Position numbers and translations under genes: made by a program
From: Gluconobacter japonicus
GTDB taxonomy: Bacteria > Pseudomonadota > Alphaproteobacteria > Acetobacterales > Acetobacteraceae
Direction of reading: 5' to 3'
Assembly: GCF_002723975.1 (NCBI RefSeq)
Contig: NZ_BEWO01000008.1
Span: 62,001-126,000, forward strand
DNA length: 64,000 bases
Shown: positions 1 to 64,000 of the stretch, piece by piece
How the letters are laid out: each line of letters opens with the position of its first letter
Position numbering within the stretch: position 1 is the stretch's first letter
The notes under the pieces: model-generated
Told to the model about the DNA's origin: nothing
The model's database searches: none
What the model saw: only the letters and a program-made list of their open reading frames with translations

Positions 1-429
1 CGCGTGGCCCGCTCCAACATCCATCTCCTGACGGCGTTGGGCAACTCGGTGCGTCTGGTTGGACCGCCGACTCTGCTCCCGGCCGCCATGGCAGAGCTTG
101 GGAATGTCACGCTCTATTCAGACATGGATGAGGCCCTGAGGGGCGCGGATGTTGTGATGTCCCTTCGCCTTCAGAAGGAGCGCATGGGCGCGGGCCTTGT
201 CCCCAGTTCCCGCGAGTATTTCCGGTTCTTCGGGCTGGATCGGCGTCGTCTGGCACTGGCGAACCCCGGTGCGCTGGTCATGCATCCCGGCCCCATGAAC
301 CGGGGTGTCGAGATTGCGTCTGATGTTGCCGATTCGGACCAGAGCGTGATTGCCGAGCAGGTGGAAATGGGTGTGGCCGTGCGTATGGCCGTTCTGGATC
401 GCCTGTCCCGGGCACGGATGCCACTATGA
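1..429 (+). CDS. pyrB: Aspartate carbamoyltransferase, C-terminal part (cut by window edge)
   Basis: The reading frame is open from the first base, so the gene starts before the window. The 142 visible residues are the C-terminal half of an aspartate transcarbamoylase, which condenses carbamoyl phosphate with aspartate in pyrimidine synthesis. Visible family signs are the domain-like run [10 protein letters not shown] followed by [11 protein letters not shown], the signature near the end of PyrB proteins. The stop overlaps the start of the next gene by 4 bases, so the two are probably translationally coupled. Pairing with a degenerate dihydroorotase (next gene) is the arrangement known from Pseudomonas-type ATCases, where PyrB forms a dodecamer with an inactive PyrC'. 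Confident in family; the N-terminal carbamoyl-phosphate domain cannot be inspected. Confidence 0.93.
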
Positions 430-1700
430 CGATAACTGTTTTTGAGAATGTCCGCCTGATTGACCCTGCCTCCGGTCGGGATGGCGTAGGACGCCTGACG
501 GTTGAAGATGGCCGTATTGCCGCTATCGACAGCCCGGAGACGCCCGAAGGGGCATGCGTGATTGATGGTCAGGGAGCGGTTCTATGCCCTGGACTTGTGG
601 ACATGCGTGTGGCTCTGGGCGAGCCGGGCTTTGAATACCGTGAGAGCGTCAAGTCAGGCGCACGGGCTGCCGTGGCCGGCGGAATCACCACCATGGCCGT
701 TTTACCCAACACCTCTCCGGCAATCGACAATCCGGCTCTAGTGCATCTTCTGAAGGTACGCGGTGAAGAGACGGGCATGGTCTCCATCCATCCTTACGGC
801 GCGCTGACGCGTGGCTGCGAGGGCGGAGACATGGCAGAGCTGGGTCTGTTGCAGGACGCCGGTGCCGTAGCCTTCACGGACGGCACGCGCGCTATCGCGG
901 ACGCCAAGCAGATGCGCAATCTGCTATCTTATTCCCGCTTTCTCGATGCGCTTGTTGTGCAGCATCCGGAAGAGCCTTCTCTTGCAAAAGGCGCCTGTGC
1001 GACCGCAAGTGCGTTAGCTGTGCGTCTGGGCCTGCCGCAGGTTCCGGCCGCCGCTGAGGCGATCATGATTGCCCGTGATCTGCGTCTGGCGGACATGACG
1101 GGTGCCCGTCTGCATTTCGCCCATGTTTCCACCGCTGAAGGGCTGGATCTGATCCGGTCGGCCAAAGCGCGAGGCATCAAGGTGACGTGCGACACGGCGC
1201 CTCCTTATTTCGCCATGACGGAAGAGGACATCGGGGATTTCCGTACATATGCGAAGTTCTCTCCGCCTCTCCGTTCCGAATCGGATCGGGCTGCCGTCTG
1301 TGCAGCGCTGGCTGATGGAACGATTGATGCGGTGGCTTCTGATCACGCCCCTGCTGATGCGGATGACAAACGCCTCCCCTTTGCGCAGGCTCGCGCAGGC
1401 GGAACAGGCCTGGTTACGCTTCTTGGCGTTACTCTCGGCGCTGGCCTGCCTTTGATCGAGGCTCTGCGCCTTGTGACCTGTGCTCCGGCCTCCCTGCTGC
1501 GGATTTCAGCCGGCACGCTGGCCGTTGGTCAGGATGCGGATCTCTGCCTGTTCGACCCGGAAGCAATTTGGGAAGTACGCGCAGGCGAACTGCCAGGACG
1601 TGCTCAGAATACGCCTTTTGATGGCCAGAAGTTAAAGGGCCGCGTGCTGCGGACCTTCCGTCGTGGTGTTGAGGTTTTCACGGCTGAGGGGCTGGCATGA
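426..1700 (+). CDS. pyrC': Dihydroorotase-like protein, probably inactive PyrC'
   Basis: A 424-residue amidohydrolase of the class I dihydroorotase type, recognised by [28 protein letters not shown] and DAVASDHAP. In active enzymes the N-terminal metal site reads D-x-H-x-H-x-x-E-P-G; here residues 59-68 read [10 protein letters not shown], so both metal-binding histidines (now R61 and A63) and the substrate-binding arginine (now G65) are gone. Other ligand positions appear kept (D152, H180, H233, D306). Known family precedent: in pseudomonads a pyrB-linked PyrC' is catalytically dead and holds the ATCase complex together. I infer the same role here, with an active dihydroorotase encoded elsewhere. 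It overlaps pyrB and plsY by 4 bases each. Confidence 0.9.
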
Positions 1701-2326
1701 CTCTGTCTCATCCAAGCCTGCTCCTGATCGCTGCGATTGCCTATGGCCTTGGTAGTATCCCTTTCGGACTGATCCTCACGGCAGCGACAGGCGGCGGAGA
1801 CATTCGCCAGATCGGGTCTGGCAATATCGGCGCCACGAATGTTTTGCGGACTGGCCGCAAGGGTCTGGCGGCTGCAACGCTACTGCTGGATGCACTCAAA
1901 GGCGCACTGGCCGTGTTTCTGGCTCTGCGACTCGGTGGCGATCAGCCTTCACTGGCAATGGCCGTGGCGGCTGTCGCTGTCGTGGTCGGACACTGCTTCC
2001 CGGTCTGGCTTGGGTTCCGGGGGGGTAAAGGTGTGGCGACTGGCCTTGGAGCGATCTGGGTTCTGAGCTGGCCTGTCGGTGTGGCCTGCTGCGTTGTCTG
2101 GCTGGTTGTGGCGCGTCTGAGCCGGATTTCCTCAGCCGGAGCGTTGTCCGCCTTTCTTGTGGCTCCCATCCTGATGGTGGTGATGAAGAATCAGAGCGTA
2201 AATGCCCCGATTCCGGTTGCAACAGCTCTCATCGCGCTGCTGATCTGGGTTCGCCATTACAGCAATATTGTTCGTCTGCTGACGGGCAATGAACCGCGCG
2301 TAAACGCAAAAACGAAATCTTCCTGA
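1697..2326 (+). CDS. plsY: Acyl-phosphate:glycerol-3-phosphate acyltransferase
   Basis: A 209-residue, strongly hydrophobic inner-membrane protein that transfers an acyl group from acyl phosphate to glycerol-3-phosphate, the first step of phospholipid synthesis. The three PlsY signatures are visible: GSIPFG near residue 20, GSGNIGATNVLRTGRK near residues 41-56, and FRGGKGVATGLG near residue 110. Length is normal for the family. The ATG overlaps the pyrC' stop by 4 bases (ATGA), which indicates coupled translation with the pyrimidine genes. The gene order pyrC-plsY-dprA-topA is common in alphaproteobacteria. No oddities seen. Confidence 0.95.
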   Translation: MTLSHPSLLLIAAIAYGLGSIPFGLILTAATGGGDIRQIGSGNIGATNVLRTGRKGLAAATLLLDALKGALAVFLALRLGGDQPSLAMAVAAVAVVVGHCFPVWLGFRGGKGVATGLGAIWVLSWPVGVACCVVWLVVARLSRISSAGALSAFLVAPILMVVMKNQSVNAPIPVATALIALLIWVRHYSNIVRLLTGNEPRVNAKTKSS

Positions 2327-2367
2327 CTTTAAGGGATCGTTAAGGATTATTGGGTAGGAGCGAAAAC

Positions 2368-3555
2368 ATGACGACGTTTTCCGCTCCTCCGTTCCGAATG
2401 TCTGATCAGGACCGACTCGACGCGATGCGGCTTGCCCGGACGCCCGGCGTTGGTCCGATCAATTTTTCCCGGCTGCTTTGCCAGTATGGCAGTCCGACGG
2501 CAGCGCTCGAGGCGCTTCCAGAACGGATGCGTCAGGCTGGACGGCTTGATCTTCCGGTTATTCCTTCTGCTGCCCAGATGGCTTCTGAAGTCGAAGCCCT
2601 GCATCGCATGGGCGGAGACGTTCTGATTCGAGGCGATGCGGACTACCCTTTGATGCTGTCCTTTATCAAGGATGCGCCGCCTGTCCTGTTTGTTCAGGGT
2701 GATCCTGCCAAGCTATCGCTGCGTTCAGTTGGCATTGTTGGCGCAAGAAATGCGTCCGCAGCAGGGATTCGCATGGCGGAAAGCCTTGCTGCCGAACTGG
2801 CGGATTCGGGCATCTGTGTTGTGTCTGGTCTGGCACGCGGCATCGATTCGGCTGCTCATGAGGCAGCGCTTTATCCGGGCCTGACGACGGCCGCCGCCGC
2901 CGGAGGGCTGGATCATGTCTATCCCCCGGAAAATGCGAAACTTCAGGCGAGCATTGCGGAACGCGGATGTGTCGTGACGGAAGCACCGCTGGGAACGATC
3001 CCCCAAGCCAGACATTTCCCTCGCCGGAACCGGCTGATTGCTGGGATTTCGCTAGGGTGTGTGGTGGTGGAAGCGGCGCTGCACTCCGGCACGCTGATTA
3101 CAGCCAGTCTGGCTCTCTCCTATGATCGGGAAGTGTACGCCGTTCCCGGCTCACCACTGGATCCACGGTCTCGTGGCGGAAATGACCTTTTACGACACGG
3201 AGCGACGCTCACGGAAAATGTGCAGGATATTCTTTCCTGCCTGCCTTCGGAGCTTCCAGAACCCCTCCTTCCACCGTGGATGAAAATTCGGCAGAGCACT
3301 GCGCTTTTCCAAGGCTTTTCAGAACCTTATACAGCATGGGGCATGGACGTGTCAGAGCCATGGGAAGACCCTGATCTGGTCCTTGAAAAAGTGCTCCCGC
3401 TGCTTTCTGTGATACCGGTAACAGTTGACGAGGTGGTGCGCCGCTGCCAGTTCTCCGTTTCGGCAGTACTGTCGGTGCTTACCGAGCTTGAGCTTGGAGG
3501 TGTCGTTGAGTTCGTGCCCGGCGGGCGCGTGGCGTTACAGCCGAACAGGAAGTGA
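2368..3555 (+). CDS. dprA: DNA processing protein DprA (RecA loader on incoming ssDNA)
   Basis: About 395 residues. A Rossmann-like DprA core binds single-stranded DNA and loads RecA during transformation. Visible signs: an N-terminal SAM/helix-hairpin-helix-like part, SVGIVGARNASAAGIRMA, VVSGLARGIDSAAHEAAL, FPRRNRLIAGISLG and AVPGSPLDPRSRGGNDLLRHGA, then a C-terminal winged-helix DML1-like segment ending about residue 390. I chose the ATG at 2368 because TAGGAG lies 7 bases upstream; an in-frame TTG at 2350 lies inside or upstream of that Shine-Dalgarno. Present in many bacteria that are not known to be competent, so its presence does not show natural transformation. Confidence 0.94.
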   Translation: MTTFSAPPFRMSDQDRLDAMRLARTPGVGPINFSRLLCQYGSPTAALEALPERMRQAGRLDLPVIPSAAQMASEVEALHRMGGDVLIRGDADYPLMLSFIKDAPPVLFVQGDPAKLSLRSVGIVGARNASAAGIRMAESLAAELADSGICVVSGLARGIDSAAHEAALYPGLTTAAAAGGLDHVYPPENAKLQASIAERGCVVTEAPLGTIPQARHFPRRNRLIAGISLGCVVVEAALHSGTLITASLALSYDREVYAVPGSPLDPRSRGGNDLLRHGATLTENVQDILSCLPSELPEPLLPPWMKIRQSTALFQGFSEPYTAWGMDVSEPWEDPDLVLEKVLPLLSVIPVTVDEVVRRCQFSVSAVLSVLTELELGGVVEFVPGGRVALQPNRK

Positions 3556-3575
3556 CGCGGAAAACCGGAGTGGCA

Positions 3576-6281
3576 ATGACAGACGTTGTGGTAGTCGAGA
3601 GCCCGGCAAAGGCCAAGACGATCAACAAGTATCTGGGAAGCGGGTTTACCGTTCTGGCTTCCTTCGGTCACGTGCGGGATCTGCCGCCAAAGGATGGCAG
3701 CGTCCGCCCGGACGAGAACTTTGCCATGAGCTGGCAGACGGACGACCGTGGCTCCAAGCAGATCGCGGCCATCGCCAAAGCGCTCAAAGGGGCCAAGAAC
3801 CTCTATCTGGCCACTGACCCGGATCGCGAAGGTGAAGCCATTTCCTGGCATGTCCGCAGTGTTCTGGAAGAAAAGAAGCTTCTGAAGGGAATCGACGTCC
3901 ATCGCGTCACCTTCAACGAAATTACGAAAGCCGCCGTTACGGCCGCGATGGCTGGTCCCCGTGAGCTGGATCAGCCGCTGATTGACGCCTATCTGGCTCG
4001 TCGTGCGCTGGACTATCTGGTGGGCTTCACGCTGTCGCCGGTTCTTTGGCGCAAGCTGCCGGGCAGCAAGAGCGCTGGTCGGGTGCAGTCCGTGGCGTTG
4101 CGCCTGATCTGTGAGCGTGAAGCGGAGATCGAGGTCTTCCGTCCCAAGGAATACTGGACCGTTACAGGCGGCTTCAACACGCCCGCCAAAGCGGCCTTTC
4201 AGGCACGTTTGACGCATCTCAAGGGTAACAAACTTGACCAGTTTGATCTCAATAATGAGACACTGGCGTTTGAAGCCCGCGATATTGTGCAGGCCGGTCA
4301 GTTCACGGTCCGGTCCGTTGAACGCAAGCGGACGAAGCGGAACCCGCCCCCGCCATTCACAACCTCCACGTTGCAGCAGGAAGCCTCCCGCAAGTTGGGC
4401 ATGAGCGCCCAGACAACGATGCGTACGGCCCAGCAGCTCTATGAAGGTGTGGATCTGGGCGGTGAGACGATCGGTCTCATCACCTATATGCGAACCGATG
4501 GTGTCACGATGGCGAAGGAAGCCATCGGGGCAATCCGTGGGCATATCGGCAAGGCTTTCGGGGACGAGTACGTTCCAGACTATCCGCGGGCCTATTCCAC
4601 CAAGGCCAAGAACGCTCAGGAAGCGCATGAAGCCGTGCGTCCGACGGATGTTTTCCGGACGCCCGCCCAGGTTGCTCATGCCCTCTCTCCTGAGCAGAAG
4701 CGGCTTTATGAACTGGTCTGGAAGCGCGCTGTAGCCTCCCAGATGCAGTCTGCGGAGCTGGATCAGGTCGCAGTGACGCTGGCAGATGCAAGCGGTCAGA
4801 CGTTGCTGCGCGCTACAGGGTCGACAATCGCGTTTGATGGCTTCCTGAAGCTCTACATCGAGGGCCGGGACGATACGAAGTCCGAAGATGAGGATGGCAA
4901 ACTTCTTCCGCCGATGAAGGAAGGGGATCGCGTCTCCACCACAGGTGTGGATGCCGAGCAGCACTTCACGCAGCCACCGCCGCGATATTCTGAAGCATCT
5001 CTTGTCAAGAAGATGGAAGAGATCGGGATCGGACGTCCCTCCACCTATGCGTCTGTTCTAGGGGTTCTGCGGGATCGCAATTACGTCCGCATGGATGCAA
5101 AGCGTTTCATGCCGGAAGATCGTGGGCGGCTGGTAACAGCGTTCCTGACGTCCTTCTTTGAACGGTACGTCGATACGGGCTTCACGGCCTCTCTCGAAGA
5201 GCAGCTTGATGACATTTCCGGCGGCCGGGCAGACTGGCACGATGTCATGGCAGCGTTCTGGCAGGATTTCTCTGCCGCTGTTGCCCAGACCAAGGATCTC
5301 AAGATCTCGGACGTCATTGACGCTCTGGATGAAGATCTGGGTGCACATTTCTTCCCGCCCAAGGAAGACGGGTCCGATCCTCGCGTCTGCACGTCCTGCG
5401 GAACGGGGCGTCTGGGACTGCGTCTTGGCAAGTTTGGAGCCTTTATTGGCTGCTCCAACTATCCGACCTGTCAATTCACACGCCGTCTGATTGCGGACGA
5501 TGGAGATGCTGAAGGTCTCAGCGATGGGCCGAAGATTCTGGGCCAGGACCCGGAAAGCGGCGAAGACATTACTGTTCGTCGGGGGCCATGGGGACTATAT
5601 ATCCAGAAGGGTGAGCCCAACCCGGAAGACAAGAAAGCAAAACCGAAGCGGACGACCATTCCCAAGGGGCTGGATGGTAACACCATCACGCTGGAACAGG
5701 CTCTGGGACTGCTTTCCCTTCCCCGATTTGTTGGCCTTCATCCGGAGACCGGCGAGAAGATTGAGGCGGGTCTGGGCCGGTTTGGGCCTTATGTGAAGAT
5801 GGGTGCGATCTACGGCACGCTGGACAAAGATGATGATGTCCTGACCGTTGGCCTGAACCGCGCTGTGGACAGTCTGGCGAAGAAGCTGGCGTCCATTCGC
5901 AATCTGGGCGCGCATCCGAAGGATGGCGAACCGGTCATGATCCGCAAGGGCCGTTTTGGCCCTTATGCGCAGCATGGCCAACTGATTGCCAACCTGCCCA
6001 AGGACCAGAGTATGGATGACGTGACTCTGGATGAGGCTGTGGCGTTGCTGGCCGAAAAGGGAAAGCCCCTGAAGGGTGCAGCAAAAAAGAGTCCGGCCAA
6101 GAAGACCGCAGCCAAAACGACGAAAAGCAAAAAATCTGCTGCGACAGATGCAACTTCTGAGGACGCGGCGCCTAAAAAGACAACAAAGCGCGCCACGACA
6201 AAAACTTCCAAGGCCACGAAAACAACCACTTCTGCAACGAAGAAACGGAAAACGGCGGCAGACCCAGCCTCTGGGGCCTGA
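3576..6281 (+). CDS. topA: DNA topoisomerase I (type IA)
   Basis: About 901 residues; relaxes negative supercoils by single-strand passage. The TOPRIM domain begins at the N-terminus with VVVESPAKAKTINKYLG, and the ATDPDREGEAISWH metal-binding motif follows. The catalytic tyrosine is Y304 in LITYMRTDG. A single four-cysteine zinc ribbon (CTSCG...GCSNYPTCQ) is followed by two shorter C-terminal repeats, each with GRFGPY, and a Lys/Ala/Thr-rich tail of about 70 residues that probably binds DNA or RNA polymerase nonspecifically. I prefer ATG 3576, preceded by CCGGAG at 5 bases; a GTG at 3552 overlaps the dprA stop and would add 8 residues. Alphaproteobacterial TopA proteins usually have this kind of basic tail. 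Confidence 0.96.
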   Translation: MTDVVVVESPAKAKTINKYLGSGFTVLASFGHVRDLPPKDGSVRPDENFAMSWQTDDRGSKQIAAIAKALKGAKNLYLATDPDREGEAISWHVRSVLEEKKLLKGIDVHRVTFNEITKAAVTAAMAGPRELDQPLIDAYLARRALDYLVGFTLSPVLWRKLPGSKSAGRVQSVALRLICEREAEIEVFRPKEYWTVTGGFNTPAKAAFQARLTHLKGNKLDQFDLNNETLAFEARDIVQAGQFTVRSVERKRTKRNPPPPFTTSTLQQEASRKLGMSAQTTMRTAQQLYEGVDLGGETIGLITYMRTDGVTMAKEAIGAIRGHIGKAFGDEYVPDYPRAYSTKAKNAQEAHEAVRPTDVFRTPAQVAHALSPEQKRLYELVWKRAVASQMQSAELDQVAVTLADASGQTLLRATGSTIAFDGFLKLYIEGRDDTKSEDEDGKLLPPMKEGDRVSTTGVDAEQHFTQPPPRYSEASLVKKMEEIGIGRPSTYASVLGVLRDRNYVRMDAKRFMPEDRGRLVTAFLTSFFERYVDTGFTASLEEQLDDISGGRADWHDVMAAFWQDFSAAVAQTKDLKISDVIDALDEDLGAHFFPPKEDGSDPRVCTSCGTGRLGLRLGKFGAFIGCSNYPTCQFTRRLIADDGDAEGLSDGPKILGQDPESGEDITVRRGPWGLYIQKGEPNPEDKKAKPKRTTIPKGLDGNTITLEQALGLLSLPRFVGLHPETGEKIEAGLGRFGPYVKMGAIYGTLDKDDDVLTVGLNRAVDSLAKKLASIRNLGAHPKDGEPVMIRKGRFGPYAQHGQLIANLPKDQSMDDVTLDEAVALLAEKGKPLKGAAKKSPAKKTAAKTTKSKKSAATDATSEDAAPKKTTKRATTKTSKATKTTTSATKKRKTAADPASGA

Positions 6282-6429
6282 CCTCTTTCTTCAGGAGGGT
6301 GTGACCCGGCTGCACTCTCCTGAACAATGTCTTCTGTGTGTCTTTACCGGGGCTAAAGTTTGTGGCGTGGTCTCATGATGGAAGGGCTGAAAAAGCGCTT
6401 TTGCTGACCCGCCTTCGAGGACCCCGTTC

Positions 6430-8136
6430 TTGCGCCACGCCGCACGCCACTTTTCCCTGTTTCTGTCGCAGTTCTGTTCAACGACGCGGCGCCGGACTCT
6501 TGTCCTTGGCCTGACAGTTCTGGCAGCAGGAACGTCTTTTCAGCATGGCTGGGCGCAGGGTACAGCATCGACATCTGCGGGGGCACCGTCCACAAATCAG
6601 GCGTTCTCTACAGGAATGACCCGGGACGTTCTTTTTGCGGCTTTGGGCTTTCTTGGTCCCAGAACCCTTGAGGCTCATTCGCCGCGCGAATTCTGCATTT
6701 GGGGCTTGGATGGCCTGACAGCCATCGACCCGACGATTGCCGTAACGGACAATCCGGCAGAAGATCATGACAAGCAGCATATTCCCGAAACACTGACGAT
6801 TACGCAGGGTCAAACCCTGCTTTTCAAACGAATCTTTCCTGCGGATGAAAGCCGGTCAGGCTGGTCAGACCTTGTGACTGCGGCCATGCAGTCAGCCTGG
6901 GAACACTCATCAACGATCCGCGATGCAGGGGCTGATGCGCTCCTTCAGGGATTTTTTGATGAACTATTCAACCATATGGACCCATATTCGCGGTATCTGG
7001 GGCCCACCCCAGCCATTGCTGACCGCACCAAACGGACCGGCCAGAGTGGCACTGTTGGCCTGACGCTTGGGGCAAAGGGCCATGCGATCATCGTGACGGC
7101 TGTCAATGCGAATGGACCAGCCTGGGAAGCAGGCGTGGACACGGGTCAGCGGTTGATCGCCGTGAACGGACGATCTACCCGAGGGCAGTCTCCCGAAGTT
7201 GTTCAGAGCTGGCTTGAAGGCGAAGACCGTACGTCCATTTCTCTGGCGCTCGCTTCTCATGGGCAACATCCTGCGACGTTGAAACTGCGTCGGGCACAGG
7301 TTCCGCCTGAGACGGTTTTTGCTTCGACGGATGGCCCCTATACCCTTCTCCGGATCACGTCTTTTTCGATCCAGACCGCCGAGGAGATCAGCCAGTATCT
7401 CGATCAGGTGGTTGAAGACGAGACGCCTGACGGACAGTCTTCTGCCAGAGCAAAAACACCCCTGAAACGGCCTGCAGGAATCATCATTGATCTGCGTGGA
7501 GATCGGGGTGGGGTGCTTCAGCAAGCCGTGACGGCAGCAGCCCTGTTCCTTGATCATGGCGTTGCAGTCACCACGCATGGACGAGATCCTCAGGCCAACC
7601 ATATCTGGGCGGTTCAGGGTGGCGACATGACCAGCGGTGCACCGATTGTCATTCTGGTCGATGGGCGCACGGCCAGTGCGGCTGAAATTCTCGCCGCGGC
7701 ACTTTCGGATCACCGTCGGGCTGTTGTGGTGGGAAGCGAAACTCTGGGCAAGGGGCTGGTTCAGGTCATTGGGCAGATGCCGAATGGTGGGGAGCTGTTT
7801 GTTACCTGGAGCCGGAATCAGGCTCCACTTGGATGGCCCATTCAGGGGCTGGGTATCATGCCTCAGGTATGTACTTCGCGAGGAGGTGACGATCTGCATG
7901 GACAGCTTGCTGCCCTTAAGGGAGGGACGGCTCCTCAGGCTGCTGCCGTGCAAATGGCAAGAGCAGCCCGCTATCCGGTCCCGGTTTCCCGAATTCTTGA
8001 CATAAGACGTCATTGTCCGGCGGCGATCGGGACGGATGCAGACATGGACACGGCGCGGTTCCTGCTGTCTTCTGCAACGGCATACAAAGCAGCCCTAGAG
8101 GCTGTTCCTGACGAGAACACCGCACCTCTGCATTAA
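6430..8136 (+). CDS. Exported S41-family C-terminal processing peptidase (CtpA/Tsp-like)
   Basis: A 568-residue serine protease acting outside the cytoplasm. A TTG start at 6430 (CGAGGA 9 bases upstream) gives an arginine-rich N-terminus and hydrophobic stretch TLVLGLTVLAAGTSF, with likely cleavage after GWAQ near residue 43. A PDZ domain follows around residues 195-290 (VNANGPAWEAGVDTGQRLIAVNG). The S41 catalytic core has Ser416 in GRTASAAEI and Lys441 in LGKGLVQ, the 25-residue spacing typical of Tsp/CtpA. It differs from canonical CtpA in having a long divergent N-terminal part and a cysteine-containing C-terminus. Likely role: periplasmic protein or cell-wall-enzyme turnover. The 148 bases before it hold only a weak inverted repeat, TCAGGAG/CTCCTGA at about 6291-6322. 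Confidence 0.87.
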   Translation: MRHAARHFSLFLSQFCSTTRRRTLVLGLTVLAAGTSFQHGWAQGTASTSAGAPSTNQAFSTGMTRDVLFAALGFLGPRTLEAHSPREFCIWGLDGLTAIDPTIAVTDNPAEDHDKQHIPETLTITQGQTLLFKRIFPADESRSGWSDLVTAAMQSAWEHSSTIRDAGADALLQGFFDELFNHMDPYSRYLGPTPAIADRTKRTGQSGTVGLTLGAKGHAIIVTAVNANGPAWEAGVDTGQRLIAVNGRSTRGQSPEVVQSWLEGEDRTSISLALASHGQHPATLKLRRAQVPPETVFASTDGPYTLLRITSFSIQTAEEISQYLDQVVEDETPDGQSSARAKTPLKRPAGIIIDLRGDRGGVLQQAVTAAALFLDHGVAVTTHGRDPQANHIWAVQGGDMTSGAPIVILVDGRTASAAEILAAALSDHRRAVVVGSETLGKGLVQVIGQMPNGGELFVTWSRNQAPLGWPIQGLGIMPQVCTSRGGDDLHGQLAALKGGTAPQAAAVQMARAARYPVPVSRILDIRRHCPAAIGTDADMDTARFLLSSATAYKAALEAVPDENTAPLH

Positions 8137-8164
8137 ATTTTTCAGGAATGGACGAGATATTTTC

Positions 8165-8503
8165 ATGGGTGCACGTTTGAAAACAGGGCTTTGGGTCCGC
8201 GCCGTTATCCGTCGTATTTCCTCGGATGGAACGTCCGCCATGGTTCTGAAAAAAGGCGATGAAGACGCCGGAGCTGTTCTGATTGTTCTGCGAGACCGGG
8301 AGGACAATATTGCTGTCCTGCGGGAAAACGGCTCTGACTGGGTTCGCGCCGATGTTCAAAAATCCGGTCTGGAGGAATATCTGGAGCGTCAGCGCCGGTA
8401 TGATCCAGACCTCTGGTTGATCGAGCTTGAAGTTCGGACTGTAGAGACTCCGCTGGAACGGACACTGGGGTCGCGCCGTGCGGATCTGGACGTCATGCAC
8501 TGA
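8165..8503 (+). CDS. DUF1491 family protein
   Basis: A 112-residue cytoplasmic protein whose length and pattern (ARLKTGLWVRAVIRR at the start, VLRDREDNIAVLREN in the middle, DPDLWLIELEV near the end) match the alphaproteobacterial DUF1491 family. The function of that family is unknown. It starts 28 bases after the S41 peptidase and is probably co-transcribed with it. No catalytic motif, membrane segment or signal peptide is visible. Confidence 0.8.
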   Translation: MGARLKTGLWVRAVIRRISSDGTSAMVLKKGDEDAGAVLIVLRDREDNIAVLRENGSDWVRADVQKSGLEEYLERQRRYDPDLWLIELEVRTVETPLERTLGSRRADLDVMH

Positions 8504-8644
8504 ACTGTGGGACGGAAGACACAGTGAGCAACGAACCTGCCCACTGTGAAACTTCTGCGTCAGCCATTAAGAACTGGTGCGCGTTGCCATTCCCGGCACT
8601 TTCAGCAAGAAGACTTTCAATTGGGTTGGTTGGAGAGAAATGAC

Positions 8645-9793
8645 ATGATGCAGCGATCCGTTGTCAGAACCTGGCTTGCCCGGGCCGGGCTCACTGCTGG
8701 CGTATCGATGCTGGTCATGGGGGCTGCGCAGGCCCAGCCCGTTAAGGGCCTGTATATTTCAGGTGCAGGTGGCGCGAGCTTCAATCAGGATCAGACAGTT
8801 CGTCTTTCTCCTGTTTTCCCGAGCGGTCGCGACCATTATCAGGCAGGCGTCACGGGAATCGGAAGTGTTGGCTGGGGTCTGGGGAACGGCTTCCGTGTCG
8901 AAGTTGAAGGCAATTACCGCAACAATCGCCTCCAGCAATTCCGTAGCAGCCTGTTCCCCTCTTCCGTCGGAGGCCGTCAGCAGCAGTACGGCGTGATGGC
9001 CAACGCGCTGTTCGACATGGATATCGGCCAGTCCTGGGTTTATCCGTATTTCGGTGCGGGTATCGGTTACGGCTGGCAGGCCATGAACACCTATGTCCGG
9101 GCACCGAACGGTGCATTCGATCAGCATACTGGCGGCACGGCGGGCAACTTCGCCTATCAGGGCATTTTCGGTCTATCTTTCCCGGTTCCTTGGGTTGTTG
9201 GCCTATCCGCCACGACGGAGTACCGTTTCTATTCCCTGCTCGGACCGAACGGACACCACGCGACAGCTACGGGCGTTTATGGTGGTTGGGATCACAAGCA
9301 GGCTTATGGTTATTCTGAAGGCAACCGGAATACCCGGACTGACTTCAACCACTCCCTGATGCTGGGCCTGCGTTACGAGTTCAATCCTGCTCCGCCGCCA
9401 GCCCCTCCGGCGCCTGCCCCGATCGCCGCTCCTGCGCCCGCTCCAACACGAACCTATCTCGTGTTCTTTGACTGGGATTCGGCGGCTCTGAGTGACCGCG
9501 CAAAATCTGTTGTTGCAGAGGCTGCAAAGAACTCCACCGCAACGCAGATCACGCATATTGAGGTCAACGGTTATACGGACAGCTCTGCTGCACAGCCGGG
9601 CCCACGTGGACAGGCTTATAATCTGGCTCTCTCGAAGCGTCGTGCTGAAAATGTGAAGGCAGAATTGATCCGTGACGGTGTCGCGGCTGGCCTGATCGTG
9701 ACGCAGGGATACGGTGAAGCGCATCCTCTGGTCGCGACTGGCCCGAACGCCCGTGAGCCGCAGAACCGCCGTGTGGAAATCGACTTCAAGTAA
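8645..9793 (+). CDS. OmpA-type outer-membrane protein (beta-barrel plus peptidoglycan-binding domain)
   Basis: About 382 residues from the ATG at 8645, which has GGAGAG 7 bases upstream; the longer upstream frame lacks a signal. A signal peptide runs to about residue 25 (GAAQAQ). Residues about 27-250 form a glycine- and aromatic-rich eight-strand-type barrel (LYISGAGGASFNQD, VYPYFGAGIGYGWQ). A proline/alanine linker follows around residue 255-275. The C-terminal OmpA domain, starting near FFDWDSAAL, contains HIEVNGYTDSS and NLALSKRRAENVK, which bind diaminopimelate in peptidoglycan. Role: anchors the outer membrane to the cell wall. The gene is monocistronic, followed by a strong terminator. 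Its 141-base leader contains a CACAGTG/CACTGTG inverted repeat. Confidence 0.92.
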   Translation: MMQRSVVRTWLARAGLTAGVSMLVMGAAQAQPVKGLYISGAGGASFNQDQTVRLSPVFPSGRDHYQAGVTGIGSVGWGLGNGFRVEVEGNYRNNRLQQFRSSLFPSSVGGRQQQYGVMANALFDMDIGQSWVYPYFGAGIGYGWQAMNTYVRAPNGAFDQHTGGTAGNFAYQGIFGLSFPVPWVVGLSATTEYRFYSLLGPNGHHATATGVYGGWDHKQAYGYSEGNRNTRTDFNHSLMLGLRYEFNPAPPPAPPAPAPIAAPAPAPTRTYLVFFDWDSAALSDRAKSVVAEAAKNSTATQITHIEVNGYTDSSAAQPGPRGQAYNLALSKRRAENVKAELIRDGVAAGLIVTQGYGEAHPLVATGPNAREPQNRRVEIDFK

Positions 9794-9815
9794 ACTTCTG
9801 GCCTGACCAGACGAC

Positions 9816-9854
9816 AAAAGCCCTGCCTTTTTCTACAAAGGCAGGGCTTTTTTT
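9816..9854 (+). terminator. Rho-independent terminator of the OmpA-type gene
   Basis: Perfect 14-bp inverted repeat, AAAGCCCTGCCTTT (9817-9830) and AAAGGCAGGGCTTT (9837-9850), with a 6-base loop and a T-run to 9854. It lies 23 bases after the stop codon. Confidence 0.95.
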
Positions 9855-9879
9855 ATGGTGTCTTCAAAAACAGGATACA

Positions 9880-9909
9880 AAAAAAGCGAGGGTAGAACCC
9901 TCGCTTTTC
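9880..9909 (-). terminator. Rho-independent terminator of the minus-strand lipoprotein gene
   Basis: Inverted repeat AAAAGCGAGGG / CCCTCGCTTTT with a 5-base loop. On the minus strand it is followed by a run of seven T. It lies 17 bases past the stop of the gene at 9926-10474, and back to back with the preceding terminator. Confidence 0.92.
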
Positions 9910-9925
9910 CATAACGTCAGGCGTC

Positions 9926-10474
9926 TTACTTCTTGCGGCGGGCTGTCGTGTGCCGAACCGCAGTCTTCTTGGTAGAGGCTGCGGCTTTCGGCGTCGGAGC
10001 AGCAACAGCAGGCTTGGCAACAACCACACCCGTTGCATCGACTGTCGCATGCACCACAAGATGCTCGCGCTTCTTACCGCCACCCGGGATCAGTTCTGCC
10101 GTAAACGTATCCGCACCGGCGTAAGCAGTGGCTGGGGTGTAGTTGACGTAGGTACGGCCGTCATAATTGTAGAGGAAAGCCTTGCCGTGGTCCGGTGCGG
10201 GGCTCACGCCAAAGGAGGCATAGCTGCCAGTGCCAGGCTTCTGGACGGAAATTGCGCACAGGCCGTCATCGCTACGGACTGTCATGTTCACGCTCATCGT
10301 GCCGTCTGCTGCGGTGGTCACTGGCGAGACGTGACAGACTGCGGAGACCTTCTGGTATCCGAAAGGATTCGGAGCCACAGAACGCTGGACAATCGGCTGC
10401 TGGGCGCAACCGGAAAGAAGCATGGAAAGGGCAAAAGCCGATCCCAGGGTAACGACGGAACCTCGCAGACGCAC
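9926..10474 (-). CDS. Small predicted lipoprotein with basic C-terminal tail, function unknown
   Basis: I chose the GTG at 10474 because GGAG lies 6 bases upstream and the protein then begins with a clean lipoprotein signal (MRLRGSVVTLGSAFALSMLLSGC, lipobox LLSGC, cysteine at about residue 23). The mature part (about 160 residues) has two further cysteines (VCHV, LCAI) that may form a disulfide, and an Ig-like beta-strand pattern with YNYDGRTYVNYTPATAYAGADTFT. The last 40 residues are Ala/Lys/Pro-rich and end in HTTARRKK. I do not recognise a named family. It is probably periplasmic and anchored to a membrane; Lys/Arg-rich tails can contact acidic envelope polymers, but that is inference. Confidence 0.8.
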   Translation of the reverse strand: MRLRGSVVTLGSAFALSMLLSGCAQQPIVQRSVAPNPFGYQKVSAVCHVSPVTTAADGTMSVNMTVRSDDGLCAISVQKPGTGSYASFGVSPAPDHGKAFLYNYDGRTYVNYTPATAYAGADTFTAELIPGGGKKREHLVVHATVDATGVVVAKPAVAAPTPKAAASTKKTAVRHTTARRKK

Positions 10475-10787
10475 GGTCAACTCCAACGCTCGTGACAGAT
10501 GATGCCGCGCTTCCCGCGGCAAGACAGACGTTCGGATGTAGAACAGGACGAAGCATGGTGAAAGACTGTCAACCATCAGGAAAAGCACTTTGACGGCTTT
10601 TTATGCCCATAGAGCAATAAATTACCGTTGAGTGCGGCTGCGCCCATTTTCCGCCACGAAATTATGTTGCAGGTAAATGGTTTGCTGAATGTTTCTCACA
10701 TTGAGTTTCATCTTCCGCGGGCCGCAAGCCCGGATTATGCTGTCTGTCTGTTTCCGGCCAAATGTCCCGGCCTTGTGGAGTCTGTCG
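10475..10787. promoter_or_regulatory. 313-base divergent intergenic region
   Basis: Lies between two divergent genes for small exported proteins and must hold both promoters. On the minus strand a TTGACA hexamer is seen at 10567-10572, but no convincing -10 box stands 16-18 bases from it. The middle (10590-10720) is AT-richer than the surroundings. I see no tRNA, terminator or clear operator. Reading frames that run into it from either gene lack signal peptides and were rejected as upstream extensions. Confidence 0.4.
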
Positions 10788-11348
10788 ATGTCTTCGTTCT
10801 TCCGTCGTTCTTTTGTTCGTCTGGCGGGTGCTGGTCTGGCCTGCACCACACTTCTTGCTGCTCATCCGTCCTCAGCCTTTGCTGCGGAATGTGGCAATTC
10901 CCCTGCTCATGAAGCTTTCGACGTCGCCGGCCTGAAGTCCGAGCTGATGGTCACGGCCCTCTCCTGCAAGGCCCAGGACCGCTACAATGCGTTCGTCGCC
11001 AAGTTCCGTCCGGCCCTGATGGATGCGGAAACCCGGCTGGATGGCTATTTCCGCACGACTTATGGGCGCCGCGCTCAGGCTGAGCATGATGATTACATTA
11101 CGCAGTTGGCCGACGTTCAGTCCCTTGGCGGCCTGAAGTCCGGTACGGTCTTCTGTGAGCAGCGTGAAGCCATGTTCGATGAAATCGATGCGCTTGAGAC
11201 TGGTGCTGACCTTGCTCACTACGCTGAAGCGAAGGACGTGGCACAGCCTGCTTCCTATGAGAGCTGTGCAGCCCCTGCCACGGTTGATCGCCGTTCGCGC
11301 CATGGTGTGACGAAGAGCACCACCACGCGCCGTACGCATCGCGCCTGA
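10788..11348 (+). CDS. Exported protein of unknown function, basic C-terminal tail
   Basis: ATG at 10788 with GTGGAG 7 bases upstream gives a 186-residue protein with a Sec signal peptide (MSSFFRRSFVRLAGAGLACT..., likely cleavage after AFAA near residue 33). The mature part is helical and rich in Ala, Glu and Gln, with cysteines near the start (AECGNS), middle (LSCKAQ, FCEQRE) and end (YESCAAP), suggesting two disulfides. It ends in a Thr/Arg-rich tail, TTTRRTHRA. No known domain is recognised. The divergent neighbour is also exported and has a similar basic tail. Confidence 0.78.
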   Translation: MSSFFRRSFVRLAGAGLACTTLLAAHPSSAFAAECGNSPAHEAFDVAGLKSELMVTALSCKAQDRYNAFVAKFRPALMDAETRLDGYFRTTYGRRAQAEHDDYITQLADVQSLGGLKSGTVFCEQREAMFDEIDALETGADLAHYAEAKDVAQPASYESCAAPATVDRRSRHGVTKSTTTRRTHRA

Positions 11349-11426
11349 TCTGCGAAAACATCGTCGTTCTGTCTCATCCGGAAGCGTTCGCTTGACGTTC
11401 CGGACCGGGGCGGCGACAACGCAGAC

Positions 11427-13442
11427 ATGAGCGATCTGTTCGAGTCAGGCAAAGCAGGAAACACCAGGGCGTCCAGAAGCCGTAAGGACGCTGCTGGCAC
11501 AGAGTATGGCGCACAGGACATTGAAGTCCTGGAAGGGCTGGAGCCCGTACGCCGTCGCCCTGGAATGTATATCGGCGGGACGGATGATAACGCCTATCAT
11601 CATCTGGCTTCCGAAATTCTTGATAATGCCATGGATGAAGCCGTGGCGGGTCATGCCAGCAGCATTGAGATGCGGCTGGAAGGACCACGCACTCTTATGG
11701 TGCGGGATAATGGTCGAGGCATCCCAACCGACCCTCACCCCAAATTTCCCAAGAAATCCGCCCTTGAAGTGATTTTCACGACGCTTCATGCAGGCGGCAA
11801 GTTCTCTGGCAAAGCCTACGACACATCTGGCGGTTTGCACGGTGTTGGCAGTTCGGTTGTCAATGCGCTTTCCGAAAAGCTGGAAGTTGAAGTCGCACGG
11901 GATCGCCTGCTGTATCGACAGGAATTCTCACGAGGTATTCCCCTTGGTCCGCTGGCTGAGGTCGGCAATGCCCCGAACCGCCGCGGCACTACGGTCCGCT
12001 TCACGCCGGACCCGGAAATTTTCGGGACTATCCATTTTTCCGCCGCGCGCCTCTATCGGCTCTGCTGCTCCAAGGCGGCGCTGTTCCGTGGTGTGGCCAT
12101 TCAGTGGAAGTGTGAACCAGACCTTATCAAGACCGGTGACGAAACTCCTACTGAGGCTCTGATCCAGTTCCCAAATGGGCTGGAAGATGCGCTGACAGCG
12201 GAACTGGGGCCGGACCCAGCGCTTCTGACTCCCCTTTGGGCGGGTGAAGCTGAGCTCCCCCTTGCTGCTGATGGCCGGACAGGCGGCAAGGTAGAATGGG
12301 CAGTCGCTTTCCTTGAGAGCGGCAACGCGTCTCTGGTCTCTTACTGCAACACCATCCCAACGCCGCAGGGCGGCACACACGAAGCGGGTTTCCGTGCGGC
12401 ACTCGTCAAAGGCTTTCGGGCATGGGGCGATCAGCGCAAGGTCAAGCGGGCAGCAGCCATCACGGCTGAGGACGTTCTGGGATCCGTTGCGGCCAAACTA
12501 TCCGTGTTCATCCGCGATCCGCAGTTTCAGGGACAGACCAAGGACAAGCTGACCAATCAGGAAGCCTCACGCCTTGTCGAGGGCGCGCTGAGGGATCGAA
12601 TCGATCACTGGCTGGGTGGAAATCCACAGCAGGCTGACAATCTTCTAGCCTTTATGATCGAGCGCGCGGAAGAACGTCTGCGCCGCCGCGAGGTCAAGGA
12701 AACGGCTCGAAAGAGTGCGACTCGCAAGCTTCGCCTTCCTGGTAAGCTGACCGACTGTACGCGGGAAAATGCCTCCGAGACGGAACTGTTCCTCGTTGAG
12801 GGCGAATCCGCCGGTGGTTCCGCACGGCAGGCGCGCGATCGTGAGACACAGGCCGTTCTTCCGCTTCGTGGCAAAATTCTCAACGTGGCGTCTGCCACGG
12901 CTGACAAGCTACGGGCGAATCAGGAATTGCGCGATCTGACGGAAGCGCTGGGGTGTGGGCTGGGATCGTCATTCGACATCAGCCGCCTGCGCTATGGTCG
13001 TGTCATCATCATGACGGATGCTGACGTAGATGGCGCACATATCGCTTCCCTGCTCATGACGTTTTTCTACCGGGAGATGCCGGAGCTGATCCGTCATGGT
13101 CATCTGCATCTGGCGCAACCGCCGCTCTATCGCCTGACGCATGGCGCAAAGACGATCTATGCCATGGATGATCTGGACCGGGATCGTCGGATCAAGGCGG
13201 ATTTCAAGGCCAACGCCAAGGTGGAAGTGTCCCGATTCAAAGGGTTGGGTGAGATGCCTGTGAAGGATCTCAAGGAAACCACGATGGATCCGTCCCGCCG
13301 GACTCTTTTGCGCGTTATAGCCCCCCCCGAGGATCGGGCACTCACCAGCGAACGCGTGGAAAGTCTGATGGGACGCAAACCGGAACTTCGTTTCCGCTTC
13401 ATCCAGGAACATGCCCGTTCTGTTGAAGATCTCGACGTCTGA
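11427..13442 (+). CDS. parE: DNA topoisomerase IV subunit B
   Basis: A 671-residue type IIA topoisomerase ATPase subunit that, with ParC, decatenates daughter chromosomes. The GHKL ATPase domain shows EGLEPVRRRPGMYIG, EILDNAMDEAVAG, DNGRGIPTDPHPK and GGLHGVGSSVVNAL. The TOPRIM domain shows EGESAGGSARQARDR, PLRGKILNV and the metal-binding DADVDGAHI. The length and the lack of the long insert present in many GyrB proteins favour ParE over GyrB. It starts with ATG 78 bases after the preceding gene; parC is not in the window. Confidence 0.9.
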   Translation: MSDLFESGKAGNTRASRSRKDAAGTEYGAQDIEVLEGLEPVRRRPGMYIGGTDDNAYHHLASEILDNAMDEAVAGHASSIEMRLEGPRTLMVRDNGRGIPTDPHPKFPKKSALEVIFTTLHAGGKFSGKAYDTSGGLHGVGSSVVNALSEKLEVEVARDRLLYRQEFSRGIPLGPLAEVGNAPNRRGTTVRFTPDPEIFGTIHFSAARLYRLCCSKAALFRGVAIQWKCEPDLIKTGDETPTEALIQFPNGLEDALTAELGPDPALLTPLWAGEAELPLAADGRTGGKVEWAVAFLESGNASLVSYCNTIPTPQGGTHEAGFRAALVKGFRAWGDQRKVKRAAAITAEDVLGSVAAKLSVFIRDPQFQGQTKDKLTNQEASRLVEGALRDRIDHWLGGNPQQADNLLAFMIERAEERLRRREVKETARKSATRKLRLPGKLTDCTRENASETELFLVEGESAGGSARQARDRETQAVLPLRGKILNVASATADKLRANQELRDLTEALGCGLGSSFDISRLRYGRVIIMTDADVDGAHIASLLMTFFYREMPELIRHGHLHLAQPPLYRLTHGAKTIYAMDDLDRDRRIKADFKANAKVEVSRFKGLGEMPVKDLKETTMDPSRRTLLRVIAPPEDRALTSERVESLMGRKPELRFRFIQEHARSVEDLDV

Positions 13443-13444
13443 AT

Positions 13445-14341
13445 GTGAAGAGCGGTGTGCAATCCGTTGAAAAATACGGTCAACTCAAGGCTGTAGGGCT
13501 TTTGATCGGGGGGATTTCTTCCTTCCAGATCGGGGCCACCCTGGCCAAGGGGCTTTTCCCGTTATTCGGCCCGACCGGGATGGTGGGACTGCGTGTCTGT
13601 ATGGCGGCGCTGATCCTTCTGACAATCTGGCGCCCTACCCGCATGACCCTGACGCCTGCGGCCTGGAAGCTCCTGCTGCCTTATGGTGCGTCCGTTGCGG
13701 TCATGAATTTCTGCTTCTACATCGCCTTGGTTCGGCTTCCGTTGGGCATCGTGGTAGCGTTGGAGTTCACTGGCCCGCTGACCCTTGCCCTGACCGGGTC
13801 GCGCCGCTGGTTGGATCTTTGCTGGGCCCTCTTTGTCATTGCCGGCCTGTATCTGCTCCTTCGCCCTGAAACAGCGGTTGTGCCGGGGACTCTGCACCAT
13901 CTGGATCTGTTCGGGATCTGTGCGGCACTACTCAGCGGATGTGGATGGATTGTCTACATCCTGACGGGGACACGGATGGGCAAAATCCTGGATGCCGGGC
14001 AGGCCACAACGCTGGGCATGACCACAGCAGGTATCCTGTTGCTCCCCTGCCTCATTCCGACAATCCCGACCGTCATTACCCATCCCTGGCAGGGAGGCGC
14101 TGCCCTGAGCGTAGCGGTTCTGTCTTCGGCTGTTCCCTATATTCTGGATATGATGGCGATGCGTCGTCTGAAGCCTAGGGATCTGGGCATCCTGCTGAGT
14201 ATGGAGCCAATGCTTGGAGCTATTTCAGGCTGGATTTTCCTAGGGGAAGGTCTGTCTGCTGCACGCTGGATGGGCGTTCTGTGTATTGTGGTTGCGTCGC
14301 TCGGGAACGTGTTGACGGCCAAGAAGGTCGCTGCTCACTAA
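13445..14341 (+). CDS. EamA-family inner-membrane exporter, RhtA-like
   Basis: A 298-residue membrane protein with about ten hydrophobic segments arranged as two EamA repeats. The pattern IVVALEFTGPLTLAL in the first half and LLSMEPMLGAISGWIFLGE in the second is typical of the RhtA/YbiF branch, which exports threonine, homoserine or related amino acids. The substrate here is inferred only from that family. A GTG start lies 2 bases after the parE stop, so the gene probably shares the parE transcript. The first 15 residues are cytoplasmic and poorly conserved, so a later start (GTG 13457) is possible. Confidence 0.82.
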   Translation: MKSGVQSVEKYGQLKAVGLLIGGISSFQIGATLAKGLFPLFGPTGMVGLRVCMAALILLTIWRPTRMTLTPAAWKLLLPYGASVAVMNFCFYIALVRLPLGIVVALEFTGPLTLALTGSRRWLDLCWALFVIAGLYLLLRPETAVVPGTLHHLDLFGICAALLSGCGWIVYILTGTRMGKILDAGQATTLGMTTAGILLLPCLIPTIPTVITHPWQGGAALSVAVLSSAVPYILDMMAMRRLKPRDLGILLSMEPMLGAISGWIFLGEGLSAARWMGVLCIVVASLGNVLTAKKVAAH

Positions 14342-14466
14342 CCGTCGGAGAGCAGTAAGGTGCTCTCTTCGCGAGATTGCGCTTTATCCATCCGGCTTAT
14401 TTGGAAAATGCCCGATATCGTTTGTCATAACTTTCTCATGGTAATGAATCTGTAACGTGACGTAAG

Positions 14467-14481
14467 TGAGAATAATTCTCA
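14467..14481. promoter_or_regulatory. Fur box upstream of a siderophore receptor
   Basis: TGAGAATAATTCTCA is a perfect 7-1-7 palindrome that fits the Fur consensus TGATAATnATTATCA. With one mismatch the symmetry extends over 14462-14486. It sits 16 bases before the start codon of the receptor gene, so iron-loaded Fur would block transcription or early elongation. The same pattern (TGnGAATnATTCnCA) occurs before the second receptor at 29037-29051. Confidence 0.85.
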
Positions 14482-14496
14482 TTTACGGAAAGACAG

Positions 14497-16659
14497 ATGA
14501 CAACGTTCAAGACGACGGCCCTTGCGTGTGCAGGTCTTTCTCTCCTGGCGGGCGGCACCGTTCAGGCTGCTGCCGAGCCGCAAAATTCCACTACAGATAG
14601 CCAGAACCGGAAGCCGTCTTCCGCAAAAGCCTCTCACAGGAGTGAGCATATTCATGTTCATGCGGACCCTCACTCCTATGCCGCAACTACCAGCAGCATC
14701 GCGGACAAACTTCCGACGACATTCCTGCAGCAAACACAGACGACCAACGTCGTCACGCATCAGGTCATTGAGGACATGACGCCCCAGACCATGGAAGACG
14801 TCGCAAAATATGTGCCCGGCATCTCCATCGGCAATAATTTCGGCGGGACGCAGGATGATCTGATGAAGCGCGGTTTTGGAGCCACGGATGATGGTTCCAT
14901 CCTGCGGAACGGCGTACGGATGCCAACAGGCCGCAACTTCGATCTTGCGACAACCGAACGGGTTGAGGTGCTGAAGGGACCTGCCTCCCTGTTTTACGGC
15001 ATGCAGGAGCCGGGGGGCGTTATCAATGTCATTACCAAACAGCCACGCAAGACCTGGGGTGGCAGTCTTGGCACAACGTGGTCTTCATTAGGAGGTGGGT
15101 ATGGACATGCTGATGTTGGAGGCCCCCTTACACGCGGGCTCAGTTTCCGTCTGATTGGATCTTTCAAAAACGAAAACTACTGGCGCAACTTCGGTTCGAA
15201 CCGACAGAAGCTGGTGGCCCCGTCCCTGCATTTCGAACGAGGCCGTTTTACAGCCGATCTCTCCTATGAATGGGCCGAATATGACAACACTCTGGACCGA
15301 GGTGCCGTCTTCTCGAACGGTCACGCCATCAGCGGCCCTAGCAAACGACTGGATGAAAGCTGGGCACGCTCATTCGGAGATCGGCATCTGCTGGCAACAG
15401 GTTTCCAGTACCGCCTGACCGAACATGACCGCATTCGTCTTTCCGGTGGCTGGAACCACGACAACTATCACGACAAACAGGCTGATCCTTCTGCCTACAA
15501 TGCCGTGACCGGTGTGCTGACGCGGCGTTATCGCAGCAATACAGGCACGATACGTGCCAACGGCTATGTGTCTCTCGACTACATTTCCGATCATGTCCTG
15601 TGGGGCATGAAGCATGATCTTGTTGTGGGAACGGACTATGAAAACCGCCAGCAAAATCAGGGGGCTTTCATTGATGGCAGCCGACAGGGCGGTTTCTATC
15701 CTTCAAACCCCGTGTACGGGATGCTGAAGCCGGTTGGCCCGGTCAATGTTAACAACAGTGACTGGCGCCAGCATATCAACAACGCCTCTGGTTACATCAA
15801 GGACAACATCCATCTGGGTCATGGGCTGATTCTGGCGCCGGGGCTACGCTATCAGTGGTTCCATATTACTTATGGGGGCCGTCGCCCCTATGTGCAGACG
15901 ACCGATTCTTCCTACACGAAACCCCTGCCCTTCGTGGCACTGGTGTACCAGCTTGGGGAAAACGTCTCATTTTACGGAGATTATTCCCAGTCCTTCACCC
16001 CCAACCAGCTTGATGCCGGAAGTGTGCTGGATGGTGGATACAAACCAACCATGGGGCGGCAGTTTGAAGTTGGTGCCCGTTACCAGAACCGTTTCCTGAC
16101 GGCTGATGTCGCACTCTACAACATTCACAAAAAGAACGTTCAACAGTCTGCCGGACTGGATGACTCCGGCAACACGATTCAACGTCTGGCGGGGCTGGTA
16201 GGCTCCAAGGGCATTGAAGCCAGCATGACAGGAAAGCTGACCCATCATCTGAACATTCTTGCCAACTATGCTTTCACTTATGCCCGCATCCTACGCGATA
16301 CACCGACGGATAAAGGAAAGCTTGTCGCCAATGTTGCCAAGCATACGGGGGGTGGATACCTGACTTATGAAACGTCTCTTCCCTGGCTCAAGACAACCAT
16401 GCGAATTGGCGCGGGGGCTCGGTATGTCGGTCGACGGGCGGGAGATCTGAACAACACGTTCTGGCTGCCAGCCTATACAACGGTTGATGCTTTTGCATCG
16501 TGGCATACGGGGCGCCTGCTGGGTCACGACACGTCTCTTCAGGTCAATGCCACCAACCTTGCCAACAAAGCCTATTTTGTCTCTACGGCAGGTACGCCCA
16601 TGCGCGTTTCATGGGGTCAGGGCCGAACCGTCCATGTCGGGATTGAAGTCGGCTTCTAA
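14497..16659 (+). CDS. TonB-dependent siderophore receptor
   Basis: A 720-residue outer-membrane gated channel. Signal peptide to about residue 26 (GGTVQAAA). The plug domain spans roughly residues 75-190, with QVIEDMTPQTMEDVAKYVPGI, the RGF motif (DLMKRGFGA) and ERVEVLKGPASLFYG, and ends in PGGVINVITKQP. The 22-strand barrel fills the rest and ends in GIEVGF with a terminal phenylalanine, as expected for outer-membrane assembly. The FhuA/FpvA-like siderophore class fits the sequence; the ligand (hydroxamate or other) cannot be told. The Fur box just upstream indicates iron repression. No N-terminal signalling domain for an ECF sigma system is seen. Confidence 0.93.
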   Translation: MTTFKTTALACAGLSLLAGGTVQAAAEPQNSTTDSQNRKPSSAKASHRSEHIHVHADPHSYAATTSSIADKLPTTFLQQTQTTNVVTHQVIEDMTPQTMEDVAKYVPGISIGNNFGGTQDDLMKRGFGATDDGSILRNGVRMPTGRNFDLATTERVEVLKGPASLFYGMQEPGGVINVITKQPRKTWGGSLGTTWSSLGGGYGHADVGGPLTRGLSFRLIGSFKNENYWRNFGSNRQKLVAPSLHFERGRFTADLSYEWAEYDNTLDRGAVFSNGHAISGPSKRLDESWARSFGDRHLLATGFQYRLTEHDRIRLSGGWNHDNYHDKQADPSAYNAVTGVLTRRYRSNTGTIRANGYVSLDYISDHVLWGMKHDLVVGTDYENRQQNQGAFIDGSRQGGFYPSNPVYGMLKPVGPVNVNNSDWRQHINNASGYIKDNIHLGHGLILAPGLRYQWFHITYGGRRPYVQTTDSSYTKPLPFVALVYQLGENVSFYGDYSQSFTPNQLDAGSVLDGGYKPTMGRQFEVGARYQNRFLTADVALYNIHKKNVQQSAGLDDSGNTIQRLAGLVGSKGIEASMTGKLTHHLNILANYAFTYARILRDTPTDKGKLVANVAKHTGGGYLTYETSLPWLKTTMRIGAGARYVGRRAGDLNNTFWLPAYTTVDAFASWHTGRLLGHDTSLQVNATNLANKAYFVSTAGTPMRVSWGQGRTVHVGIEVGF

Positions 16660-16664
16660 AAGAA

Positions 16665-16689
16665 ATCTGGTGTGTTCAACACACCAGAT
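16665..16689 (-). terminator. Terminator between convergent genes, oriented for dld
   Basis: ATCTGGTGTGTT (16665-16676) and AACACACCAGAT (16678-16689) are perfect inverted repeats. On the minus strand the hairpin is followed by TTCTTTT, so it best serves dld (stop at 16701). The plus strand lacks a T-run after it. Confidence 0.8.
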
Positions 16690-16700
16690 CATAGTCCGAT

Positions 16701-18416
16701 TCAAACGCTCTCGGCGACCCAGTTCCGCTTTTTGGTCGCCTTGCCAATGCCAGGATTGAAGCAGTTACAGGGATCGAGACTGCGATAATGCTCGATCATC
16801 TCTTCCGGTGCGTCATAGAGGTGACCGACATTATGCTCGGCTGGATATCGTGCCCCGCGCGCGTCCAGCCCTGGCAACATGGAATGTTCCACGGCCATGG
16901 CGTTGTAGCCTTTCTTCACCACGTAATCCTGGTGCATCACGTGGCAGAAGAAGTGACCGTAATAAAGTTTGACAATAATCTTGTCTTCGATGTCCTGAGG
17001 CAGCGTCTCGAACCAGTCCCGATCATTCCGACGCAGTGCCACATCAAGCGCCACAATGTCTTCTGCCGTCTTTGAATGGATGGCCCGATAGCGGATGGCG
17101 GCTCCGGCTGCTGCAAAACGATGCAGGAAGGCCAGCTTTCCTTCTTCTGGCGTACAGGCGAAGAAATCCCCTCCCGTTTGTGAGCGCCAGTTTTCCAGAT
17201 AGGCTTTTACGGGTGCGGCCAGTTCGGCAGAGACCTTGAGCATCAGATGATGTTCGAAGCGGTCCCGGAACTCACACATCCGGGCCGGAAGCTGCTTGGG
17301 AAGGATCTTGCTGAATGCCTGAAGCAGCAGATCGCTCAGGTGGCCAGAAATACCGGGAATACGCTGCACGGCAATGTCGAACCGGGATTTCATGCCGAAG
17401 AACGTCGGCAGGAATCGCGTCCCCATATAGCGAATGATGGCGGTTGTATCCTTGCCATACACCTCGGCGATGTTGAACGCATCGCGATGAATGTATTCGC
17501 CCGCAATCGGCAATTCATCGAAGCTGGTCAGGATATGACGGCGCAGGTCTTCAAGGTCATGCGTGCTGTTGGTACCGATGTAGAACACGGCCGGGTTTCG
17601 GTTGGCCTTGAACGTATCGAGGCGAACAGCAAAGACCACCAGCTTGCCTGCACAACCTGCGGCTTCATGCCAGCGGTTCGGGTCCGCATTGAAGCGCGCG
17701 GGGGTTTCGGCATCCACGTCCCGGACGTGCTGGGCATAGCCCGCGTCATGACCGCGGCCCGCGTTCCAGTCGATGGCATTTTCAGGAAACTGCCCATTCT
17801 GCACGGCGGATAGGATCTGTTCTGAATCACCGTCCAGCCGGATGCCCAGATGATTGACGAGATGCAGCTTTCCATCTGTTCCCATCTGACCGAACAGGGC
17901 CATTTCCGTGAAAGCCGGCCCACGCTGGACAAGGGCGCCACCGGAATTGTTGCTGACGCCCCCCAGAACGGAGGCACCGATGCAGGAAGACCCGATCACG
18001 GAATGCGGTTCACGACCGATTTTGGCGAGTTTTTCTTCAAGATCGTGCAAGGAGGAGCCTGGCAGACAAACAACCTGCCTACCCTCACCGATCAGATGGA
18101 TACCATCCAGCCGGTTTGTGCTGATGATGACGATCTCGCGGTCATAATCATTCCCGTCCGGCGTGGAACCACCCGTCAGACCCGTATTGGCGGCCTGCAT
18201 GATGATGATTTTACCGCTCTCCGCACAGAGCTTGGAGGTTTTCCAGAGTTCGACAAGATTTCCGGGCTGAAGAACGGCCAGAACGTCTCCAAGACCGAAA
18301 CGGTAACCTTTGCGAAAACGGTATGTCGCGTTGGGCTTCGTGAGAACGTGGCGTCGGCCCACGACCGAGCGAAGAGTGTCGAGGAAAGCCGCGTTATCGC
18401 TGGACGTGGTCGACAT
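16701..18416 (-). CDS. dld: Quinone-dependent D-lactate dehydrogenase
   Basis: A 571-residue peripheral inner-membrane flavoprotein that oxidises D-lactate to pyruvate and reduces ubiquinone. The FAD-binding PCMH-type domain occupies about residues 40-270 (GNLVELWKTSKLCAESGKIIIMQAANTGLTGGSTP, in parts; GGVSNNSGGALVQRGP). The C-terminal part, with YIGTNSTHDLEDLRRHIL, YGHFFCHVMHQDYVVKKG and HNVGHLYDAPEEMIEHYRSLDPCNCFNPGIG in sections, matches the Dld membrane-binding domain rather than glycolate oxidase GlcD. Length equals that of E. coli Dld. The gene is monocistronic, with an inverted repeat upstream at 18441-18472. Lactate use is a typical acetic acid bacterial trait. Confidence 0.93.
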   Translation of the reverse strand: MSTTSSDNAAFLDTLRSVVGRRHVLTKPNATYRFRKGYRFGLGDVLAVLQPGNLVELWKTSKLCAESGKIIIMQAANTGLTGGSTPDGNDYDREIVIISTNRLDGIHLIGEGRQVVCLPGSSLHDLEEKLAKIGREPHSVIGSSCIGASVLGGVSNNSGGALVQRGPAFTEMALFGQMGTDGKLHLVNHLGIRLDGDSEQILSAVQNGQFPENAIDWNAGRGHDAGYAQHVRDVDAETPARFNADPNRWHEAAGCAGKLVVFAVRLDTFKANRNPAVFYIGTNSTHDLEDLRRHILTSFDELPIAGEYIHRDAFNIAEVYGKDTTAIIRYMGTRFLPTFFGMKSRFDIAVQRIPGISGHLSDLLLQAFSKILPKQLPARMCEFRDRFEHHLMLKVSAELAAPVKAYLENWRSQTGGDFFACTPEEGKLAFLHRFAAAGAAIRYRAIHSKTAEDIVALDVALRRNDRDWFETLPQDIEDKIIVKLYYGHFFCHVMHQDYVVKKGYNAMAVEHSMLPGLDARGARYPAEHNVGHLYDAPEEMIEHYRSLDPCNCFNPGIGKATKKRNWVAESV

Positions 18417-18440
18417 GTCTGGAATGTTCCTTATGCCACA

Positions 18441-18472
18441 GACAGCCCCGTAGAATTAACCACAGGGCTGTC
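18441..18472. promoter_or_regulatory. Inverted repeat in the dld leader, candidate operator
   Basis: GACAGCCC (18441-18448) and GGGCTGTC (18465-18472) form a perfect 8-bp inverted repeat with a 16-base spacer, 25-56 bases upstream of the dld start codon. It has no T-run, so an operator or leader hairpin is more likely than a terminator. The regulator is unknown. Confidence 0.4.
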
Positions 18473-18598
18473 AGGGCGTGTTGAGTTCAGAGGTAAACAT
18501 CTGTCGAAAGGCAAAGCCACAAAACAAGCCTCTGCAACGCGTATCGTCCATGCCTCAGGTCAAAGACGCATGTCACGATTAAGAGAGGATTATGGCCG

Positions 18599-20467
18599 CT
18601 ATTTGATACGCCCGAACAGCCGCTCGATTTCGCTCCGCGTCAGCTTCAACCAGGTTGGGCGACCATGAGAACAGGTATTGGCGCGGGGCGTGCGTTCCAT
18701 TTCCCGCAGGAGCGCATCCATTTCTTCAGGCTTCAGGCGTCGTCCGGCCCGAATACTGCCATGACACGCCATGCGGGCCAGAATAGCATCCAACCGGTTG
18801 GAGAAGCTGTCCGTATTGCCAGCCTCAAGGTCTGGATCATTGGCCAGTTCATCCCCGACATCCCGCAGAAGGCCCTGAACATCCTTCGTCCCTAAAAGGG
18901 CGGGAACGGAGCGCAGCAATACGCTCCCCGGTCCGAAAGACTCCAGATCCATTCCCAGTCGGGACAGGTCTTCAGAACGTGCCAGCAGCGCCTCTGCCTC
19001 ACGGCGGGGAAGGTCAATGACTTCCGGCAGAAGAAGCGCCTGCGAACGAAGCGCTCCACTGGCGTATTGTTCCCGCAGACGTTCATGCGTCAGACGTTCA
19101 TGCGCGGCGTGCTGATCCACAAGAACAAGATCACCATCCGGAGCGACGGCAATGATGTAGGTATCGAAAACCTGTGCGACGGAGGCCCCCAGCGGAAAGG
19201 CTGGGTCCAGATGTTCCGGAACAGGCTGAGGCGGACGCGCGGCAGGGGTAAATCCGGCGTCCTGCTCTGCAAACCCTGAACGCTCAGTCTGCGGTATCGA
19301 TGAAGTAGAAGGGCGAGAAAGTGAAGGAGCAGCAAAAGGAAGTGTGGCCGGAGCATCAGCGCGAACAGGCGGATTGACCGGCACGTCCAAACGGGGCGGA
19401 TAGGAAATGGATGGGCGCGAAGGACGGATGCCAAAGCTGGCATGAATACCGCCGCCACCGCTGGAACCATGTCCCAGGGCGCGGCCCAGTCCGCCAATCA
19501 CCAACGCCTTCACTTCCGCTTCGTCTGCAAAGCGCAGTTCCGTTTTGGCGGGATGGACGTTCACGTCCAGCCGTTCCAGCGGCACCTTGAGGTGGAGCGC
19601 CATCACGGGAAAGCGGCCACGCTCAATGACAGGACGATAGGCGACACGGATCGCCGTCCGGAGCATAGGGTCTGTCACCGGGCGATGATTCACGAGAATG
19701 AACTGGCCCGATCCGGTCGCACGGGTTTTTGCCGGGCCGCAGGCAAAGCCGGACAGGCGGATATGGCCCCGTTCTTCGTCCAGCGGAATCAGTGTGTCAG
19801 GCGTTGTATCGAGAACCGCAGCGGCCCGGGCGACCGGGCTTTGTTCTGGCAGATCGAACAGAAGCTTGTCGTCCAGAGTAACCCGCATGGCGCACTGCGG
19901 TGCGCTCAGAGCCAAACGCCGCATGACGGATTCGGCGTGACTGTTCTCGACCCTTGGGCTTTTGAGGAACTTGCGACGGGCTGGTGTGGCAAAAAAGAGG
20001 TCTGTCACCACGATCCGCGTCCCGACAGGGCCGGAAGACGGCTGCGGTGGCGTGATGATGCCGCCATCGACACGGAGACACCATGCCGTATCGGACTCGG
20101 ACGTGCGGGAGGTTATGGACAGCCGGGCACTGGCGCCAATGGATGGAAGTGCTTCTCCGCGGAACCCAAGCGTACGGATCTGGACAAGCCGTTCGTCCTG
20201 CAATTTCGAGGTACAGTGACGCTGAACAGCCATTTCCAGCTCTTCAGGCGTCATGCCGCAACCATTATCGGTCACGTCGATGCGGTCTGTGCCTCCTGCG
20301 CGTAACGCGACGACAAGGCGCGTGGCTCCAGCATCAATCGCGTTTTCGACAAGCTCCTTGAGCGCTGCCGCAGGACGTTCGATGACTTCGCCGGCCGCAA
20401 TCAGGTCAACGACATGACCTGAGAGGCGACGGATAATGGGGCGAAGAATTGACGATTTTTCAGACAG
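18599..20467 (-). CDS. mutL: DNA mismatch repair protein MutL, start codon uncertain
   Basis: About 622 residues. The GHKL ATPase N-terminal domain shows IAAGEVIERPAAALKELVEN, DNGCGMTPEEL, TLGFRGEALPSI and GTRIVVTDLFFATPARRKFLK; the C-terminal dimerisation domain ends with ACHGSIRAGRRL and TCSHGRPTWLKL. MutL connects MutS-mismatch recognition to strand cutting and removal. The first ATG in frame (20275) would delete the conserved RRLSGHVVDLIAAGEV helix and ATP-binding asparagine region, so translation must start upstream. Between the in-frame stop at 20477-20479 and that helix no ATG, GTG or TTG exists. I placed the start at CTG 20467; ATT at 20449 is the other option. The C-terminal part lacks an obvious DQHAxxER endonuclease motif except DQHAAHERL, which is present. 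Confidence 0.88.
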   Translation of the reverse strand: MSEKSSILRPIIRRLSGHVVDLIAAGEVIERPAAALKELVENAIDAGATRLVVALRAGGTDRIDVTDNGCGMTPEELEMAVQRHCTSKLQDERLVQIRTLGFRGEALPSIGASARLSITSRTSESDTAWCLRVDGGIITPPQPSSGPVGTRIVVTDLFFATPARRKFLKSPRVENSHAESVMRRLALSAPQCAMRVTLDDKLLFDLPEQSPVARAAAVLDTTPDTLIPLDEERGHIRLSGFACGPAKTRATGSGQFILVNHRPVTDPMLRTAIRVAYRPVIERGRFPVMALHLKVPLERLDVNVHPAKTELRFADEAEVKALVIGGLGRALGHGSSGGGGIHASFGIRPSRPSISYPPRLDVPVNPPVRADAPATLPFAAPSLSRPSTSSIPQTERSGFAEQDAGFTPAARPPQPVPEHLDPAFPLGASVAQVFDTYIIAVAPDGDLVLVDQHAAHERLTHERLREQYASGALRSQALLLPEVIDLPRREAEALLARSEDLSRLGMDLESFGPGSVLLRSVPALLGTKDVQGLLRDVGDELANDPDLEAGNTDSFSNRLDAILARMACHGSIRAGRRLKPEEMDALLREMERTPRANTCSHGRPTWLKLTRSEIERLFGRIK

Positions 20468-20502
20468 GACTGTGTCTCACGATCCTGGAGGAACGTGCTG
20501 TC

Positions 20503-21078
20503 TTACAGCACGCCCAGAAAATGCGTGGCCTTTTTCTTGACCGTCGGTGTGGCGCCTGTAGCAGGGTTACGACCCAGAGCCGAGTTCTCACGAATGCGAC
20601 GATTTTCGGCGTCTCCATCCACAACAGAACCAGCCTGACCGCCCTTCCAGAACATCAGGTTATCAACGAAACCAGCGTCAGCTGCTCCGAGTTCCGCATT
20701 GTTCGGCGCATTGGAGGCCTTGTCCGCTTGACCAACCAGCGCGGACTGACCGCTGCTGTTCTCACCTGTGATCGGGTGGAGAGCCGTATCAGGCGAGAGG
20801 GTTTCCAGCGCCTGCATACGCGGGCTCTCATCGGGACGATGTGCATCATCAGCGCCCGGAAGCTGCATCTTTTCTGAGGGTGGCATGGAGAGCGGTGCAC
20901 GCGTCGTGACGGTGTATTCGTCCGGCATGTAGCGTTCCATGCCGAAGGCGCGCTCCAGATCACTCCCTGAGCAACCGGACAGCATCAGGCCAAATGAAGC
21001 GATTGCACCCATCTGTACGCTGAGACGGGCAACTGGAAGACGGTTACGGCGCATTGAGGGACCCTGGGACGCGATCAT
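20503..21078 (-). CDS. DUF3035-like lipoprotein (possible outer-membrane assembly accessory)
   Basis: A 191-residue predicted lipoprotein; signal part ends at the lipobox LMLSGC near residue 36, and an internal ATG nine codons in (AGGG 7 bases upstream) is an alternative start. The stretch MPDEYTVTTRAPLSMPPSE is characteristic of DUF3035 proteins, which in Caulobacter co-purify with the BAM complex (BamF). The rest is polar and probably disordered. It lies upstream of mutL and downstream of lspA, the peptidase that would process its own signal peptide, and is probably part of that minus-strand transcription unit. An inverted repeat CGTGCTGT/ACAGCACG overlaps its stop codon. Confidence 0.75.
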   Translation of the reverse strand: MIASQGPSMRRNRLPVARLSVQMGAIASFGLMLSGCSGSDLERAFGMERYMPDEYTVTTRAPLSMPPSEKMQLPGADDAHRPDESPRMQALETLSPDTALHPITGENSSGQSALVGQADKASNAPNNAELGAADAGFVDNLMFWKGGQAGSVVDGDAENRRIRENSALGRNPATGATPTVKKKATHFLGVL

Positions 21079-21127
21079 GATGGGATAGTCCTACAGTCCG
21101 CGCCGCGTGGGGGCAAGCTCCGCTTGT

Positions 21128-21640
21128 TCAGCGCGGCTGACTGTTACGTTCAGCAAGAAGGGAGTCGATCAGCCAGACGGCCACGCCGCAGACGATGCCG
21201 GCATCCGCCACGTTGAACACATACCAGGACCAGCCAAACGCATGCGCGTGCAGAAAGTCCACGACCGCGCCATAACGCAGGCGGTCAATGACGTTGCCGA
21301 TAGCACCGCCCGCAATGGCGCCACAGGCTCCGGCTACCAGCGTGCGGCGGGTCTTCGTCATGGTCCAGACCAGCAGGCCGACAGCCAGCAGCGAAACCGT
21401 GCAGAAGACCAGGGGGCCTTTGCTGCCCAGACCGCCGAACATTCCGAACGTCACGGCATGGTTCCAGACCATGGTGAAGTTCAGGAATGGCAGAATCTGG
21501 ACGGACCCTTTTTCTGGCAAATTATAACCGTAAAGAATCCAGTCCTTGCTGGCCTGATCCAGAACAAGGACCAGAACCAGCAGGGCGAGCCCAAGAACAA
21601 GCCGCCCCATGCGGCTCATACCTTCCTGCCAGAGGGACAT
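21128..21640 (-). CDS. lspA: Lipoprotein signal peptidase (signal peptidase II)
   Basis: A 170-residue integral inner-membrane aspartic protease that removes signal peptides from diacylglyceryl prolipoproteins. Four membrane segments are visible. The two catalytic aspartates lie in IGNVIDRLRYG and FNVADAGI, the family signatures. I chose ATG 21640, which overlaps the ileS stop (TGATG) and has GGTGAG 6 bases upstream; a longer frame from 21673 would lie inside ileS. The ileS-lspA pairing is classical across Gram-negative bacteria. Confidence 0.95.
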   Translation of the reverse strand: MSLWQEGMSRMGRLVLGLALLVLVLVLDQASKDWILYGYNLPEKGSVQILPFLNFTMVWNHAVTFGMFGGLGSKGPLVFCTVSLLAVGLLVWTMTKTRRTLVAGACGAIAGGAIGNVIDRLRYGAVVDFLHAHAFGWSWYVFNVADAGIVCGVAVWLIDSLLAERNSQPR

Positions 21641-24486
21641 CAGGCACTCACCACGCTGACGCAGCGGCGGCACAGGGCCGGATGCTTGGCATTTTCGCCA
21701 ACATCAGGCAGAACCTTCCAGCAACGGGCGCATTTGTGACCCGGCGCACGCTCGACCTGCGGACCGCCATGAGCGGTTTCGCCGGGTAGAAGCTCGATCT
21801 CTGCATGGGAGGTGATGAGCAGTTCGGCCCAGTCGATCCCCGTGAGAGACGCGGCTTCTTCTTGCGAGATCGGCAAAGTGACACTGGCTTCGAGGGAAGC
21901 TCCGATCGTACCGTCACGGCGGGCTGTTTCCAGCTCTGTCGTGACAAGGCGACGATAGGCGCGGATTTCGTCCCAGTTTGCACCAAGTTCCGGGTTATTC
22001 CACTCAGCATCCGGTTCAAAGAACTGCTCCAGATGGATGCTGCTTTCTTCACCGAAACGGGCGTTCCAGGCTTCTTCCGCTGTGAAGACCAGCACCGGAG
22101 CAAGCCATGTGCAGAGCGCGCGGTGCAGGATGTCCAGAACCGTGCGGGCCGCACGGCGCGTTGGGTCAGACGGCGCATCGCAGTAGATCGCGTCCTTGCG
22201 GATATCGAAATAGAAGGCCGACAGATCTGTTGTACAGAAGCCGTGCAGCGCCGGGTAGACGCCGACCCACTGGTGCGTTTCAACCGCCTTACTGATCAGG
22301 CCACGCAGTTCAGACAGGCGGTGCAGGATATACTGCTCAAGCGGCGGCATTTCGGCATACGAGACAGCTTCCTCTTCCGTGAAGCCATCCAGCGCGCCCA
22401 GCAACCAGCGCAGGGTGTTGCGCAGACGGCGATAGAGTTCGCCCTGCTGCTTGAGGATCTCGTTGCCGATCCGCAGATCTTCGTTGGTGTCGGAGTTCAG
22501 AACCCACAGGCGCAGAATGTCAGCACCCAGCGAGTCCGTCACGTCTGCCGGAGCAATGACGTTGCCAAGGGACTTGGACATCTTGCGGCCCTGCTCGTCC
22601 AGTACGAAGCCGTTCGTCACAACAGCCTTGTAAGGAGAGACGCCGCGTGTCCCGACACTTTCCAGCAGGGACGATTGGAACCAGCCGCGATGCTGATCAG
22701 AGCCTTCAAGATACAGGTCTGCCGGGAAATTCAGGCCTTCCTGCCCCAGCGCGAACTGATGTGAGGAGCCGGATTCGAACCAGACATCCACGATATCGAA
22801 GACCTGCTCGTAATCTGCCGGATCACGGTTCGGACCAAGGAAAACAGCGGGGTCCGTATCATACCAGACGTCCGCGCCCTTTTCGTTAAAGGCTTGGACG
22901 ATGCGGTCCATGACCTCGGCGTCACGCAGGACTTCTCCGCTCCGCTTCTCGACGAAAACGGCAATCGGCACGCCCCAGGCGCGCTGACGGGAGATACACC
23001 AGTCCGGACGCTGCTCGACCATGGAGGTCAGACGGCGACGGGCGGCTTCCGGAACGAAGGTGACGGGATCAAGCGCTTTGAGGGCTTTCTCACGCAGCTT
23101 CGTTTCCCCATCCATCGCAATGAACCACTGCGGCGTGGCGCGGAAGATGATCGGAGCTTTGGAGCGCCAGGAATGCGGATAGGAATGACGGATCTTGCTG
23201 CGGGCCATAAGGCCGGTTGCAGGAGCATCATCATGTTCAGCGGACTGGCGCGCTTCCGTCAGCAGATCGCAGACCGGATCGGCGGCCTTGAAGACATGGA
23301 TACCCTCGAGATGCGGCACCCAAGCGGCATAGCGGCCGTCATCCTGCACCAGTTCTGGCACTTCGATGCCGAACTGGCGGCAGACGATAAAGTCATCCTG
23401 ACCGTGCGACGGCGCCATGTGGACAAGGCCCGTACCAGCGTCTGTCGTGACGAAATCGCCCGGCAACATCGGGACATCATATTCGTAGCCACGGCCACGC
23501 AGCGGATGGGCCGCAATGGCGCCTTCCAGTGCGCTGCCGGGCAGCGTGTAGAGGATATGATGAGCACTGATCCCGGTTTCGGCACAGAACGCCTCGACAC
23601 GGTCTTCCGCGATCAGGAGACGCGCGCCCTGCGGCACAACGCTGGCTTCCGTGATCTCGTCAGCACGCAGAACCACATAGGTGATGTCCGGACCGTAAGC
23701 GAGTGCACGGTTGGCCGGAATGGTCCAGGGCGTCGTGGTCCAGATGACGGCGGAGACGCCTTCGAGCGCATCGCCGGGGGTCGGGTCTTTCAGGATCGGG
23801 AACGCGACGAAGATCGTGGTGGAGTCGACGTCGTGGTATTCGATCTCGGCTTCGGCCAGGGCGGTCTTTTCAACCGGGCTCCACATGACGGGGCGCAGGC
23901 CACGATACAGACCGCCGTTCAGCAGAAACTTGCCGATTTCCGCCACGATTTTGGCTTCGGAGCTGAAGTCCATCGTGACGTAACGGTTAGCCCATTCCGC
24001 CTGAACGCCGATCCGCTTGAAGTCTTCCGCCTGCTTGCTCACCCATTCGGCGGCATACTGGCGACATTCCGCGCGGAACTGGAGCAGGGGCACCTGATCC
24101 TTGTCCTTGCCGGCCTTGCGGTACTGTTCCTCGATCCGCCATTCGATCGGCAGACCATGACAGTCCCAGCCCGGCTGATAGCGGACTTCGAAACCAGACA
24201 TACGATGCGCGCGGTTGATGACGTCTTTCATCACCTTGTTGAGCGCATGGCCAATGTGAATGTGCCCGTTGGCGTAGGGCGGTCCGTCATGCAGCGTGAA
24301 GACCGGGCGTCCCTTCCCTTCCTCACGGATCTTGCCGTCCAGGTCCATGGCTGCCCAGCGAGCCAGCGTTTCAGGCTCGCGCTTCGGCAGGCCGCCCCGC
24401 ATGGGGAAGCTGGTGCGCGGCAGGAACACGGTGTCGCGGTAGCGATCCTGCTGTTCTTTGAAGGTCGTATCGGACTTGTCGGACAT
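21640..24486 (-). CDS. ileS: Isoleucyl-tRNA synthetase
   Basis: About 948 residues; charges tRNA-Ile and edits mischarged valine. Class I signatures are visible: HIGH-type NGHIHIGHALNK near residue 75, and KMSKSLGN near residue 620. The CP1 editing domain lies between them (VIWTTTPWTIPANRAL). A C-terminal zinc finger is formed by CARCWK and CRRC. The N-terminus at MSDKSD (24486) is preferred to an in-frame TTG at 24498; neither has a good Shine-Dalgarno. First gene of an ileS-lspA-DUF3035-mutL minus-strand series. The 258 bases separating it from the divergent gene at 24745 hold no recognised element beyond the presumed promoters. Confidence 0.97.
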   Translation of the reverse strand: MSDKSDTTFKEQQDRYRDTVFLPRTSFPMRGGLPKREPETLARWAAMDLDGKIREEGKGRPVFTLHDGPPYANGHIHIGHALNKVMKDVINRAHRMSGFEVRYQPGWDCHGLPIEWRIEEQYRKAGKDKDQVPLLQFRAECRQYAAEWVSKQAEDFKRIGVQAEWANRYVTMDFSSEAKIVAEIGKFLLNGGLYRGLRPVMWSPVEKTALAEAEIEYHDVDSTTIFVAFPILKDPTPGDALEGVSAVIWTTTPWTIPANRALAYGPDITYVVLRADEITEASVVPQGARLLIAEDRVEAFCAETGISAHHILYTLPGSALEGAIAAHPLRGRGYEYDVPMLPGDFVTTDAGTGLVHMAPSHGQDDFIVCRQFGIEVPELVQDDGRYAAWVPHLEGIHVFKAADPVCDLLTEARQSAEHDDAPATGLMARSKIRHSYPHSWRSKAPIIFRATPQWFIAMDGETKLREKALKALDPVTFVPEAARRRLTSMVEQRPDWCISRQRAWGVPIAVFVEKRSGEVLRDAEVMDRIVQAFNEKGADVWYDTDPAVFLGPNRDPADYEQVFDIVDVWFESGSSHQFALGQEGLNFPADLYLEGSDQHRGWFQSSLLESVGTRGVSPYKAVVTNGFVLDEQGRKMSKSLGNVIAPADVTDSLGADILRLWVLNSDTNEDLRIGNEILKQQGELYRRLRNTLRWLLGALDGFTEEEAVSYAEMPPLEQYILHRLSELRGLISKAVETHQWVGVYPALHGFCTTDLSAFYFDIRKDAIYCDAPSDPTRRAARTVLDILHRALCTWLAPVLVFTAEEAWNARFGEESSIHLEQFFEPDAEWNNPELGANWDEIRAYRRLVTTELETARRDGTIGASLEASVTLPISQEEAASLTGIDWAELLITSHAEIELLPGETAHGGPQVERAPGHKCARCWKVLPDVGENAKHPALCRRCVSVVSA

Positions 24487-24744
24487 GGGACGGGCCAACT
24501 TTGGTCATTCACACAAAATAAGGGGGACCATATGGAGATTGGGCGGGGATGCGGTCAAGTCTTCTCGCGGGCAACCTCTGCTTCCAAACGGCGGAAAGAC
24601 GTCTTTATGTGTGCCGGAGACGCTTTTTCAGCAGATTTCATGGCGAATGCGGCAGTTCCGTGAAAAAACTTTCCGCTGGATTGTTTTGGCAGGGCCGTCA
24701 TGGTGGGCTTCAAACTGTATTATTTCTGCGTTGAAAGCATTCTG

Positions 24745-25710
24745 ATGAAAAGACTTTGGCTGGCTGCCCTTCTTTTTGCGGTTCCCATGCAAGCAATGGC
24801 TCAGGCGTCGCGCTGCCCCGCACCGGCCTCCGTCCCCCCAAAGTCTGAACTTCTGCACCTTCTGATGACAGCGCAGGATCGTGGCTTCCTCTGGAAAATC
24901 ACGAAAGATGGTCATTCTTCCTGGCTCTATGGGACCATTCATGCCTCCCGGCAGGAATGGATGCTCCCCGGCCCCCTGACACGCATGGCCATGATGAAAA
25001 GTAATATCGTTGCGCTGGAACTGAATCTTCAGGACCCGGCAACGCTCGCGACGTTGCGCAAACCAGAAGATCCGGACCGCCTGCAACATCTGATCCAGAC
25101 TGGGCGGAAAAAGAAGCTGGATGATCTGGCAGAAACGCTGTGCCTGCCAGTCGCCAATTTCTCGAAAACGGCTGTAGGGCTGGAGGCAGCCGGGTTGAGT
25201 ACAGCCGTGGGGCGTGTGGACGGATATTATCCGGACTATGCTGCTGATCTTGTGATTCAGGGCATAGCAGGGGGCATGAAGAAAGATCTCATTGCGCTGG
25301 AAGAGGCCCAGACCCAGCGCGATCTGGTCATTGCTGCCAATCAGGCCGATGAAGACGATTTCATTGATACCACCATCAAAAATATCTCTTCTGGCGAGGC
25401 TCGCACGGATGAGAAACGCATCGTCGAGATATGGGGACAAAGCGATATGGCACAGCTCCAGCACTACGATGCATGGTGCAAATGCCTTCGCACTCCAAAA
25501 GAGCGGGCCGAAACCAAGCGCCTTCTGGATGACCGGAACATTGAAATGGCACGGAAAATCCTGTCGCTGCACGAATCCGGGAAATCCCTGTTCGTTGCCG
25601 TTGGTTCCTTGCACATGGCGGGACCCAAAGGTCTTCCGGCTCTGCTAAAACAGGATGGTTTTGACATTCAGCAGGTTGTTCCAGCTGCGACTAATCCCAG
25701 TGCACTTTAG
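24745..25710 (+). CDS. TraB/GumN family protein, exported
   Basis: A 321-residue protein with a Sec signal peptide (MKRLWLAALLFAVPMQAMAQA). The family signature is visible: SSWLYGTIHAS near residue 60, a central helical part (LIALEEAQTQRDLVIAA), and LFVAVGSLHMAGPKGLPALLKQDGFDIQQV at the end, given here in family order. TraB/GumN proteins resemble metalloproteases of the Tiki fold; conserved GTIH and GxxH motifs are present. The physiological substrate is unknown. ATG 24745 is preferred because the longer frame lacks a signal peptide. An inverted repeat (GCAGAGGATA/TATTCTCTGC, 25738-25771) just downstream could end the transcript. Confidence 0.85.
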   Translation: MKRLWLAALLFAVPMQAMAQASRCPAPASVPPKSELLHLLMTAQDRGFLWKITKDGHSSWLYGTIHASRQEWMLPGPLTRMAMMKSNIVALELNLQDPATLATLRKPEDPDRLQHLIQTGRKKKLDDLAETLCLPVANFSKTAVGLEAAGLSTAVGRVDGYYPDYAADLVIQGIAGGMKKDLIALEEAQTQRDLVIAANQADEDDFIDTTIKNISSGEARTDEKRIVEIWGQSDMAQLQHYDAWCKCLRTPKERAETKRLLDDRNIEMARKILSLHESGKSLFVAVGSLHMAGPKGLPALLKQDGFDIQQVVPAATNPSAL

Positions 25711-25781
25711 CCCGATGCCGGCTTTGCCAGACCTGATGCAGAGGATACACTGAGTTCGCAGTATTCTCTGCTTCGGCTGGC

Positions 25782-26573
25782 ATGGGCGGGTTCGACATGA
25801 AGCGTGTTTTCAGAAAAGTTTTTCCGCTTCGGAAAGAGCCAACTCCCGTTCCGTCCCTGCCAGAAAATATTGAGGACATCCGGCAGAAAGCCCTGAAAGG
25901 GCATCATCTGGAAATTGTGCAGTGGGGGCAGGTGCTGCTGGACAGTGTGTATGTTCCGAAAGATCCCGCTGGCGCGCTGGAATGGTTTACGATTGCTGCA
26001 AAAGCAGGGTTTGGGCCGGGCCATAACATGCGAGGCCGATGCTTCCAGTTTGGATGGGGATGCGACCAGGATCTGACGGAAGCGGCACGCTGTTATGAAG
26101 AAGCCGCCAAAGCCGGGGATGAGTGGGGCCGATACAATCTGGGCATTCTAACCATGCGCGGGATCGGTCAGCCTCAGGATCTGCCCAAGGCACTCGATCT
26201 GTTCCGAACAGCCGCACAGAACGGCCATGCAAAGTCCATGAACCTGTATGCGCGCTTTCTGGAGGAAGGCTGGGTTGTGTCGCAGGATCGTGCGGCGGCT
26301 CTGGACTGGTATCGGAAGTCCGCTGAAGGCGGGGATTACCGGGGACAGCATAATTTTGCGACGGCACTGGCGGATGCGGGTAAGATTGATGAAGCTCTGG
26401 ACTGGTGGCGCAAGGCTGTTGTGGATGCCACGTCTGACATTCTGCTCGCGATGAACCAGAAGCTCGTTTTGTTAGGGGAAAAGCGCGATACGGCGTTGGA
26501 AACCCGCGTTCAAAGACGGCTGCAGGAACTTGGTGTTCCGGTCCCCAACAGTGCGGCTATCAGGCCGGCATGA
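25782..26573 (+). CDS. Sel1-repeat (TPR-like) protein
   Basis: About 263 residues; ATG 25797 is an equally possible start. From about residue 60 there are five or six Sel1-like repeats of about 36 residues, seen as DPAGALEWFTIAAKAGFG, LTEAARCYEEAAKAGDEWG, LPKALDLFRTAAQNGHAKS and RAAALDWYRKSAEGGDYRG. Such alpha-alpha superhelices mediate protein-protein contacts. No signal peptide is visible, so it is probably cytoplasmic. Sel1 proteins in alphaproteobacteria occur in varied regulatory and envelope roles, and this one cannot be assigned. It converges on a siderophore receptor. Confidence 0.85.
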   Translation: MGGFDMKRVFRKVFPLRKEPTPVPSLPENIEDIRQKALKGHHLEIVQWGQVLLDSVYVPKDPAGALEWFTIAAKAGFGPGHNMRGRCFQFGWGCDQDLTEAARCYEEAAKAGDEWGRYNLGILTMRGIGQPQDLPKALDLFRTAAQNGHAKSMNLYARFLEEGWVVSQDRAAALDWYRKSAEGGDYRGQHNFATALADAGKIDEALDWWRKAVVDATSDILLAMNQKLVLLGEKRDTALETRVQRRLQELGVPVPNSAAIRPA

Positions 26574-26592
26574 ACCGGCCTGATGTTTTGGG

Positions 26593-28986
26593 TCAGTATG
26601 TTGCGGAAATATTCGCAAGGAACGAGCGACCCACAGACGGCGTCGCACGATCCGAGAAAAGATTGCTGTAGTTGAGACGGTTATCGAGGTTATAGTCGTT
26701 CATGGCGATACGCCAGTGCTTGCCAAAATTATGGGAAATAACAGCATCCCACTCCATCGTCGCAGGCACGCGCGCTGTATTGGCCGCGTTGAGCCATACC
26801 CCGTCACGCCATGTCAGCCCACCGCCGAAGGTGAGGTTCCAGGGCTTGTTTGGCGCAATCGTGTAGGTGGACCAAATGGTCGCAGAGTTCTTGGGAGCAT
26901 ATTGGATCCGCTTGCCCACATTTGCTGCCGTCAGGGAACTGACGGTGGTCGCATCGTAGTAGGCGTAAGTGCCGATCATGGTCCAGTTCTTCAGGATCTC
27001 GCCTGAGACGCTAAGTTCGACGCCCTGATTGCGCTGACTATCGCTGGATGAGGAAACGGTGCCCGTAGAAGCGTCCGTCATGAGGGCGTTGCCCTTTTCA
27101 AGACGGAACACCGAGGCTGTGAAGCCCATACGCCCCTGAAACGCATTATATTTGGCGCCGAGTTCATAAAGGCTGCTGCGCTCCGGGCTGAATCCCTGCG
27201 TGGAGGATTTCAGAGGCTCGGAACTGTTGGTCACATACAGGCCCATAGGGGTCGTGGATTGTGCCCAGTTGAAATAGACCATGATGTTACTGGTCGGCGT
27301 GTACATGAGGCTGACGGTCGGATTGAAAGTATCCTGCGTCTGCCCATAAGACACGCCTGCTCCGGTCGTTCCGCCGTTTGCTGAGTAGTGGCTGTCCCAG
27401 TGATCCCAGCGGAAGCCGCCTCGTACGGAGAACCAGGACGTCAGCCAGATCTGGTCAGAGAAGAACGCGCCAACATCGGTGGCGTCACCTGTCTTGTACA
27501 GCGCATGTCCGACACCGGAAATATTGACGAGGTTTCCGCTATACTGGCCGACCGATCCAAGCAGCAAACCCGATTGTGTGGACGATGGGTGAAGCAGGCT
27601 TGTGGTGTCTTTCTGCGTGCCGTTCTGGCCATTGAAATTATAGGCTTGGTTCGTGCGCCGGTCATACACATGCTCGATATCCACACCGGCAATGATCTCG
27701 TGACGCAGGCGCCAGGTCGAGAATTTTGCGACGCCGGAAAATACATCCTGCACGGACCAGTCATTCTGCTGATAAGGTTCTGGGCCGCCCAGATGTCCGC
27801 GACGATTGATCTGGGCCGCAGCCGGGTTTGTGAAAAATTCAGCCGCGCAGGTCGTGTCGCAGCCCGGCTGGGAGGCTGAGAAATACCGACTATACAGTCC
27901 ACCGCGTAAATCATTGTACAGGGTGATATATTTGTTGAGATCAAACTTGAGGCGGCCGGTCAGCATGTCCACGTTCGAGACATCCTGATCATAACTCGTT
28001 CCATACCAGTTGTTCCGGTTCAGGCCATATTCTGTACCGGGCTTCGCAATGGCTGTTCCCGGTTTTGTAATCACTGGAACGCCGTAATCCGGAATACGGT
28101 TATCGGTCTGGTGGAAATATTCGAGCGTAAACGTCGTTCGCTTTCCGAGGCCAAATGCAATGGAGGGCGCTATGCCCCACCGGTGGGAATAAACATCGTT
28201 CCGGCCAACCGTATTGTTCTCGTTTCCCATGCCGGTAATGCGGATGGCTGTGGACTCACCAATTTGCTTGTTGAAATCGAGCGTTCCACGCGCATAGTCG
28301 CCAGATCCACCTGAAAGGCTGGCACCGTAGCTGTCCCCCAGATGCGCGACTTTTGTGGTGATATTGATGGCGCCACCGGTCGTACCGTTGCCGAAGACTT
28401 CCGAAGATGGCCCCTTGATGACGGTGATGTGGTCGTAATCGAAGCTGTCGCGTGTGTAGACGCCGAAATCACGCAATCCATTCTCGTAGATGTCGTTCTG
28501 GGCCTGAAAACCGCGGATCAGGAACTGGTCTCCCGCCATTCCGCCCTCGCCCTCCCCAACAGACGCTGTGATGCCCGGGACATTCCGCAGGGCTTCATCC
28601 AGGGATTTCACGTTCTGCTGCTCCATCAGAGCCTTGGGGACCACGTTGATGGTTTGCGGTGTATGCAGAACGTCCTGAGGCATGCGGCTGATGCCCACGG
28701 GCGATTGCAGAATGTTCATGGGAGAACCCACAACATGCAGATGCTCTGTCTCGGCAGCGGCAGCTTCGATGCTGTTCGCCTGCGTGGAGACTGACTTTTG
28801 CACAACGGGTTCAGGTTGGGTTTTCTGAGATGCAGGAGGCACAACAGCCTGATGGCGACGTCCTTGCGGATGCTTGACTTTATGATGTGGCGAACCGCTC
28901 TGGGCGTAGGCCGCAGAAGAGACCAGAGTTAGGCTTGCCGCGAGGGAAACGGCCCCCAGAGGGCGGTTAGAGTGTTTCGAGGACAT
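26593..28986 (-). CDS. TonB-dependent siderophore receptor
   Basis: About 797 residues from ATG 28986; the signal peptide covers ALGAVSLAASLTLVSSAAYAQ-type residues to about 30. A His/Pro/Lys-rich linker (about residues 31-75) precedes the plug, which shows VPKALMEQQNVKSLDEALRN, RGFQAQNDIYENG and ITVIKGPSSEVFGNGTTGG, ending in AINITTKVA. The barrel follows and ends in FLANISATY with an aromatic terminal residue. The plug and barrel match catecholate-type receptors such as FiuA/BfrZ in style. A Fur box lies 50 bases upstream. It differs from the receptor at 14497, so the strain has at least two iron-uptake specificities here. Confidence 0.92.
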   Translation of the reverse strand: MSSKHSNRPLGAVSLAASLTLVSSAAYAQSGSPHHKVKHPQGRRHQAVVPPASQKTQPEPVVQKSVSTQANSIEAAAAETEHLHVVGSPMNILQSPVGISRMPQDVLHTPQTINVVPKALMEQQNVKSLDEALRNVPGITASVGEGEGGMAGDQFLIRGFQAQNDIYENGLRDFGVYTRDSFDYDHITVIKGPSSEVFGNGTTGGAINITTKVAHLGDSYGASLSGGSGDYARGTLDFNKQIGESTAIRITGMGNENNTVGRNDVYSHRWGIAPSIAFGLGKRTTFTLEYFHQTDNRIPDYGVPVITKPGTAIAKPGTEYGLNRNNWYGTSYDQDVSNVDMLTGRLKFDLNKYITLYNDLRGGLYSRYFSASQPGCDTTCAAEFFTNPAAAQINRRGHLGGPEPYQQNDWSVQDVFSGVAKFSTWRLRHEIIAGVDIEHVYDRRTNQAYNFNGQNGTQKDTTSLLHPSSTQSGLLLGSVGQYSGNLVNISGVGHALYKTGDATDVGAFFSDQIWLTSWFSVRGGFRWDHWDSHYSANGGTTGAGVSYGQTQDTFNPTVSLMYTPTSNIMVYFNWAQSTTPMGLYVTNSSEPLKSSTQGFSPERSSLYELGAKYNAFQGRMGFTASVFRLEKGNALMTDASTGTVSSSSDSQRNQGVELSVSGEILKNWTMIGTYAYYDATTVSSLTAANVGKRIQYAPKNSATIWSTYTIAPNKPWNLTFGGGLTWRDGVWLNAANTARVPATMEWDAVISHNFGKHWRIAMNDYNLDNRLNYSNLFSDRATPSVGRSFLANISATY

Positions 28987-29036
28987 CGCATCAGGATCCT
29001 GTCGTGAGGATAAAAGCGACTTCCTTAGAGAGATAA

Positions 29037-29051
29037 TGCGAATTATTCGCA
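29037..29051. promoter_or_regulatory. Fur box upstream of the second siderophore receptor
   Basis: TGCGAATTATTCGCA is a perfect 7-1-7 palindrome; symmetry extends with one mismatch to about 29033-29055. It shares the pattern TGnGAATnATTCnCA with the site at 14467-14481. Distance to the receptor start is 50 bases, consistent with overlap of the promoter. Confidence 0.85.
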
Positions 29052-29146
29052 ATATAGCGAATGGGCTTATTTACACATTAAATCATAATATAGAAATTAA
29101 GTGACATATTTACCACGCAGGCTTGAGCTGAGCGGGAGAGCGCAAA

Positions 29147-29183
29147 AAAGAAAGCCGCTCTCGAAATGAGAAGCGGCTTTCTA
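29147..29183 (-). terminator. Rho-independent terminator after ribF
   Basis: AGAAAGCCGCT and AGCGGCTTTCT form a stem with a short inner loop. On the minus strand it is followed by a run of T. It lies about 25 bases beyond the ribF stop and separates ribF from the divergent leader of the receptor gene. Confidence 0.9.
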
Positions 29184-29208
29184 AAGCAGTATCATGACGA
29201 CGCGCGAA

Positions 29209-30132
29209 TCAAGCGGACAGGAGAGCCCGAGCCTCCTCGGCGTCCTGAGTGATCCGGGCTTTAAGTTCATCCAAACTGGAAAAACGCTTTTCTTCACGCA
29301 GCAGGGCGATCAGAGCAACGCTGAGAGTCTTGCCGTACAGGTCTTCTGAGAAGTCGAACAGATGTGCTTCCAGCCGGCTTTCCTGACCATCATTGATCGT
29401 TGGCCGGCGGCCAAGATTGGCGACGCCGGGAATGATGCGTCCGTCAGGCAAGGTCACGCGAACCGCATAAACGCCCCGAGCGGGTTCAAGATGCTGCCCG
29501 AGAGGGATATTGGCCGTTGGGAAACCGAGAAGACGGCCTCTCTGGTCCCCGTGTATGACGGGACCGACAATGGACCAGGGTCTTCCCAGCTCCTGAGCAG
29601 CGCGTTCGGGATAGCCTTCCTGGAGCAGGCGACGAATCCTGCTGGAAGAGATGGGACCACCTTCATCCGTAAGCTGAGGCACGATCGTGAGTCCAACCCC
29701 ATGGGGGGACAGAAGGGCTTCGAGAGTCTCCGTATTCCCTGTCCGGCGGTGCCCGAAAGCAAAATCCGCCCCGCAGGCAACATGCACAACACCCAGATGG
29801 CGGAGCAGAATATCTTCTACGAAGGCTTCGGCACTCAGATGTGAAAAAGCTTCATCGAACGGAATCTGGAAAACTTCAGAGACGCCCTGCTCTTCCAGCG
29901 TCTGCGCCCGGACGGACGGGAGCATCAGGCGACAGGGAGGATCCTGCGGACGAAACAGTTCTCTTGGGTGCGGGTCGAACGTGACGACCGACAGCGGATG
30001 ATCCGGGCGGGCAGCGCGCAGAGCATGCAGCAAATGAACATGCCCGCGATGGACACCATCAAAATTGCCGAGGGCCGCGACTGTTCCGCGCGCGCTGTCT
30101 GGTATGGATCGCCAGTCCGTATGCAGGGTCAT
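29209..30132 (-). CDS. ribF: Bifunctional riboflavin kinase / FAD synthetase
   Basis: A 307-residue enzyme that phosphorylates riboflavin to FMN and adenylates FMN to FAD. The N-terminal nucleotidyltransferase domain shows GNFDGVHRGHVHLL near residue 25 and ISSSRIRRLLQEG near residue 160. The C-terminal flavokinase domain shows VIHGDQRGRLLGFPTANIPL and GVANLGRRPTINDG. Its start overlaps the mtnC stop by 4 bases, so it is translated from the methionine-salvage transcript. FAD supply suits a host with many flavin dehydrogenases, but the linkage to mtn genes may be incidental. Confidence 0.95.
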   Translation of the reverse strand: MTLHTDWRSIPDSARGTVAALGNFDGVHRGHVHLLHALRAARPDHPLSVVTFDPHPRELFRPQDPPCRLMLPSVRAQTLEEQGVSEVFQIPFDEAFSHLSAEAFVEDILLRHLGVVHVACGADFAFGHRRTGNTETLEALLSPHGVGLTIVPQLTDEGGPISSSRIRRLLQEGYPERAAQELGRPWSIVGPVIHGDQRGRLLGFPTANIPLGQHLEPARGVYAVRVTLPDGRIIPGVANLGRRPTINDGQESRLEAHLFDFSEDLYGKTLSVALIALLREEKRFSSLDELKARITQDAEEARALLSA

Positions 30133-30809
30133 GTGGGGAGACTGAACTTCTGGGTGACGTCGTTCAGGTCAGCTGCGTGAGGTGCACCTTCATAGGGGAC
30201 TGTTTTGTCCTGCGGGCGCACGAGCTGGCAGATCTGAAATCCAGCCTCTTTCGCGGCATCCAGTTCTGCGCCGATATCGGACAGGAAAAGAATTTCTTCT
30301 GGCTTCAGAGCGCAGGCCTTGGCGATTTTCGTATAGGACGCCGCGTCTTTCTTGCCGCCTGTCGACAGATCGAAAAAACCGTCGAACAGAGACGTCAGAT
30401 CACCCTGTTCCGTATAACCGTACAGAAGCTTCTGGGATGGAACGGAGCCCGAAGAATATACGGCCAGACGCAGCCCCCCTTTGGACCATGCTTTCAGGGC
30501 TGGTGGCACGTCTTTGTAAAGATCCGCCCGGAGGGTGCCATCTTCGAAGCCCTGCCGCCATGTGATGCCCTGCAACGTCTTAAGCGGGGCGGCTTTCTCG
30601 TCCTTTGCCATCCAGTCCTGACAGACCTTCAGCGGATCCTCGCCGGGATGGGAAATCGCAATATCTGCCCGCGCACCGACGACCTGTGGGTTTGTGTGGT
30701 CTTCGATCAGGGCTGGAAGTGCCTTGGCCGCATAAGGGAACATGACGTCCCGCACGAAAGAAATCGGCAGGGTTGTGCCTTCGATATCAAGCAGGACGAG
30801 ACGGATCAT
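30129..30809 (-). CDS. mtnC: Enolase-phosphatase E1 (methionine salvage)
   Basis: A 226-residue HAD-superfamily enzyme that enolises and dephosphorylates 2,3-diketo-5-methylthiopentyl-1-phosphate to acireductone. HAD motif I is VLLDIEGTTLPISFV at the N-terminus, with the family's D-x-E-G-T instead of DxDGT. Motif II is AVYSSGSVPSQKLLYG, and motif III/IV is KKDAASYTKIAKA and EILFLSDIGAELDAAKEAG. It starts 9 bases after mtnD, whose product is the next enzyme in the pathway. Confidence 0.94.
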   Translation of the reverse strand: MIRLVLLDIEGTTLPISFVRDVMFPYAAKALPALIEDHTNPQVVGARADIAISHPGEDPLKVCQDWMAKDEKAAPLKTLQGITWRQGFEDGTLRADLYKDVPPALKAWSKGGLRLAVYSSGSVPSQKLLYGYTEQGDLTSLFDGFFDLSTGGKKDAASYTKIAKACALKPEEILFLSDIGAELDAAKEAGFQICQLVRPQDKTVPYEGAPHAADLNDVTQKFSLPT

Positions 30810-30818
30810 AGTGGGCTT

Positions 30819-31373
30819 TCAGGAGGCCGGTGAGACATCTGCGGGGAAGCGCTCGGCAATGTCGTCCCCAGTATATTTGGCAATCCAGCCGGTCGTATCG
30901 GTGAAGACACGCAGGGCGACCACATCAGGCGACGGGCCGGCATCGAACCAGTGCGGGATGCCTTCCGGCACTGAGATCAGGTCTCCGGCAGTGCACAGGA
31001 CGGAATAGATCCGGCCATGAATATGAAGAACGAACGCGCCCTGACCATGCACAAAGAAACGGACTTCATCTTCGCTATGGATATGTTCGGAGAGGAATTT
31101 CTTGCGCAGTTCCGGCAAATTGGGTGTGGAGGCGTTGATCCGCACGACGTCTGCACTGCCTGCACCCGTCTCGCCCATCAGCGTATCGAGATAAGGGCGA
31201 TAGGCGGCCAGAACTTCATCTGTCGTCGCGTCCTTGGCGGGCGTAACAGGCGCTGCCCAGCGTTCGAAACGGATATTGTGCGGGCGCAATGTCTCCGCGA
31301 TTTCGCCGGGAGACGTTACGTCCAGAAGGATCGTGTCGGGAGCATCGTCCCGATAGACGGTCAGTCTGCTCAT
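30819..31373 (-). CDS. mtnD: Acireductone dioxygenase
   Basis: A 184-residue cupin metalloenzyme that converts acireductone plus oxygen to formate and the keto acid precursor of methionine (Fe form) or to CO, formate and methylthiopropionate (Ni form). The metal ligands are visible in EHIHSEDEVRFFV (H-x-H-x4-E) and in PEGIPHWFD. Length is normal for the bacterial family. It lies 3 bases after mtnB and 9 before mtnC, forming one operon. Confidence 0.95.
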   Translation of the reverse strand: MSRLTVYRDDAPDTILLDVTSPGEIAETLRPHNIRFERWAAPVTPAKDATTDEVLAAYRPYLDTLMGETGAGSADVVRINASTPNLPELRKKFLSEHIHSEDEVRFFVHGQGAFVLHIHGRIYSVLCTAGDLISVPEGIPHWFDAGPSPDVVALRVFTDTTGWIAKYTGDDIAERFPADVSPAS

Positions 31374-31376
31374 GGT

Positions 31377-32003
31377 TCAGCGTGCTTTCTGAAGACGGGC
31401 GAGATGACAGGCAAGCAGGAACTCCAGGCCTTCAAGACGGGCCAGAGCCGTGAACATGTCCTTGCCCCACACGTAAACACCATGCCCGCGGATCAGATAA
31501 CCCAGACGCATATCCGGCAGCTTCGGAGCAACAACTGTCGCAAGCCGGGCAATATCCTGATCGTTGTGAAACAGGGGCAGATCAAGGCTGGTGTCGTGGG
31601 TCGTCTGGCCTTCGAAGACCTTCAGAACCTCGTAGCCTCCCAAGGTGATAGCGTCTGTTGGCTCATCCATGGACAGGATAGTGGCCGCGACGGAATGACC
31701 ATGCAGCACTGCCCCGATCGACGGATCATGCGCGTAAAGCTGGGTATGCAACAAGGTCTCGGCGCTGGCACGGTTCGCGGGATCAAGCGGCACGCCTTCA
31801 GGGGTGATCTGAATCACGTCCTGTTCCGTCAGGAAGCCCTTGTGGCCGCCAGAACGTGTGATGGCGATACGGCCATCGTCCAGACGCATGGACAGGTTGC
31901 CAGCCGTAGCCGGAACCCAACCGCGCTGATCCATCCGCTGACCCGCCCTTACAATCTGCCGGGCAGCCTCGGTCCATGCCGTATCAGACGTCGTGTTCAA
32001 CAT
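31377..32003 (-). CDS. mtnB: Methylthioribulose-1-phosphate dehydratase
   Basis: A 208-residue class II aldolase-fold enzyme; dehydrates methylthioribulose-1-phosphate in the methionine salvage pathway. Signs: GWVPATAGNLSMRL near residue 35, the zinc-binding histidines in GAVLHGHSVAATIL, and YLIRGHGVYVWG near the end. Its neighbours mtnD and mtnC decide between this function and a fuculose-phosphate aldolase. The ATG overlaps the tatA stop (TGATG). mtnA and mtnK/mtnP, needed for earlier steps, are not in this cluster. Confidence 0.94.
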   Translation of the reverse strand: MLNTTSDTAWTEAARQIVRAGQRMDQRGWVPATAGNLSMRLDDGRIAITRSGGHKGFLTEQDVIQITPEGVPLDPANRASAETLLHTQLYAHDPSIGAVLHGHSVAATILSMDEPTDAITLGGYEVLKVFEGQTTHDTSLDLPLFHNDQDIARLATVVAPKLPDMRLGYLIRGHGVYVWGKDMFTALARLEGLEFLLACHLARLQKAR

Positions 32004-32260
32004 CAGACCTGCGTACGGTGCGTATCGCTGTTGGTGGTCGTCTGGCTGTAACCGGGCGACTGGTTGGGAGGCGAGATGTGACCAGGTGGCTGGCTGTTTT
32101 CAGCCGGCGTCATGTTCTCGTCTTCGCCCATGTTCTTCTTGAAGGATTTGATTCCCTTCGCGAAGTCTCCCATCAGGCCGCTGATCTTTCCACCGCCGCC
32201 AAATACGACGAGCAGGACGACCGCCAGGATCAGCCAGTGAACGGGGCTCATGCTGCCCAT
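32003..32260 (-). CDS. tatA: Sec-independent protein translocase TatA
   Basis: An 85-residue TatA: N-terminal membrane helix ([17 protein letters not shown]), a hinge, an amphipathic helix ([22 protein letters not shown]), and a polar Pro/Gln/Ser-rich tail. TatA forms the pore that carries folded proteins with twin-arginine signals, such as the dehydrogenase small subunit at 40327 in this window. GGAG lies 9 bases before the ATG. No tatB or tatC is adjacent; separation of tatA from tatBC occurs in some acetic acid bacteria. Confidence 0.9.
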
Positions 32261-32331
32261 AATGTATTACTCCGAAAAGCCAAGGCTACACCTTCATGTG
32301 GCAAGGCTTGGGCGTTTGTGCAAGCGTTCGC

Positions 32332-32802
32332 TCAGGACGCATCATCCGGACCGGAGGCCGAAACGAAGCCGTAGGTTGGATAGGCCCTGCGTCCCAGGCC
32401 GTGAATGGGTGCCCACCAGACGCGAACGAGCGTCCAGTCATGATCGGGTGAAACATCCGTAATGGGAACATTGCGATCAATACGTCCCGGCTCCCAGTTA
32501 GCATGATCCACAAGGATCGTGCGTGAAGAAATCTGTCGTCGCACGATGGAAACGTGTCCGCTGGGTACGCGCGACGTCGCGCGGAAGACCAGAACCGAGC
32601 CCGCTATGGGACTATGACTGCGGGCGTAGTGCCCGGCGGACTGACGCCACCATGATGCTGCGTCTCCCCGAAGCTGGAGGCCGGTTCGGGAGCGGGCATA
32701 AGGTGCGCACTGGAGGGGGCCATTGAAACTGGCGCGGCTGAATTCACGGCTTCCCCCACAGGCCGTGAGGGATAACAGCAGGCAGAGCGCCAGTTTTTTC
32801 AC
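32332..32802 (-). CDS. CHAP-domain lipoprotein, probable cell-wall amidase
   Basis: A 156-residue protein with a lipoprotein signal (MKKLALCLLLSLTACGG, lipobox LTAC). The mature part resembles a CHAP/NlpC-like cysteine peptidase: LQCAPYARSRTGLQL places a candidate catalytic Cys near residue 32, GSVLVFRATSRVPSGHVSIVRR gives the histidine, and LVDHANW follows. Such enzymes cleave peptidoglycan peptides or amide bonds. Its start overlaps the recX stop by 4 bases, so it is co-translated with recX, a pairing I do not recognise as standard. Activity is inferred from the Cys/His pattern only. Confidence 0.78.
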   Translation of the reverse strand: MKKLALCLLLSLTACGGSREFSRASFNGPLQCAPYARSRTGLQLRGDAASWWRQSAGHYARSHSPIAGSVLVFRATSRVPSGHVSIVRRQISSRTILVDHANWEPGRIDRNVPITDVSPDHDWTLVRVWWAPIHGLGRRAYPTYGFVSASGPDDAS

Positions 32803-33464
32803 GGGCGGCTCCGAAATGCGATAATCCGGTCTTCTGCTTCCTCAAGGTCCATTTCAAGGGCTGTCTGCACGACGTCTCGTGAAAAGCCATTGCGTGCGAA
32901 GATTCCCATGATACGCATCGGGTCTTCCTGAGGTCGGTCAGAACGACAGAAAGGCCCAACACGACGCTTGCGCGCCAGAACGAGTGCTGCGGCGAGTTCG
33001 GCCTCATGGGCGGAATCATCAGATCGTTCGCCCAGCGATTCGTTGAGCGCGTCCTGTGTCACGTTCTGATCGACGCCTTTGGTCGCCAGATGGGCAGCGA
33101 CGGCGCGGCGGGAACGTCCGGTGCGCGTCAGGTTCAGGGCGCGGGAACGTGCAAATCCGGCATCATCCACTGCGCCCAGTTCTGTCATGGCGGAAACGAC
33201 ATCATCTACGGCGGGACGCAGGGAAGCGATCGTAGCTTCAGCCTCTTCTTCAGGCAGACCGGCTCGAACAGCGCGTGTTGCCCAGCGGCGCAGACGCCGC
33301 TCCAGCATCTGGCGCAGGCCGTGTTCGGTTGTGGCGAAACGGGCCAGATGAGCCAGAGCCGTTTCACGCAACACCTTGAAATCGGGAGCGGTTGGAATGT
33401 CCTCCATAGAGAAGGAGTATGCTGCCAAGTAGGCATTTACGGCAAGATCGGATGAGGCCATCAT
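32799..33464 (-). CDS. recX: RecX-family regulatory protein
   Basis: A 221-residue helical protein of the RecX type, which binds RecA filaments and limits recombinase activity. Recognised by three tandem three-helix repeats: ALAHLARFATTEHGLRQMLERRLRR (in parts), VDDAGFARSRALNLTRTGRSRRAVAAHLATKGV and DPMRIMGIFARNGFSRDVVQTAL. No recA gene is adjacent. The ATG at 33464 leaves only 6 bases to the divergent gene at 33471; the in-frame ATG at 33407 would leave room for a promoter and is an alternative start. Confidence 0.85.
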   Translation of the reverse strand: MMASSDLAVNAYLAAYSFSMEDIPTAPDFKVLRETALAHLARFATTEHGLRQMLERRLRRWATRAVRAGLPEEEAEATIASLRPAVDDVVSAMTELGAVDDAGFARSRALNLTRTGRSRRAVAAHLATKGVDQNVTQDALNESLGERSDDSAHEAELAAALVLARKRRVGPFCRSDRPQEDPMRIMGIFARNGFSRDVVQTALEMDLEEAEDRIIAFRSRP

Positions 33465-33470
33465 CGCCCC

Positions 33471-35036
33471 ATGAGCGACTCTTTTTCAGCCCGTCTCGAG
33501 GCGGCCGTCTCCGCCATTCCTGCCCGCTATCCCGGCCCCGGCGGGGCTATTGCCGTTGTAAAGGACGGCGAAGTTCTGGTGCGCCACACCTGGGGATACG
33601 CCAATGCGGAACGACGGCTTTCTTTTACGCCCTCTACCCTGTTCCGCATGTGCTCGATCACCAAGCAGTTTACCTGCGGTGTGATGCTGGATCTTTTTCA
33701 GGACCCCACAGAACTGGATGGGGATGTGGATGACCGCCTGCCCCAGCTTGATGAGCCTGCTCCGGGCGCCCTGCATCTGGCACATAACCAGTCAGGCCTG
33801 CGGGATTACTGGGCCGTGGCTATGCTGCATGGAGCACCGATCGAAGGAGACTTCGGAGACCGGGAAGCGCGCCGCGTTATTGATGGAACACGCACCCTCC
33901 AGTTCCAGCCAGGCACGTCCTATTCCTATGTGAACCAGAACTTCCGCCTTTTATCCGATATTCTGGAAGACAGGACGGGACGGAGCTTTGCGGAACTGCT
34001 TCAGACGTCCGTGTTCAATCCTGCCGGTATGGAACGCGCCATTCTGGCGGCCGAGACCCGCGCCATGCCGGACGGTACAATCGGCTATGAAGGCACTGTT
34101 GAAAGCGGCTTCCGACCGGCGATCAACAATGTTCTGTGGACAGGCGATGCCGGACTAGGCGCCTCGCTGGATGACATGATTGCCTGGGAGCGCTTCATTG
34201 ACGCCACCCGTGACGATCCGGACGGGCTTTACAATCGCCTCACAAGCCCGGTGACCTTTCTGGATGGTGCAGCTGCCCCCTATGGTTTTGGACTGCAACG
34301 CACCTCCATGTTCGGGCGGGATATGACGATGCATGGGGGCGCCCTGCGTGGCTGGCGTTCGCATCGTCTGCATGTGGCATCGGAGCGACTGTCCGTGGTG
34401 GTGATGTTCAATCATATGGCACCTGCTCAGGTGGCCGCAGCCCAGATTCTGGCTGCAGCTCTTGGCGTTCCTTATGAGCCGGAGCGGACGACCCAGCAGC
34501 CCCTTGAACTTTACGGGACGTATCTTGAACAGGAAACGGGCCTGTCTGCCCGAATCGAACCCGCGCCCGGAGGCGCACAGCTTCGCTATCTGATGGTTCC
34601 TGAAATGCTGGAAGGGGTTGCTCCTTCACGGGCAGAAACGCAGACCGTCCGTGTGGTGCGTCAGGGCGACGAAGTTCGCATGGAGCGTCCCGGTGAAAAC
34701 CGGGTTGGTATTCTAACAGCGTGTGATGAAACGCCGGGCGAGGATGTTGACGCTCTTGAAGGTGTCTATCGCTGCGAAGAGCTGGATGAGGCAGAAGTCA
34801 CCATCACACTGACAAATGGTGTCGTTTACGGCGGTTTCTCAGGCATTCTCGGCAATGGACGTATGGAGCCACTCCAAAGGCTGGCGAAGGATGTGTGGGT
34901 TCTGCCCTGCCCGCGCGCTCTGGATCATACCGCCCCGGGAGACTGGACGCTGGCCTTCGAGCGGGATGCGGCAGGTGTAAATGCGCTTCGCGTTGGGTGC
35001 TGGCTGGCCCGGGATCTCGTTTACAGGCGTGCCTGA
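33471..35036 (+). CDS. dap: D-aminopeptidase, S12 family
   Basis: A 521-residue penicillin-recognising hydrolase matching the length and layout of Ochrobactrum anthropi DAP, which releases N-terminal D-amino acids from peptides. The catalytic Ser-x-x-Lys is S62-I-T-K65 in MCSITKQF, Tyr153 lies in YSYVNQNF, and H288 in MHGGALRGW. Residues about 330-521 form two antiparallel beta-barrel domains typical of DAP. No signal peptide is visible, so action on cytoplasmic peptides is likely, perhaps in recycling of cell-wall peptides. Divergent from recX. Confidence 0.9.
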   Translation: MSDSFSARLEAAVSAIPARYPGPGGAIAVVKDGEVLVRHTWGYANAERRLSFTPSTLFRMCSITKQFTCGVMLDLFQDPTELDGDVDDRLPQLDEPAPGALHLAHNQSGLRDYWAVAMLHGAPIEGDFGDREARRVIDGTRTLQFQPGTSYSYVNQNFRLLSDILEDRTGRSFAELLQTSVFNPAGMERAILAAETRAMPDGTIGYEGTVESGFRPAINNVLWTGDAGLGASLDDMIAWERFIDATRDDPDGLYNRLTSPVTFLDGAAAPYGFGLQRTSMFGRDMTMHGGALRGWRSHRLHVASERLSVVVMFNHMAPAQVAAAQILAAALGVPYEPERTTQQPLELYGTYLEQETGLSARIEPAPGGAQLRYLMVPEMLEGVAPSRAETQTVRVVRQGDEVRMERPGENRVGILTACDETPGEDVDALEGVYRCEELDEAEVTITLTNGVVYGGFSGILGNGRMEPLQRLAKDVWVLPCPRALDHTAPGDWTLAFERDAAGVNALRVGCWLARDLVYRRA

Positions 35037-35109
35037 AGCCGTTCTTTCCCCGCAAGGGGTTTGACGGATTGCATTTCTGCCGCACAGTATGTGTCTGCGG
35101 AATCTTTGG

Positions 35110-35139
35110 CCCTGCCCCGGGCGACCGGGGCAGGGTTTT
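35110..35139 (+). terminator. Rho-independent terminator after the D-aminopeptidase gene
   Basis: CCCTGCCCCGG (35110-35120) and CCGGGGCAGGG (35125-35135) form a GC-rich stem with a 4-base loop, followed by TTTT. It lies 74 bases after the dap stop and 49 before argD. Confidence 0.9.
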
Positions 35140-35187
35140 CCGATTCTGCAGCTTTTCATTCACCCCGATTCAGGATCGTCGATCATC

Positions 35188-36390
35188 ATGATCTCCGCCC
35201 TCATGCCCAATTACAAACGTGCCGACCTTGCTTTCGAGCAGGGCGAAGGCGTCTGGCTGACGGCATCGGACGGGCGACGATATCTGGATTTCGGGGCTGG
35301 CATTGCCGTCTCCTCGCTTGGCCATGGACATCCGAAACTGGTGAAGACCATCGCGGATCAGGCTGCGAAGGTCATGCATGTCTCGAATCTTTATCGCATT
35401 CCGCAGGCTGAAAAACTGGCGGATCTTCTGGTGAAGAATTCGTTCGCGGACTCTGTCCTGTTCTGCAATTCGGGTGCCGAAGCCAACGAAGGCATGGTGA
35501 AGATGATTCGCCGCGCCCAGTTTGAGAACGGCCATCCGGAACGGACGCGTATTCTGTGCTTTGACGGCGCTTTCCATGGCCGGACTCTGGCCATGATTTC
35601 CGCCACAGGGAACCCCGCCTATCAGAAGGGTTTCGGCCCTGTTGTCGAAGGCTTTGACCACGCGCCGTTCAACAACACGAACACGCTGCGGGCGGCCATT
35701 ACGCCGGAGACGGCTGGTATCATCGTGGAGCCAATTCAGGGCGAAAGCGGTATCAAGCCTGCGACAGAAGTCTTCATGAAGGCACTTCGTGCGGTTTGCG
35801 ACGAGCACGGCATTTATCTTGGCTTCGACGAAGTTCAGACGGGTGTCGGCCGGACAGGCAAGCTGTTCGCGCATGAGTGGTACGGCATCAAGCCGGACGT
35901 CATTTCCATTGCCAAGGGCATTGGTGGCGGCTTCCCGCTGGGGGCCGTTCTGGCGACGGAAGAGTTGGCCAAACACCTGACGCCGGGATCTCACGGCACG
36001 ACATTTGGCGGCAATCCACTGGCCTGCGCTGCCGGGACAACCGTTCTTGAAGAAGTCCTCAGCCCTGGTTTTCTGAACCACGTTCAGAGCGTTGGAGAAA
36101 CATTTGGCGCCCTGCTCCAGGACGTTGTGAAACGCTCTTCCGGGGTATTTGACGATGTGCGCGGCATGGGCCTGATGCGTGGGCTGCACTGTGTGCCTCC
36201 GGTCGGTGAGGTCATGCCGTTTGTAACGGCGGCTGGTCTTTTGACAGTTGGAGCGGGGGACAATGTTCTGCGTCTTGTGCCGCCGCTGATCGTGACGGAA
36301 GAAGACTGCAAAATTGCGTGCAACAAACTGATTGAGGCAGCCGAAGCCTTTGTGGCTGCCGGGAAACTGGAACAGGAGACAGTGTCGTGA
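35188..36390 (+). CDS. argD: Acetylornithine aminotransferase
   Basis: About 400 residues, PLP-dependent class III aminotransferase of arginine synthesis. Signs: RYLDFGAGIAVSSLGHGHP, FCNSGAEANEGMVKM, FDGAFHGRTLAMISATG and the active-site lysine in DVISIAKGIGGGFPLGAVL, with THGTTFGGNPLACAAG-like SHGTTFGGNPLACAAG after it. ATG 35188 is preferred; the longer frame crosses a terminator. Coupled to argF by a 4-base overlap (GTGA). Confidence 0.95.
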   Translation: MISALMPNYKRADLAFEQGEGVWLTASDGRRYLDFGAGIAVSSLGHGHPKLVKTIADQAAKVMHVSNLYRIPQAEKLADLLVKNSFADSVLFCNSGAEANEGMVKMIRRAQFENGHPERTRILCFDGAFHGRTLAMISATGNPAYQKGFGPVVEGFDHAPFNNTNTLRAAITPETAGIIVEPIQGESGIKPATEVFMKALRAVCDEHGIYLGFDEVQTGVGRTGKLFAHEWYGIKPDVISIAKGIGGGFPLGAVLATEELAKHLTPGSHGTTFGGNPLACAAGTTVLEEVLSPGFLNHVQSVGETFGALLQDVVKRSSGVFDDVRGMGLMRGLHCVPPVGEVMPFVTAAGLLTVGAGDNVLRLVPPLIVTEEDCKIACNKLIEAAEAFVAAGKLEQETVS

Positions 36391-37361
36391 GTCTGGCTAT
36401 CGCCCCCCGGACAGTTGGAACGGAACAGCAGATGCCACGGCATTTTCTTGATATTCGGGATTTTAGCGGAGACGTTATTCGGCAGATCATTGATCTGTCG
36501 GCCCGCGTTAAAGCTCTGCAAAATAATCGTGCGCGCCCCTTGCATCCAGAGCGTCCCCTTGAAGGCCGAACTCTTGGCCTGATGCTGGCACAGCCTTCCA
36601 CCCGGACGCGTGTGTCGTTCGAAGTCGGAATGGGTCAGCTTGGCGGCCAGGTTTCGGTACTTTCGCCGGGAGATATGCAGCTTGGACGCGGGGAGACCAT
36701 TGCAGATACGGCACGGGTTCTCTCACGCTTTCTGGATGTGATTGTTCTGCGAACGGGCAAGGATGAAAACCTGCGCGAACTGGCAAAGTGGAGCACCGTG
36801 CCAGTTATCAACGGTCTGACGCCGGTGTCCCATCCGATCCAGATTCTGGCGGATGTTCTGACGTTTGAAGAACATCGCGGCCCGATTGCGGGCAAGACGC
36901 TGGCCTGGATTGGCGATGGCAACAATGTTGCGACCTCGCTGATGGAAGCTGCGGCTCTGCTGAAATTCAATGTGCGTCTGGCAACACCTACCGGATTTGC
37001 ACCCAGTGAGCGTGCGGTACGATGGGCGCGCGAAAATGGCGCTTCCATCGAAATCTTCCATAATCCGGCTGAAGCCGTTGCCGGAGCAGATGCTGTTCTG
37101 ACAGACACCTGGGTCAGCATGGGGGACAAGGACCGCGAAGAACGCCTTGAAGCCTTCCGCCATTACCAGGTGGATGCTGCCCTTATGGCGAAAGCTGCGC
37201 CTGAGGCCCTGTTCCTTCACTGCCTCCCTGCCCATATCGGGGAAGAAGTGACGACGGATGTTTTCGAAAGCCCGGCGTCTGTTGTTTTTGATGAAGCGGA
37301 AAACCGACTTCATACGCAGAAGGGCCTGCTTCTCTGGGCTCTTGGGAGAGAAAACGGGTGA
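36387..37361 (+). CDS. argF: Ornithine carbamoyltransferase
   Basis: A 324-residue anabolic OTCase that forms citrulline from ornithine and carbamoyl phosphate. The carbamoyl-phosphate site is QPSTRTRVSFEVGMGQLGG near residues 70-90, HPIQILADVLTFEE follows, and the catalytic cysteine is in FLHCLPAHIGEEV. The GTG start overlaps the argD stop. A second in-frame ATG at 36432 (MPRHFLDIRDF) matches the usual family N-terminus and could be the real start, though it lacks a Shine-Dalgarno. Confidence 0.95.
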   Translation: MSLAIAPRTVGTEQQMPRHFLDIRDFSGDVIRQIIDLSARVKALQNNRARPLHPERPLEGRTLGLMLAQPSTRTRVSFEVGMGQLGGQVSVLSPGDMQLGRGETIADTARVLSRFLDVIVLRTGKDENLRELAKWSTVPVINGLTPVSHPIQILADVLTFEEHRGPIAGKTLAWIGDGNNVATSLMEAAALLKFNVRLATPTGFAPSERAVRWARENGASIEIFHNPAEAVAGADAVLTDTWVSMGDKDREERLEAFRHYQVDAALMAKAAPEALFLHCLPAHIGEEVTTDVFESPASVVFDEAENRLHTQKGLLLWALGRENG

Positions 37362-38290
37362 TCGATACACCTCCATTTCTTGACAGGGACCGTCCCAACG
37401 TCCCGAACATGGTTGTTTCCGGAGGGATTGTTCCCTTCCATCTGGAGCGATCGCCGGTGCGGGGGCGCCTTGTCAGGCTGGGGAAACTGGCTGACGCTAT
37501 CCTCGCCCGTCATGACCTGCCGGACGTTGTTCTGGAACTGGGCGGTCAGGCGTTGGCCCTTGTGGCGGCCATGGCTTCTGCCCTGAAGTTCAAAGGCTCT
37601 TTCTCCCTGCAGATCAAGGGCGATGGACCGGTCACGATGCTGCTGGCGGATGCGACGGATACTGGTGATCTGCGCTTTATGGCACGTCTTTCAGAAGACG
37701 CGGATCCAGAGAATCTTCCGCAGACAACGCCCGAGCTTCTGGGCAACGGGTTCATGGCGTTCACGATTGATCAGGGGGCGGATATGGACCGCCATCAGGG
37801 CATCGTGGAACTGACGGGAGACACACTCTCCGGCATGGCCATGCACTACTTCCAGACCAGCGAGCAGCATGATTGTCTGATCCGGTTGTTCTGCACGAAG
37901 ACGCTGGAAGGCTGGCGGGCCAGTGCGCTGGTTCTGGAACGCATTGCTGCGGAAGGTGGCATTGAAGCCACCGCGCAGGATAACGATGCGTGGGAAACGG
38001 CCTGTACGTTTGCCGAAACACTCCAGCCTGTTGAAATTTTTGATGAAGATCTAGGCAGTGGGGATCTGATCTATCGTCTGTTCGGGACGTTGGATGTGCA
38101 GATCGCGACCCCCCGCGCTCTGGCTTATGGCTGTCGCTGTTCGCGCGCCCGTCTTGCGGCGGTACTCGACAGGTTCAGCACGGGCGATCTGGACCACATG
38201 GTTGAAGACGGAGCCATCACGATGAACTGTGAGTTCTGTAATGTCGGTTTCCGCTTCACCCGCGACGAACTGGGAGACAAGCCTGAATGA
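37358..38290 (+). CDS. hslO: Redox-regulated chaperone Hsp33
   Basis: A 310-residue chaperone activated by oxidative stress. The C-terminal zinc centre is intact: CRC in LAYGCRCSRARL and CEFC in MNCEFCNVGF, the C-x-C plus C-x2-C pattern that releases zinc upon disulfide formation. The N-terminal substrate-binding core shows HDLPDVVLELGGQALALVA. argF and hslO overlap by 4 bases (GTGA), and hslO overlaps the next gene by 4 bases (ATGA). The argD-argF-hslO order is conserved in many alphaproteobacteria. Confidence 0.95.
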   Translation: MIDTPPFLDRDRPNVPNMVVSGGIVPFHLERSPVRGRLVRLGKLADAILARHDLPDVVLELGGQALALVAAMASALKFKGSFSLQIKGDGPVTMLLADATDTGDLRFMARLSEDADPENLPQTTPELLGNGFMAFTIDQGADMDRHQGIVELTGDTLSGMAMHYFQTSEQHDCLIRLFCTKTLEGWRASALVLERIAAEGGIEATAQDNDAWETACTFAETLQPVEIFDEDLGSGDLIYRLFGTLDVQIATPRALAYGCRCSRARLAAVLDRFSTGDLDHMVEDGAITMNCEFCNVGFRFTRDELGDKPE

Positions 38291-39351
38291 TGACTTCGCT
38301 GCTGGATGGTATCGAGATTGATGGTGCGCCTGCCGGGGCGCTGTACCCCGGATGGGTCGCACTCCAACGTCAGCCGGTCGTCGGGCAGTTCGAAGTTGTT
38401 GTTTTTCAGGATGAGATCAGCCGCAGACAGGCCTGCTGGTGGCTGGAGAACGGAATTTACAGGGGTAGCCATGTTCTGGCCTTGGCTCCACCTGTTCAGA
38501 ACGATCTTCTGACCGCGATGGATCCTCTGTTCTGGCCTTTGGCGGAAGGCGTTCTGGGAGGGGACATCAAGGAAGATGCACGCATCTTCAGAACGGATCT
38601 TCCGGAAGTTGCCTTTCGTGAGCTTTCAGGGGCCTGGCTGGGACGCCATGCCCCTCATGCCATCTTCATCGCGGCAGGCCATGCGGATAGCGGGGAAGCC
38701 CTGACCTGCCCGGACGGAAAACCCGTCGCGGAAGGACGGATGAAAGCCCTGCTTTCTGCAAAGCGTACTGGTGGTGCACTGATTGTGTCTTCGCCGTTTT
38801 CGGCCCTGCCTGTTCGTGCCCAGATTGAGATGAAACTGGGGGCTTCCGCAACTGCCTACCGGTTTTATGACGAAGCCGAGAACACTGTCTTCTACCTTGT
38901 CTGGGATGAAACAGCGCCGGACCGTCGACCGTCTTTCTATTATCCCAAAGGCCCGCTGCTGATCAGCGATGCTCCTTCCGGGCCGCTCTTTCCCGGCTGG
39001 ATTCTGGAATGGTTTGCCAGCCATTCGGATCATGCAGAGACAATCCGTTCAGCGCGTCCGTTTCTTCCGGAAGATTTTGGAGTAGGTCAGGCATCTTCGT
39101 TGCGCACGCCCAAAACCCCTCGGGATGATCGACCCACCTCTCCACTTGCTTCTACAGAGGCTACACACTCTGTTAGTAGGTCTTCGATCCCTGAACCCAC
39201 AGAGATTCAGAGCACACCAGAGCCTATGGCGGCTCCACAAAGATCCTTTTTACCGGAGCTTCCACTGGAGACCACTCCGGTATTAAAGTCAGAGCCTAAA
39301 AAGGGGCTGTTCGGGCGACTGAAATCCCTTTTGGACCGCCATAGCAAGTAG
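38287..39351 (+). CDS. Uncharacterised protein, translationally coupled to hslO
   Basis: A 354-residue protein I do not recognise. Residues about 1-260 look like a compact mixed alpha/beta domain, repeating the phrase G-x-L-(Y/F)-P-G-W twice (near residues 17 and 240: GALYPGWVAL and GPLFPGWILEW), which suggests an internal duplication. Residues about 275-335 are Ser/Thr/Pro-rich and disordered; the last 20 end in a basic amphipathic segment, KKGLFGRLKSLLDRHSK. No signal peptide or membrane helix. Its ATG overlaps the hslO stop, so production is tied to the oxidative-stress chaperone. Function unknown. Confidence 0.8.
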   Translation: MMTSLLDGIEIDGAPAGALYPGWVALQRQPVVGQFEVVVFQDEISRRQACWWLENGIYRGSHVLALAPPVQNDLLTAMDPLFWPLAEGVLGGDIKEDARIFRTDLPEVAFRELSGAWLGRHAPHAIFIAAGHADSGEALTCPDGKPVAEGRMKALLSAKRTGGALIVSSPFSALPVRAQIEMKLGASATAYRFYDEAENTVFYLVWDETAPDRRPSFYYPKGPLLISDAPSGPLFPGWILEWFASHSDHAETIRSARPFLPEDFGVGQASSLRTPKTPRDDRPTSPLASTEATHSVSRSSIPEPTEIQSTPEPMAAPQRSFLPELPLETTPVLKSEPKKGLFGRLKSLLDRHSK

Positions 39352-39369
39352 GTTTCGGGAGACTGGGTG

Positions 39370-40191
39370 ATGGGTATGAGACGCTGGATCGGAGCAAGTG
39401 CTCTGGCTTTTTCCCTTGCTCTTGGGGGATGTGCAGACGATGAGCCTGCGCAGACATTCCCACCAGCCGATTATAGCTATCTGTCCCAGCTTCACCTGAA
39501 TGTTGCTACGATTAATATTCAGGACGAGGCAGTTCCCTCCCCAGGCACACTGAGCGCCAAAGCCCCTACTCCGCCTGATCAGGCGCTCAAACAAATGGCC
39601 AGCCAGCGTCTTGTTGCCAGCGGGCAGACCGGGCAGGCGGATTTCATCATCAAGCAGGCCTATATCTCTGCCACAGGAGAGAATGCCATTTCTGGCGCAA
39701 TGGATGTGCAGTTGAATGTTGCGGATGCGGGTAACCTGCATACAGGTTACATTCATGCCCGGATCAGCCGCAAACTCGACACCGGCTCCAAGAGTGCCAC
39801 GTCACGTGCCTCCCTGTATGAACTGGCCAATCAGATGATGCAGGACATGAATGTCGAACTGGAGTTCCAGATCCGCAAGAAGCTGATGAGCTGGATGACG
39901 GATGCCATCGGGAATCCACTCGTTGATGGCGGGGTCAAACAGCAATCTCTTGGCGCGCCTGGTACTGCGGCCCCTCCGGCAGTTGTACCCTCCGTCACAA
40001 CCCCGCCCACGACCACCAGCGTTCCGCAGGCAGCTCCCGTTTCAACCCAGCCCAGTGTGCCAGACGCCATTTTTCCAACTGGCTCAAGCGATGATGGCAC
40101 GCCAGCGGTTTCCGCTCCAAAACAGAAATCCCCTCCCATGGGAACTCTGCAATTACCATCCTCCTCGCAGGCCTCTGGTTCAGGCGGTTAA
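39370..40191 (+). CDS. Predicted lipoprotein with disordered C-terminus, function unknown
   Basis: About 273 residues from ATG 39370 (GGGAG 8 bases upstream); GTG 39367 is also possible. Lipoprotein signal with lipobox LALGGC near residue 22. A folded domain of about 150 residues follows (DYSYLSQLHLNVATINIQD, ADFIIKQAYISATGENAISG), reminiscent of small outer-membrane-associated lipoproteins. The C-terminal third is Pro/Thr/Ser/Ala-rich and could span peptidoglycan. It starts 18 bases after the preceding gene and probably shares its transcript. Confidence 0.75.
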   Translation: MGMRRWIGASALAFSLALGGCADDEPAQTFPPADYSYLSQLHLNVATINIQDEAVPSPGTLSAKAPTPPDQALKQMASQRLVASGQTGQADFIIKQAYISATGENAISGAMDVQLNVADAGNLHTGYIHARISRKLDTGSKSATSRASLYELANQMMQDMNVELEFQIRKKLMSWMTDAIGNPLVDGGVKQQSLGAPGTAAPPAVVPSVTTPPTTTSVPQAAPVSTQPSVPDAIFPTGSSDDGTPAVSAPKQKSPPMGTLQLPSSSQASGSGG

Positions 40192-40280
40192 AATTCATCC
40201 TCCTAGGGTTGTGATCGCGTAGGGTCTGGCTTCAGACCTGACGCTTATTCTATGGGGTCATGCCCTTACTTATTTCGGAT

Positions 40281-40299
40281 ATGTTCATTTCCCGAACAT
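40281..40299. promoter_or_regulatory. Inverted repeat before the dehydrogenase operon
   Basis: ATGTTC (40281-40286) and GAACAT (40294-40299) form a 6-bp inverted repeat with a 7-base spacer, 28 bases upstream of the GTG start of the small subunit. A second hairpin, GGTCTG-GCTT-CAGACC (40223-40238), lies nearer the previous gene. These are candidates only; the 135-base gap must hold the operon promoter. Confidence 0.3.
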
Positions 40300-40326
40300 G
40301 GCCCTACCCTCGTTCTGGAGACAACT

Positions 40327-41037
40327 GTGCCCCCGAAGGAACCCACCCTGACACGGCCCCTTCGCCGTAGTTTCGTCAAAGGCCTTCTGGGCTCCACATC
40401 ATTCTGGATGGTGAGTGGACATTCCCACTGGGCTGATGCTCTGGCGCAAGAAGCACAGAAGCCTTATCAGCCCACGTTCTTCACGCCTGATGAATACCGT
40501 TTTCTGGAAGCGGCGACAGAACGTCTTTTTCCACAGGATCAGCACGGATCAGGGGCGCGCGCCTTAGGTGTAGCCGAATTTATTGATCGACAGATGGAGT
40601 CTCCGTACGGGCATGGAGACAACTGGTACATGTCCGCCCCTTTTGTACAGGGACCGGCCAATCTTGGGTATCAACTCCCCTTTGTCCCTCGTGATCTGTA
40701 CCGGAAAGGTATCGCAGGGCTGGAGGCCTATACTCATCAACAGCATGGAAAAGTTTTTGCCGATCTGCCCTTGTCCGCACAGGAGCAAATTCTGACAGCA
40801 CTTGAAGGCGGATCTGTTCCGCTTGGGGACATTCCGGGGCGTGTTTTCTTTGAGCAACTGCGCACAAATACGATGGAGGGTGCTTTTTCCGATCCTCTTT
40901 ATGGCGGCAATAAAGGCCTGGGCGGCTGGCTCATGCTCGGCTTTCCAGGTGCCCGCGCGGATTTCATGGACTGGGTCAATCAGGATGGAGAGGCATATCC
41001 CTTTGGTCCGATTTCGATCTCGGGTGAGACGGCCTGA
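40327..41037 (+). CDS. FAD-dependent gluconate-type dehydrogenase, small (gamma) subunit
   Basis: About 236 residues. GTG 40327 is chosen because GGAG lies 6 bases upstream. The N-terminus carries a twin-arginine signal, RRSFVKGLLGSTSFW, as expected for a subunit that pilots the folded flavoprotein through Tat. The mature part (TFFTPDEYRFLEAATERLFPQD, SPYGHGDNWYMSAPF) matches the gluconate 2-dehydrogenase subunit 3 family. It is the first gene of the operon; the flavoprotein follows after 12 bases. The same architecture serves gluconate, 2-ketogluconate, sorbitol and fructose dehydrogenases; I favour D-gluconate 2-dehydrogenase (gndFGH/gndSLC type). Confidence 0.88.
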   Translation: MPPKEPTLTRPLRRSFVKGLLGSTSFWMVSGHSHWADALAQEAQKPYQPTFFTPDEYRFLEAATERLFPQDQHGSGARALGVAEFIDRQMESPYGHGDNWYMSAPFVQGPANLGYQLPFVPRDLYRKGIAGLEAYTHQQHGKVFADLPLSAQEQILTALEGGSVPLGDIPGRVFFEQLRTNTMEGAFSDPLYGGNKGLGGWLMLGFPGARADFMDWVNQDGEAYPFGPISISGETA

Positions 41038-41049
41038 GGGACACAGATC

Positions 41050-42828
41050 ATGACCAAAAAACACGTAGATGCCATTGTTGTTGGCGCAGGCTGGGCTGGG
41101 TCCATTCTTGCCAAGGAACTGACGGAGGCCGGTCTTTCCGTCGTCATGCTGGAACGCGGCTCGGAACGCGCCACTGCCGTCGAAGGCGCTTATCCAGAAT
41201 CCATTGATGAACTACGAGGCGCCATTCGCAAACGACTGTTCCAGAATCTGTCCCAAACGACGGTGACTGTTCGCAATACGATTGACCAGACAGCCCTGCC
41301 TTACCGGCAACTAGCAGCCTTCCTGCCCGGCGAAGGGGTTGGAGGGGCTGGTCTTCATTGGTCCGGCGTTCATTTTCGGGTTTCCCCGGAAGATCTGCGT
41401 CTGCGCAGCTCAGTCGTAGAACGCTATGGTGATAAATTCATCCCTGAAGGTATGAACCTTCAGGATTACGGCGTCACCTATTCCGAGCTGGAACCGTTTT
41501 TCGACAAGGCTGAAAAAGTCTTTGGAACCTCTGGTGAGGCATACAAAGTAAACGGAAAGATCGTCGGAAACGGTAATATCTTTGATGGAGACCGGTCCGA
41601 CAATTTCCCACTCCCCGCCATGAAGGATACGTTCACCGCATCCACATTCCGGGCAGCCGCGACTGAAGCCGGATACCATCCCTATTCCCTGCCGGCTGCA
41701 AATGCCTCTCGCCAATATACAAACCCCTATGGCTGCCAGATGGGGCCGTGTAATTTTTGTGGGTACTGTAGCGGATATGACTGCTACCTTTATTCTAAAG
41801 CCTCTCCCAATGTGAATGTTCTGCCTGCCCTAAGGCAGGACCCGGGCTTTACGCTGATTTCAGATGCGCATGTTCTACGTGTGGATCTGGATGACACGCG
41901 CTCCAAGGCAACGGGCGTCACGTATCTGGAAACCAAAACGCAGAAGGAAGTTTCCCTGTCTGCAGATCTCGTTATCCTGAGTGCGTTCCAGTTCCATAAC
42001 GTTCATCTGATGCTGCTGTCAGGAATTGGAAAACCTTACGACCCTGTCAGCAATACGGGCACAATAGGACGTAATTTCGTTTATCAGACCATCACCTCTT
42101 CCCGGATCTGGTTGCCGCCGTCCAAGTACACCAACCAGTTCATCGGTGCTGGTGGCGTTGGCGTTGCCATAGATGACTTCAACAGTATGAATTTCGATCA
42201 TGGGCCACTTGGCTTTGTTGGCGGTTCGCCGGTCTGGGTGAATCAGGCAGGTCTCAAGCCCATTGCCGCCGCTATCGGGACAGGCGGTGGTGGCACGCCG
42301 CGGTGGGGATCAGCCTATAAAGGTGCACTGATTGACACATATAAACACTCGATCGGTGTCGATGCCCATGGCAGTAACATGGCTTACCGAGACGTCTATC
42401 TGGATCTGGATCCGACATGGAAAGATGCTTACGGGCAACCCCTCCTCCGGATGACATTCACCTGGAAAGACAACGATATTCGAATGAACCAATATGTTGT
42501 CAGCAAGATTGAACCCATTGCCAAAGCGATGGGAGCGACAAAGGCCAATCTTGTGCATCTGAATGCGGGGCAGCCCTTCGACACCCGCCACTATCAGACG
42601 ACGCATCTTGGTGGGGGCGCAATCATGGGAACTGATCCTCAAACCAGTGCTCTCAATCGCTATCTCCAAAGCTGGGATGTTTCGAACGTCTTCGTTATCG
42701 GATCAAATGCCTTTCCACAGGGGATGGGTTACAATCCGACAGGTATGGTTGCAGCCCTTGCCTATTGGGCGGCCTATCACATTCGCACAACCTACCTGAA
42801 ATCTCCCGGACCACTGGTGCAGGCATGA
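41050..42828 (+). CDS. FAD-dependent gluconate-type dehydrogenase, large flavoprotein subunit (GMC family)
   Basis: A 592-residue GMC oxidoreductase oxidising a sugar acid (probably D-gluconate to 2-keto-D-gluconate) in the periplasm. FAD site: VVGAGWAGSILAKELTEAG with E35 in MLERG. GEGVGGAGLHWSG follows. A cysteine cluster at 229, 234, 237, 240 and 245 (GCQMGPCNFCGYC, SGYDC) matches the 3Fe-4S-binding cysteines found in related fructose/sorbitol dehydrogenases. The GMC catalytic pair lies in HLGGGAIMGTDP and the C-terminal NAFPQGMGYNPTGMVAALAY (His/Asn). No signal peptide of its own, consistent with Tat piggy-backing on the small subunit. Overlaps the cytochrome gene by 4 bases. Confidence 0.93.
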   Translation: MTKKHVDAIVVGAGWAGSILAKELTEAGLSVVMLERGSERATAVEGAYPESIDELRGAIRKRLFQNLSQTTVTVRNTIDQTALPYRQLAAFLPGEGVGGAGLHWSGVHFRVSPEDLRLRSSVVERYGDKFIPEGMNLQDYGVTYSELEPFFDKAEKVFGTSGEAYKVNGKIVGNGNIFDGDRSDNFPLPAMKDTFTASTFRAAATEAGYHPYSLPAANASRQYTNPYGCQMGPCNFCGYCSGYDCYLYSKASPNVNVLPALRQDPGFTLISDAHVLRVDLDDTRSKATGVTYLETKTQKEVSLSADLVILSAFQFHNVHLMLLSGIGKPYDPVSNTGTIGRNFVYQTITSSRIWLPPSKYTNQFIGAGGVGVAIDDFNSMNFDHGPLGFVGGSPVWVNQAGLKPIAAAIGTGGGGTPRWGSAYKGALIDTYKHSIGVDAHGSNMAYRDVYLDLDPTWKDAYGQPLLRMTFTWKDNDIRMNQYVVSKIEPIAKAMGATKANLVHLNAGQPFDTRHYQTTHLGGGAIMGTDPQTSALNRYLQSWDVSNVFVIGSNAFPQGMGYNPTGMVAALAYWAAYHIRTTYLKSPGPLVQA

Positions 42829-44144
42829 AGACTTTCCCAATCCTGGCCTTTGCTTGCAGCATCTTTGCTCTAAGCCACCAAACAGCATCTGCTCACGATG
42901 ACAAGGCCACTCTGAGAGAGGAAGGCCGATATCTTGCGGCGGCGTCCGACTGTGCCGCATGCCATTCAATCAAGAACAAGCCAGAATATTCCGGTGGAGT
43001 ATCTTTTGCACTCCCGATTGGCACCATCTATTCCACAAACATCACTCCGGACATGGATCACGGCATCGGAAAATATACCGAAGCCGAATTCGGGCGTGCA
43101 TTACGTGAAGGCGTTCGACGGGACGGCTCAACGCTCTATCCTGCGATGCCTTATCCGTCTTATGCACGCCTGACGGATCATGACGTTCATGCTCTTTACA
43201 CCTATTTTCATGAAAGTGTTCCAGCAGCAAGCATTCCGACGCCGGAAAATGGTATTCGATGGCCTTTCTCGATGCGCTGGCCGCTCATGTTCTGGCGATG
43301 GGCTTTTTCTCCTGCCCCAGTAAAGGCGCAGGAGAAAACCCTGCATGAATTTGCTGATACCCAGATGGCGAGAGGCGCTTATCTCGTAGAAGGCCCGGCG
43401 CATTGCGGAGCCTGTCACTCTCCTCGCGGTCTGACCATGCAGGAAAAAGCGCTGACCGCCTCAGACAGCCCGTCTTTTCTTGTGGGGGGTGCTTTGATTG
43501 ACGGCTGGATCCCAACCTCCCTGCGCCAGGAGAACCGAACAGGCCTGGGGCGATGGAGTGAGCAGGATATTGTCGATTTCCTGAAAACCGGTCGCAACAT
43601 GCAAGGCGAGAGCTTTGGTGCAATGACTTCCGCCATTGTACATGGCACACAGCACCTGTCAGACTCTGACCTCCATGCCATAGCAAAATATCTGCGGGCT
43701 CTTCAACCTTTCGATAGAACACAGACAAACTGGGTCTATGACCCGAGCGCAACCAATGCCCTTCGCAAAGCAGACGTCTCTGCACGCGGAGCGAAACTGT
43801 ATGTGGATAACTGTGCCGCATGCCATCGTACAGATGGAAAGGGTTATCCGGCTGTCTTCCCGCCTCTGGCGGGAAATCCTGTTGTCATGGGAAAAGATCC
43901 GGCGTCTCTGGTGCATATTGTCCAGGTCGGAGCAACATTACCAAAAACCGAGACAGCCCCGTCTGCCTTTACGATGCCAGATTTCATGCATCGTCTGAAC
44001 GATCAGCAAGTCGCTGATGTGGTGACATTTATCCGTCACGCCTGGGGCAACAACGCTCCCGCTGTCAGCGCGGAAGATGTTGCGAAACTTCGGAAAGATA
44101 TGCCGCCGCGCAATATGGCAGACGGTGAAATTTCACTAAACTGA
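42825..44144 (+). CDS. Triheme cytochrome c subunit of the gluconate-type dehydrogenase
   Basis: About 439 residues. Sec signal peptide (MKTFPILAFACSIFALSHQTASA). Three CxxCH haem c sites: CAACH at 43-47, CGACH at 194-198, and CAACH at 330-334, which is the standard triheme membrane-bound subunit that passes electrons from FAD to ubiquinone. A Trp/Arg-rich stretch (IRWPFSMRWPLMFWRW, about residues 144-159) lies between hemes. Start ATG overlaps the flavoprotein stop (ATGA). The operon ends 55 bases before the prophage edge; a G/C-rich imperfect repeat at 44158-44187 could serve as terminator. Confidence 0.94.
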   Translation: MKTFPILAFACSIFALSHQTASAHDDKATLREEGRYLAAASDCAACHSIKNKPEYSGGVSFALPIGTIYSTNITPDMDHGIGKYTEAEFGRALREGVRRDGSTLYPAMPYPSYARLTDHDVHALYTYFHESVPAASIPTPENGIRWPFSMRWPLMFWRWAFSPAPVKAQEKTLHEFADTQMARGAYLVEGPAHCGACHSPRGLTMQEKALTASDSPSFLVGGALIDGWIPTSLRQENRTGLGRWSEQDIVDFLKTGRNMQGESFGAMTSAIVHGTQHLSDSDLHAIAKYLRALQPFDRTQTNWVYDPSATNALRKADVSARGAKLYVDNCAACHRTDGKGYPAVFPPLAGNPVVMGKDPASLVHIVQVGATLPKTETAPSAFTMPDFMHRLNDQQVADVVTFIRHAWGNNAPAVSAEDVAKLRKDMPPRNMADGEISLN

Positions 44145-44199
44145 TAGTCTGCGGGAGAAGGAGGGAGATAATCCTCCCCCTTCCCTAATGCCCTAAATA

Positions 44200-45456
44200 T
44201 CAAGGTAAAAATCGATACATTACGCAGCCTGAAAAGCCTGCGCCGGCTGTGGTCGGAGTGCCATCAACAGCAGCAGAATACGAACCACCACCACCCGCGC
44301 CAAAGCGGGTTCCGTCGCGCCCGACCTGATTGCCGCAACGGCCACCGCCACCCCATGGGCCGCCGCCGCCATAACCGCCAAAGGTCGAAGCGTTACTCTG
44401 CCCGTCTCCTCCCCAACTTCCAGTCTGATTCCAGATCGTTCCTCCGGAGGCGGTCCCCCCATCACCACCGGCAGAGCCAGTATTGTCATAGAAAAATCCG
44501 CCATGGCCTCCACTGGCCTGCAAAAGCGTCTGACCGTTATAGCTGACAAGAGAGGTTCCTCCTGTCTGCCCTGCCGTTCCTCCTTGACCAATGGTGACGC
44601 CCAGAGCGCCTCCACTGGTGGCACTAACGGTATAAATACCCCATGCGTCGCCACCGCCACCGCCTCCACCGCCTGAAAAAGACCCAGTCAATGCTGTGGA
44701 ACTCGATGATGCACCGCCGCCGCCGCCGCCAATCGCGCGCAGTTCGACGCGGCTTGCCCATGCCGGAACGGAAAGAGACGTGTCATTCGCCACAAGCTGC
44801 ATTGGTTCTGCAATGGCACGCAGCAATGTCTGCGTCGCAAGTTCGGGAATTGTTGGCCAGAAAGCCTGTCCCGGTTGCGGCTGAACACCAGCCAAAGAAG
44901 CCACACCTTGCGGAATTGCCAGTGTATAAAGCGGAACCACAGTCCCACCATCGGGAGCAGAAGGCGCATCCGTTGCAATCACAAAAGACATTCCAGCCCA
45001 GCGACGGGTAGGAAGTACGTTGCCGCTATTGTTCAGCCCTGCCTGTGTCTGGGACGGATTGGAAGCATTGAAAAATGCCAGAACTGTCTGATCAATATCC
45101 TGTTCGGAACAAATTGCGAAAACAGTATAGTTTGCCCCCGTTCCCGGCACAGTAACCGTTACTGCCGTCTCACTTGAATACTGGCAGGTGGTTTGTGTCG
45201 GGTCAGCGCGATAACCACCGCCAGCGCCTCCAAGAGGGGCCGCATCCATCACCCCTGGAGCCGTAATGGATCCAGGATCAATCGTTACGGCTAAAGAAGA
45301 AGAAGAAGGCGTACAACCAAGCCCGGAAGCCGCAATAACACCCCGGCCATATAACATGTCAGACATATGGCCTATTGCAGCCTTGCCATACTTTCCAACA
45401 CGTAAAAGGTCCGTATCCAGCGGGATAGACCCCGCATATACAATCGCCCGATCCAT
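44200..45456 (-). CDS. Phage tail fibre / adhesin with glycine-rich C-terminal domain
   Basis: A 418-residue protein, last gene of the tail operon. Residues 1-225 are beta-rich, with GKYGKAAIGHMSDM and TVTVPGTGANYTVFAI. Residues about 241-410 are extremely glycine-rich (runs of six and eight Gly, plus GGYGGGGPWGGGG), matching the glycine-rich domains found at phage fibre tips, where polyglycine-II sandwiches present receptor-binding loops. Its start overlaps the gpI stop by 1 base. It likely sets host range through the loops between Gly runs. No separate chaperone gene follows. Confidence 0.82.
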   Translation of the reverse strand: MDRAIVYAGSIPLDTDLLRVGKYGKAAIGHMSDMLYGRGVIAASGLGCTPSSSSLAVTIDPGSITAPGVMDAAPLGGAGGGYRADPTQTTCQYSSETAVTVTVPGTGANYTVFAICSEQDIDQTVLAFFNASNPSQTQAGLNNSGNVLPTRRWAGMSFVIATDAPSAPDGGTVVPLYTLAIPQGVASLAGVQPQPGQAFWPTIPELATQTLLRAIAEPMQLVANDTSLSVPAWASRVELRAIGGGGGGASSSSTALTGSFSGGGGGGGGDAWGIYTVSATSGGALGVTIGQGGTAGQTGGTSLVSYNGQTLLQASGGHGGFFYDNTGSAGGDGGTASGGTIWNQTGSWGGDGQSNASTFGGYGGGGPWGGGGRCGNQVGRDGTRFGAGGGGSYSAAVDGTPTTAGAGFSGCVMYRFLP

Positions 45457-46142
45457 TACTGCTCCACCCGAACCCAGCCCGTTACACCGCCGGCTGCGGT
45501 CCGTTCAATGACTTGATAAATAGCCTGTGCATCAGAAGCCTGACCCAAAGCAGTCTCCAGAAAAAACTGCCCTCCAGACTGGCTGCCATACCGTAAGTCA
45601 GCACAGCCATATCCAAAACCTCCGCCACAGGACGGTGAGGCAAAAGACGCCTGTGCATGACAATCTGCTGCATTCAAAGGCTCAATAATAACGGGCTCCA
45701 CACCCGTGACAGCGACCAGAGCATCTCTGACGGCTTGCCGGGTATTTCGCGGCGCTACCAGAGAACTCACAATCCGTTTGCGATAATCGCTGTCGCTTTC
45801 CGAGACTCTCCTCGGCAACCCGTCCACACCGAAATAATCTGCCGCCAGCATATCCAGGAAGGCATCGCTCATTGTCGAAAGGCGCGTCTGCTTGCGGCAT
45901 TTCTCCATAAGAGCCCAGATTCCAGAAAGAACCGTGGAAAACCCTGTCAGAAGAGCCACCAGCACCGGTGCTTCTTCCTCTTGCAACCCCTGAGGAGGGG
46001 CCGGGAACCAACCAGTGGGAAGGAGCGCACGCAAGCGGGCCGTAAAATCTTCAATAGAGCCCGGGACTGGCCCGGTATCCAAAAGGGCTTTTCCATCCGT
46101 AGCCTGGAGAACTAACCCTTCTTCGTCATAAAGCGTACCCAT
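45456..46142 (-). CDS. Phage baseplate wedge protein, gpI-like
   Basis: A 228-residue protein placed after baseplate J, as in P2 and Mu. Signs: FTARLRALLPTGWF near residue 33, LEMLAADYFGVDGLPRR-like DMLAADYFGVDGLPRRVSESDSDYRKRI around residues 97-124 in parts, and QAVRDALVAVTG. These match the tail protein I / YmfQ-type family, which links the baseplate wedge to the fibres. The last 60 residues are Gly- and Cys-containing. Unusually, a fibre-like gene lies between J and this gene. Confidence 0.82.
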   Translation of the reverse strand: MGTLYDEEGLVLQATDGKALLDTGPVPGSIEDFTARLRALLPTGWFPAPPQGLQEEEAPVLVALLTGFSTVLSGIWALMEKCRKQTRLSTMSDAFLDMLAADYFGVDGLPRRVSESDSDYRKRIVSSLVAPRNTRQAVRDALVAVTGVEPVIIEPLNAADCHAQASFASPSCGGGFGYGCADLRYGSQSGGQFFLETALGQASDAQAIYQVIERTAAGGVTGWVRVEQ

Positions 46143-46144
46143 CG

Positions 46145-47383
46145 TCAGCTTCCAACCTGAGCCGGGCTCATCAACGGAATACGATAATCAGATCCATTGA
46201 TGTTGATATGCAAAAATCCGCCATCAGCAGTTGTCGGCAAGGTCATCCCTTCACCGCTGACAGGAGAGGATATCTGCAATTCACCACCCTCTGCTGGAAA
46301 AAGCCCCAGATTGGCGGATCCATTTGCGCCCTGTTGTACATAGAGGCCAGCCGCCTGACTTCCTGCACCCGCCTGCACCTGAAGAGCATTATTGGGGGCC
46401 GCGATACTCCCAACTGAAAAAAGAGTATGTCCTTCGATATTACTGAAAAGAATCTCGTTATCGACAAAATCCTGGCGTACTCCTTTTGCGCGCTCCGTAA
46501 CCGTAGAACGTACAAAGGCGCCGACATTGCTACCCACAGCACCCGAAACTACTTCTGGGGTATGCCATTCCATGGCATGATTACGCGCCAGAGAAAGTGC
46601 CGAGGCGTAACCGTCGTCTGTTCCATCCGTTCCACTAAGGGACGTGGCACCAAAAACAATTCCCGTCTGCCACGAATTCGGATTCGAAACAAAAACCATT
46701 CCAGCAGCCGCATCCGACGTGCCATCCGTCTGACCTCCGCCTACACCAAGCTGAATACCGTAGACACCGCCGCCCACATTAGGAGCGTAGGGATTGGACT
46801 GGCCAATAGCCAACCCACCAAAATTGACGGCTTCCAGTTCCATGACGAATGTCGGCTGATAATTCACGCCTGCCAGACGCCATGCTTCTCCATAATATGC
46901 ATAGGCAGTCGTGGTTGTCGGGGTAGAGGTGTCATCGGCCACACCCCAAGACGCTACGCCAATCGAACTTGGCTGGAAACCAAGTGTCGCAGGCGCCGTT
47001 TTTGCATCGGATGTGCGGGATGCTGCGACGAAAGCACTATTACCAAACTGCGCAACCGACGCACACTGAGCGTCCTGTAATGCCCATGGCCCAATAGACG
47101 TCTCTCCCATCGTGCGGGAAAGCCAGTCCTTTTTTGATGCCGCGTCACGATCACTCAAGCCAGGATTAGACGCAGCATCTCCAATCAGAACCCGATCCGC
47201 AAACCGACTGATTTTTGCCCCTTTATCCTCGTAAAAGCTTCCTGTCGGCGTCGAAACCGCAGGTGCACCGGCAATCTGCGATGCAGTTGCCGTAACCGTA
47301 TGTTGACCACTGGCATCGGCAAGGACAAGAACCTCGTTTCCAGTCAGCGCCTCAAGTTTTGGATATCTATTAAAAACAGGCAT
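46145..47383 (-). CDS. Phage tail fibre-like protein between J and I
   Basis: About 412 residues from ATG 47383, preceded by GGGGA at 5 bases; upstream in-frame starts lie inside the Shine-Dalgarno area. The N-terminus (YPKLEALTGNEVLVLADASGQ) resembles phage fibre attachment segments. The body is Gly/Ala/Thr-rich with alternating beta pattern and no known enzymatic motif; it ends in DGGFLHININGSDYRIPLM. I take it for a second fibre or side spike. Its position before gpI, instead of after it, is unusual for P2-type tails. Confidence 0.7.
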   Translation of the reverse strand: MPVFNRYPKLEALTGNEVLVLADASGQHTVTATASQIAGAPAVSTPTGSFYEDKGAKISRFADRVLIGDAASNPGLSDRDAASKKDWLSRTMGETSIGPWALQDAQCASVAQFGNSAFVAASRTSDAKTAPATLGFQPSSIGVASWGVADDTSTPTTTTAYAYYGEAWRLAGVNYQPTFVMELEAVNFGGLAIGQSNPYAPNVGGGVYGIQLGVGGGQTDGTSDAAAGMVFVSNPNSWQTGIVFGATSLSGTDGTDDGYASALSLARNHAMEWHTPEVVSGAVGSNVGAFVRSTVTERAKGVRQDFVDNEILFSNIEGHTLFSVGSIAAPNNALQVQAGAGSQAAGLYVQQGANGSANLGLFPAEGGELQISSPVSGEGMTLPTTADGGFLHININGSDYRIPLMSPAQVGS

Positions 47384-47428
47384 AGTCTTCCCCATCCTCC
47401 GCAAATATTCATGCAAGAGGCCTGTTTG

Positions 47429-48568
47429 TCAGTTTTGAATGACGCTGATCTGAATACTACCAACCGCCAAAGCCTGGTCGCCGTTCGCAGGAATATCCAA
47501 CTGACTTCCGTTGAGGCGCACATCAAGAACGGACGTAACGGTGACGCCCGCGCCCACATAAGCCAGATAGGAGAGTCTACTGAAAGCATACCCACTGCCT
47601 ACAGTCGTTCCTGCAATATCCTGCGTAATGGCATTCTGAATGGCAGTTGTCGCCTGCTGTATTCCGACAGATAAAGGCACCACAACAGTCATGGAAACAT
47701 TCAGAATCAGCAAAGATGGCGCCCGCACGCCAAACCCGACCCCGAGCGCCTTAACCTCATTCACTGCGTCGTAAATCTGCTCCAGCAACTGATCTGCCGG
47801 AGCCCCACTGCCATCATTCAAAACGACTGTAAAATATCCAGAGCGGGCAGTATCATCCGCTACCAATCCGTCCCGCAACGAATAGGAAAGACCCGTCTGA
47901 ACACCCAAAATGGCATTCCCCACGGCGGCTCGACTGGCAGATGCTTTTGCCGCCAACCACAATGGAAAGCGGGTCCGCAACTCTGCATCGGTTTCCTGAT
48001 CTGAACCATTCAGGAACGCCACAGGATTAGTCACTGTATCGATACCAGAAATAGCTGTACCCATGAGACAGATCGCACCCACCGGGACATTCCCAATTCC
48101 TCCAGCACTCTGACACTGAACCGGAACGGAAATATTCGACATACCAGCTGTCCGTACGTAGCCTCCGGCCGTTTCCGACCACCCCGAGAGCATACTCTCC
48201 TTCACAACAACAAAAGAGAGGCCGGAAACAGTTCGTACAATCGTGCCGGGCACCACAACAGCCGATTGCTGTGCAGGTGAGAACGACGACATAATGACCA
48301 TTCCGCTTGAGGCCGTACCCGGAAGACGTGACATCCCAAAATCCTGGACGAAACTGTCACAATCCTCAGCAGTACATGTTGCCAAACGGGTTCGAAGCAA
48401 AATCTGTAACACCAGATATTGCAACCATAATCCGATACCCCCTACGCTTTCCATCAGCGCGCGAACCGGAGACCCGACAGAAACATCCAGTAATTGCGTA
48501 CAGGAAGATTGCGCCGTTACCACGGCGGTAGACACCGTCGTGGTGAACGAGCGAAGAGAAAGAGACAT
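47429..48568 (-). CDS. Phage baseplate J family protein
   Basis: About 379 residues; ATG 48568 has GGAGG 5 bases upstream. It matches gpJ/T4 gp6-like wedge proteins: SCTQLLDVSVGSPVRALMESVG at the N-terminus in parts, RLPGTASSGMVIMSSF, TVVVPGTIVRTVSGLSFVV, FLNGSDQETDAELRTRF, and SYSLRDGLVADDTARSGYFTVVLNDG near the middle. It assembles with W and I into baseplate wedges. Confidence 0.9.
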   Translation of the reverse strand: MSLSLRSFTTTVSTAVVTAQSSCTQLLDVSVGSPVRALMESVGGIGLWLQYLVLQILLRTRLATCTAEDCDSFVQDFGMSRLPGTASSGMVIMSSFSPAQQSAVVVPGTIVRTVSGLSFVVVKESMLSGWSETAGGYVRTAGMSNISVPVQCQSAGGIGNVPVGAICLMGTAISGIDTVTNPVAFLNGSDQETDAELRTRFPLWLAAKASASRAAVGNAILGVQTGLSYSLRDGLVADDTARSGYFTVVLNDGSGAPADQLLEQIYDAVNEVKALGVGFGVRAPSLLILNVSMTVVVPLSVGIQQATTAIQNAITQDIAGTTVGSGYAFSRLSYLAYVGAGVTVTSVLDVRLNGSQLDIPANGDQALAVGSIQISVIQN

Positions 48569-48610
48569 TACATCCTCCAGATACACCCGACTGAAACAGG
48601 CACATCCTTT

Positions 48611-48970
48611 TTACGAAGAAAAATCCAAGGTCTGCTGCTGCCCAGTCTCAGCATCCACATAAGAAATCTTGCACAGACACATCCCATCGGAGCCGGAGCT
48701 AATCTCGACTTCCACAGGAGAGTAAGGATCTACGCCTGCATCTTTCTGGACCTGAACCCTGATTTCAGCCTGCATTGTTGATGGCACAATGACGTTACCA
48801 ATCATGCCCTGCAAACCAACGCCATAATCTAGCTGCCAAAAATAATCACCGACGTTGGTCAACAATCGTCTCAAAAGGCGTTGCCGAACCTCTTCCGAAC
48901 CGGAAACAACAGCCAATCCGCCATCTGCAAGCAGCAGATCACCACCGTAAAAATGACCAACGGAACTCAT
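48611..48970 (-). CDS. Phage baseplate protein W (T4 gp25-like)
   Basis: A 119-residue sheath initiator/wedge protein. It shows the gp25-like pattern: GDLLLADGGLAVVSGSEEVRQRLLRRLLTNVGDYFW in sections, DYGVGLQGMIG, then RVQVQKDAGVDPYSPVEVEI. It starts 4 bases inside the V gene end (ATGA overlap) and precedes J, as in P2. Confidence 0.9.
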   Translation of the reverse strand: MSSVGHFYGGDLLLADGGLAVVSGSEEVRQRLLRRLLTNVGDYFWQLDYGVGLQGMIGNVIVPSTMQAEIRVQVQKDAGVDPYSPVEVEISSGSDGMCLCKISYVDAETGQQQTLDFSS

Positions 48971-49593
48971 CCTATCGGCCCTCCCGTGGACTGTGTTCCT
49001 ACCAGATGAATATGATTATCCAGTGAATGAGCCTCAGTCTGAATATCGCCAGAAAAAACCTTCAAACCACTAGCGGACAAGACGGCCCTAACATTTCCAA
49101 CCGTCAAAACAATCTGATCATGAGAAATAATAAACCTTGAATTACCAGCCCCCAGTGTCACGCCCTGTCGGTCAATCTGACACCACCCCGCTTCCGCACT
49201 TTTCTGCACGGGAACCGATAACGTATTCTCAACCGGCGGCTCACCACACCCAGCACGGATCAAAAGCTCACCCGGTTGAATGACACTTCCATCAAGAGGC
49301 GATACAGGCGCCGTTACAACAGTATCGAAGACCGCACCAACCGCGACAAGATGCTCCGCATCTCCTTCAATCGGAAGCAAAACAACATGCGTTCCGGGTT
49401 CGGAGGGGCACGCAATCCTGAGATCTCCAGCCTGGACACCACCAATATCTGCAATCCAGCCCGTTTCAATATTATCAGGCTGCACTCTAACCTTGATGGC
49501 ATGGTTCACAGGATCAACAGCAGAAACCACCCCAAAAACAGCGTGAGCGCTCCTGTTGAACAAAGCCGCAGTAGCTATTTGCCCTTGCGTCAT
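48967..49593 (-). CDS. Phage baseplate spike protein, gpV-like
   Basis: A 208-residue central spike protein. The N-terminal OB-fold shows VFGVVSAVDPVNHAIKVRVQPDN and GDLRIACPSEPGTHVVLLPI; the C-terminal part is a narrow beta-helix type run ending in DNHIHLVGTQSTGGPIG, where a His-x-His may hold an iron ion at the tip, as in P2 gpV and phi92 gp138. It trimerises on the hub to puncture the outer membrane. Overlaps both neighbours by 4 bases. Confidence 0.88.
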   Translation of the reverse strand: MTQGQIATAALFNRSAHAVFGVVSAVDPVNHAIKVRVQPDNIETGWIADIGGVQAGDLRIACPSEPGTHVVLLPIEGDAEHLVAVGAVFDTVVTAPVSPLDGSVIQPGELLIRAGCGEPPVENTLSVPVQKSAEAGWCQIDRQGVTLGAGNSRFIISHDQIVLTVGNVRAVLSASGLKVFSGDIQTEAHSLDNHIHLVGTQSTGGPIG

Positions 49594-50654
49594 GTTTGCC
49601 CTCCCCTTCTGCGTAACACGACATGCTGAACAAAACCTTCCTCCAGAGAAAATCGCGAAATAACCTGATCCACTCCAAGAATTTCCTCTGTCTGCCCCAC
49701 TACAACTCTCATAAACTGGCGTGGGCCAAGCCCAATCAAACCGGGCATCGACACTCGGGCACAGACGGCATGAGCGGCTATTCGTTCATATTTCCCACGT
49801 GCCAATCGTCGAAGATCCTCCATTCGACGCCCTGGAACCCTGAAAGTATGAAGTGTTTTCTCTGTTACAGGTGCATTCTCAGAAAATGTTTTTCCATCGT
49901 AATATAAATGCGTACTATTGCGCTGCCGGGAATCCCAAGACGCAAGATGCACTATAATTCCGGATGATAGCTGCAAATCTCGAGCGAAATCCGTATCAAA
50001 AACCAGTCCACGCACATCGATGACATCTTGATTTTGGTATGAGCTCTGTATCGGTTCACAGACCAGGTTTGGCCCGTCGGCATACAAATCACACAATGCT
50101 TCCCGGGCAACAGAAAATGCCAGATCAGCTGCAGTCTGAAAGCGATGCTGAGACAGAAAAGACCCACGCTTGTGCTCAATCTGCCAGAACTGACCCAACA
50201 TATGGTCAGGCATATCAGCCGGAAACGACACTCGAGCGCCCAAACCGGAAGCCTTGGCCAACACAGAAAGGAGATCGGCCCCCGTATGATTCAGCCAGGA
50301 ACCCTGCATACGCAAATCTATAAGTCGAGCAAGGGCGTCTCTACATTCCATTTCCACAACGGAATTTTGTGAAAAAACACGAACATGATCAACGAGCCCA
50401 TAAAAAATCATGGTCCACGCCGCGTTATTTTCTTTCAGATCCCGGATTTCCACAGATACCCAGGAGCTATTGAGAATACTCTGTTCAAACCAAAGTGCAG
50501 GACCGTTCTCTGCAACGTTGTTACGAACAAAAGTCAGAACTGCTGTGTCACACCCTTCATATCTATGGGAATCAATTTCAAATTTCTTCAAAGAAATTAT
50601 CGAATTTTCTACACCTTCCCACAGAATACGAACTTGCAGTTGGCGATCTGTCAT
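49590..50654 (-). CDS. Phage tail hub protein, gpD-like (late control D family)
   Basis: A 354-residue hub (T4 gp27-like). Signs: LTFVRNNVAENGPALWFEQ near residue 45, FYGLVDHVRVFSQNSVVEMECRDALARLID in parts, SVLAKASGLGARVSFP, and C-terminal TFRVPGRRMEDLRRLARGKYERIA. The hub lies between the tube end and the spike. The X, D and V genes overlap each other by 4 bases, which fits stoichiometric coupled translation. Confidence 0.85.
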   Translation of the reverse strand: MTDRQLQVRILWEGVENSIISLKKFEIDSHRYEGCDTAVLTFVRNNVAENGPALWFEQSILNSSWVSVEIRDLKENNAAWTMIFYGLVDHVRVFSQNSVVEMECRDALARLIDLRMQGSWLNHTGADLLSVLAKASGLGARVSFPADMPDHMLGQFWQIEHKRGSFLSQHRFQTAADLAFSVAREALCDLYADGPNLVCEPIQSSYQNQDVIDVRGLVFDTDFARDLQLSSGIIVHLASWDSRQRNSTHLYYDGKTFSENAPVTEKTLHTFRVPGRRMEDLRRLARGKYERIAAHAVCARVSMPGLIGLGPRQFMRVVVGQTEEILGVDQVISRFSLEEGFVQHVVLRRRGGQT

Positions 50655-50860
50655 TGTCCTTTATCATCAGGAAGACCTGACGAACTTTCCGATATGATTC
50701 CTGGAATTTTCAGTGTCAGAACAGTCTCAATCCATGACAAATCAGGATCACTGAGCCCATTGAACTCCGCGATCCTCCACCATTGACAGGCATCATCCAA
50801 TTCTCGTGCGGCAAGATGAAAGAGAGACCTATCCGCCGAGGTTACGATAATATCTTTCAT
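50651..50860 (-). CDS. Phage tail protein X-like (LysM-type baseplate protein)
   Basis: A 69-residue protein with a LysM-like pattern: DRSLFHLAARELDDACQWWRIAEFNGLSDPDLSW and a terminal VLTLKIPG, given in sections. P2 gpX and T4 gp53 contain such a domain, which clamps the baseplate centre. The start lies 6 bases after the U-like gene, and its end overlaps D. Confidence 0.82.
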   Translation of the reverse strand: MKDIIVTSADRSLFHLAARELDDACQWWRIAEFNGLSDPDLSWIETVLTLKIPGIISESSSGLPDDKGQ

Positions 50861-50866
50861 GAATCC

Positions 50867-51784
50867 TCACGAATGAACTGGCGGAATTTGCGAGGTAAGC
50901 CCTTGTGTCTGCCCCACATAGGCATTTGACCGGTTAACAAGCCCTCCCACATCTGCTCCTGTGCTCTGTATCGCGGCATTTCCGACGACAGCAGAGAGAG
51001 ACGCGGCGTTCCCAATCTGGATATTTTCAATATTTTGGCCAGACACTTCGAGTGCTGACATCAACCCTTGCCCAGAAACGCTGAGTTGCTGAGACAGACT
51101 TTCAAGGGCTGTAGATGTTCCCGCCAAATTCGTGACACTTTGGCTTAAAGTGCTCGTTGTCGTAAGTGCCTCACCAACCTTTGCAAGAGGCCCACCCACA
51201 CCGAGCAAAGCTCCCAAAGGCATGATTTGCCCCACAATCGAGCCAACCTGCCCACTTTCAACAAACAAACCGTCAGAAACATCAGAAATAACGCTGCTGA
51301 TTTGCGTTAAGCCACTGGCGACATCAGTGCCTAGAACATTCGAAAGCGTCTTTCCCATATCGGGAGACACAACACTTTCCGCAGGTCTTTCAAGAGTCAG
51401 TTCATACGAACAAAGTGCACCCTTCGCTTCGTATGAATAGACAAAGCGTACAATCCAGACCTGCAAAGCCATGCCAGCCACAGAAAATACAACAGGCACA
51501 CCACGGAGACGCATTTTTTCAATGGTCTGAGCTCGCGTCTGGGCGTTAGGCCCAAGAAATTTACCCGCCAGTTCCAGACGCCCCGGATCATTGCCAAGCG
51601 TATCCACAACACGCCCGCCACCAGGAAGCCGATGAACCACCATCATCTGCCGTCCCCCGACCTGCAGACGATCCGGAACTTCAATCCCGGTTAGCACAAG
51701 ATCCCCAAGCATTACCGGAGCCGTTGCTCCCAAGCGCCCAACAGATCCAATAGCATTTTCAATCGCAGAGAGCGTCAAGCCCAT
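50867..51784 (-). CDS. Phage tail protein with gpU/Mu gp43-like N-terminal part
   Basis: About 305 residues; ATG 51784 has GGAG 7 bases upstream. The first 130 residues (DLVLTGIEVPDRLQVGGRQ, RVVDTLGNDPGRLELAGKF, RLRGVPVVFSVAGMALQVWIVRF) resemble the N-terminal domain of P2 gpU / Mu gp43-type proteins near the tube-baseplate junction. The remaining 170 residues are helical, rich in Ser, Gly, Leu and Val, without known domain, and could extend into the tube. The long tail could help the short preceding gene act as tape measure; that is speculation. Confidence 0.65.
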   Translation of the reverse strand: MGLTLSAIENAIGSVGRLGATAPVMLGDLVLTGIEVPDRLQVGGRQMMVVHRLPGGGRVVDTLGNDPGRLELAGKFLGPNAQTRAQTIEKMRLRGVPVVFSVAGMALQVWIVRFVYSYEAKGALCSYELTLERPAESVVSPDMGKTLSNVLGTDVASGLTQISSVISDVSDGLFVESGQVGSIVGQIMPLGALLGVGGPLAKVGEALTTTSTLSQSVTNLAGTSTALESLSQQLSVSGQGLMSALEVSGQNIENIQIGNAASLSAVVGNAAIQSTGADVGGLVNRSNAYVGQTQGLTSQIPPVHS

Positions 51785-51801
51785 CAATGCTCTCCTATAT
51801 T

Positions 51802-52707
51802 TTAATTTATTCCAATGCTTCGACCGGGATATTGCGGAAACCTGAGTTCATCGACACCTCCGTGCCCCTGACGCGCCGAAATCCTCGAATTTTTTTCAGG
51901 ATCATGACGTACAGATAACTCCGTACGGAATGACGAAAACTGTGTCTTGAAGTCACCATGAGAGATGTCTTCTTTTCCAACTTGATGCAGACTGTTTTTT
52001 TCCTGCATCGCATTTTCCAGACTTCTATTTCTTATCCCTGGCGGAGGAGCCATACTCTTTTCCAAAGCCAGCCCCCTCCTGCTTCCAATAGGAGCATGCC
52101 CATGCACTCCGAAATTCAGGCGGGTATTTTCCTGCGATACAGGAAAAATTTTCCTGTTCGGATAAGGAATAATATTCCGGGTAACCTGCCCCTTCGGAGA
52201 GGGCATGAGTCTTTTTGCTTCTTTTTTTGGAGGCTGCATCACTGCAGAAACAAGTTCAAAAGAGCGCTGGGAAACTAACGCTCTTTTTCGTTCAGAAAAT
52301 ACAGAAACCGACTTCGGAAAGCGCTTTTCACCCTGATCTAGGTGCGAAAAACTAAATTTCTCAGCCAGCACCCCGGGCAAAATTCTCGCTACCTGCATGC
52401 TGAGTTGGCTATTTCCCAAGCTGTTACGGTTTACCTGTTCCAGCTTGACAGACAACAACGCACCAATTTTTTTATCTTTCCTGGACAAAACTCCATTCCG
52501 TTCATCTGCCTCCATCACACTCGCACCAGGCACTGTGTCCGACAAATATCTCGCACGATCTGTCTTATCAAATAGAACCGGGTTTTTGTATCTATTCCGC
52601 AATGGAACAAACGAGGCACTCGATGTTATGGACCGACCACTGAAGACATACCGTGCCACTGGCAAATCTAACCGAAACGCCCCTCCTTGTACTGTAGATG
52701 TAAGCAT
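51802..52707 (-). CDS. Protein in the tape-measure position, unusually short
   Basis: A 301-residue protein whose ATG follows the frameshift-product stop by 2 bases. In P2/Mu-type operons this slot holds the tape measure, normally 600-1000 or more residues, helical and with hydrophobic segments. This protein is different: strongly basic, rich in Ser, Arg, Lys and Pro, with no long helix, membrane segment or coiled coil visible. If it is the tape measure, about 0.15 nm per residue predicts a tail near 45 nm. Otherwise it may be a tube-filling or unrelated protein. The DNA here is among the most AT-rich in the window. Confidence 0.55.
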   Translation of the reverse strand: MLTSTVQGGAFRLDLPVARYVFSGRSITSSASFVPLRNRYKNPVLFDKTDRARYLSDTVPGASVMEADERNGVLSRKDKKIGALLSVKLEQVNRNSLGNSQLSMQVARILPGVLAEKFSFSHLDQGEKRFPKSVSVFSERKRALVSQRSFELVSAVMQPPKKEAKRLMPSPKGQVTRNIIPYPNRKIFPVSQENTRLNFGVHGHAPIGSRRGLALEKSMAPPPGIRNRSLENAMQEKNSLHQVGKEDISHGDFKTQFSSFRTELSVRHDPEKNSRISARQGHGGVDELRFPQYPGRSIGIN

Positions 52708-52709
52708 CT

Positions 52710-53194
52710 CTATTCCCGATATTGCCTTTGACTCCAGTCAAATATATGGCCGTCGCGTTCTGCTGTAATAATACACGCTGCCATGCGCCGAGCCCGTGAC
52801 CACGATGTCAGGATATTCCACGGCACTCCATGATCCAGAAGATAAAGCATCTCCTGGAACGCAGAGTGCCTGCTTAGTTTTTTGCTGTAGCAACCATCTC
52901 TTCTTCATCCTGCCCTTGCTGGAAAAAAGGATGAAGCGCCGCCACCCCAGTTTTCCCTAACCGGCGTGCCAGTTCACGAATTTCTTCTTTTGTTCCAGGC
53001 ATCTGTACAGGAACTCCGTCAATTGCTGTGACAGAGCAGATCATTTCCGCATAACCAAGCCAGGTCGCCGCAGCAGGACCATTGACCGCCGACCCTGCTG
53101 CTTCGATCAGATCCAACATATCAGCCGGATCAATCTCTTTAAGCGCAAGACAGCGACCATCCGAAAGAGATACGGTTTCCGGAAGAATACTCAC
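52710..53194 (-). CDS. Tail assembly chaperone, long form made by -1 ribosomal frameshifting
   Basis: The chaperone frame reaches GCA AAA AAC TAA. The heptamer A-AAA-AAC (52883 to 52877) is a classical -1 slippery site directly before the stop. After a -1 slip the ribosome reads 55 more codons to TAG at 52712-52710, giving about 161 residues. The extension contains FQEMLYLLDHGVPWNILTSW and SRARRMAACIITAERDGHIF, a helical pattern like the T/E' extensions of lambda G-GT and P2 E-E'. The next gene starts 2 bases after the long-form stop, which supports real translation of this frame. A GCAG-N5-CTGC hairpin follows the slippery site by 3 bases. Confidence 0.85.
52874..53194 (-). CDS. Tail assembly chaperone, short form (lambda G / P2 E equivalent)
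   Basis: A 106-residue protein directly after the tube gene, starting at a GTG that overlaps the tube stop (GTGA). It has the typical layout: short beta start with LSDGRCLALKEIDPADMLDLIEAAG, a central part mentioning VTAIDGVPVQMPGTKEEIRELARRL (in sections), and a polar tail EEEMVATAKN leading into the slippery site. Tail chaperones coat the tape measure and recruit tube subunits. The ratio of short to long form is usually essential for tail length. Confidence 0.82.
   Translation of the reverse strand: MSILPETVSLSDGRCLALKEIDPADMLDLIEAAGSAVNGPAAATWLGYAEMICSVTAIDGVPVQMPGTKEEIRELARRLGKTGVAALHPFFQQGQDEEEMVATAKN
52877..52883 (-). other. Slippery heptamer A AAA AAC
   Basis: On the minus strand the zero-frame codons AAA and AAC are preceded by the A of GCA, giving X XXY YYZ = A AAA AAC. 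The UAA stop follows at once, which would favour pausing and slipping. A frameshift by one base back opens the 55-codon extension that ends at 52710. Confidence 0.85.
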
Positions 53195-53616
53195 GAAATT
53201 TTTGTCCTTGTAGAAGCAAAGAACTGAACTGTCTGATGAACCATCTGATCAGACTGCCACGCGTCATTTTTCAGCTTGATAGAAATATTCGTATATTCCC
53301 AGGTACTGGTAGTCCCGTCAGGCTCCGTCACATACTGATAAATCGTACCACTCCCGACAGTACCAGCATTCCAGTAAGCGGCTTCAATTGCTGCGACCAA
53401 ATTATCAAGCGCAGCGCTAGCCCGAGCAATCTGAAAAGAACCTCTCCACCCATTGGGAACATTGAATTCCACGGGCATTCCGTTCAGCGGACTGGCCCGC
53501 AGAGCCTGTGTCTCCTGTGACGCTCCAAAAGAGGTCACATCCCGAAGATCAACGCGCTGTCCATTCCATAGAACCGTAATCCGACAGTCACGACCAATAC
53601 TGTATGGATTTGCCAT
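53191..53616 (-). CDS. Phage tail tube protein
   Basis: A 141-residue protein placed after the sheath, as in P2 (FII) and Mu. ATG 53616 has GGGAG 9 bases upstream and follows the sheath stop by 2 bases. Beta-rich, with CRITVLWNGQRVDLRDVTSFGASQ, WRGSFQIARASAALDNLVAAIE in sections, and STWEYTNISIKLKNDAW, typical of tube proteins that stack as hexamers. Confidence 0.86.
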   Translation of the reverse strand: MANPYSIGRDCRITVLWNGQRVDLRDVTSFGASQETQALRASPLNGMPVEFNVPNGWRGSFQIARASAALDNLVAAIEAAYWNAGTVGSGTIYQYVTEPDGTTSTWEYTNISIKLKNDAWQSDQMVHQTVQFFASTRTKIS

Positions 53617-53618
53617 GC

Positions 53619-55103
53619 TCAAACGCTCCCCCCACCAGATGTTACCGTCACGGAGGTTCCACCCTGCAAATTCACTACAAATTTTTCGTTGATTCCCTGA
53701 TAACGCACAGCAACATCGGCCTGAACGTAACCAAGAGCCGTTCGCGTCTGAGGATTATTCGTACTGTCGCAAACAACACTGTAAGGTAACTCGCCGTTCT
53801 GAACAGCCAGAATGCCCTGCGATAGCAGAGATGACAGAAAACCAAGAAGCGTTGCACGAATGTCCGAAAAGAGTGTGTCGTTCACAACCTGACCAACATA
53901 AGCCCCCATTCCTCCTGCCAAAGAAGACGCAAGGTAATTGGTCAGTCGCGTGTAGTTATCACCATTGACGATTGCCTTGCTCGAAGCATTATGCCCACAA
54001 CGCACCGCCCAATACGAACCACCCGGCGCAGGATTGCAAATAACATCTATTCCCGCCGTAAACAGCGTAGAAAGTTCTGCCGTAGAGTATGTTGCACTGC
54101 TTCCTGTCAGACCTGATTTCTGACTCCCGACAATCCCGGCCAACGCCTTGTTAAGGCTCGACTGCTCAGGTGACAGCGCGGCCAGAATACCTGCGGCAAA
54201 AGCCTGCGGACTGACAAGCATCATTCCATTAACGTCATCATTCCACCACAGCCAATCCCCAAACATCAGTTTGACCGCAGGAGAATCCAGTCCACTGGCA
54301 GCTTTGATCGACACAGCATTCGTAACGCTGTCATAAGAAGGGCCAGACGCAATCATGTACGTCCCTTCTCCAAGCCCAAATGCAGCTTGGGAAGAATACG
54401 ACACACTGTCCGTAATGCCATGTAAAAGCGCGATCGCACAGCCTTGCCCTCTCAGAGCATACATCCCCGTACGAACGATCTCGTCTTTTCCCACAAAAGA
54501 CGCCACAGAAGGCGCAGCACCATCCAGCCCTCCCATCAACGTCACGCTACCAGAGACCATGTCCGGAACAACTTCTGGCAAACGTACGGTAATCAGCGCC
54601 GACAGATCCTGTGCGACAGCCGCAGCAATTGTAGTCCAGTCATGACCCGCATAGCTGGCAAATCCTAGTACAGGATGTGAAACCGCCAATGCATAACCGG
54701 AACCGGTTGCACTCACCGTCACCACAATACTGTTGCCCGCTGTCCCCGTATGAACAGCTTGAAGTGCCACATCCCCAAAACTGCCGGACGCCGCTACATC
54801 CGTACCATCCGTAACACGGACAACCACAAAAGAAGATGCCCCCTGCAGGGCGGCAATATTCACAGCAAGTCCAGCATCCGTCACTGCATCCTGCTTTGCA
54901 CCGAATGCCACCAGGTAATCCCCCATGCCACCCACAGGCACAGGTGAACCAACAGGCCCCCAACCGGCAGTTCCCACAATGCCAAGCTTGGACGAAGGCG
55001 CACCTGTCAGGCCAAGCGTCTGTGGCTGTGCAATCTGCACATAAAGATTAGGCACCGTCAGTGCCGTCGTATTTAGCGTACCCGCCTGATAAACCAGAGA
55101 CAT
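53619..55103 (-). CDS. Phage contractile tail sheath protein
   Basis: A 494-residue sheath subunit. The N-terminus (TALTVPNLYVQIAQPQ, SSKLGIVGTAGWGPVGSPV) and the central GSVTLMGGLDG match the FI sheath family. The C-terminal domain (VVNDTLFSDIRATLLGFLSSLLSQGIL in sections, DVAVRYQGINEKFVVNLQGG) provides the strands that interlink subunits. It shows that the virion has a contractile (myovirus-type) tail. Preceded by a terminator hairpin and an AAGGAG about 11 bases before the ATG. Confidence 0.93.
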   Translation of the reverse strand: MSLVYQAGTLNTTALTVPNLYVQIAQPQTLGLTGAPSSKLGIVGTAGWGPVGSPVPVGGMGDYLVAFGAKQDAVTDAGLAVNIAALQGASSFVVVRVTDGTDVAASGSFGDVALQAVHTGTAGNSIVVTVSATGSGYALAVSHPVLGFASYAGHDWTTIAAAVAQDLSALITVRLPEVVPDMVSGSVTLMGGLDGAAPSVASFVGKDEIVRTGMYALRGQGCAIALLHGITDSVSYSSQAAFGLGEGTYMIASGPSYDSVTNAVSIKAASGLDSPAVKLMFGDWLWWNDDVNGMMLVSPQAFAAGILAALSPEQSSLNKALAGIVGSQKSGLTGSSATYSTAELSTLFTAGIDVICNPAPGGSYWAVRCGHNASSKAIVNGDNYTRLTNYLASSLAGGMGAYVGQVVNDTLFSDIRATLLGFLSSLLSQGILAVQNGELPYSVVCDSTNNPQTRTALGYVQADVAVRYQGINEKFVVNLQGGTSVTVTSGGGSV

Positions 55104-55125
55104 CCGCTGGTTTTCTCCTTTTAAT

Positions 55126-55163
55126 AAAAAAGCTCCATTCCAATTTCGGAATGAAGCTTTTTC
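55126..55163 (-). terminator. Hairpin terminator between neck and sheath genes
   Basis: AAAAGCTCCATTCC (55128-55141) pairs with GGAATGAAGCTTTT (from 55148) with one mismatch and a 6-base loop. On the minus strand a T-run follows. It sits in an 80-base gap between the neck gene end (55184) and the sheath start (55103), and may reduce tail transcription relative to head genes or mark a tail promoter downstream. Confidence 0.85.
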
Positions 55164-55183
55164 TCATTAAATTCTTTTATTTT

Positions 55184-56158
55184 TCAGTCTGTAGAACACA
55201 CAACCGTACCAAACTGATTCAACGTCATGCCCGGATATTCAGAACAGGAGGATGCCGACAACCTCGCAACATTCATCGCACTCAGCGCCTGTGTTACAAC
55301 GCTTTCTTCCAATGCAGGCACAAAGGCACCAAAGCCACTTCCTCCCTCCGGAATATCAGATGTTCCTACTCCAAACATCATGTCAGCAGCCCATTGGATC
55401 TGGAGCACGTCAAAAATCAGTTCGTAGAGATAATCCCGGCGATAAATTGCCTGATTTTGCATAGCGTCCACATCTTCGACGCTCACAAATTTCAGTTGTG
55501 CCTGTCGACCATCCAGCGTCGATATCCAACTTTTCTCTGCAAGTGCCATATCCAGAGACAATCCAATCTCATCTCGAACACTCGCATCTGCTGTCCAGAC
55601 GGAAACACGATACAGCTGGCTCTGCCGACGGCTAACCCGGACAGATTCCCCATACCCAACAACATTTCCCAAAAGAGAAACATCTGGAACACTCACAACT
55701 GCCTCATCCGCAACACCGTGAGGCAACTGCTTTGCCAAAGCCGCCGCTACACTGTCTGGAGTATCCTGGGCCGTCACCGCATAAGCAGCCGTTGTCTGAC
55801 GCACTCCTGCGTACCAGAGACCAACAACCCCCGAAGGAACAGTATCCTTCGGGAAAACAATCTGAACTGTCTGCCCCGCCTGCAGAACAGAAACAGTCGG
55901 CAGAATGCGCGCCTGAACATGCCATGGTCGCCCCAAGGGTTCTGGTACAGCCGCCCTCTTCTGCGCAGCCATCGTCACAGTCACATAATCCGTATGACTC
56001 CGAATATTCTGAGCCGCAAATATATCACTGGGCAAAAGCCAGCCACGCCGAACAACAGTCTGCCGCCCGGTAAGGGACGGTTTCTCTAACCCATCCGGAT
56101 ACAATATCCCCGCACATACATAAGCGAGAACCTGACTCATCTGAGAGGCATCCGCCAT
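55184..56158 (-). CDS. Probable phage neck / tail terminator protein
   Basis: A 324-residue protein between the connector genes and the sheath. The first 200 residues are beta-rich (VQARILPTVSVLQAGQTVQIVF). The C-terminal third (LYRVSVWTADASVRDEIGL, DGRQAQLKFVSVEDVDAMQ, IYRRDYLYELIFDVLQIQW) has the pattern of tail terminator proteins that cap the tube and join it to the head. Function is inferred from that pattern and position. The ATG has only a weak Shine-Dalgarno (GGGA). Confidence 0.6.
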   Translation of the reverse strand: MADASQMSQVLAYVCAGILYPDGLEKPSLTGRQTVVRRGWLLPSDIFAAQNIRSHTDYVTVTMAAQKRAAVPEPLGRPWHVQARILPTVSVLQAGQTVQIVFPKDTVPSGVVGLWYAGVRQTTAAYAVTAQDTPDSVAAALAKQLPHGVADEAVVSVPDVSLLGNVVGYGESVRVSRRQSQLYRVSVWTADASVRDEIGLSLDMALAEKSWISTLDGRQAQLKFVSVEDVDAMQNQAIYRRDYLYELIFDVLQIQWAADMMFGVGTSDIPEGGSGFGAFVPALEESVVTQALSAMNVARLSASSCSEYPGMTLNQFGTVVCSTD

Positions 56159-56170
56159 TTCAATTTCCCA

Positions 56171-56773
56171 TCAGATCTGCTGCAACGACATGGTGCAACG
56201 CAAACCCCAGTCAGACATTTCGGCGGTATTTATCGTATAAGTGACATCAAGATCTGTTGTAACCGTCATGTAAGGCTGAAGCAGGACACCAGGAAGACGC
56301 GGCAAATACATAATAAACTGACCTGGCTTGACCGAGCCTGGCACACCGCTTCCAGACGCCTCTCCTTTTGATTTCAGGACAATTGCAGCAGGGCAGTCTT
56401 CAACGACATTTCCCGTTGTTCCCGTAACCCCACTAACCTGAACAATACGGCTACATGCAACACACAAAGGTGGCCTCAATTCCTCCACCGCCGCTACGAA
56501 AAACGTTTTTCCAGCGCATGTCAGAATATCCCCGACCAACGTATCATCCCGCCGATCCGTCAGAACATATTCCATGACTTTACCCCAACCGGGCACACGC
56601 GAAAACGAAAACGAGTCCTGTGCGTCAAAAGCCAGCATGGGATGAGCATAAACATCCTGCATCGGCGCCAATGGATAAGCAGGCCGATACTGCATACCAG
56701 CCTGTCCCAAAATACCCGCAGCCTTCGCATGGCCCTTACAGACCCGGGATGCAATCAATTCAAGATGCATCAT
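56171..56773 (-). CDS. Phage head-tail connection protein, unassigned
   Basis: A 200-residue protein; AAGGAAGC lies just before the ATG. Features seen: AGMQYRPAYPLAPMQDVY, a beta-rich middle (VGDILTCAGKTFFVAAVEELRPPLCVACSR in sections) with several cysteines, and a C-terminal MTVTTDLDVTYTINTAEMSDWGLRC. Position between capsid and tail terminator suggests a head-closure or stopper protein. I do not recognise a specific family. Confidence 0.6.
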   Translation of the reverse strand: MMHLELIASRVCKGHAKAAGILGQAGMQYRPAYPLAPMQDVYAHPMLAFDAQDSFSFSRVPGWGKVMEYVLTDRRDDTLVGDILTCAGKTFFVAAVEELRPPLCVACSRIVQVSGVTGTTGNVVEDCPAAIVLKSKGEASGSGVPGSVKPGQFIMYLPRLPGVLLQPYMTVTTDLDVTYTINTAEMSDWGLRCTMSLQQI

Positions 56774-56780
56774 GCTTCCT

Positions 56781-57182
56781 TCAAATCACTACAGCACGAC
56801 CATCCTGCAACTCCAGACCGCCCGTCACACCTAGAAACGCACAGAGACGACGACGCCAAAGCGTCAGAAGTGCCACCCGGTCCCGCAATTCATGCCCATT
56901 GTGATACCAGCTCGCAGCCTGCGCCGTATCCAGATTGTCCGAAGCTCCAAGAAGGGCCGTTTCAAGTGGGTAAAGCTGTGACAGATATAGTCGAACCTGC
57001 TGAAGTTCCGCACCCGACAGATTTCCCATACGCCATTCCAGCGCCCCCTCAACCTGAAAAAAGCGCCAGGATTCTTGCCCCGTTTCCCGAGATCCAACAG
57101 CCGGATACCCGCAAAACCTCCGGACATCCATTTTCTCTCCTTCCGTTAAAGGAGCAGAAGACAGACTTGCCGTTCCAGACAT
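56781..57182 (-). CDS. Phage head-tail adaptor-like protein
   Basis: About 133 residues from ATG 57182 (AGGGGA about 5 bases upstream); ATG 57131 is another option. After a polar N-terminus, MDVRRFCGYPAVG begins a mainly helical domain (AELQQVRLYLSQLYPLETALLGASDNLD, RDRVALLTLWRRRLCAFLGV in sections), like gp6/gp15-type adaptors that bind the portal. The placement directly after the capsid gene supports this. Confidence 0.6.
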   Translation of the reverse strand: MSGTASLSSAPLTEGEKMDVRRFCGYPAVGSRETGQESWRFFQVEGALEWRMGNLSGAELQQVRLYLSQLYPLETALLGASDNLDTAQAASWYHNGHELRDRVALLTLWRRRLCAFLGVTGGLELQDGRAVVI

Positions 57183-57234
57183 ACTTTTCCCCTGACCTGA
57201 AAGGCCTCGTGTCACCACGAGGCCCCAGTCGTAT

Positions 57235-58614
57235 TCAGAACGTCATACCCAGCGCGTCCGTGCCCAGACTCTCAATCACAACACCACGCTTCAGATAACT
57301 GTTGGTCGCCGTCGGAATAACATTCGTATCCGCCGTCACGTCTGTCGGCAGCGCAAAACCGCCAATCCAGTACCAGGACTGCGCAATGATCTGCCGCAGA
57401 CGATCCAGCGGCTCACGGGTCACCATCGCCACCCCGTCAACCATCTCAATCAGCGCACGATCAGCGTCCGGAATATCGGAATGACCCGTCAGCGCACAGT
57501 CGCCCTCAATCAGTGCCCCCTGCCCCAAAAGTAGTGCACGATGAATCGGTCCAGCACCAAGAGACAGCTGCTGAGGCGCTTCAGTCGTCGGAATAAAACG
57601 AACACCCAGCAGTTCAATAACCTGCCCAGAACGATACTCTTCCGAACCATATGCGCCACGATAAAGATGCTTGAAATCATCATCCCGAAACAACGACAGA
57701 AGCTGAATATCATCCAGATAACAGTGATATGCCCCATTAATCATCGGCACGTTATTCCGACGTAGTGTCGCAACACCCGCAAGAACCTGCTGAATACCAA
57801 GCGTATCTGCCAGACCGCTCGAACTCGCCGTCTGAAGCGCCGCCGTCGTCAGGCGACCGTTAGGACGAATAACCTTCGGCGCAGTCGCAGCAACCACAGG
57901 CTGACCCAATGCACCATCGGAAACAGACACGCTACCAGAGAACGTCATCTGCCCAGAGATACCGCCCGGCGCCGTAGAAATATTGGTCGCATCCGCCACA
58001 ACCCGGACAAGCGTGTAAACATCCGAACCAACCGTGACGGTCATCCCACTGCTGGATCCAATCAGCGTCACCTGACCATTGACAATAACCGATTGGAACC
58101 CGCGAATATCATCAACCTGAACGGTGTCCCCTTCCGCATCCAGCGCAACATTGACACGCGTATTGCCACCCAGATAACCACCAACACCATTCTGAGCGCC
58201 ACCAAAAAGCGTATTACGCGCCAGGCGATCCAGAGACTGCATGGCCTGAACACCATTCGTGTTGGCATTGGCGAGGAACTGGGACGCAATGCCGACGCCA
58301 CTCGTAACCATATTCAGATCAATCGTGTCACCATACTGATTGATCGAAAGCGTATATTGCTCAACAGACCAGCCCGCTGGGCTCATCCCGTTATCAAAAT
58401 TGGTATTCCCGGTCGGGTTGAGCGGTGTCGTGACAGGCGCCTTCAGGCTTTTGCGCGTCTTGGTCAGCGTCTCACCAATCGCGTTCGGGAAAACCTCCCG
58501 ATCCGCAACCTGACGGAAACCGAGACGAGACTTCAGACCGTTTTCAAACTCACGGGCCAGAAAACCCTGCTGAATGGCGGCCTGAAGCTGAACTGGAAAA
58601 TTATCAATGCTCAT
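57235..58614 (-). CDS. Phage major capsid protein
   Basis: About 459 residues from ATG 58614. The start (VQLQAAIQQGFLAREFENGL, REVFPNAIGETLTKTRKSLK) and end (YHCYLDDIQLLSLFRDDDFKHLYRGAYG in sections, ELLGVRFIPTTEAP, GVAMVTREPLDRLRQIIAQSWYWIGGFAL in sections) fit an HK97-fold capsid, possibly the N4 gp56-like branch. A Gly/Ser/Val-rich insert (about residues 195-265) looks like an added Ig- or beta-type surface domain. No protease gene or cleavable delta domain precedes it; a scaffold-like protein does. Confidence 0.78.
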   Translation of the reverse strand: MSIDNFPVQLQAAIQQGFLAREFENGLKSRLGFRQVADREVFPNAIGETLTKTRKSLKAPVTTPLNPTGNTNFDNGMSPAGWSVEQYTLSINQYGDTIDLNMVTSGVGIASQFLANANTNGVQAMQSLDRLARNTLFGGAQNGVGGYLGGNTRVNVALDAEGDTVQVDDIRGFQSVIVNGQVTLIGSSSGMTVTVGSDVYTLVRVVADATNISTAPGGISGQMTFSGSVSVSDGALGQPVVAATAPKVIRPNGRLTTAALQTASSSGLADTLGIQQVLAGVATLRRNNVPMINGAYHCYLDDIQLLSLFRDDDFKHLYRGAYGSEEYRSGQVIELLGVRFIPTTEAPQQLSLGAGPIHRALLLGQGALIEGDCALTGHSDIPDADRALIEMVDGVAMVTREPLDRLRQIIAQSWYWIGGFALPTDVTADTNVIPTATNSYLKRGVVIESLGTDALGMTF

Positions 58615-58646
58615 AAATTTCGTTCCGTAAATATTTATAGAAATTT

Positions 58647-58666
58647 TCCGGTAGAATTTTACCGGA
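58647..58666 (-). other. Hairpin in the capsid gene leader
   Basis: TCCGGTA (58647-58653) and TACCGGA (58660-58666) form a perfect 7-bp stem with 6-base loop. On the minus strand it is followed by AAAATTTCTATAAATATTT, AT-rich and containing TATAAAT, in the 80-base gap before the capsid ATG. It may be a weak terminator, an mRNA-stabilising stem, or mark a capsid promoter. Confidence 0.5.
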
Positions 58667-58694
58667 CGCACTCAATCACTTCACACCCGAGCCA

Positions 58695-59189
58695 TCATGC
58701 TCCGGCCAAGAACTGCCATTTTCGGGCTTCGTAATCGGAATCCGTCGCAGATCGGGCATTAAATGCCTCAACCTCTCCCGGCCTGGGCGCAGGATGCCCA
58801 ACCGTCGTCCCGCTGGAATACCCAGGACGCAACACATCACCGAACAGATATCCACGGTCGTTCCGGGATCGTTCCAGAACCTCCGTCACACCCATAACCG
58901 TACCGTCTTCGTTTCGGGTCACACCCTCCATATCGATCAGACGCACAACATCGTCAGGATTATGTGCCCCCATCCGAATGGCTTCAGACCGCAATGCAGC
59001 GACCATGACATCATGATTACTTTCCCGCTTCACACGGGAAATAACTTCCTCATGCGTGCGCTGAAGCTCCTCCTGTCTGGCTTCAGCTTCCGCCATGGCC
59101 TGACGAACGGATTTCACTTCGTCCATCGCTTCTGCAAGCGCCTGACGAAGTTCTGCCACATCTTCAATAGTATCTTCAGATCCGGACAT
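58695..59189 (-). CDS. Phage scaffold-like coiled-coil protein
   Basis: About 164 residues; ATG 59189 has GGAG 6 bases upstream. Residues about 8-60 form a continuous coiled coil (EDVAELRQALAEAMDEVKSVRQ, AEAEARQEELQRTHEEVISR in sections). The C-terminus (TDSDYEARKWQFLAGA) could bind the capsid shell. Location between portal and capsid is where scaffolding proteins lie. No protease motif is visible, so the scaffold may leave intact. Confidence 0.7.
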   Translation of the reverse strand: MSGSEDTIEDVAELRQALAEAMDEVKSVRQAMAEAEARQEELQRTHEEVISRVKRESNHDVMVAALRSEAIRMGAHNPDDVVRLIDMEGVTRNEDGTVMGVTEVLERSRNDRGYLFGDVLRPGYSSGTTVGHPAPRPGEVEAFNARSATDSDYEARKWQFLAGA

Positions 59190-59206
59190 TTTTTCTCCGC
59201 TCACTC

Positions 59207-60625
59207 TTATGCGTCGTCCGACGCAACCCAGTTTTCCAGAAGCCGCCATTCCGTACCGGGATCAGAATTTCCCGACGCCGTCGCATACATTCGAACGGCC
59301 GTCTCCCGGCTCAGAATTCCATTTGAAACCGCCGTCACAAGCCCTTGCGCCAACGACAAAAGCTCAGGGTCTGTCGCCGGGAACCAGGCAGGCCACCGCA
59401 ACGTCATGCGGCAATACGGCAAGTCCTTCACCAGAACACCGCCAAGACGCAGACCATTTTCCAGCACACACGAAAAACGACAGGCCATTCGATAAATGGC
59501 CTGCAATCCACTCTCGCCATAAGAATGACGCAGCCGATCCACCAGCCAGATCAATGGCTGACACATCATCTCCATGGCCTTGCCAGATTGCACGCCAGAA
59601 ATCCGGTCACCATGCGCCCGGTTTCCATGAAGCTGCTCAAGCGCAATCTGCCGAAGCTCCCGATAGTGCTCCAGCACCGCCCCCGCTGCATTACCATTGA
59701 TCTCAAGCAGCTTGGCATCCCCTTCGGGTGGCAATGTCAGAGCCGAAGATGCTCCCCCCTGATGCGCCACACCATCCGAAAATCCACCCGTTTTCAGAAC
59801 AAGCGTCGGATCAGAGCCATATTTCAGCCCGCGCCCAGCTTGAGACAGCAGATAATCCGCCTCAATGACTGTATCGATCGCACGCTCAAACGTGCATTCG
59901 CCTTCCGGGTCTCGCCCCTGACGACCACCAAGATTCCGGATCCAGACAATCGGAACAAACCCCAGTCCATGCCGAACAGACCGGCTCTCGTCCCGCACGC
60001 CTCCATCCATCCCAACAAGCCAGGGAACGGACACTGCACAATCCATCGGCGTCCAGACCCGCTGCCACCAGAACTGAGCACCCAGAAGGTCTTCGCCAAT
60101 CGCATATCCCTGCACAGCCAGATCACGCCCCCGCACCAGGAAACGCTCTTCAACGCGCAGTAATTCGCCGCTGACATCGTCCCAGAACGGCGTCAGATAC
60201 GCCGTATCCAGAACCGAAAGTTTCGGCACACCAGCCGAAACCTCAAAAAGAACCGCTACCGAACCAATAGACCCAACAGTGGCAGCTTCCATCATCAAAG
60301 ATGCCAGCCGCGTCTGAGAGGCAAAGACTCCCATCGCATCTGAAACCCGCGTGTCATCGGCAATCAGACTAGGCCAGTGCGTATCCCCAAACAGCAAAGA
60401 AACAGATTCATCGACAACCGTTCGGCAAAGGTTACTTCTGACGGACGGACGTCTGTTAGAAAGCGGAATGTACTCCCCCGCTCCCGATCGCTCCATCGAG
60501 AACGGATGAGGCAATGCATCATACTGCGTACCGTCCAGAACACGTCTCAACGCCAACAGGCGCGCAGTCCGCGCAGACGCACCCGCCGGCACGGCATAAC
60601 GCCGCTGCAGGGACAACCAGTCCAT
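59207..60625 (-). CDS. Phage portal protein
   Basis: About 472 residues from ATG 60625, with GGAGA 4-5 bases upstream. The N-terminal part (SNRRPSVRSNLCRTVVDESVSLLFGDTHWP in sections), a wing region with FWWQRVWTPMDCAV, and a C-terminal helical stretch (SGVQSGKAMEMMCQPLIWLVDRLRHSYG in sections) are consistent with a dodecameric portal through which terminase pumps DNA. It lies between terminase and scaffold as expected. Confidence 0.82.
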   Translation of the reverse strand: MDWLSLQRRYAVPAGASARTARLLALRRVLDGTQYDALPHPFSMERSGAGEYIPLSNRRPSVRSNLCRTVVDESVSLLFGDTHWPSLIADDTRVSDAMGVFASQTRLASLMMEAATVGSIGSVAVLFEVSAGVPKLSVLDTAYLTPFWDDVSGELLRVEERFLVRGRDLAVQGYAIGEDLLGAQFWWQRVWTPMDCAVSVPWLVGMDGGVRDESRSVRHGLGFVPIVWIRNLGGRQGRDPEGECTFERAIDTVIEADYLLSQAGRGLKYGSDPTLVLKTGGFSDGVAHQGGASSALTLPPEGDAKLLEINGNAAGAVLEHYRELRQIALEQLHGNRAHGDRISGVQSGKAMEMMCQPLIWLVDRLRHSYGESGLQAIYRMACRFSCVLENGLRLGGVLVKDLPYCRMTLRWPAWFPATDPELLSLAQGLVTAVSNGILSRETAVRMYATASGNSDPGTEWRLLENWVASDDA

Positions 60626-60667
60626 GAGTTCTCCAGTGCTAAAGCCCACCTGAAGCCCGAAGGCTTT

Positions 60668-61984
60668 TCAGCGCGCCAACGAAAATCCTGACGGGCTCCA
60701 GCCCGTCACACCGCTGCTGCCAGACAGCATCAGTTCACTCAGTCCCCAGACCATCGCATCCGCCCGATCCGGAGACCTGGAGCCGCGATATCCACTGACC
60801 GAGAAATGACAGAGCTGATCCTCAAGCGTTTCAAAACGCCCATGATGAACCACCTTGCCAATTTCATAGAGTGCCGCGACCGGCTCCGCGCGCGCTGCTT
60901 TTCCGCGCGCTGCTGTCACGAGCCGTACCGGCGCATGCGCCCGCACGCTTCGAATTGTATTTTCCACCAGAGCACCACCAAAATTGCGCTCGGCGACAAT
61001 CCGCTCAGCCCGCCAGTCATCCAAAGCATGCAAAGCGCGAGAAGCCCACCCTGCAGGGCTATCCCGTGCAGACAGGTCTTCCAGAACATGCCCGACACCA
61101 TCCGCATCTACCCCGCAAACCACAATTCCAATTTCATCGGAACGATAATCTTCCGGCCCCGACGCGCCCGACGGATCAACAGACACCAGAATACGCCGCA
61201 TCCGTGATGCAACATCCATCCGATTTGCAGACGTAATCACAGCGTCCCGGCGAAACGACTCAATACGCCACAAGGCACCTTCAACAGCCGCCTGATATTC
61301 CCCATAAAGAAAACGTCGTTTCTCACGTTCCGGCAGCGCTTCCAGTGCCGCAATATATTCTTCTCCCAGATTATCCCTATTGGAATGGGGATTAAGAATC
61401 ATTGTGTCGTACAAGGAACAGTCTGCAAGAGGTTCTCCGGATTTCGGCTCAATTCCCATTTCAAACAACGCATATAACCAATGCCCAACACTCGGAGGAT
61501 TGGCATCAATATATTCGCGATTCACGAGACCTGATTTTTGAGCCAAACGCGTCAGCAGCATATTCCGCGCGCCATAGCTGATCTGGCTCGCTTCGTTCAG
61601 ATAAACAGTCGAAAATTCGAGCCCCAGAATTTTCTCAGTCCGCTGCTCATCATCCAGACCACCAAAAAAAATCATCGAGCCGTTCGGAAACGTCACAATG
61701 TTTTCCTGCCGCTCCAGGCGCCAACGCACTTGAGGAAAGCAAAGGCTCATAACTTTGGGAAACGTGTCCCGCAGAACAGACGCCCTCAGCGCCGTCAACC
61801 GATGCCGGAAAATTCCATGCCGACTTCCGGCAGCTTTCAAAGCACGAATCACAATGGCCCGTATCAGAACAAAAGTCTTACCGGACCTTGACCCCCCTCT
61901 CAGCAAAATATGACGAGCAGGCCCTCCCAAAAGCCGAACAGCATCACGCTGTGCCTCATTAAGTCTAAAGGACGCTGTCATCAT
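60668..61984 (-). CDS. Phage terminase large subunit
   Basis: A 438-residue packaging motor. The ATPase domain has Walker A RGGSRSGKT at about residues 29-37, and Walker B-like FSTVYLNEASQISYG near residue 130. The C-terminal RNase H-like nuclease domain shows VSVDPSGASGPEDYRSDEIGIVV in sections, with the first acidic residue D in VDPSG, and RSPDRADAMVWGLSEL near the end with the last catalytic aspartates. It starts within the small-subunit gene (20-base overlap). The relatively short length is typical of PBSX/T4-like terminases in small myophages. Confidence 0.92.
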   Translation of the reverse strand: MMTASFRLNEAQRDAVRLLGGPARHILLRGGSRSGKTFVLIRAIVIRALKAAGSRHGIFRHRLTALRASVLRDTFPKVMSLCFPQVRWRLERQENIVTFPNGSMIFFGGLDDEQRTEKILGLEFSTVYLNEASQISYGARNMLLTRLAQKSGLVNREYIDANPPSVGHWLYALFEMGIEPKSGEPLADCSLYDTMILNPHSNRDNLGEEYIAALEALPEREKRRFLYGEYQAAVEGALWRIESFRRDAVITSANRMDVASRMRRILVSVDPSGASGPEDYRSDEIGIVVCGVDADGVGHVLEDLSARDSPAGWASRALHALDDWRAERIVAERNFGGALVENTIRSVRAHAPVRLVTAARGKAARAEPVAALYEIGKVVHHGRFETLEDQLCHFSVSGYRGSRSPDRADAMVWGLSELMLSGSSGVTGWSPSGFSLAR

Positions 61985-62414
61985 AACTGATATTGATGGA
62001 AACAGGCGCCGTAGAAATCTCTTCCTGCCCAGCCCTGAAGCGCGCAGGGCGATGCGCCCTCAAGAGAAACGCCATCAACCCATCACTATATTTTTTCCTG
62101 ACAAGCGGATGACCAGTCTCCGGATCGCAAACCACTTTTCCTGCATAGGTAATCGGCTCGTCATAACCTTCCAGAGCACGACGTCTGGCTTCAGCTTCCA
62201 AAATATCTGCTGCATCTTCCAGTGCGTCCTCCCACTGAGAGGCAAACGCCACATCTGTTTCCTTCCAATGGTAAAGCGTGCTTCTCTGAACACCAGCAAA
62301 TCGACCGGAGTCAGAAACATTTCCACTTTTCGCAAGATGTTCCAGAAACCGTTCTTTACGCCGACGTGAACGCCCACTTCGCCCTCGCAGCCCGTCAGCC
62401 TGTGTTTCGCTCAT
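61965..62414 (-). CDS. Phage terminase small subunit-like protein
   Basis: A 149-residue DNA-recognition subunit. The N-terminus is Arg-rich (GRSGRSRRRKERFLEHLAKSG), then a helix-turn-helix: VSDSGRFAGVQRSTLYHWKETD. The C-terminal part shows YDEPITYAGKVV and RKKYSDGLMAFLLRAHRPARFR, the usual ending of small terminases of this group (portal/large-subunit binding). It directs packaging to the pac or cos site of phage DNA. Confidence 0.85.
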   Translation of the reverse strand: MSETQADGLRGRSGRSRRRKERFLEHLAKSGNVSDSGRFAGVQRSTLYHWKETDVAFASQWEDALEDAADILEAEARRRALEGYDEPITYAGKVVCDPETGHPLVRKKYSDGLMAFLLRAHRPARFRAGQEEISTAPVSINISYDDSVL

Positions 62415-62449
62415 CTGCTCATATCCCCATACGGCCCCATATTTGACCG

Positions 62450-62881
62450 TCAGCCCATTTGTAGGCGTTCCTCACGTCGGCTGTTCATTGAACCTCCGTC
62501 AAACCAGACAGCCGTCGATTGTCTCGAATGAAACGGTTTCTTGTGAAACCGGGATGACGTCTCCTTCTCCTGAAGACGATGTTTCCACTCTTTCTGCGCC
62601 ACATTCCTGAGACGCTTCACCGTAACATCATCAACGCAGCCAATAGGCTTGAGAGAAGATATACGACGGAGGCAAGGAACAGCCCGACACCGCACGTCCA
62701 ATCGCGTCAAACCAGCATTCACAAGCTCATGCCATTCAAGGTCACAATCTGCCCGGTGGAGCGCCTCATCCATAGAGATCAGCGGACAGGCGATCACTTC
62801 AGGTTCTTCACACCACAAAACAATCATTGTCTGTCGCCCGGAAAGAACAATCGCTCCGGAAACGATATTAAATCGTTCCAT
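62450..62881 (-). CDS. Small phage protein of unknown function with MazF/PemK-like pattern
   Basis: About 143 residues from ATG 62881 (longer starts lie in an AT-rich leader). Residues about 8-100 run: GAIVLSGRQTMIVLW, PEVIACPLIS, a polar turn, VNAGLTRLDVRCRAVPCLRRISSLKPIG, then a helix TVKRLRNVAQKEWKH (in sections). That series of strands, a central VxxCPL-type strand, and the terminal iG-helix recall the SH3-like fold of MazF/PemK RNases, but the N-terminal strand pair is shortened. The last 40 residues are basic and look disordered. No antitoxin gene is adjacent. Fold assignment is a hypothesis; product existence is supported by position and frame. Confidence 0.55.
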   Translation of the reverse strand: MERFNIVSGAIVLSGRQTMIVLWCEEPEVIACPLISMDEALHRADCDLEWHELVNAGLTRLDVRCRAVPCLRRISSLKPIGCVDDVTVKRLRNVAQKEWKHRLQEKETSSRFHKKPFHSRQSTAVWFDGGSMNSRREERLQMG

Positions 62882-62901
62882 TTTCAATAATTCTCTTAAA
62901 T

Positions 62902-62931
62902 AAAAAAAGACCACCCCAAAAAGAGATGGCC
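62902..62931 (-). terminator. Terminator upstream of the packaging genes
   Basis: On the minus strand GGCCATCTC and GGGGTGGTC pair (with some G-U) around a short loop, followed by seven T (62908-62902). It separates the early gene ending at 62999 from the next gene start at 62881, so head genes must be read by antitermination or from a promoter between here and 62881. Confidence 0.75.
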
Positions 62932-62998
62932 TCAGAAATAAAAATTATTCAATGTAATCTTTTTATAAAATAACCGAACGCAAATTTCAACATATTTC

Positions 62999-63514
62999 TT
63001 AAAAAGAATTCTTTTTTATTTTTTTATATACATGAACAAGCTGCTCTAAAATCAGACCACACTGCGCCGATACCTTCATACGCCCTCGTCCTTCCGATAT
63101 ACCGGGATACAATTGACGTGCCATAGCTGAAAAAGACATTTCTCGAGCCAGCAACATCTCCAGACGAACATGACCACACAAACCCAGTGTCTCTCTGATT
63201 TCGGAAATCCGAGCAGAACATTTTCCTCGCCCTAACATCCAGGTATGAACATCTCCCTTCTCCCGAAAATGACCATCAGACGGGCGCTCTTCAACGACCC
63301 CCAGAGTTGCAAACAGATATTCCCGGTACCAACGATCAGCCGCAGAAACCTCGTCATCACCAATATCCCCAGCATCGTACATGGACTGGACCGTGTTCAC
63401 GACACGGTAAACACCATTACGGTCCTGAAACTCCTGATGCTGAAGACGCTCCAAAGTCGGTTGCATGGTCATCATTTTCTCACATGGAGAAATTTCACGA
63501 ATCAAAGGCTGCAT
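62999..63514 (-). CDS. Phage regulatory-type protein (possible late regulator)
   Basis: About 171 residues from ATG 63514, which overlaps the previous stop (TGATG); ATG 63475 is a second option. The middle (EVSAADRWYREYLFATLGVVEE) resembles the AAxRY(R)xD pattern of alphaproteobacterial phage proteins of the DUF6456 type, and the C-terminal part (LLAREMSFSAMARQLYPGIS, GLILEQLVHVYKKIKK) looks like a helix-turn-helix followed by a long helix. No membrane or signal segment. Placed just before a terminator and the late genes, it is a candidate late activator or antiterminator. Family call is tentative. Confidence 0.6.
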   Translation of the reverse strand: MQPLIREISPCEKMMTMQPTLERLQHQEFQDRNGVYRVVNTVQSMYDAGDIGDDEVSAADRWYREYLFATLGVVEERPSDGHFREKGDVHTWMLGRGKCSARISEIRETLGLCGHVRLEMLLAREMSFSAMARQLYPGISEGRGRMKVSAQCGLILEQLVHVYKKIKKNSF

Positions 63515-63822
63515 CAGTGAATATTTTCCCACGCTGAAGACGCACCCATCGGGGTTAAGGCAGGGAATGCTGGCGCCAGATCTGAACCCCAAAGAGCTTT
63601 CCATGAAACCGGGTGCCCCGGAGGAAGCGCTTCTGCACTTTCCCTATCGAAAACCTGTCGTTTTTCTGTTCCCCCAGAAACTTTTGAGATTTTGCGTCCC
63701 TTGCCCAAAGACTTCTTGTGCGCAGGTTTCCGCATTGGCTGCCAACCGTCAGATGCCAACATCGCGGCAATCGCGCTTGCGGAAACCCGGCGGGGAGTAT
63801 GACCTTCTTTCATCTGCCTCAT
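63514..63822 (-). CDS. Small basic phage protein, first gene of the minus-strand series
   Basis: About 102 residues. ATG 63822 has AAGGGA 6 bases upstream, better than TTG 63828. Lys/Arg-rich middle (RKPAHKKSLGKGRKISK) and a C-terminal part ESAEALPPGHPVSWKALWG that appears conserved in style but is not recognised. The N-terminus SASAIAAMLASDGW suggests a short helix. Divergent from the repressor-like gene and next to its operators, it is probably the first gene repressed in lysogeny. Function unknown. Confidence 0.6.
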   Translation of the reverse strand: MRQMKEGHTPRRVSASAIAAMLASDGWQPMRKPAHKKSLGKGRKISKVSGGTEKRQVFDRESAEALPPGHPVSWKALWGSDLAPAFPALTPMGASSAWENIH

Positions 63823-63852
63823 TATCAATCCCTTTACGAAAAAACCTATTTA

Positions 63853-63867
63853 GTGGCAAAATGCCAC
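63853..63867. promoter_or_regulatory. Candidate repressor operator O1
   Basis: GTGGCAAAATGCCAC, a perfect 15-bp palindrome, in the 105-base gap between divergent genes. Its core TGGC-N5-GCCA recurs at 63899-63911. It lies 31 bases before the minus-strand start at 63822 and could block that promoter. Confidence 0.65.
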
Positions 63868-63898
63868 AAATCGTAAGAAAAAAAACTTCTTCTGGATT

Positions 63899-63911
63899 TG
63901 GCATAAAGCCA
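63899..63911. promoter_or_regulatory. Candidate repressor operator O2
   Basis: TGGCATAAAGCCA, core TGGC-N5-GCCA as in O1, with centres 45 bases apart. It lies 16 bases before the start codon of the HTH gene at 63928, so it could serve autoregulation. Confidence 0.6.
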
Positions 63912-63927
63912 TTGCTAAAAAGGCCGC

Positions 63928-64000
63928 ATGGCCAAACATAAGCGCTCGGACTCCCTGACTATCCTCCAGAGAGCCATCGGAACACGTATTGCCTGGGCCC
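63928..64000 (+). CDS. Probable phage repressor, helix-turn-helix N-terminus (cut by window edge)
   Basis: ATG 63928 begins a frame of 24 codons running to the window edge: MAKHKRSDSL followed by TILQRAIGTRIAWA. The phrase AIGTRIAWA is typical of the first helix of XRE/cI-type helix-turn-helix domains (I-G-x-R-I-x-x-A-R). AAAAAGG lies about 5 bases upstream. It is the only plus-strand phage gene here and faces two palindromic sites, the layout of a lysogeny switch. Only the first residues are visible, so the call is inference. Confidence 0.6.
   Translation, partial: MAKHKRSDSLTILQRAIGTRIAWA

Follow-up and report, generated by a model that had tools for sequence, protein, structure and literature searches.

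A small gene in the tail region of a 64,000-nt stretch of Gluconobacter japonicus DNA (hereafter the window) raises the question of whether one reading frame gives rise to two proteins of different length. The sequence-only reading of this locus had pointed to a 106-codon frame that ends GCA AAA AAC TAA, with the stop touching an A_AAA_AAC heptamer, and to a second frame, one base back, that stays open for 55 codons and closes 2 bases before the next gene, and had interpreted the two as a tail assembly chaperone made in a long form by -1 frameshifting. The layout was confirmed on the minus strand, where the TAG that ends the 55 codons after the slip lies at 52712-52710 and the ATG of the next gene at 52707 (Table 1). 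Upstream of the slip the -1 frame is open for just 7 codons, and ATG, GTG and TTG are absent from all seven. A heptamer of the form X_XXY_YYZ by itself means little, since 41 of 7,308 in-phase positions in 25 ORFs of the window qualify, and conservation is therefore the test. The same gene contains a second in-phase heptamer, T_TTT_TTC at 52928-52922, which is a dead end, as the -1 frame meets a TGA (52907-52905) 5 codons on.

Table 1. Positions in the window of the frameshift gene, its signal elements and the surrounding tail genes.
Feature	Position	Strand	Evidence
Short form, putative tail assembly chaperone, 106 aa, GTG start	52874..53194	-	0-frame ORF
Slippery heptamer A_AAA_AAC	52877..52883	-	read from sequence; conserved in relatives
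0-frame stop TAA, touching heptamer	52874..52876	-	read from sequence; adjacency conserved in relatives
-1 frame extension, slip to TAG, predicted mainly helical	52710..52883	-	-1 frame, dN/dS, predicted model
5' arm of conserved 9-bp stem, GGCACTCTG, 6-nt spacer after heptamer	52862..52870	-	pairing counts, fold prediction
3' arm of conserved 9-bp stem, TGGAGTGCC	52822..52830	-	pairing counts, fold prediction
Predicted upper stem within 31-nt loop	52834..52858	-	window fold
Tail sheath gene	53619..55103	-	PHROG 23 tail sheath, E 2.5e-42
Upstream gene in tail-tube position, 143 aa, PHROG 12993 (no assigned function)	53191..53622	-	role inferred from place after sheath
Gene in tape-measure position, 301 aa, no family match	51802..52707	-	role inferred from position only
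Phage-derived structural cassette, terminases to tail fibres, contains frameshift gene	44200..63828	-	PHROGs, locus comparison

Conservation of the site and selection on the extension

Relatives were gathered solely by protein similarity, with the heptamer ignored in selection. The chaperone query found matches in 157 of 397 sampled genomes of the host's family and in 24 of 26 genomes of the host genus, together with 27 viral contigs, two Komagataeibacter phages and one Rhodovastum atsumiense plasmid (NZ_OW485608.1, 52060-52335), the last encoding a distant relative of 35.8% identity. Queries with the extension led to 80 loci kept of 105 named genome loci, 18 more from another scan and 80 kept of at least 528 viral loci, while one viral scan with an extension query returned zero relatives; contig scans used the closer alignment set A3, the broad alignments A1 and A2 (46 of 135 usable loci, 138 in total) being unusable for scans. 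Outside the host's family such loci are rare: a class sample of 385 genomes contained 4 with a match and a phylum sample of 398 contained 3, figures that include the host genome itself and other members of its family, and the named outliers with an extension match are Rhizobium lusitanum, Limnoglobus roseus and Rugamonas aquatica. This gave 325 loci, 322 of them with both core and extension (L141 and L142 are without extension, L227 without core), and 245 that are distinct over the 180 nt around the site.

As conditions that would speak against frameshifting, the sequence-only reading had named relatives that lack the heptamer or that carry stops in the -1 frame. Heptamer and open -1 frame are both kept in 240 of the 245 distinct loci, with G_GGA_AAC in 129 and A_AAA_AAC in 111, counts that ignore kinship and do not represent independent events, since many loci are close relatives. 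A 0-frame stop stands directly 3' of the heptamer in 215 of the 245 loci and 18 nt later in 24. In a further check of 11 more loci, heptamer and adjacent stop occur in all, including 6 of 6 new ones. A divergent second copy (L143/L147, contig 9 of G056) has A_AAA_AAC without an adjacent stop, and its 0-frame continues for some codons.

Five distinct loci depart from the common pattern. L116, on a contig shared with L193, is the only locus without a heptamer, and its 5' stem arm is disturbed too, as though all parts of the signal had disappeared at once. L235 and L239, which belong to Rhizobium lusitanum and a MAG, carry G_GGG_GAA ahead of the stop in place of X_XXA_AAC, and in L239 the arms of the stem described below are still complementary with their letters changed. 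In L017 and L275 the extension lies in another frame, apparently through an indel.

The position of the stop leaves a trace in codon choice. Of 238 loci with leucine as the first extension residue, 214 use CTR for it, compared to 739 of 1,313 CTN-coded leucines elsewhere in the extension (1,461 leucines overall), and the second residue is encoded by AGY in 202 of 203 serines compared to 222 of 563 elsewhere, again without regard to kinship. The favoured codons CTR and AGY are those that spell a 0-frame stop, and adjacency of the stop to the heptamer thus looks to be under selection, although the first extension bases double as the spacer before the stem, so that their conservation could have another reason.

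Judged by substitution ratios, the extension DNA evolves under purifying selection when read in the -1 frame. Over 13,064 pairs the median dN/dS is 0.48 for the extension in this frame and 0.42 for the core, and for 4,202 pairs of equal length it is 0.33 in the -1 frame, versus 1.38 and 1.80 when this DNA is translated in its two alternative frames. The extension can be aligned over 46 diverse members with five invariant columns and a mean column identity of 42%, and conserved residues (L1 and H4) lie within its first five codons. The sequence-only reading had called it a credible helical segment, and its predicted model has three helices (pLDDT 88.6).

A conserved stem downstream of the heptamer

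A feature absent from the sequence-only reading is a conserved stem 3' of the heptamer. Synonymous conservation is high at about codons 0-6 and 15-17 of the extension in three separate groups, and some later extension codons are also raised in one of the three, the group with the smallest distances (other A_AAA_AAC). The conserved blocks are complementary: GGCACYCCG begins at the seventh base 3' of the heptamer, and YGGRGUGCC follows after another 31 nt. Among the 239 of 240 loci with heptamer and -1 frame that have enough flank, the resulting 9-bp stem is the sole run of at least 5 pairs above 80% between positions -6 and +98. All nine pairs are present in 199 of these 239 loci compared to 1.4 +/- 0.7% in 500 synonymous shuffles (maximum 3.8%), and the mean number of pairs is 8.76 compared to 6.29 in synonymous shuffles with group codon usage; the observed mean also lies above all 500 permutations of the arms (maximum 8.65, or 8.69 within groups). 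Fold prediction recovers the lower stem (at least 7 pairs) in 231 and the inner pairs (at least 5) in 234 of 239 loci. Fold z-scores were sampled in 80 of 239 loci; for the window, a stem region of 77 nt has a predicted energy of -31.8 kcal/mol (z -3.56), reached by 0 of 200 dinucleotide shuffles and by 2 of 500 synonymous shuffles. In the 11 further loci at least 8 of 9 pairs are found in ten (5 of 6 new ones), and L465 has 4 of 9 in the same register.

RNAalifold on 66 loci recovers just 5 of the 9 pairs and gives a covariation term of -0.34, a result explained by the scant variation in the arms, and for this reason the case for the stem leans on synonymous constraint more than on covariation. 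In alignment A5, which holds 66 diverse loci of the 239 (22 per group), 93.6% of cells pair versus 39-51% when the partners are slid by 1-3 columns. Cells with a double change number 9 compared to 1.7 in shuffles, yet 3 to 11 with slid partners, and the number of pairs with a double change was reached by 24 of 500 shuffles. In 7 of 239 loci, the window among them, Gly16 is encoded by GGA instead of GGG; all 7 have Ser4, and a T-A pair in place of C-G keeps the pairing. L131 and L143 are altered in the RHP residues that the 5' arm usually encodes, and by eye a complementary stretch lies 1 nt nearer.

The family therefore combines a conserved in-phase X_XXY_YYZ heptamer with a 3' structure whose spacer, 6 nt in the window, falls inside the range of 5-9 nt given as usual in excerpts of two reviews of recoding (PMC7618472, PMC5009743). 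The scan from -6 to +98 revealed no second helix of at least 5 pairs at 80% that could form a pseudoknot, and scans of the groups at 70% gave further helices of just 4-5 bp. A comparison with Rfam gave a single match, under its cut-off (E 0.42). An upstream Shine-Dalgarno stimulator was also considered: anti-SD pairing ahead of the site is somewhat stronger than in controls, with medians for the three groups of -4.65, -5.00 and -5.25 kcal/mol versus -3.14, -2.89 and -3.43 kcal/mol, an effect too weak to support such an element.

Frameshifting, its rivals and the identity of the pair

The site, the frame, the selection on the extension, the stem and the conservation of each can be read off the compared sequences, and from these features we infer that slippage happens; the yields given below for its products are a proposal. 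The comparative signature very probably reflects programmed -1 ribosomal frameshifting with an RNA stimulator, and for a frameshift as such, whatever aids it, the signature leaves little room for doubt. We give a probability of about 0.88 to the explanation as a whole, in which a slip aided by the stem yields a short and a long tail chaperone with roles like those of lambda gpG and gpGT. A fraction of the ribosomes on the chaperone gene would move back one base at A_AAA_AAC, where the AAA and AAC codons would re-pair as AAA and AAA, while the GC-rich stem-loop, its base 6 nt downstream, would sit at the mRNA entrance as the slippery codons are decoded. Ribosomes that do not slip would terminate at the adjacent stop, which may add a pause, and the products would be much of the 106-aa short form and little of a 161-aa long form. 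The short form would probably coat the tape-measure-like protein and the extension would probably recruit tail-tube subunits, as in lambda gpG/gpGT.

The slip site had been called a textbook heptamer; A_AAA_AAC is indeed present, but its type is X_XXA_AAC, unlike the X_XXA_AAG type of E. coli. In E. coli, A_AAA_AAC is described as much less shift-prone than A_AAA_AAG, and in Thermus a second lysine tRNA has been suggested to make AAG sites less shifty (both in excerpts of PMC5009743). The host genome encodes tRNA-Lys UUU and CUU, tRNA-Asn GUU and tgt, and the two lysine tRNAs, in the one genome examined, could explain why AAC stands in place of AAG.

Nearly the same product as by ribosomal frameshifting would arise if RNA polymerase slipped on the A run and added one A to A6, and the excerpt on Thermus dnaX reports polymerase slippage in place of ribosomal frameshifting (PMC5009743). 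This origin of the extension is nonetheless very improbable, because the 129 GGGAAAC loci have no run longer than three and all 111 A-type loci have exactly six A, in a single phase; the downstream stem, moreover, is of the kind that acts on ribosomes. Scarcely more credible is an independent small gene with a start of its own, which is how the deposited annotation of the Komagataeibacter phages phiKX1 and phiKX2, with a separate CDS there, treats the extension. In 170 of 240 loci the -1 frame does contain some ATG, GTG or TTG in the interval from its upstream stop to extension codon 13, but 70 of 240 have no such start and just 62 of 240 have an ATG, and this lack of conserved start codons makes a separate gene unlikely. 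Just 42 of 240 loci have a start that lies ahead of the extension or in its first five codons, though these codons encode the conserved L1 and H4, and a separate gene would leave the heptamer, the position of the stop and the stem unexplained. A 55-codon open frame alone is not rare, and a chance frame without function or readthrough of the stop might thus be proposed; readthrough, however, would continue in frame 0, where a stop comes after 21 more codons, and chance is at odds with selection in the -1 frame and its conservation in 240 of 245 loci, so that either can be practically dismissed.

A rival of another kind accepts the frameshift and assigns the pair to a function other than tail assembly chaperone, for example that of a baseplate hub assembly factor. 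Neither the short form nor the extension matched a Pfam or NCBIfam chaperone family over the cut-off, and the pair is accordingly not filed under any of these families; the expectation that the extension would resemble known chaperone extensions was not borne out, as no named family of such extensions in Pfam, PHROGs or NCBIfam matched, which weakens the chaperone label and does not weaken the frameshift. The short form matches PHROG 20383 (E 1e-16), for which PHROGs assigns no function, and a sequence search of solved structures gave best E values of 0.42 and 0.16, with no credible match. Its predicted model (pLDDT 78.8) resembles the HK97 chaperone 2ob9 weakly (rank 4, E 2.3, TM 0.42). The viral models include one good match, to an unnamed phage protein (E 9.7e-7), and the weak fold matches comprise several named tail assembly chaperones, which argue for the label, as well as baseplate hub proteins, which do not, and Bacillus phage G gp181 and gp182. 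The protein in the tape-measure slot, short and fast-evolving, also speaks for another function, whereas the long proteins in this slot of six phiKX1-type loci and the gene order around the frameshift pair speak against it. This order runs sheath, tube slot, frameshift pair, tape slot, U-like gene and LysM, where the U-like gene and the slots are named by order; it is the place of tail assembly chaperones, with only the sheath recognised and the tube and tape slots assigned by order. The tube-slot gene overlaps the chaperone start by 4 nt, and the pair has, as expected for such chaperones, a conserved C-terminal extension in another frame. From gene position, weak fold resemblance and precedent we infer a chaperone role, which appears probable, and a different function of the pair appears unlikely.

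Among 71 of 107 loci, the tape-slot protein is about 240-456 aa long in many, compared to 301 aa in the window and 734-776 aa in the six phiKX1-type loci (L049, L051, L052, L055, L056 and L058). Provided that such a short protein does act as a tape measure, the tails would be expected to be very short.

Frameshifting in tail chaperone genes was reportedly surveyed by Xu and others in 2004, and the proposed frameshift is of a known kind in view of the lambda precedent and of a Burkholderia phage in which the same site plus stop was predicted. In lambda, as excerpts of PMC5009743 describe it, one start gives rise to a short and an extended chaperone through a -1 slip late in the first frame, as proposed here, and the products act between the tape measure and the tail tube protein. 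The lambda site is G_GGA_AAG (excerpt of PMC7618472), whereas members of the window family use X_XXA_AAC, in most cases with a stop next to it, together with a conserved stem, and the window pair matches no chaperone family in sequence. The G-type members share their layout with gp18/gp19 of Burkholderia phage KL1, where slippage at GGGAAAC right before the gp18 TGA was predicted along with a stem-loop (PMC3483164); KL1, however, belongs to the siphoviruses, and its prediction drew on a single genome, while the present family was compared over 240 loci and the window has a tail sheath. Tail genes (g-t) of the haloarchaeal viruses HCTV-1 and HCTV-2 use G_GGA_AAC and A_AAA_AAC (excerpt of PMC5009743), in hosts that are archaeal, unlike that of the window. 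The phages phiKX1 and phiKX2 carry a homologous chaperone (49.6% identity) and extension, with A_AAA_AAC plus TGA in phiKX1. In both (L058 8001-8542 and L454 2001-2542) chaperone and extension are annotated as two hypothetical proteins without a frameshift. They differ in being phage records of about 53 kb, and the tape region of phiKX1 encodes a 742-aa protein.

The host cassette and what the signal may mean

The sequence-only reading had spoken of related prophages. The frameshift gene does lie in a phage-derived cassette of roughly 20 kb with head genes and a contractile tail, but "prophage" is probably too simple a term, because the cassette appears to be inherited together with the host genome. 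One flank carries what we take, from their translations, to be dnaB, folC and accD, and the other a cytochrome c gene and a GMC dehydrogenase gene (Pfam). The locus was compared in ten relatives from five genera, counting the host's own. Both terminase genes are kept in 10 of 10, and in 6 of 10 the last fibre gene is succeeded by the cytochrome and GMC genes; the opposite flank has dnaB-folC in 3 of 10, all of them members of the host genus, and in 7 of 10, from five genera, it has an AcrB-type pump gene. Beyond the cassette lies a divergent XRE-type regulator (L372 929-1321, HTH_3) that is 80-98% identical in 10 of 10 relatives, its best NCBIfam matches being phage repressors, below cut-off. 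No tyrosine integrase was found on the 140-kb contig, and in the 24 cassette ORFs PHROGs recognised no lysis, integration or replication genes, a search that covered neither small ORFs nor serine recombinases. Two members of the host genus without a chaperone match keep the cassette, in damaged form, between dnaB and the cytochrome gene (L470, L472, L474, L475). In G1135 the extension was found and the chaperone core was not, and G1141 has lost the stretch from sheath to LysM and has split genes.

Distances of terL and recA correlate with a Spearman coefficient of 0.48 over 25 genomes, compared to 0.468 for the best of 2,000 permutations, and of 0.88 over the 14 genomes of the host genus. Of the 30 genomes, 26 gave sequences, as in G149, G259 and G343 the terL is not the one near the chaperone and that of G286 is partial, and G192 was dropped for a partial recA. 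The terL and recA trees have just 9 of 22 splits in common, so that the deeper branches do not simply agree, and within the host genus the median dN/dS is 0.09 for terL and 0.024 for recA. The picture is that of an element not moving on its own, with a conserved host locus and vertical inheritance, marks of a gene transfer agent, evident within the host genus and weaker between genera.

The cassette may be a domesticated, possibly gene-transfer-agent-like, particle, and together with the XRE-type regulator it is a candidate for a gene-transfer-agent-like or PBSX-like particle. Membership in the PBSX family was not supported by the terminase, which scores 59.6 bits against TIGR01547, under the cut-off of 105.05. 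An RcGTA-like type I agent was rejected, as a sheath gene is present and the RcGTA-like lineage has a non-contractile tail. A published survey reports RcGTA-like clusters in 0 of 34 Acetobacterales OTUs (PMC6821227), and PMC9662315 gives the tails of the Bartonella and Brachyspira agents as non-contractile or absent. Among the matches listed in literature searches, none described a contractile gene transfer agent or any agent in the host's bacterial group. That the acetic acid bacteria and their kin possess a domesticated, vertically inherited contractile-tail particle, either a sheathed gene transfer agent or a DNA-packaging bacteriocin-like one, whose recoding signal has been kept under selection since before the genera parted, is a tentative reading to which we give somewhat less than even odds.

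Frameshifting in tail chaperone genes is already well known, and the window holds a new, well-supported instance, of added interest for its conserved stem and stop and its probable upkeep inside a domesticated cassette. It extends the rule of a two-length tail chaperone to a large family for which no annotation of a frameshift was found, and the comparison across loci argues strongly for a bacterial X_XXA_AAC site accompanied by a conserved stem and by a stop retained next to it. What the adjacent stop and the lysine and asparagine tRNAs contribute can now be tested in a host that differs from E. coli. Should the cassette encode a domesticated particle, this would be a contractile-tail counterpart of the known gene transfer agents, in an order for which the survey reports no RcGTA-like clusters (PMC6821227), and the recoding signal would be a sign that the cassette is kept in working order.
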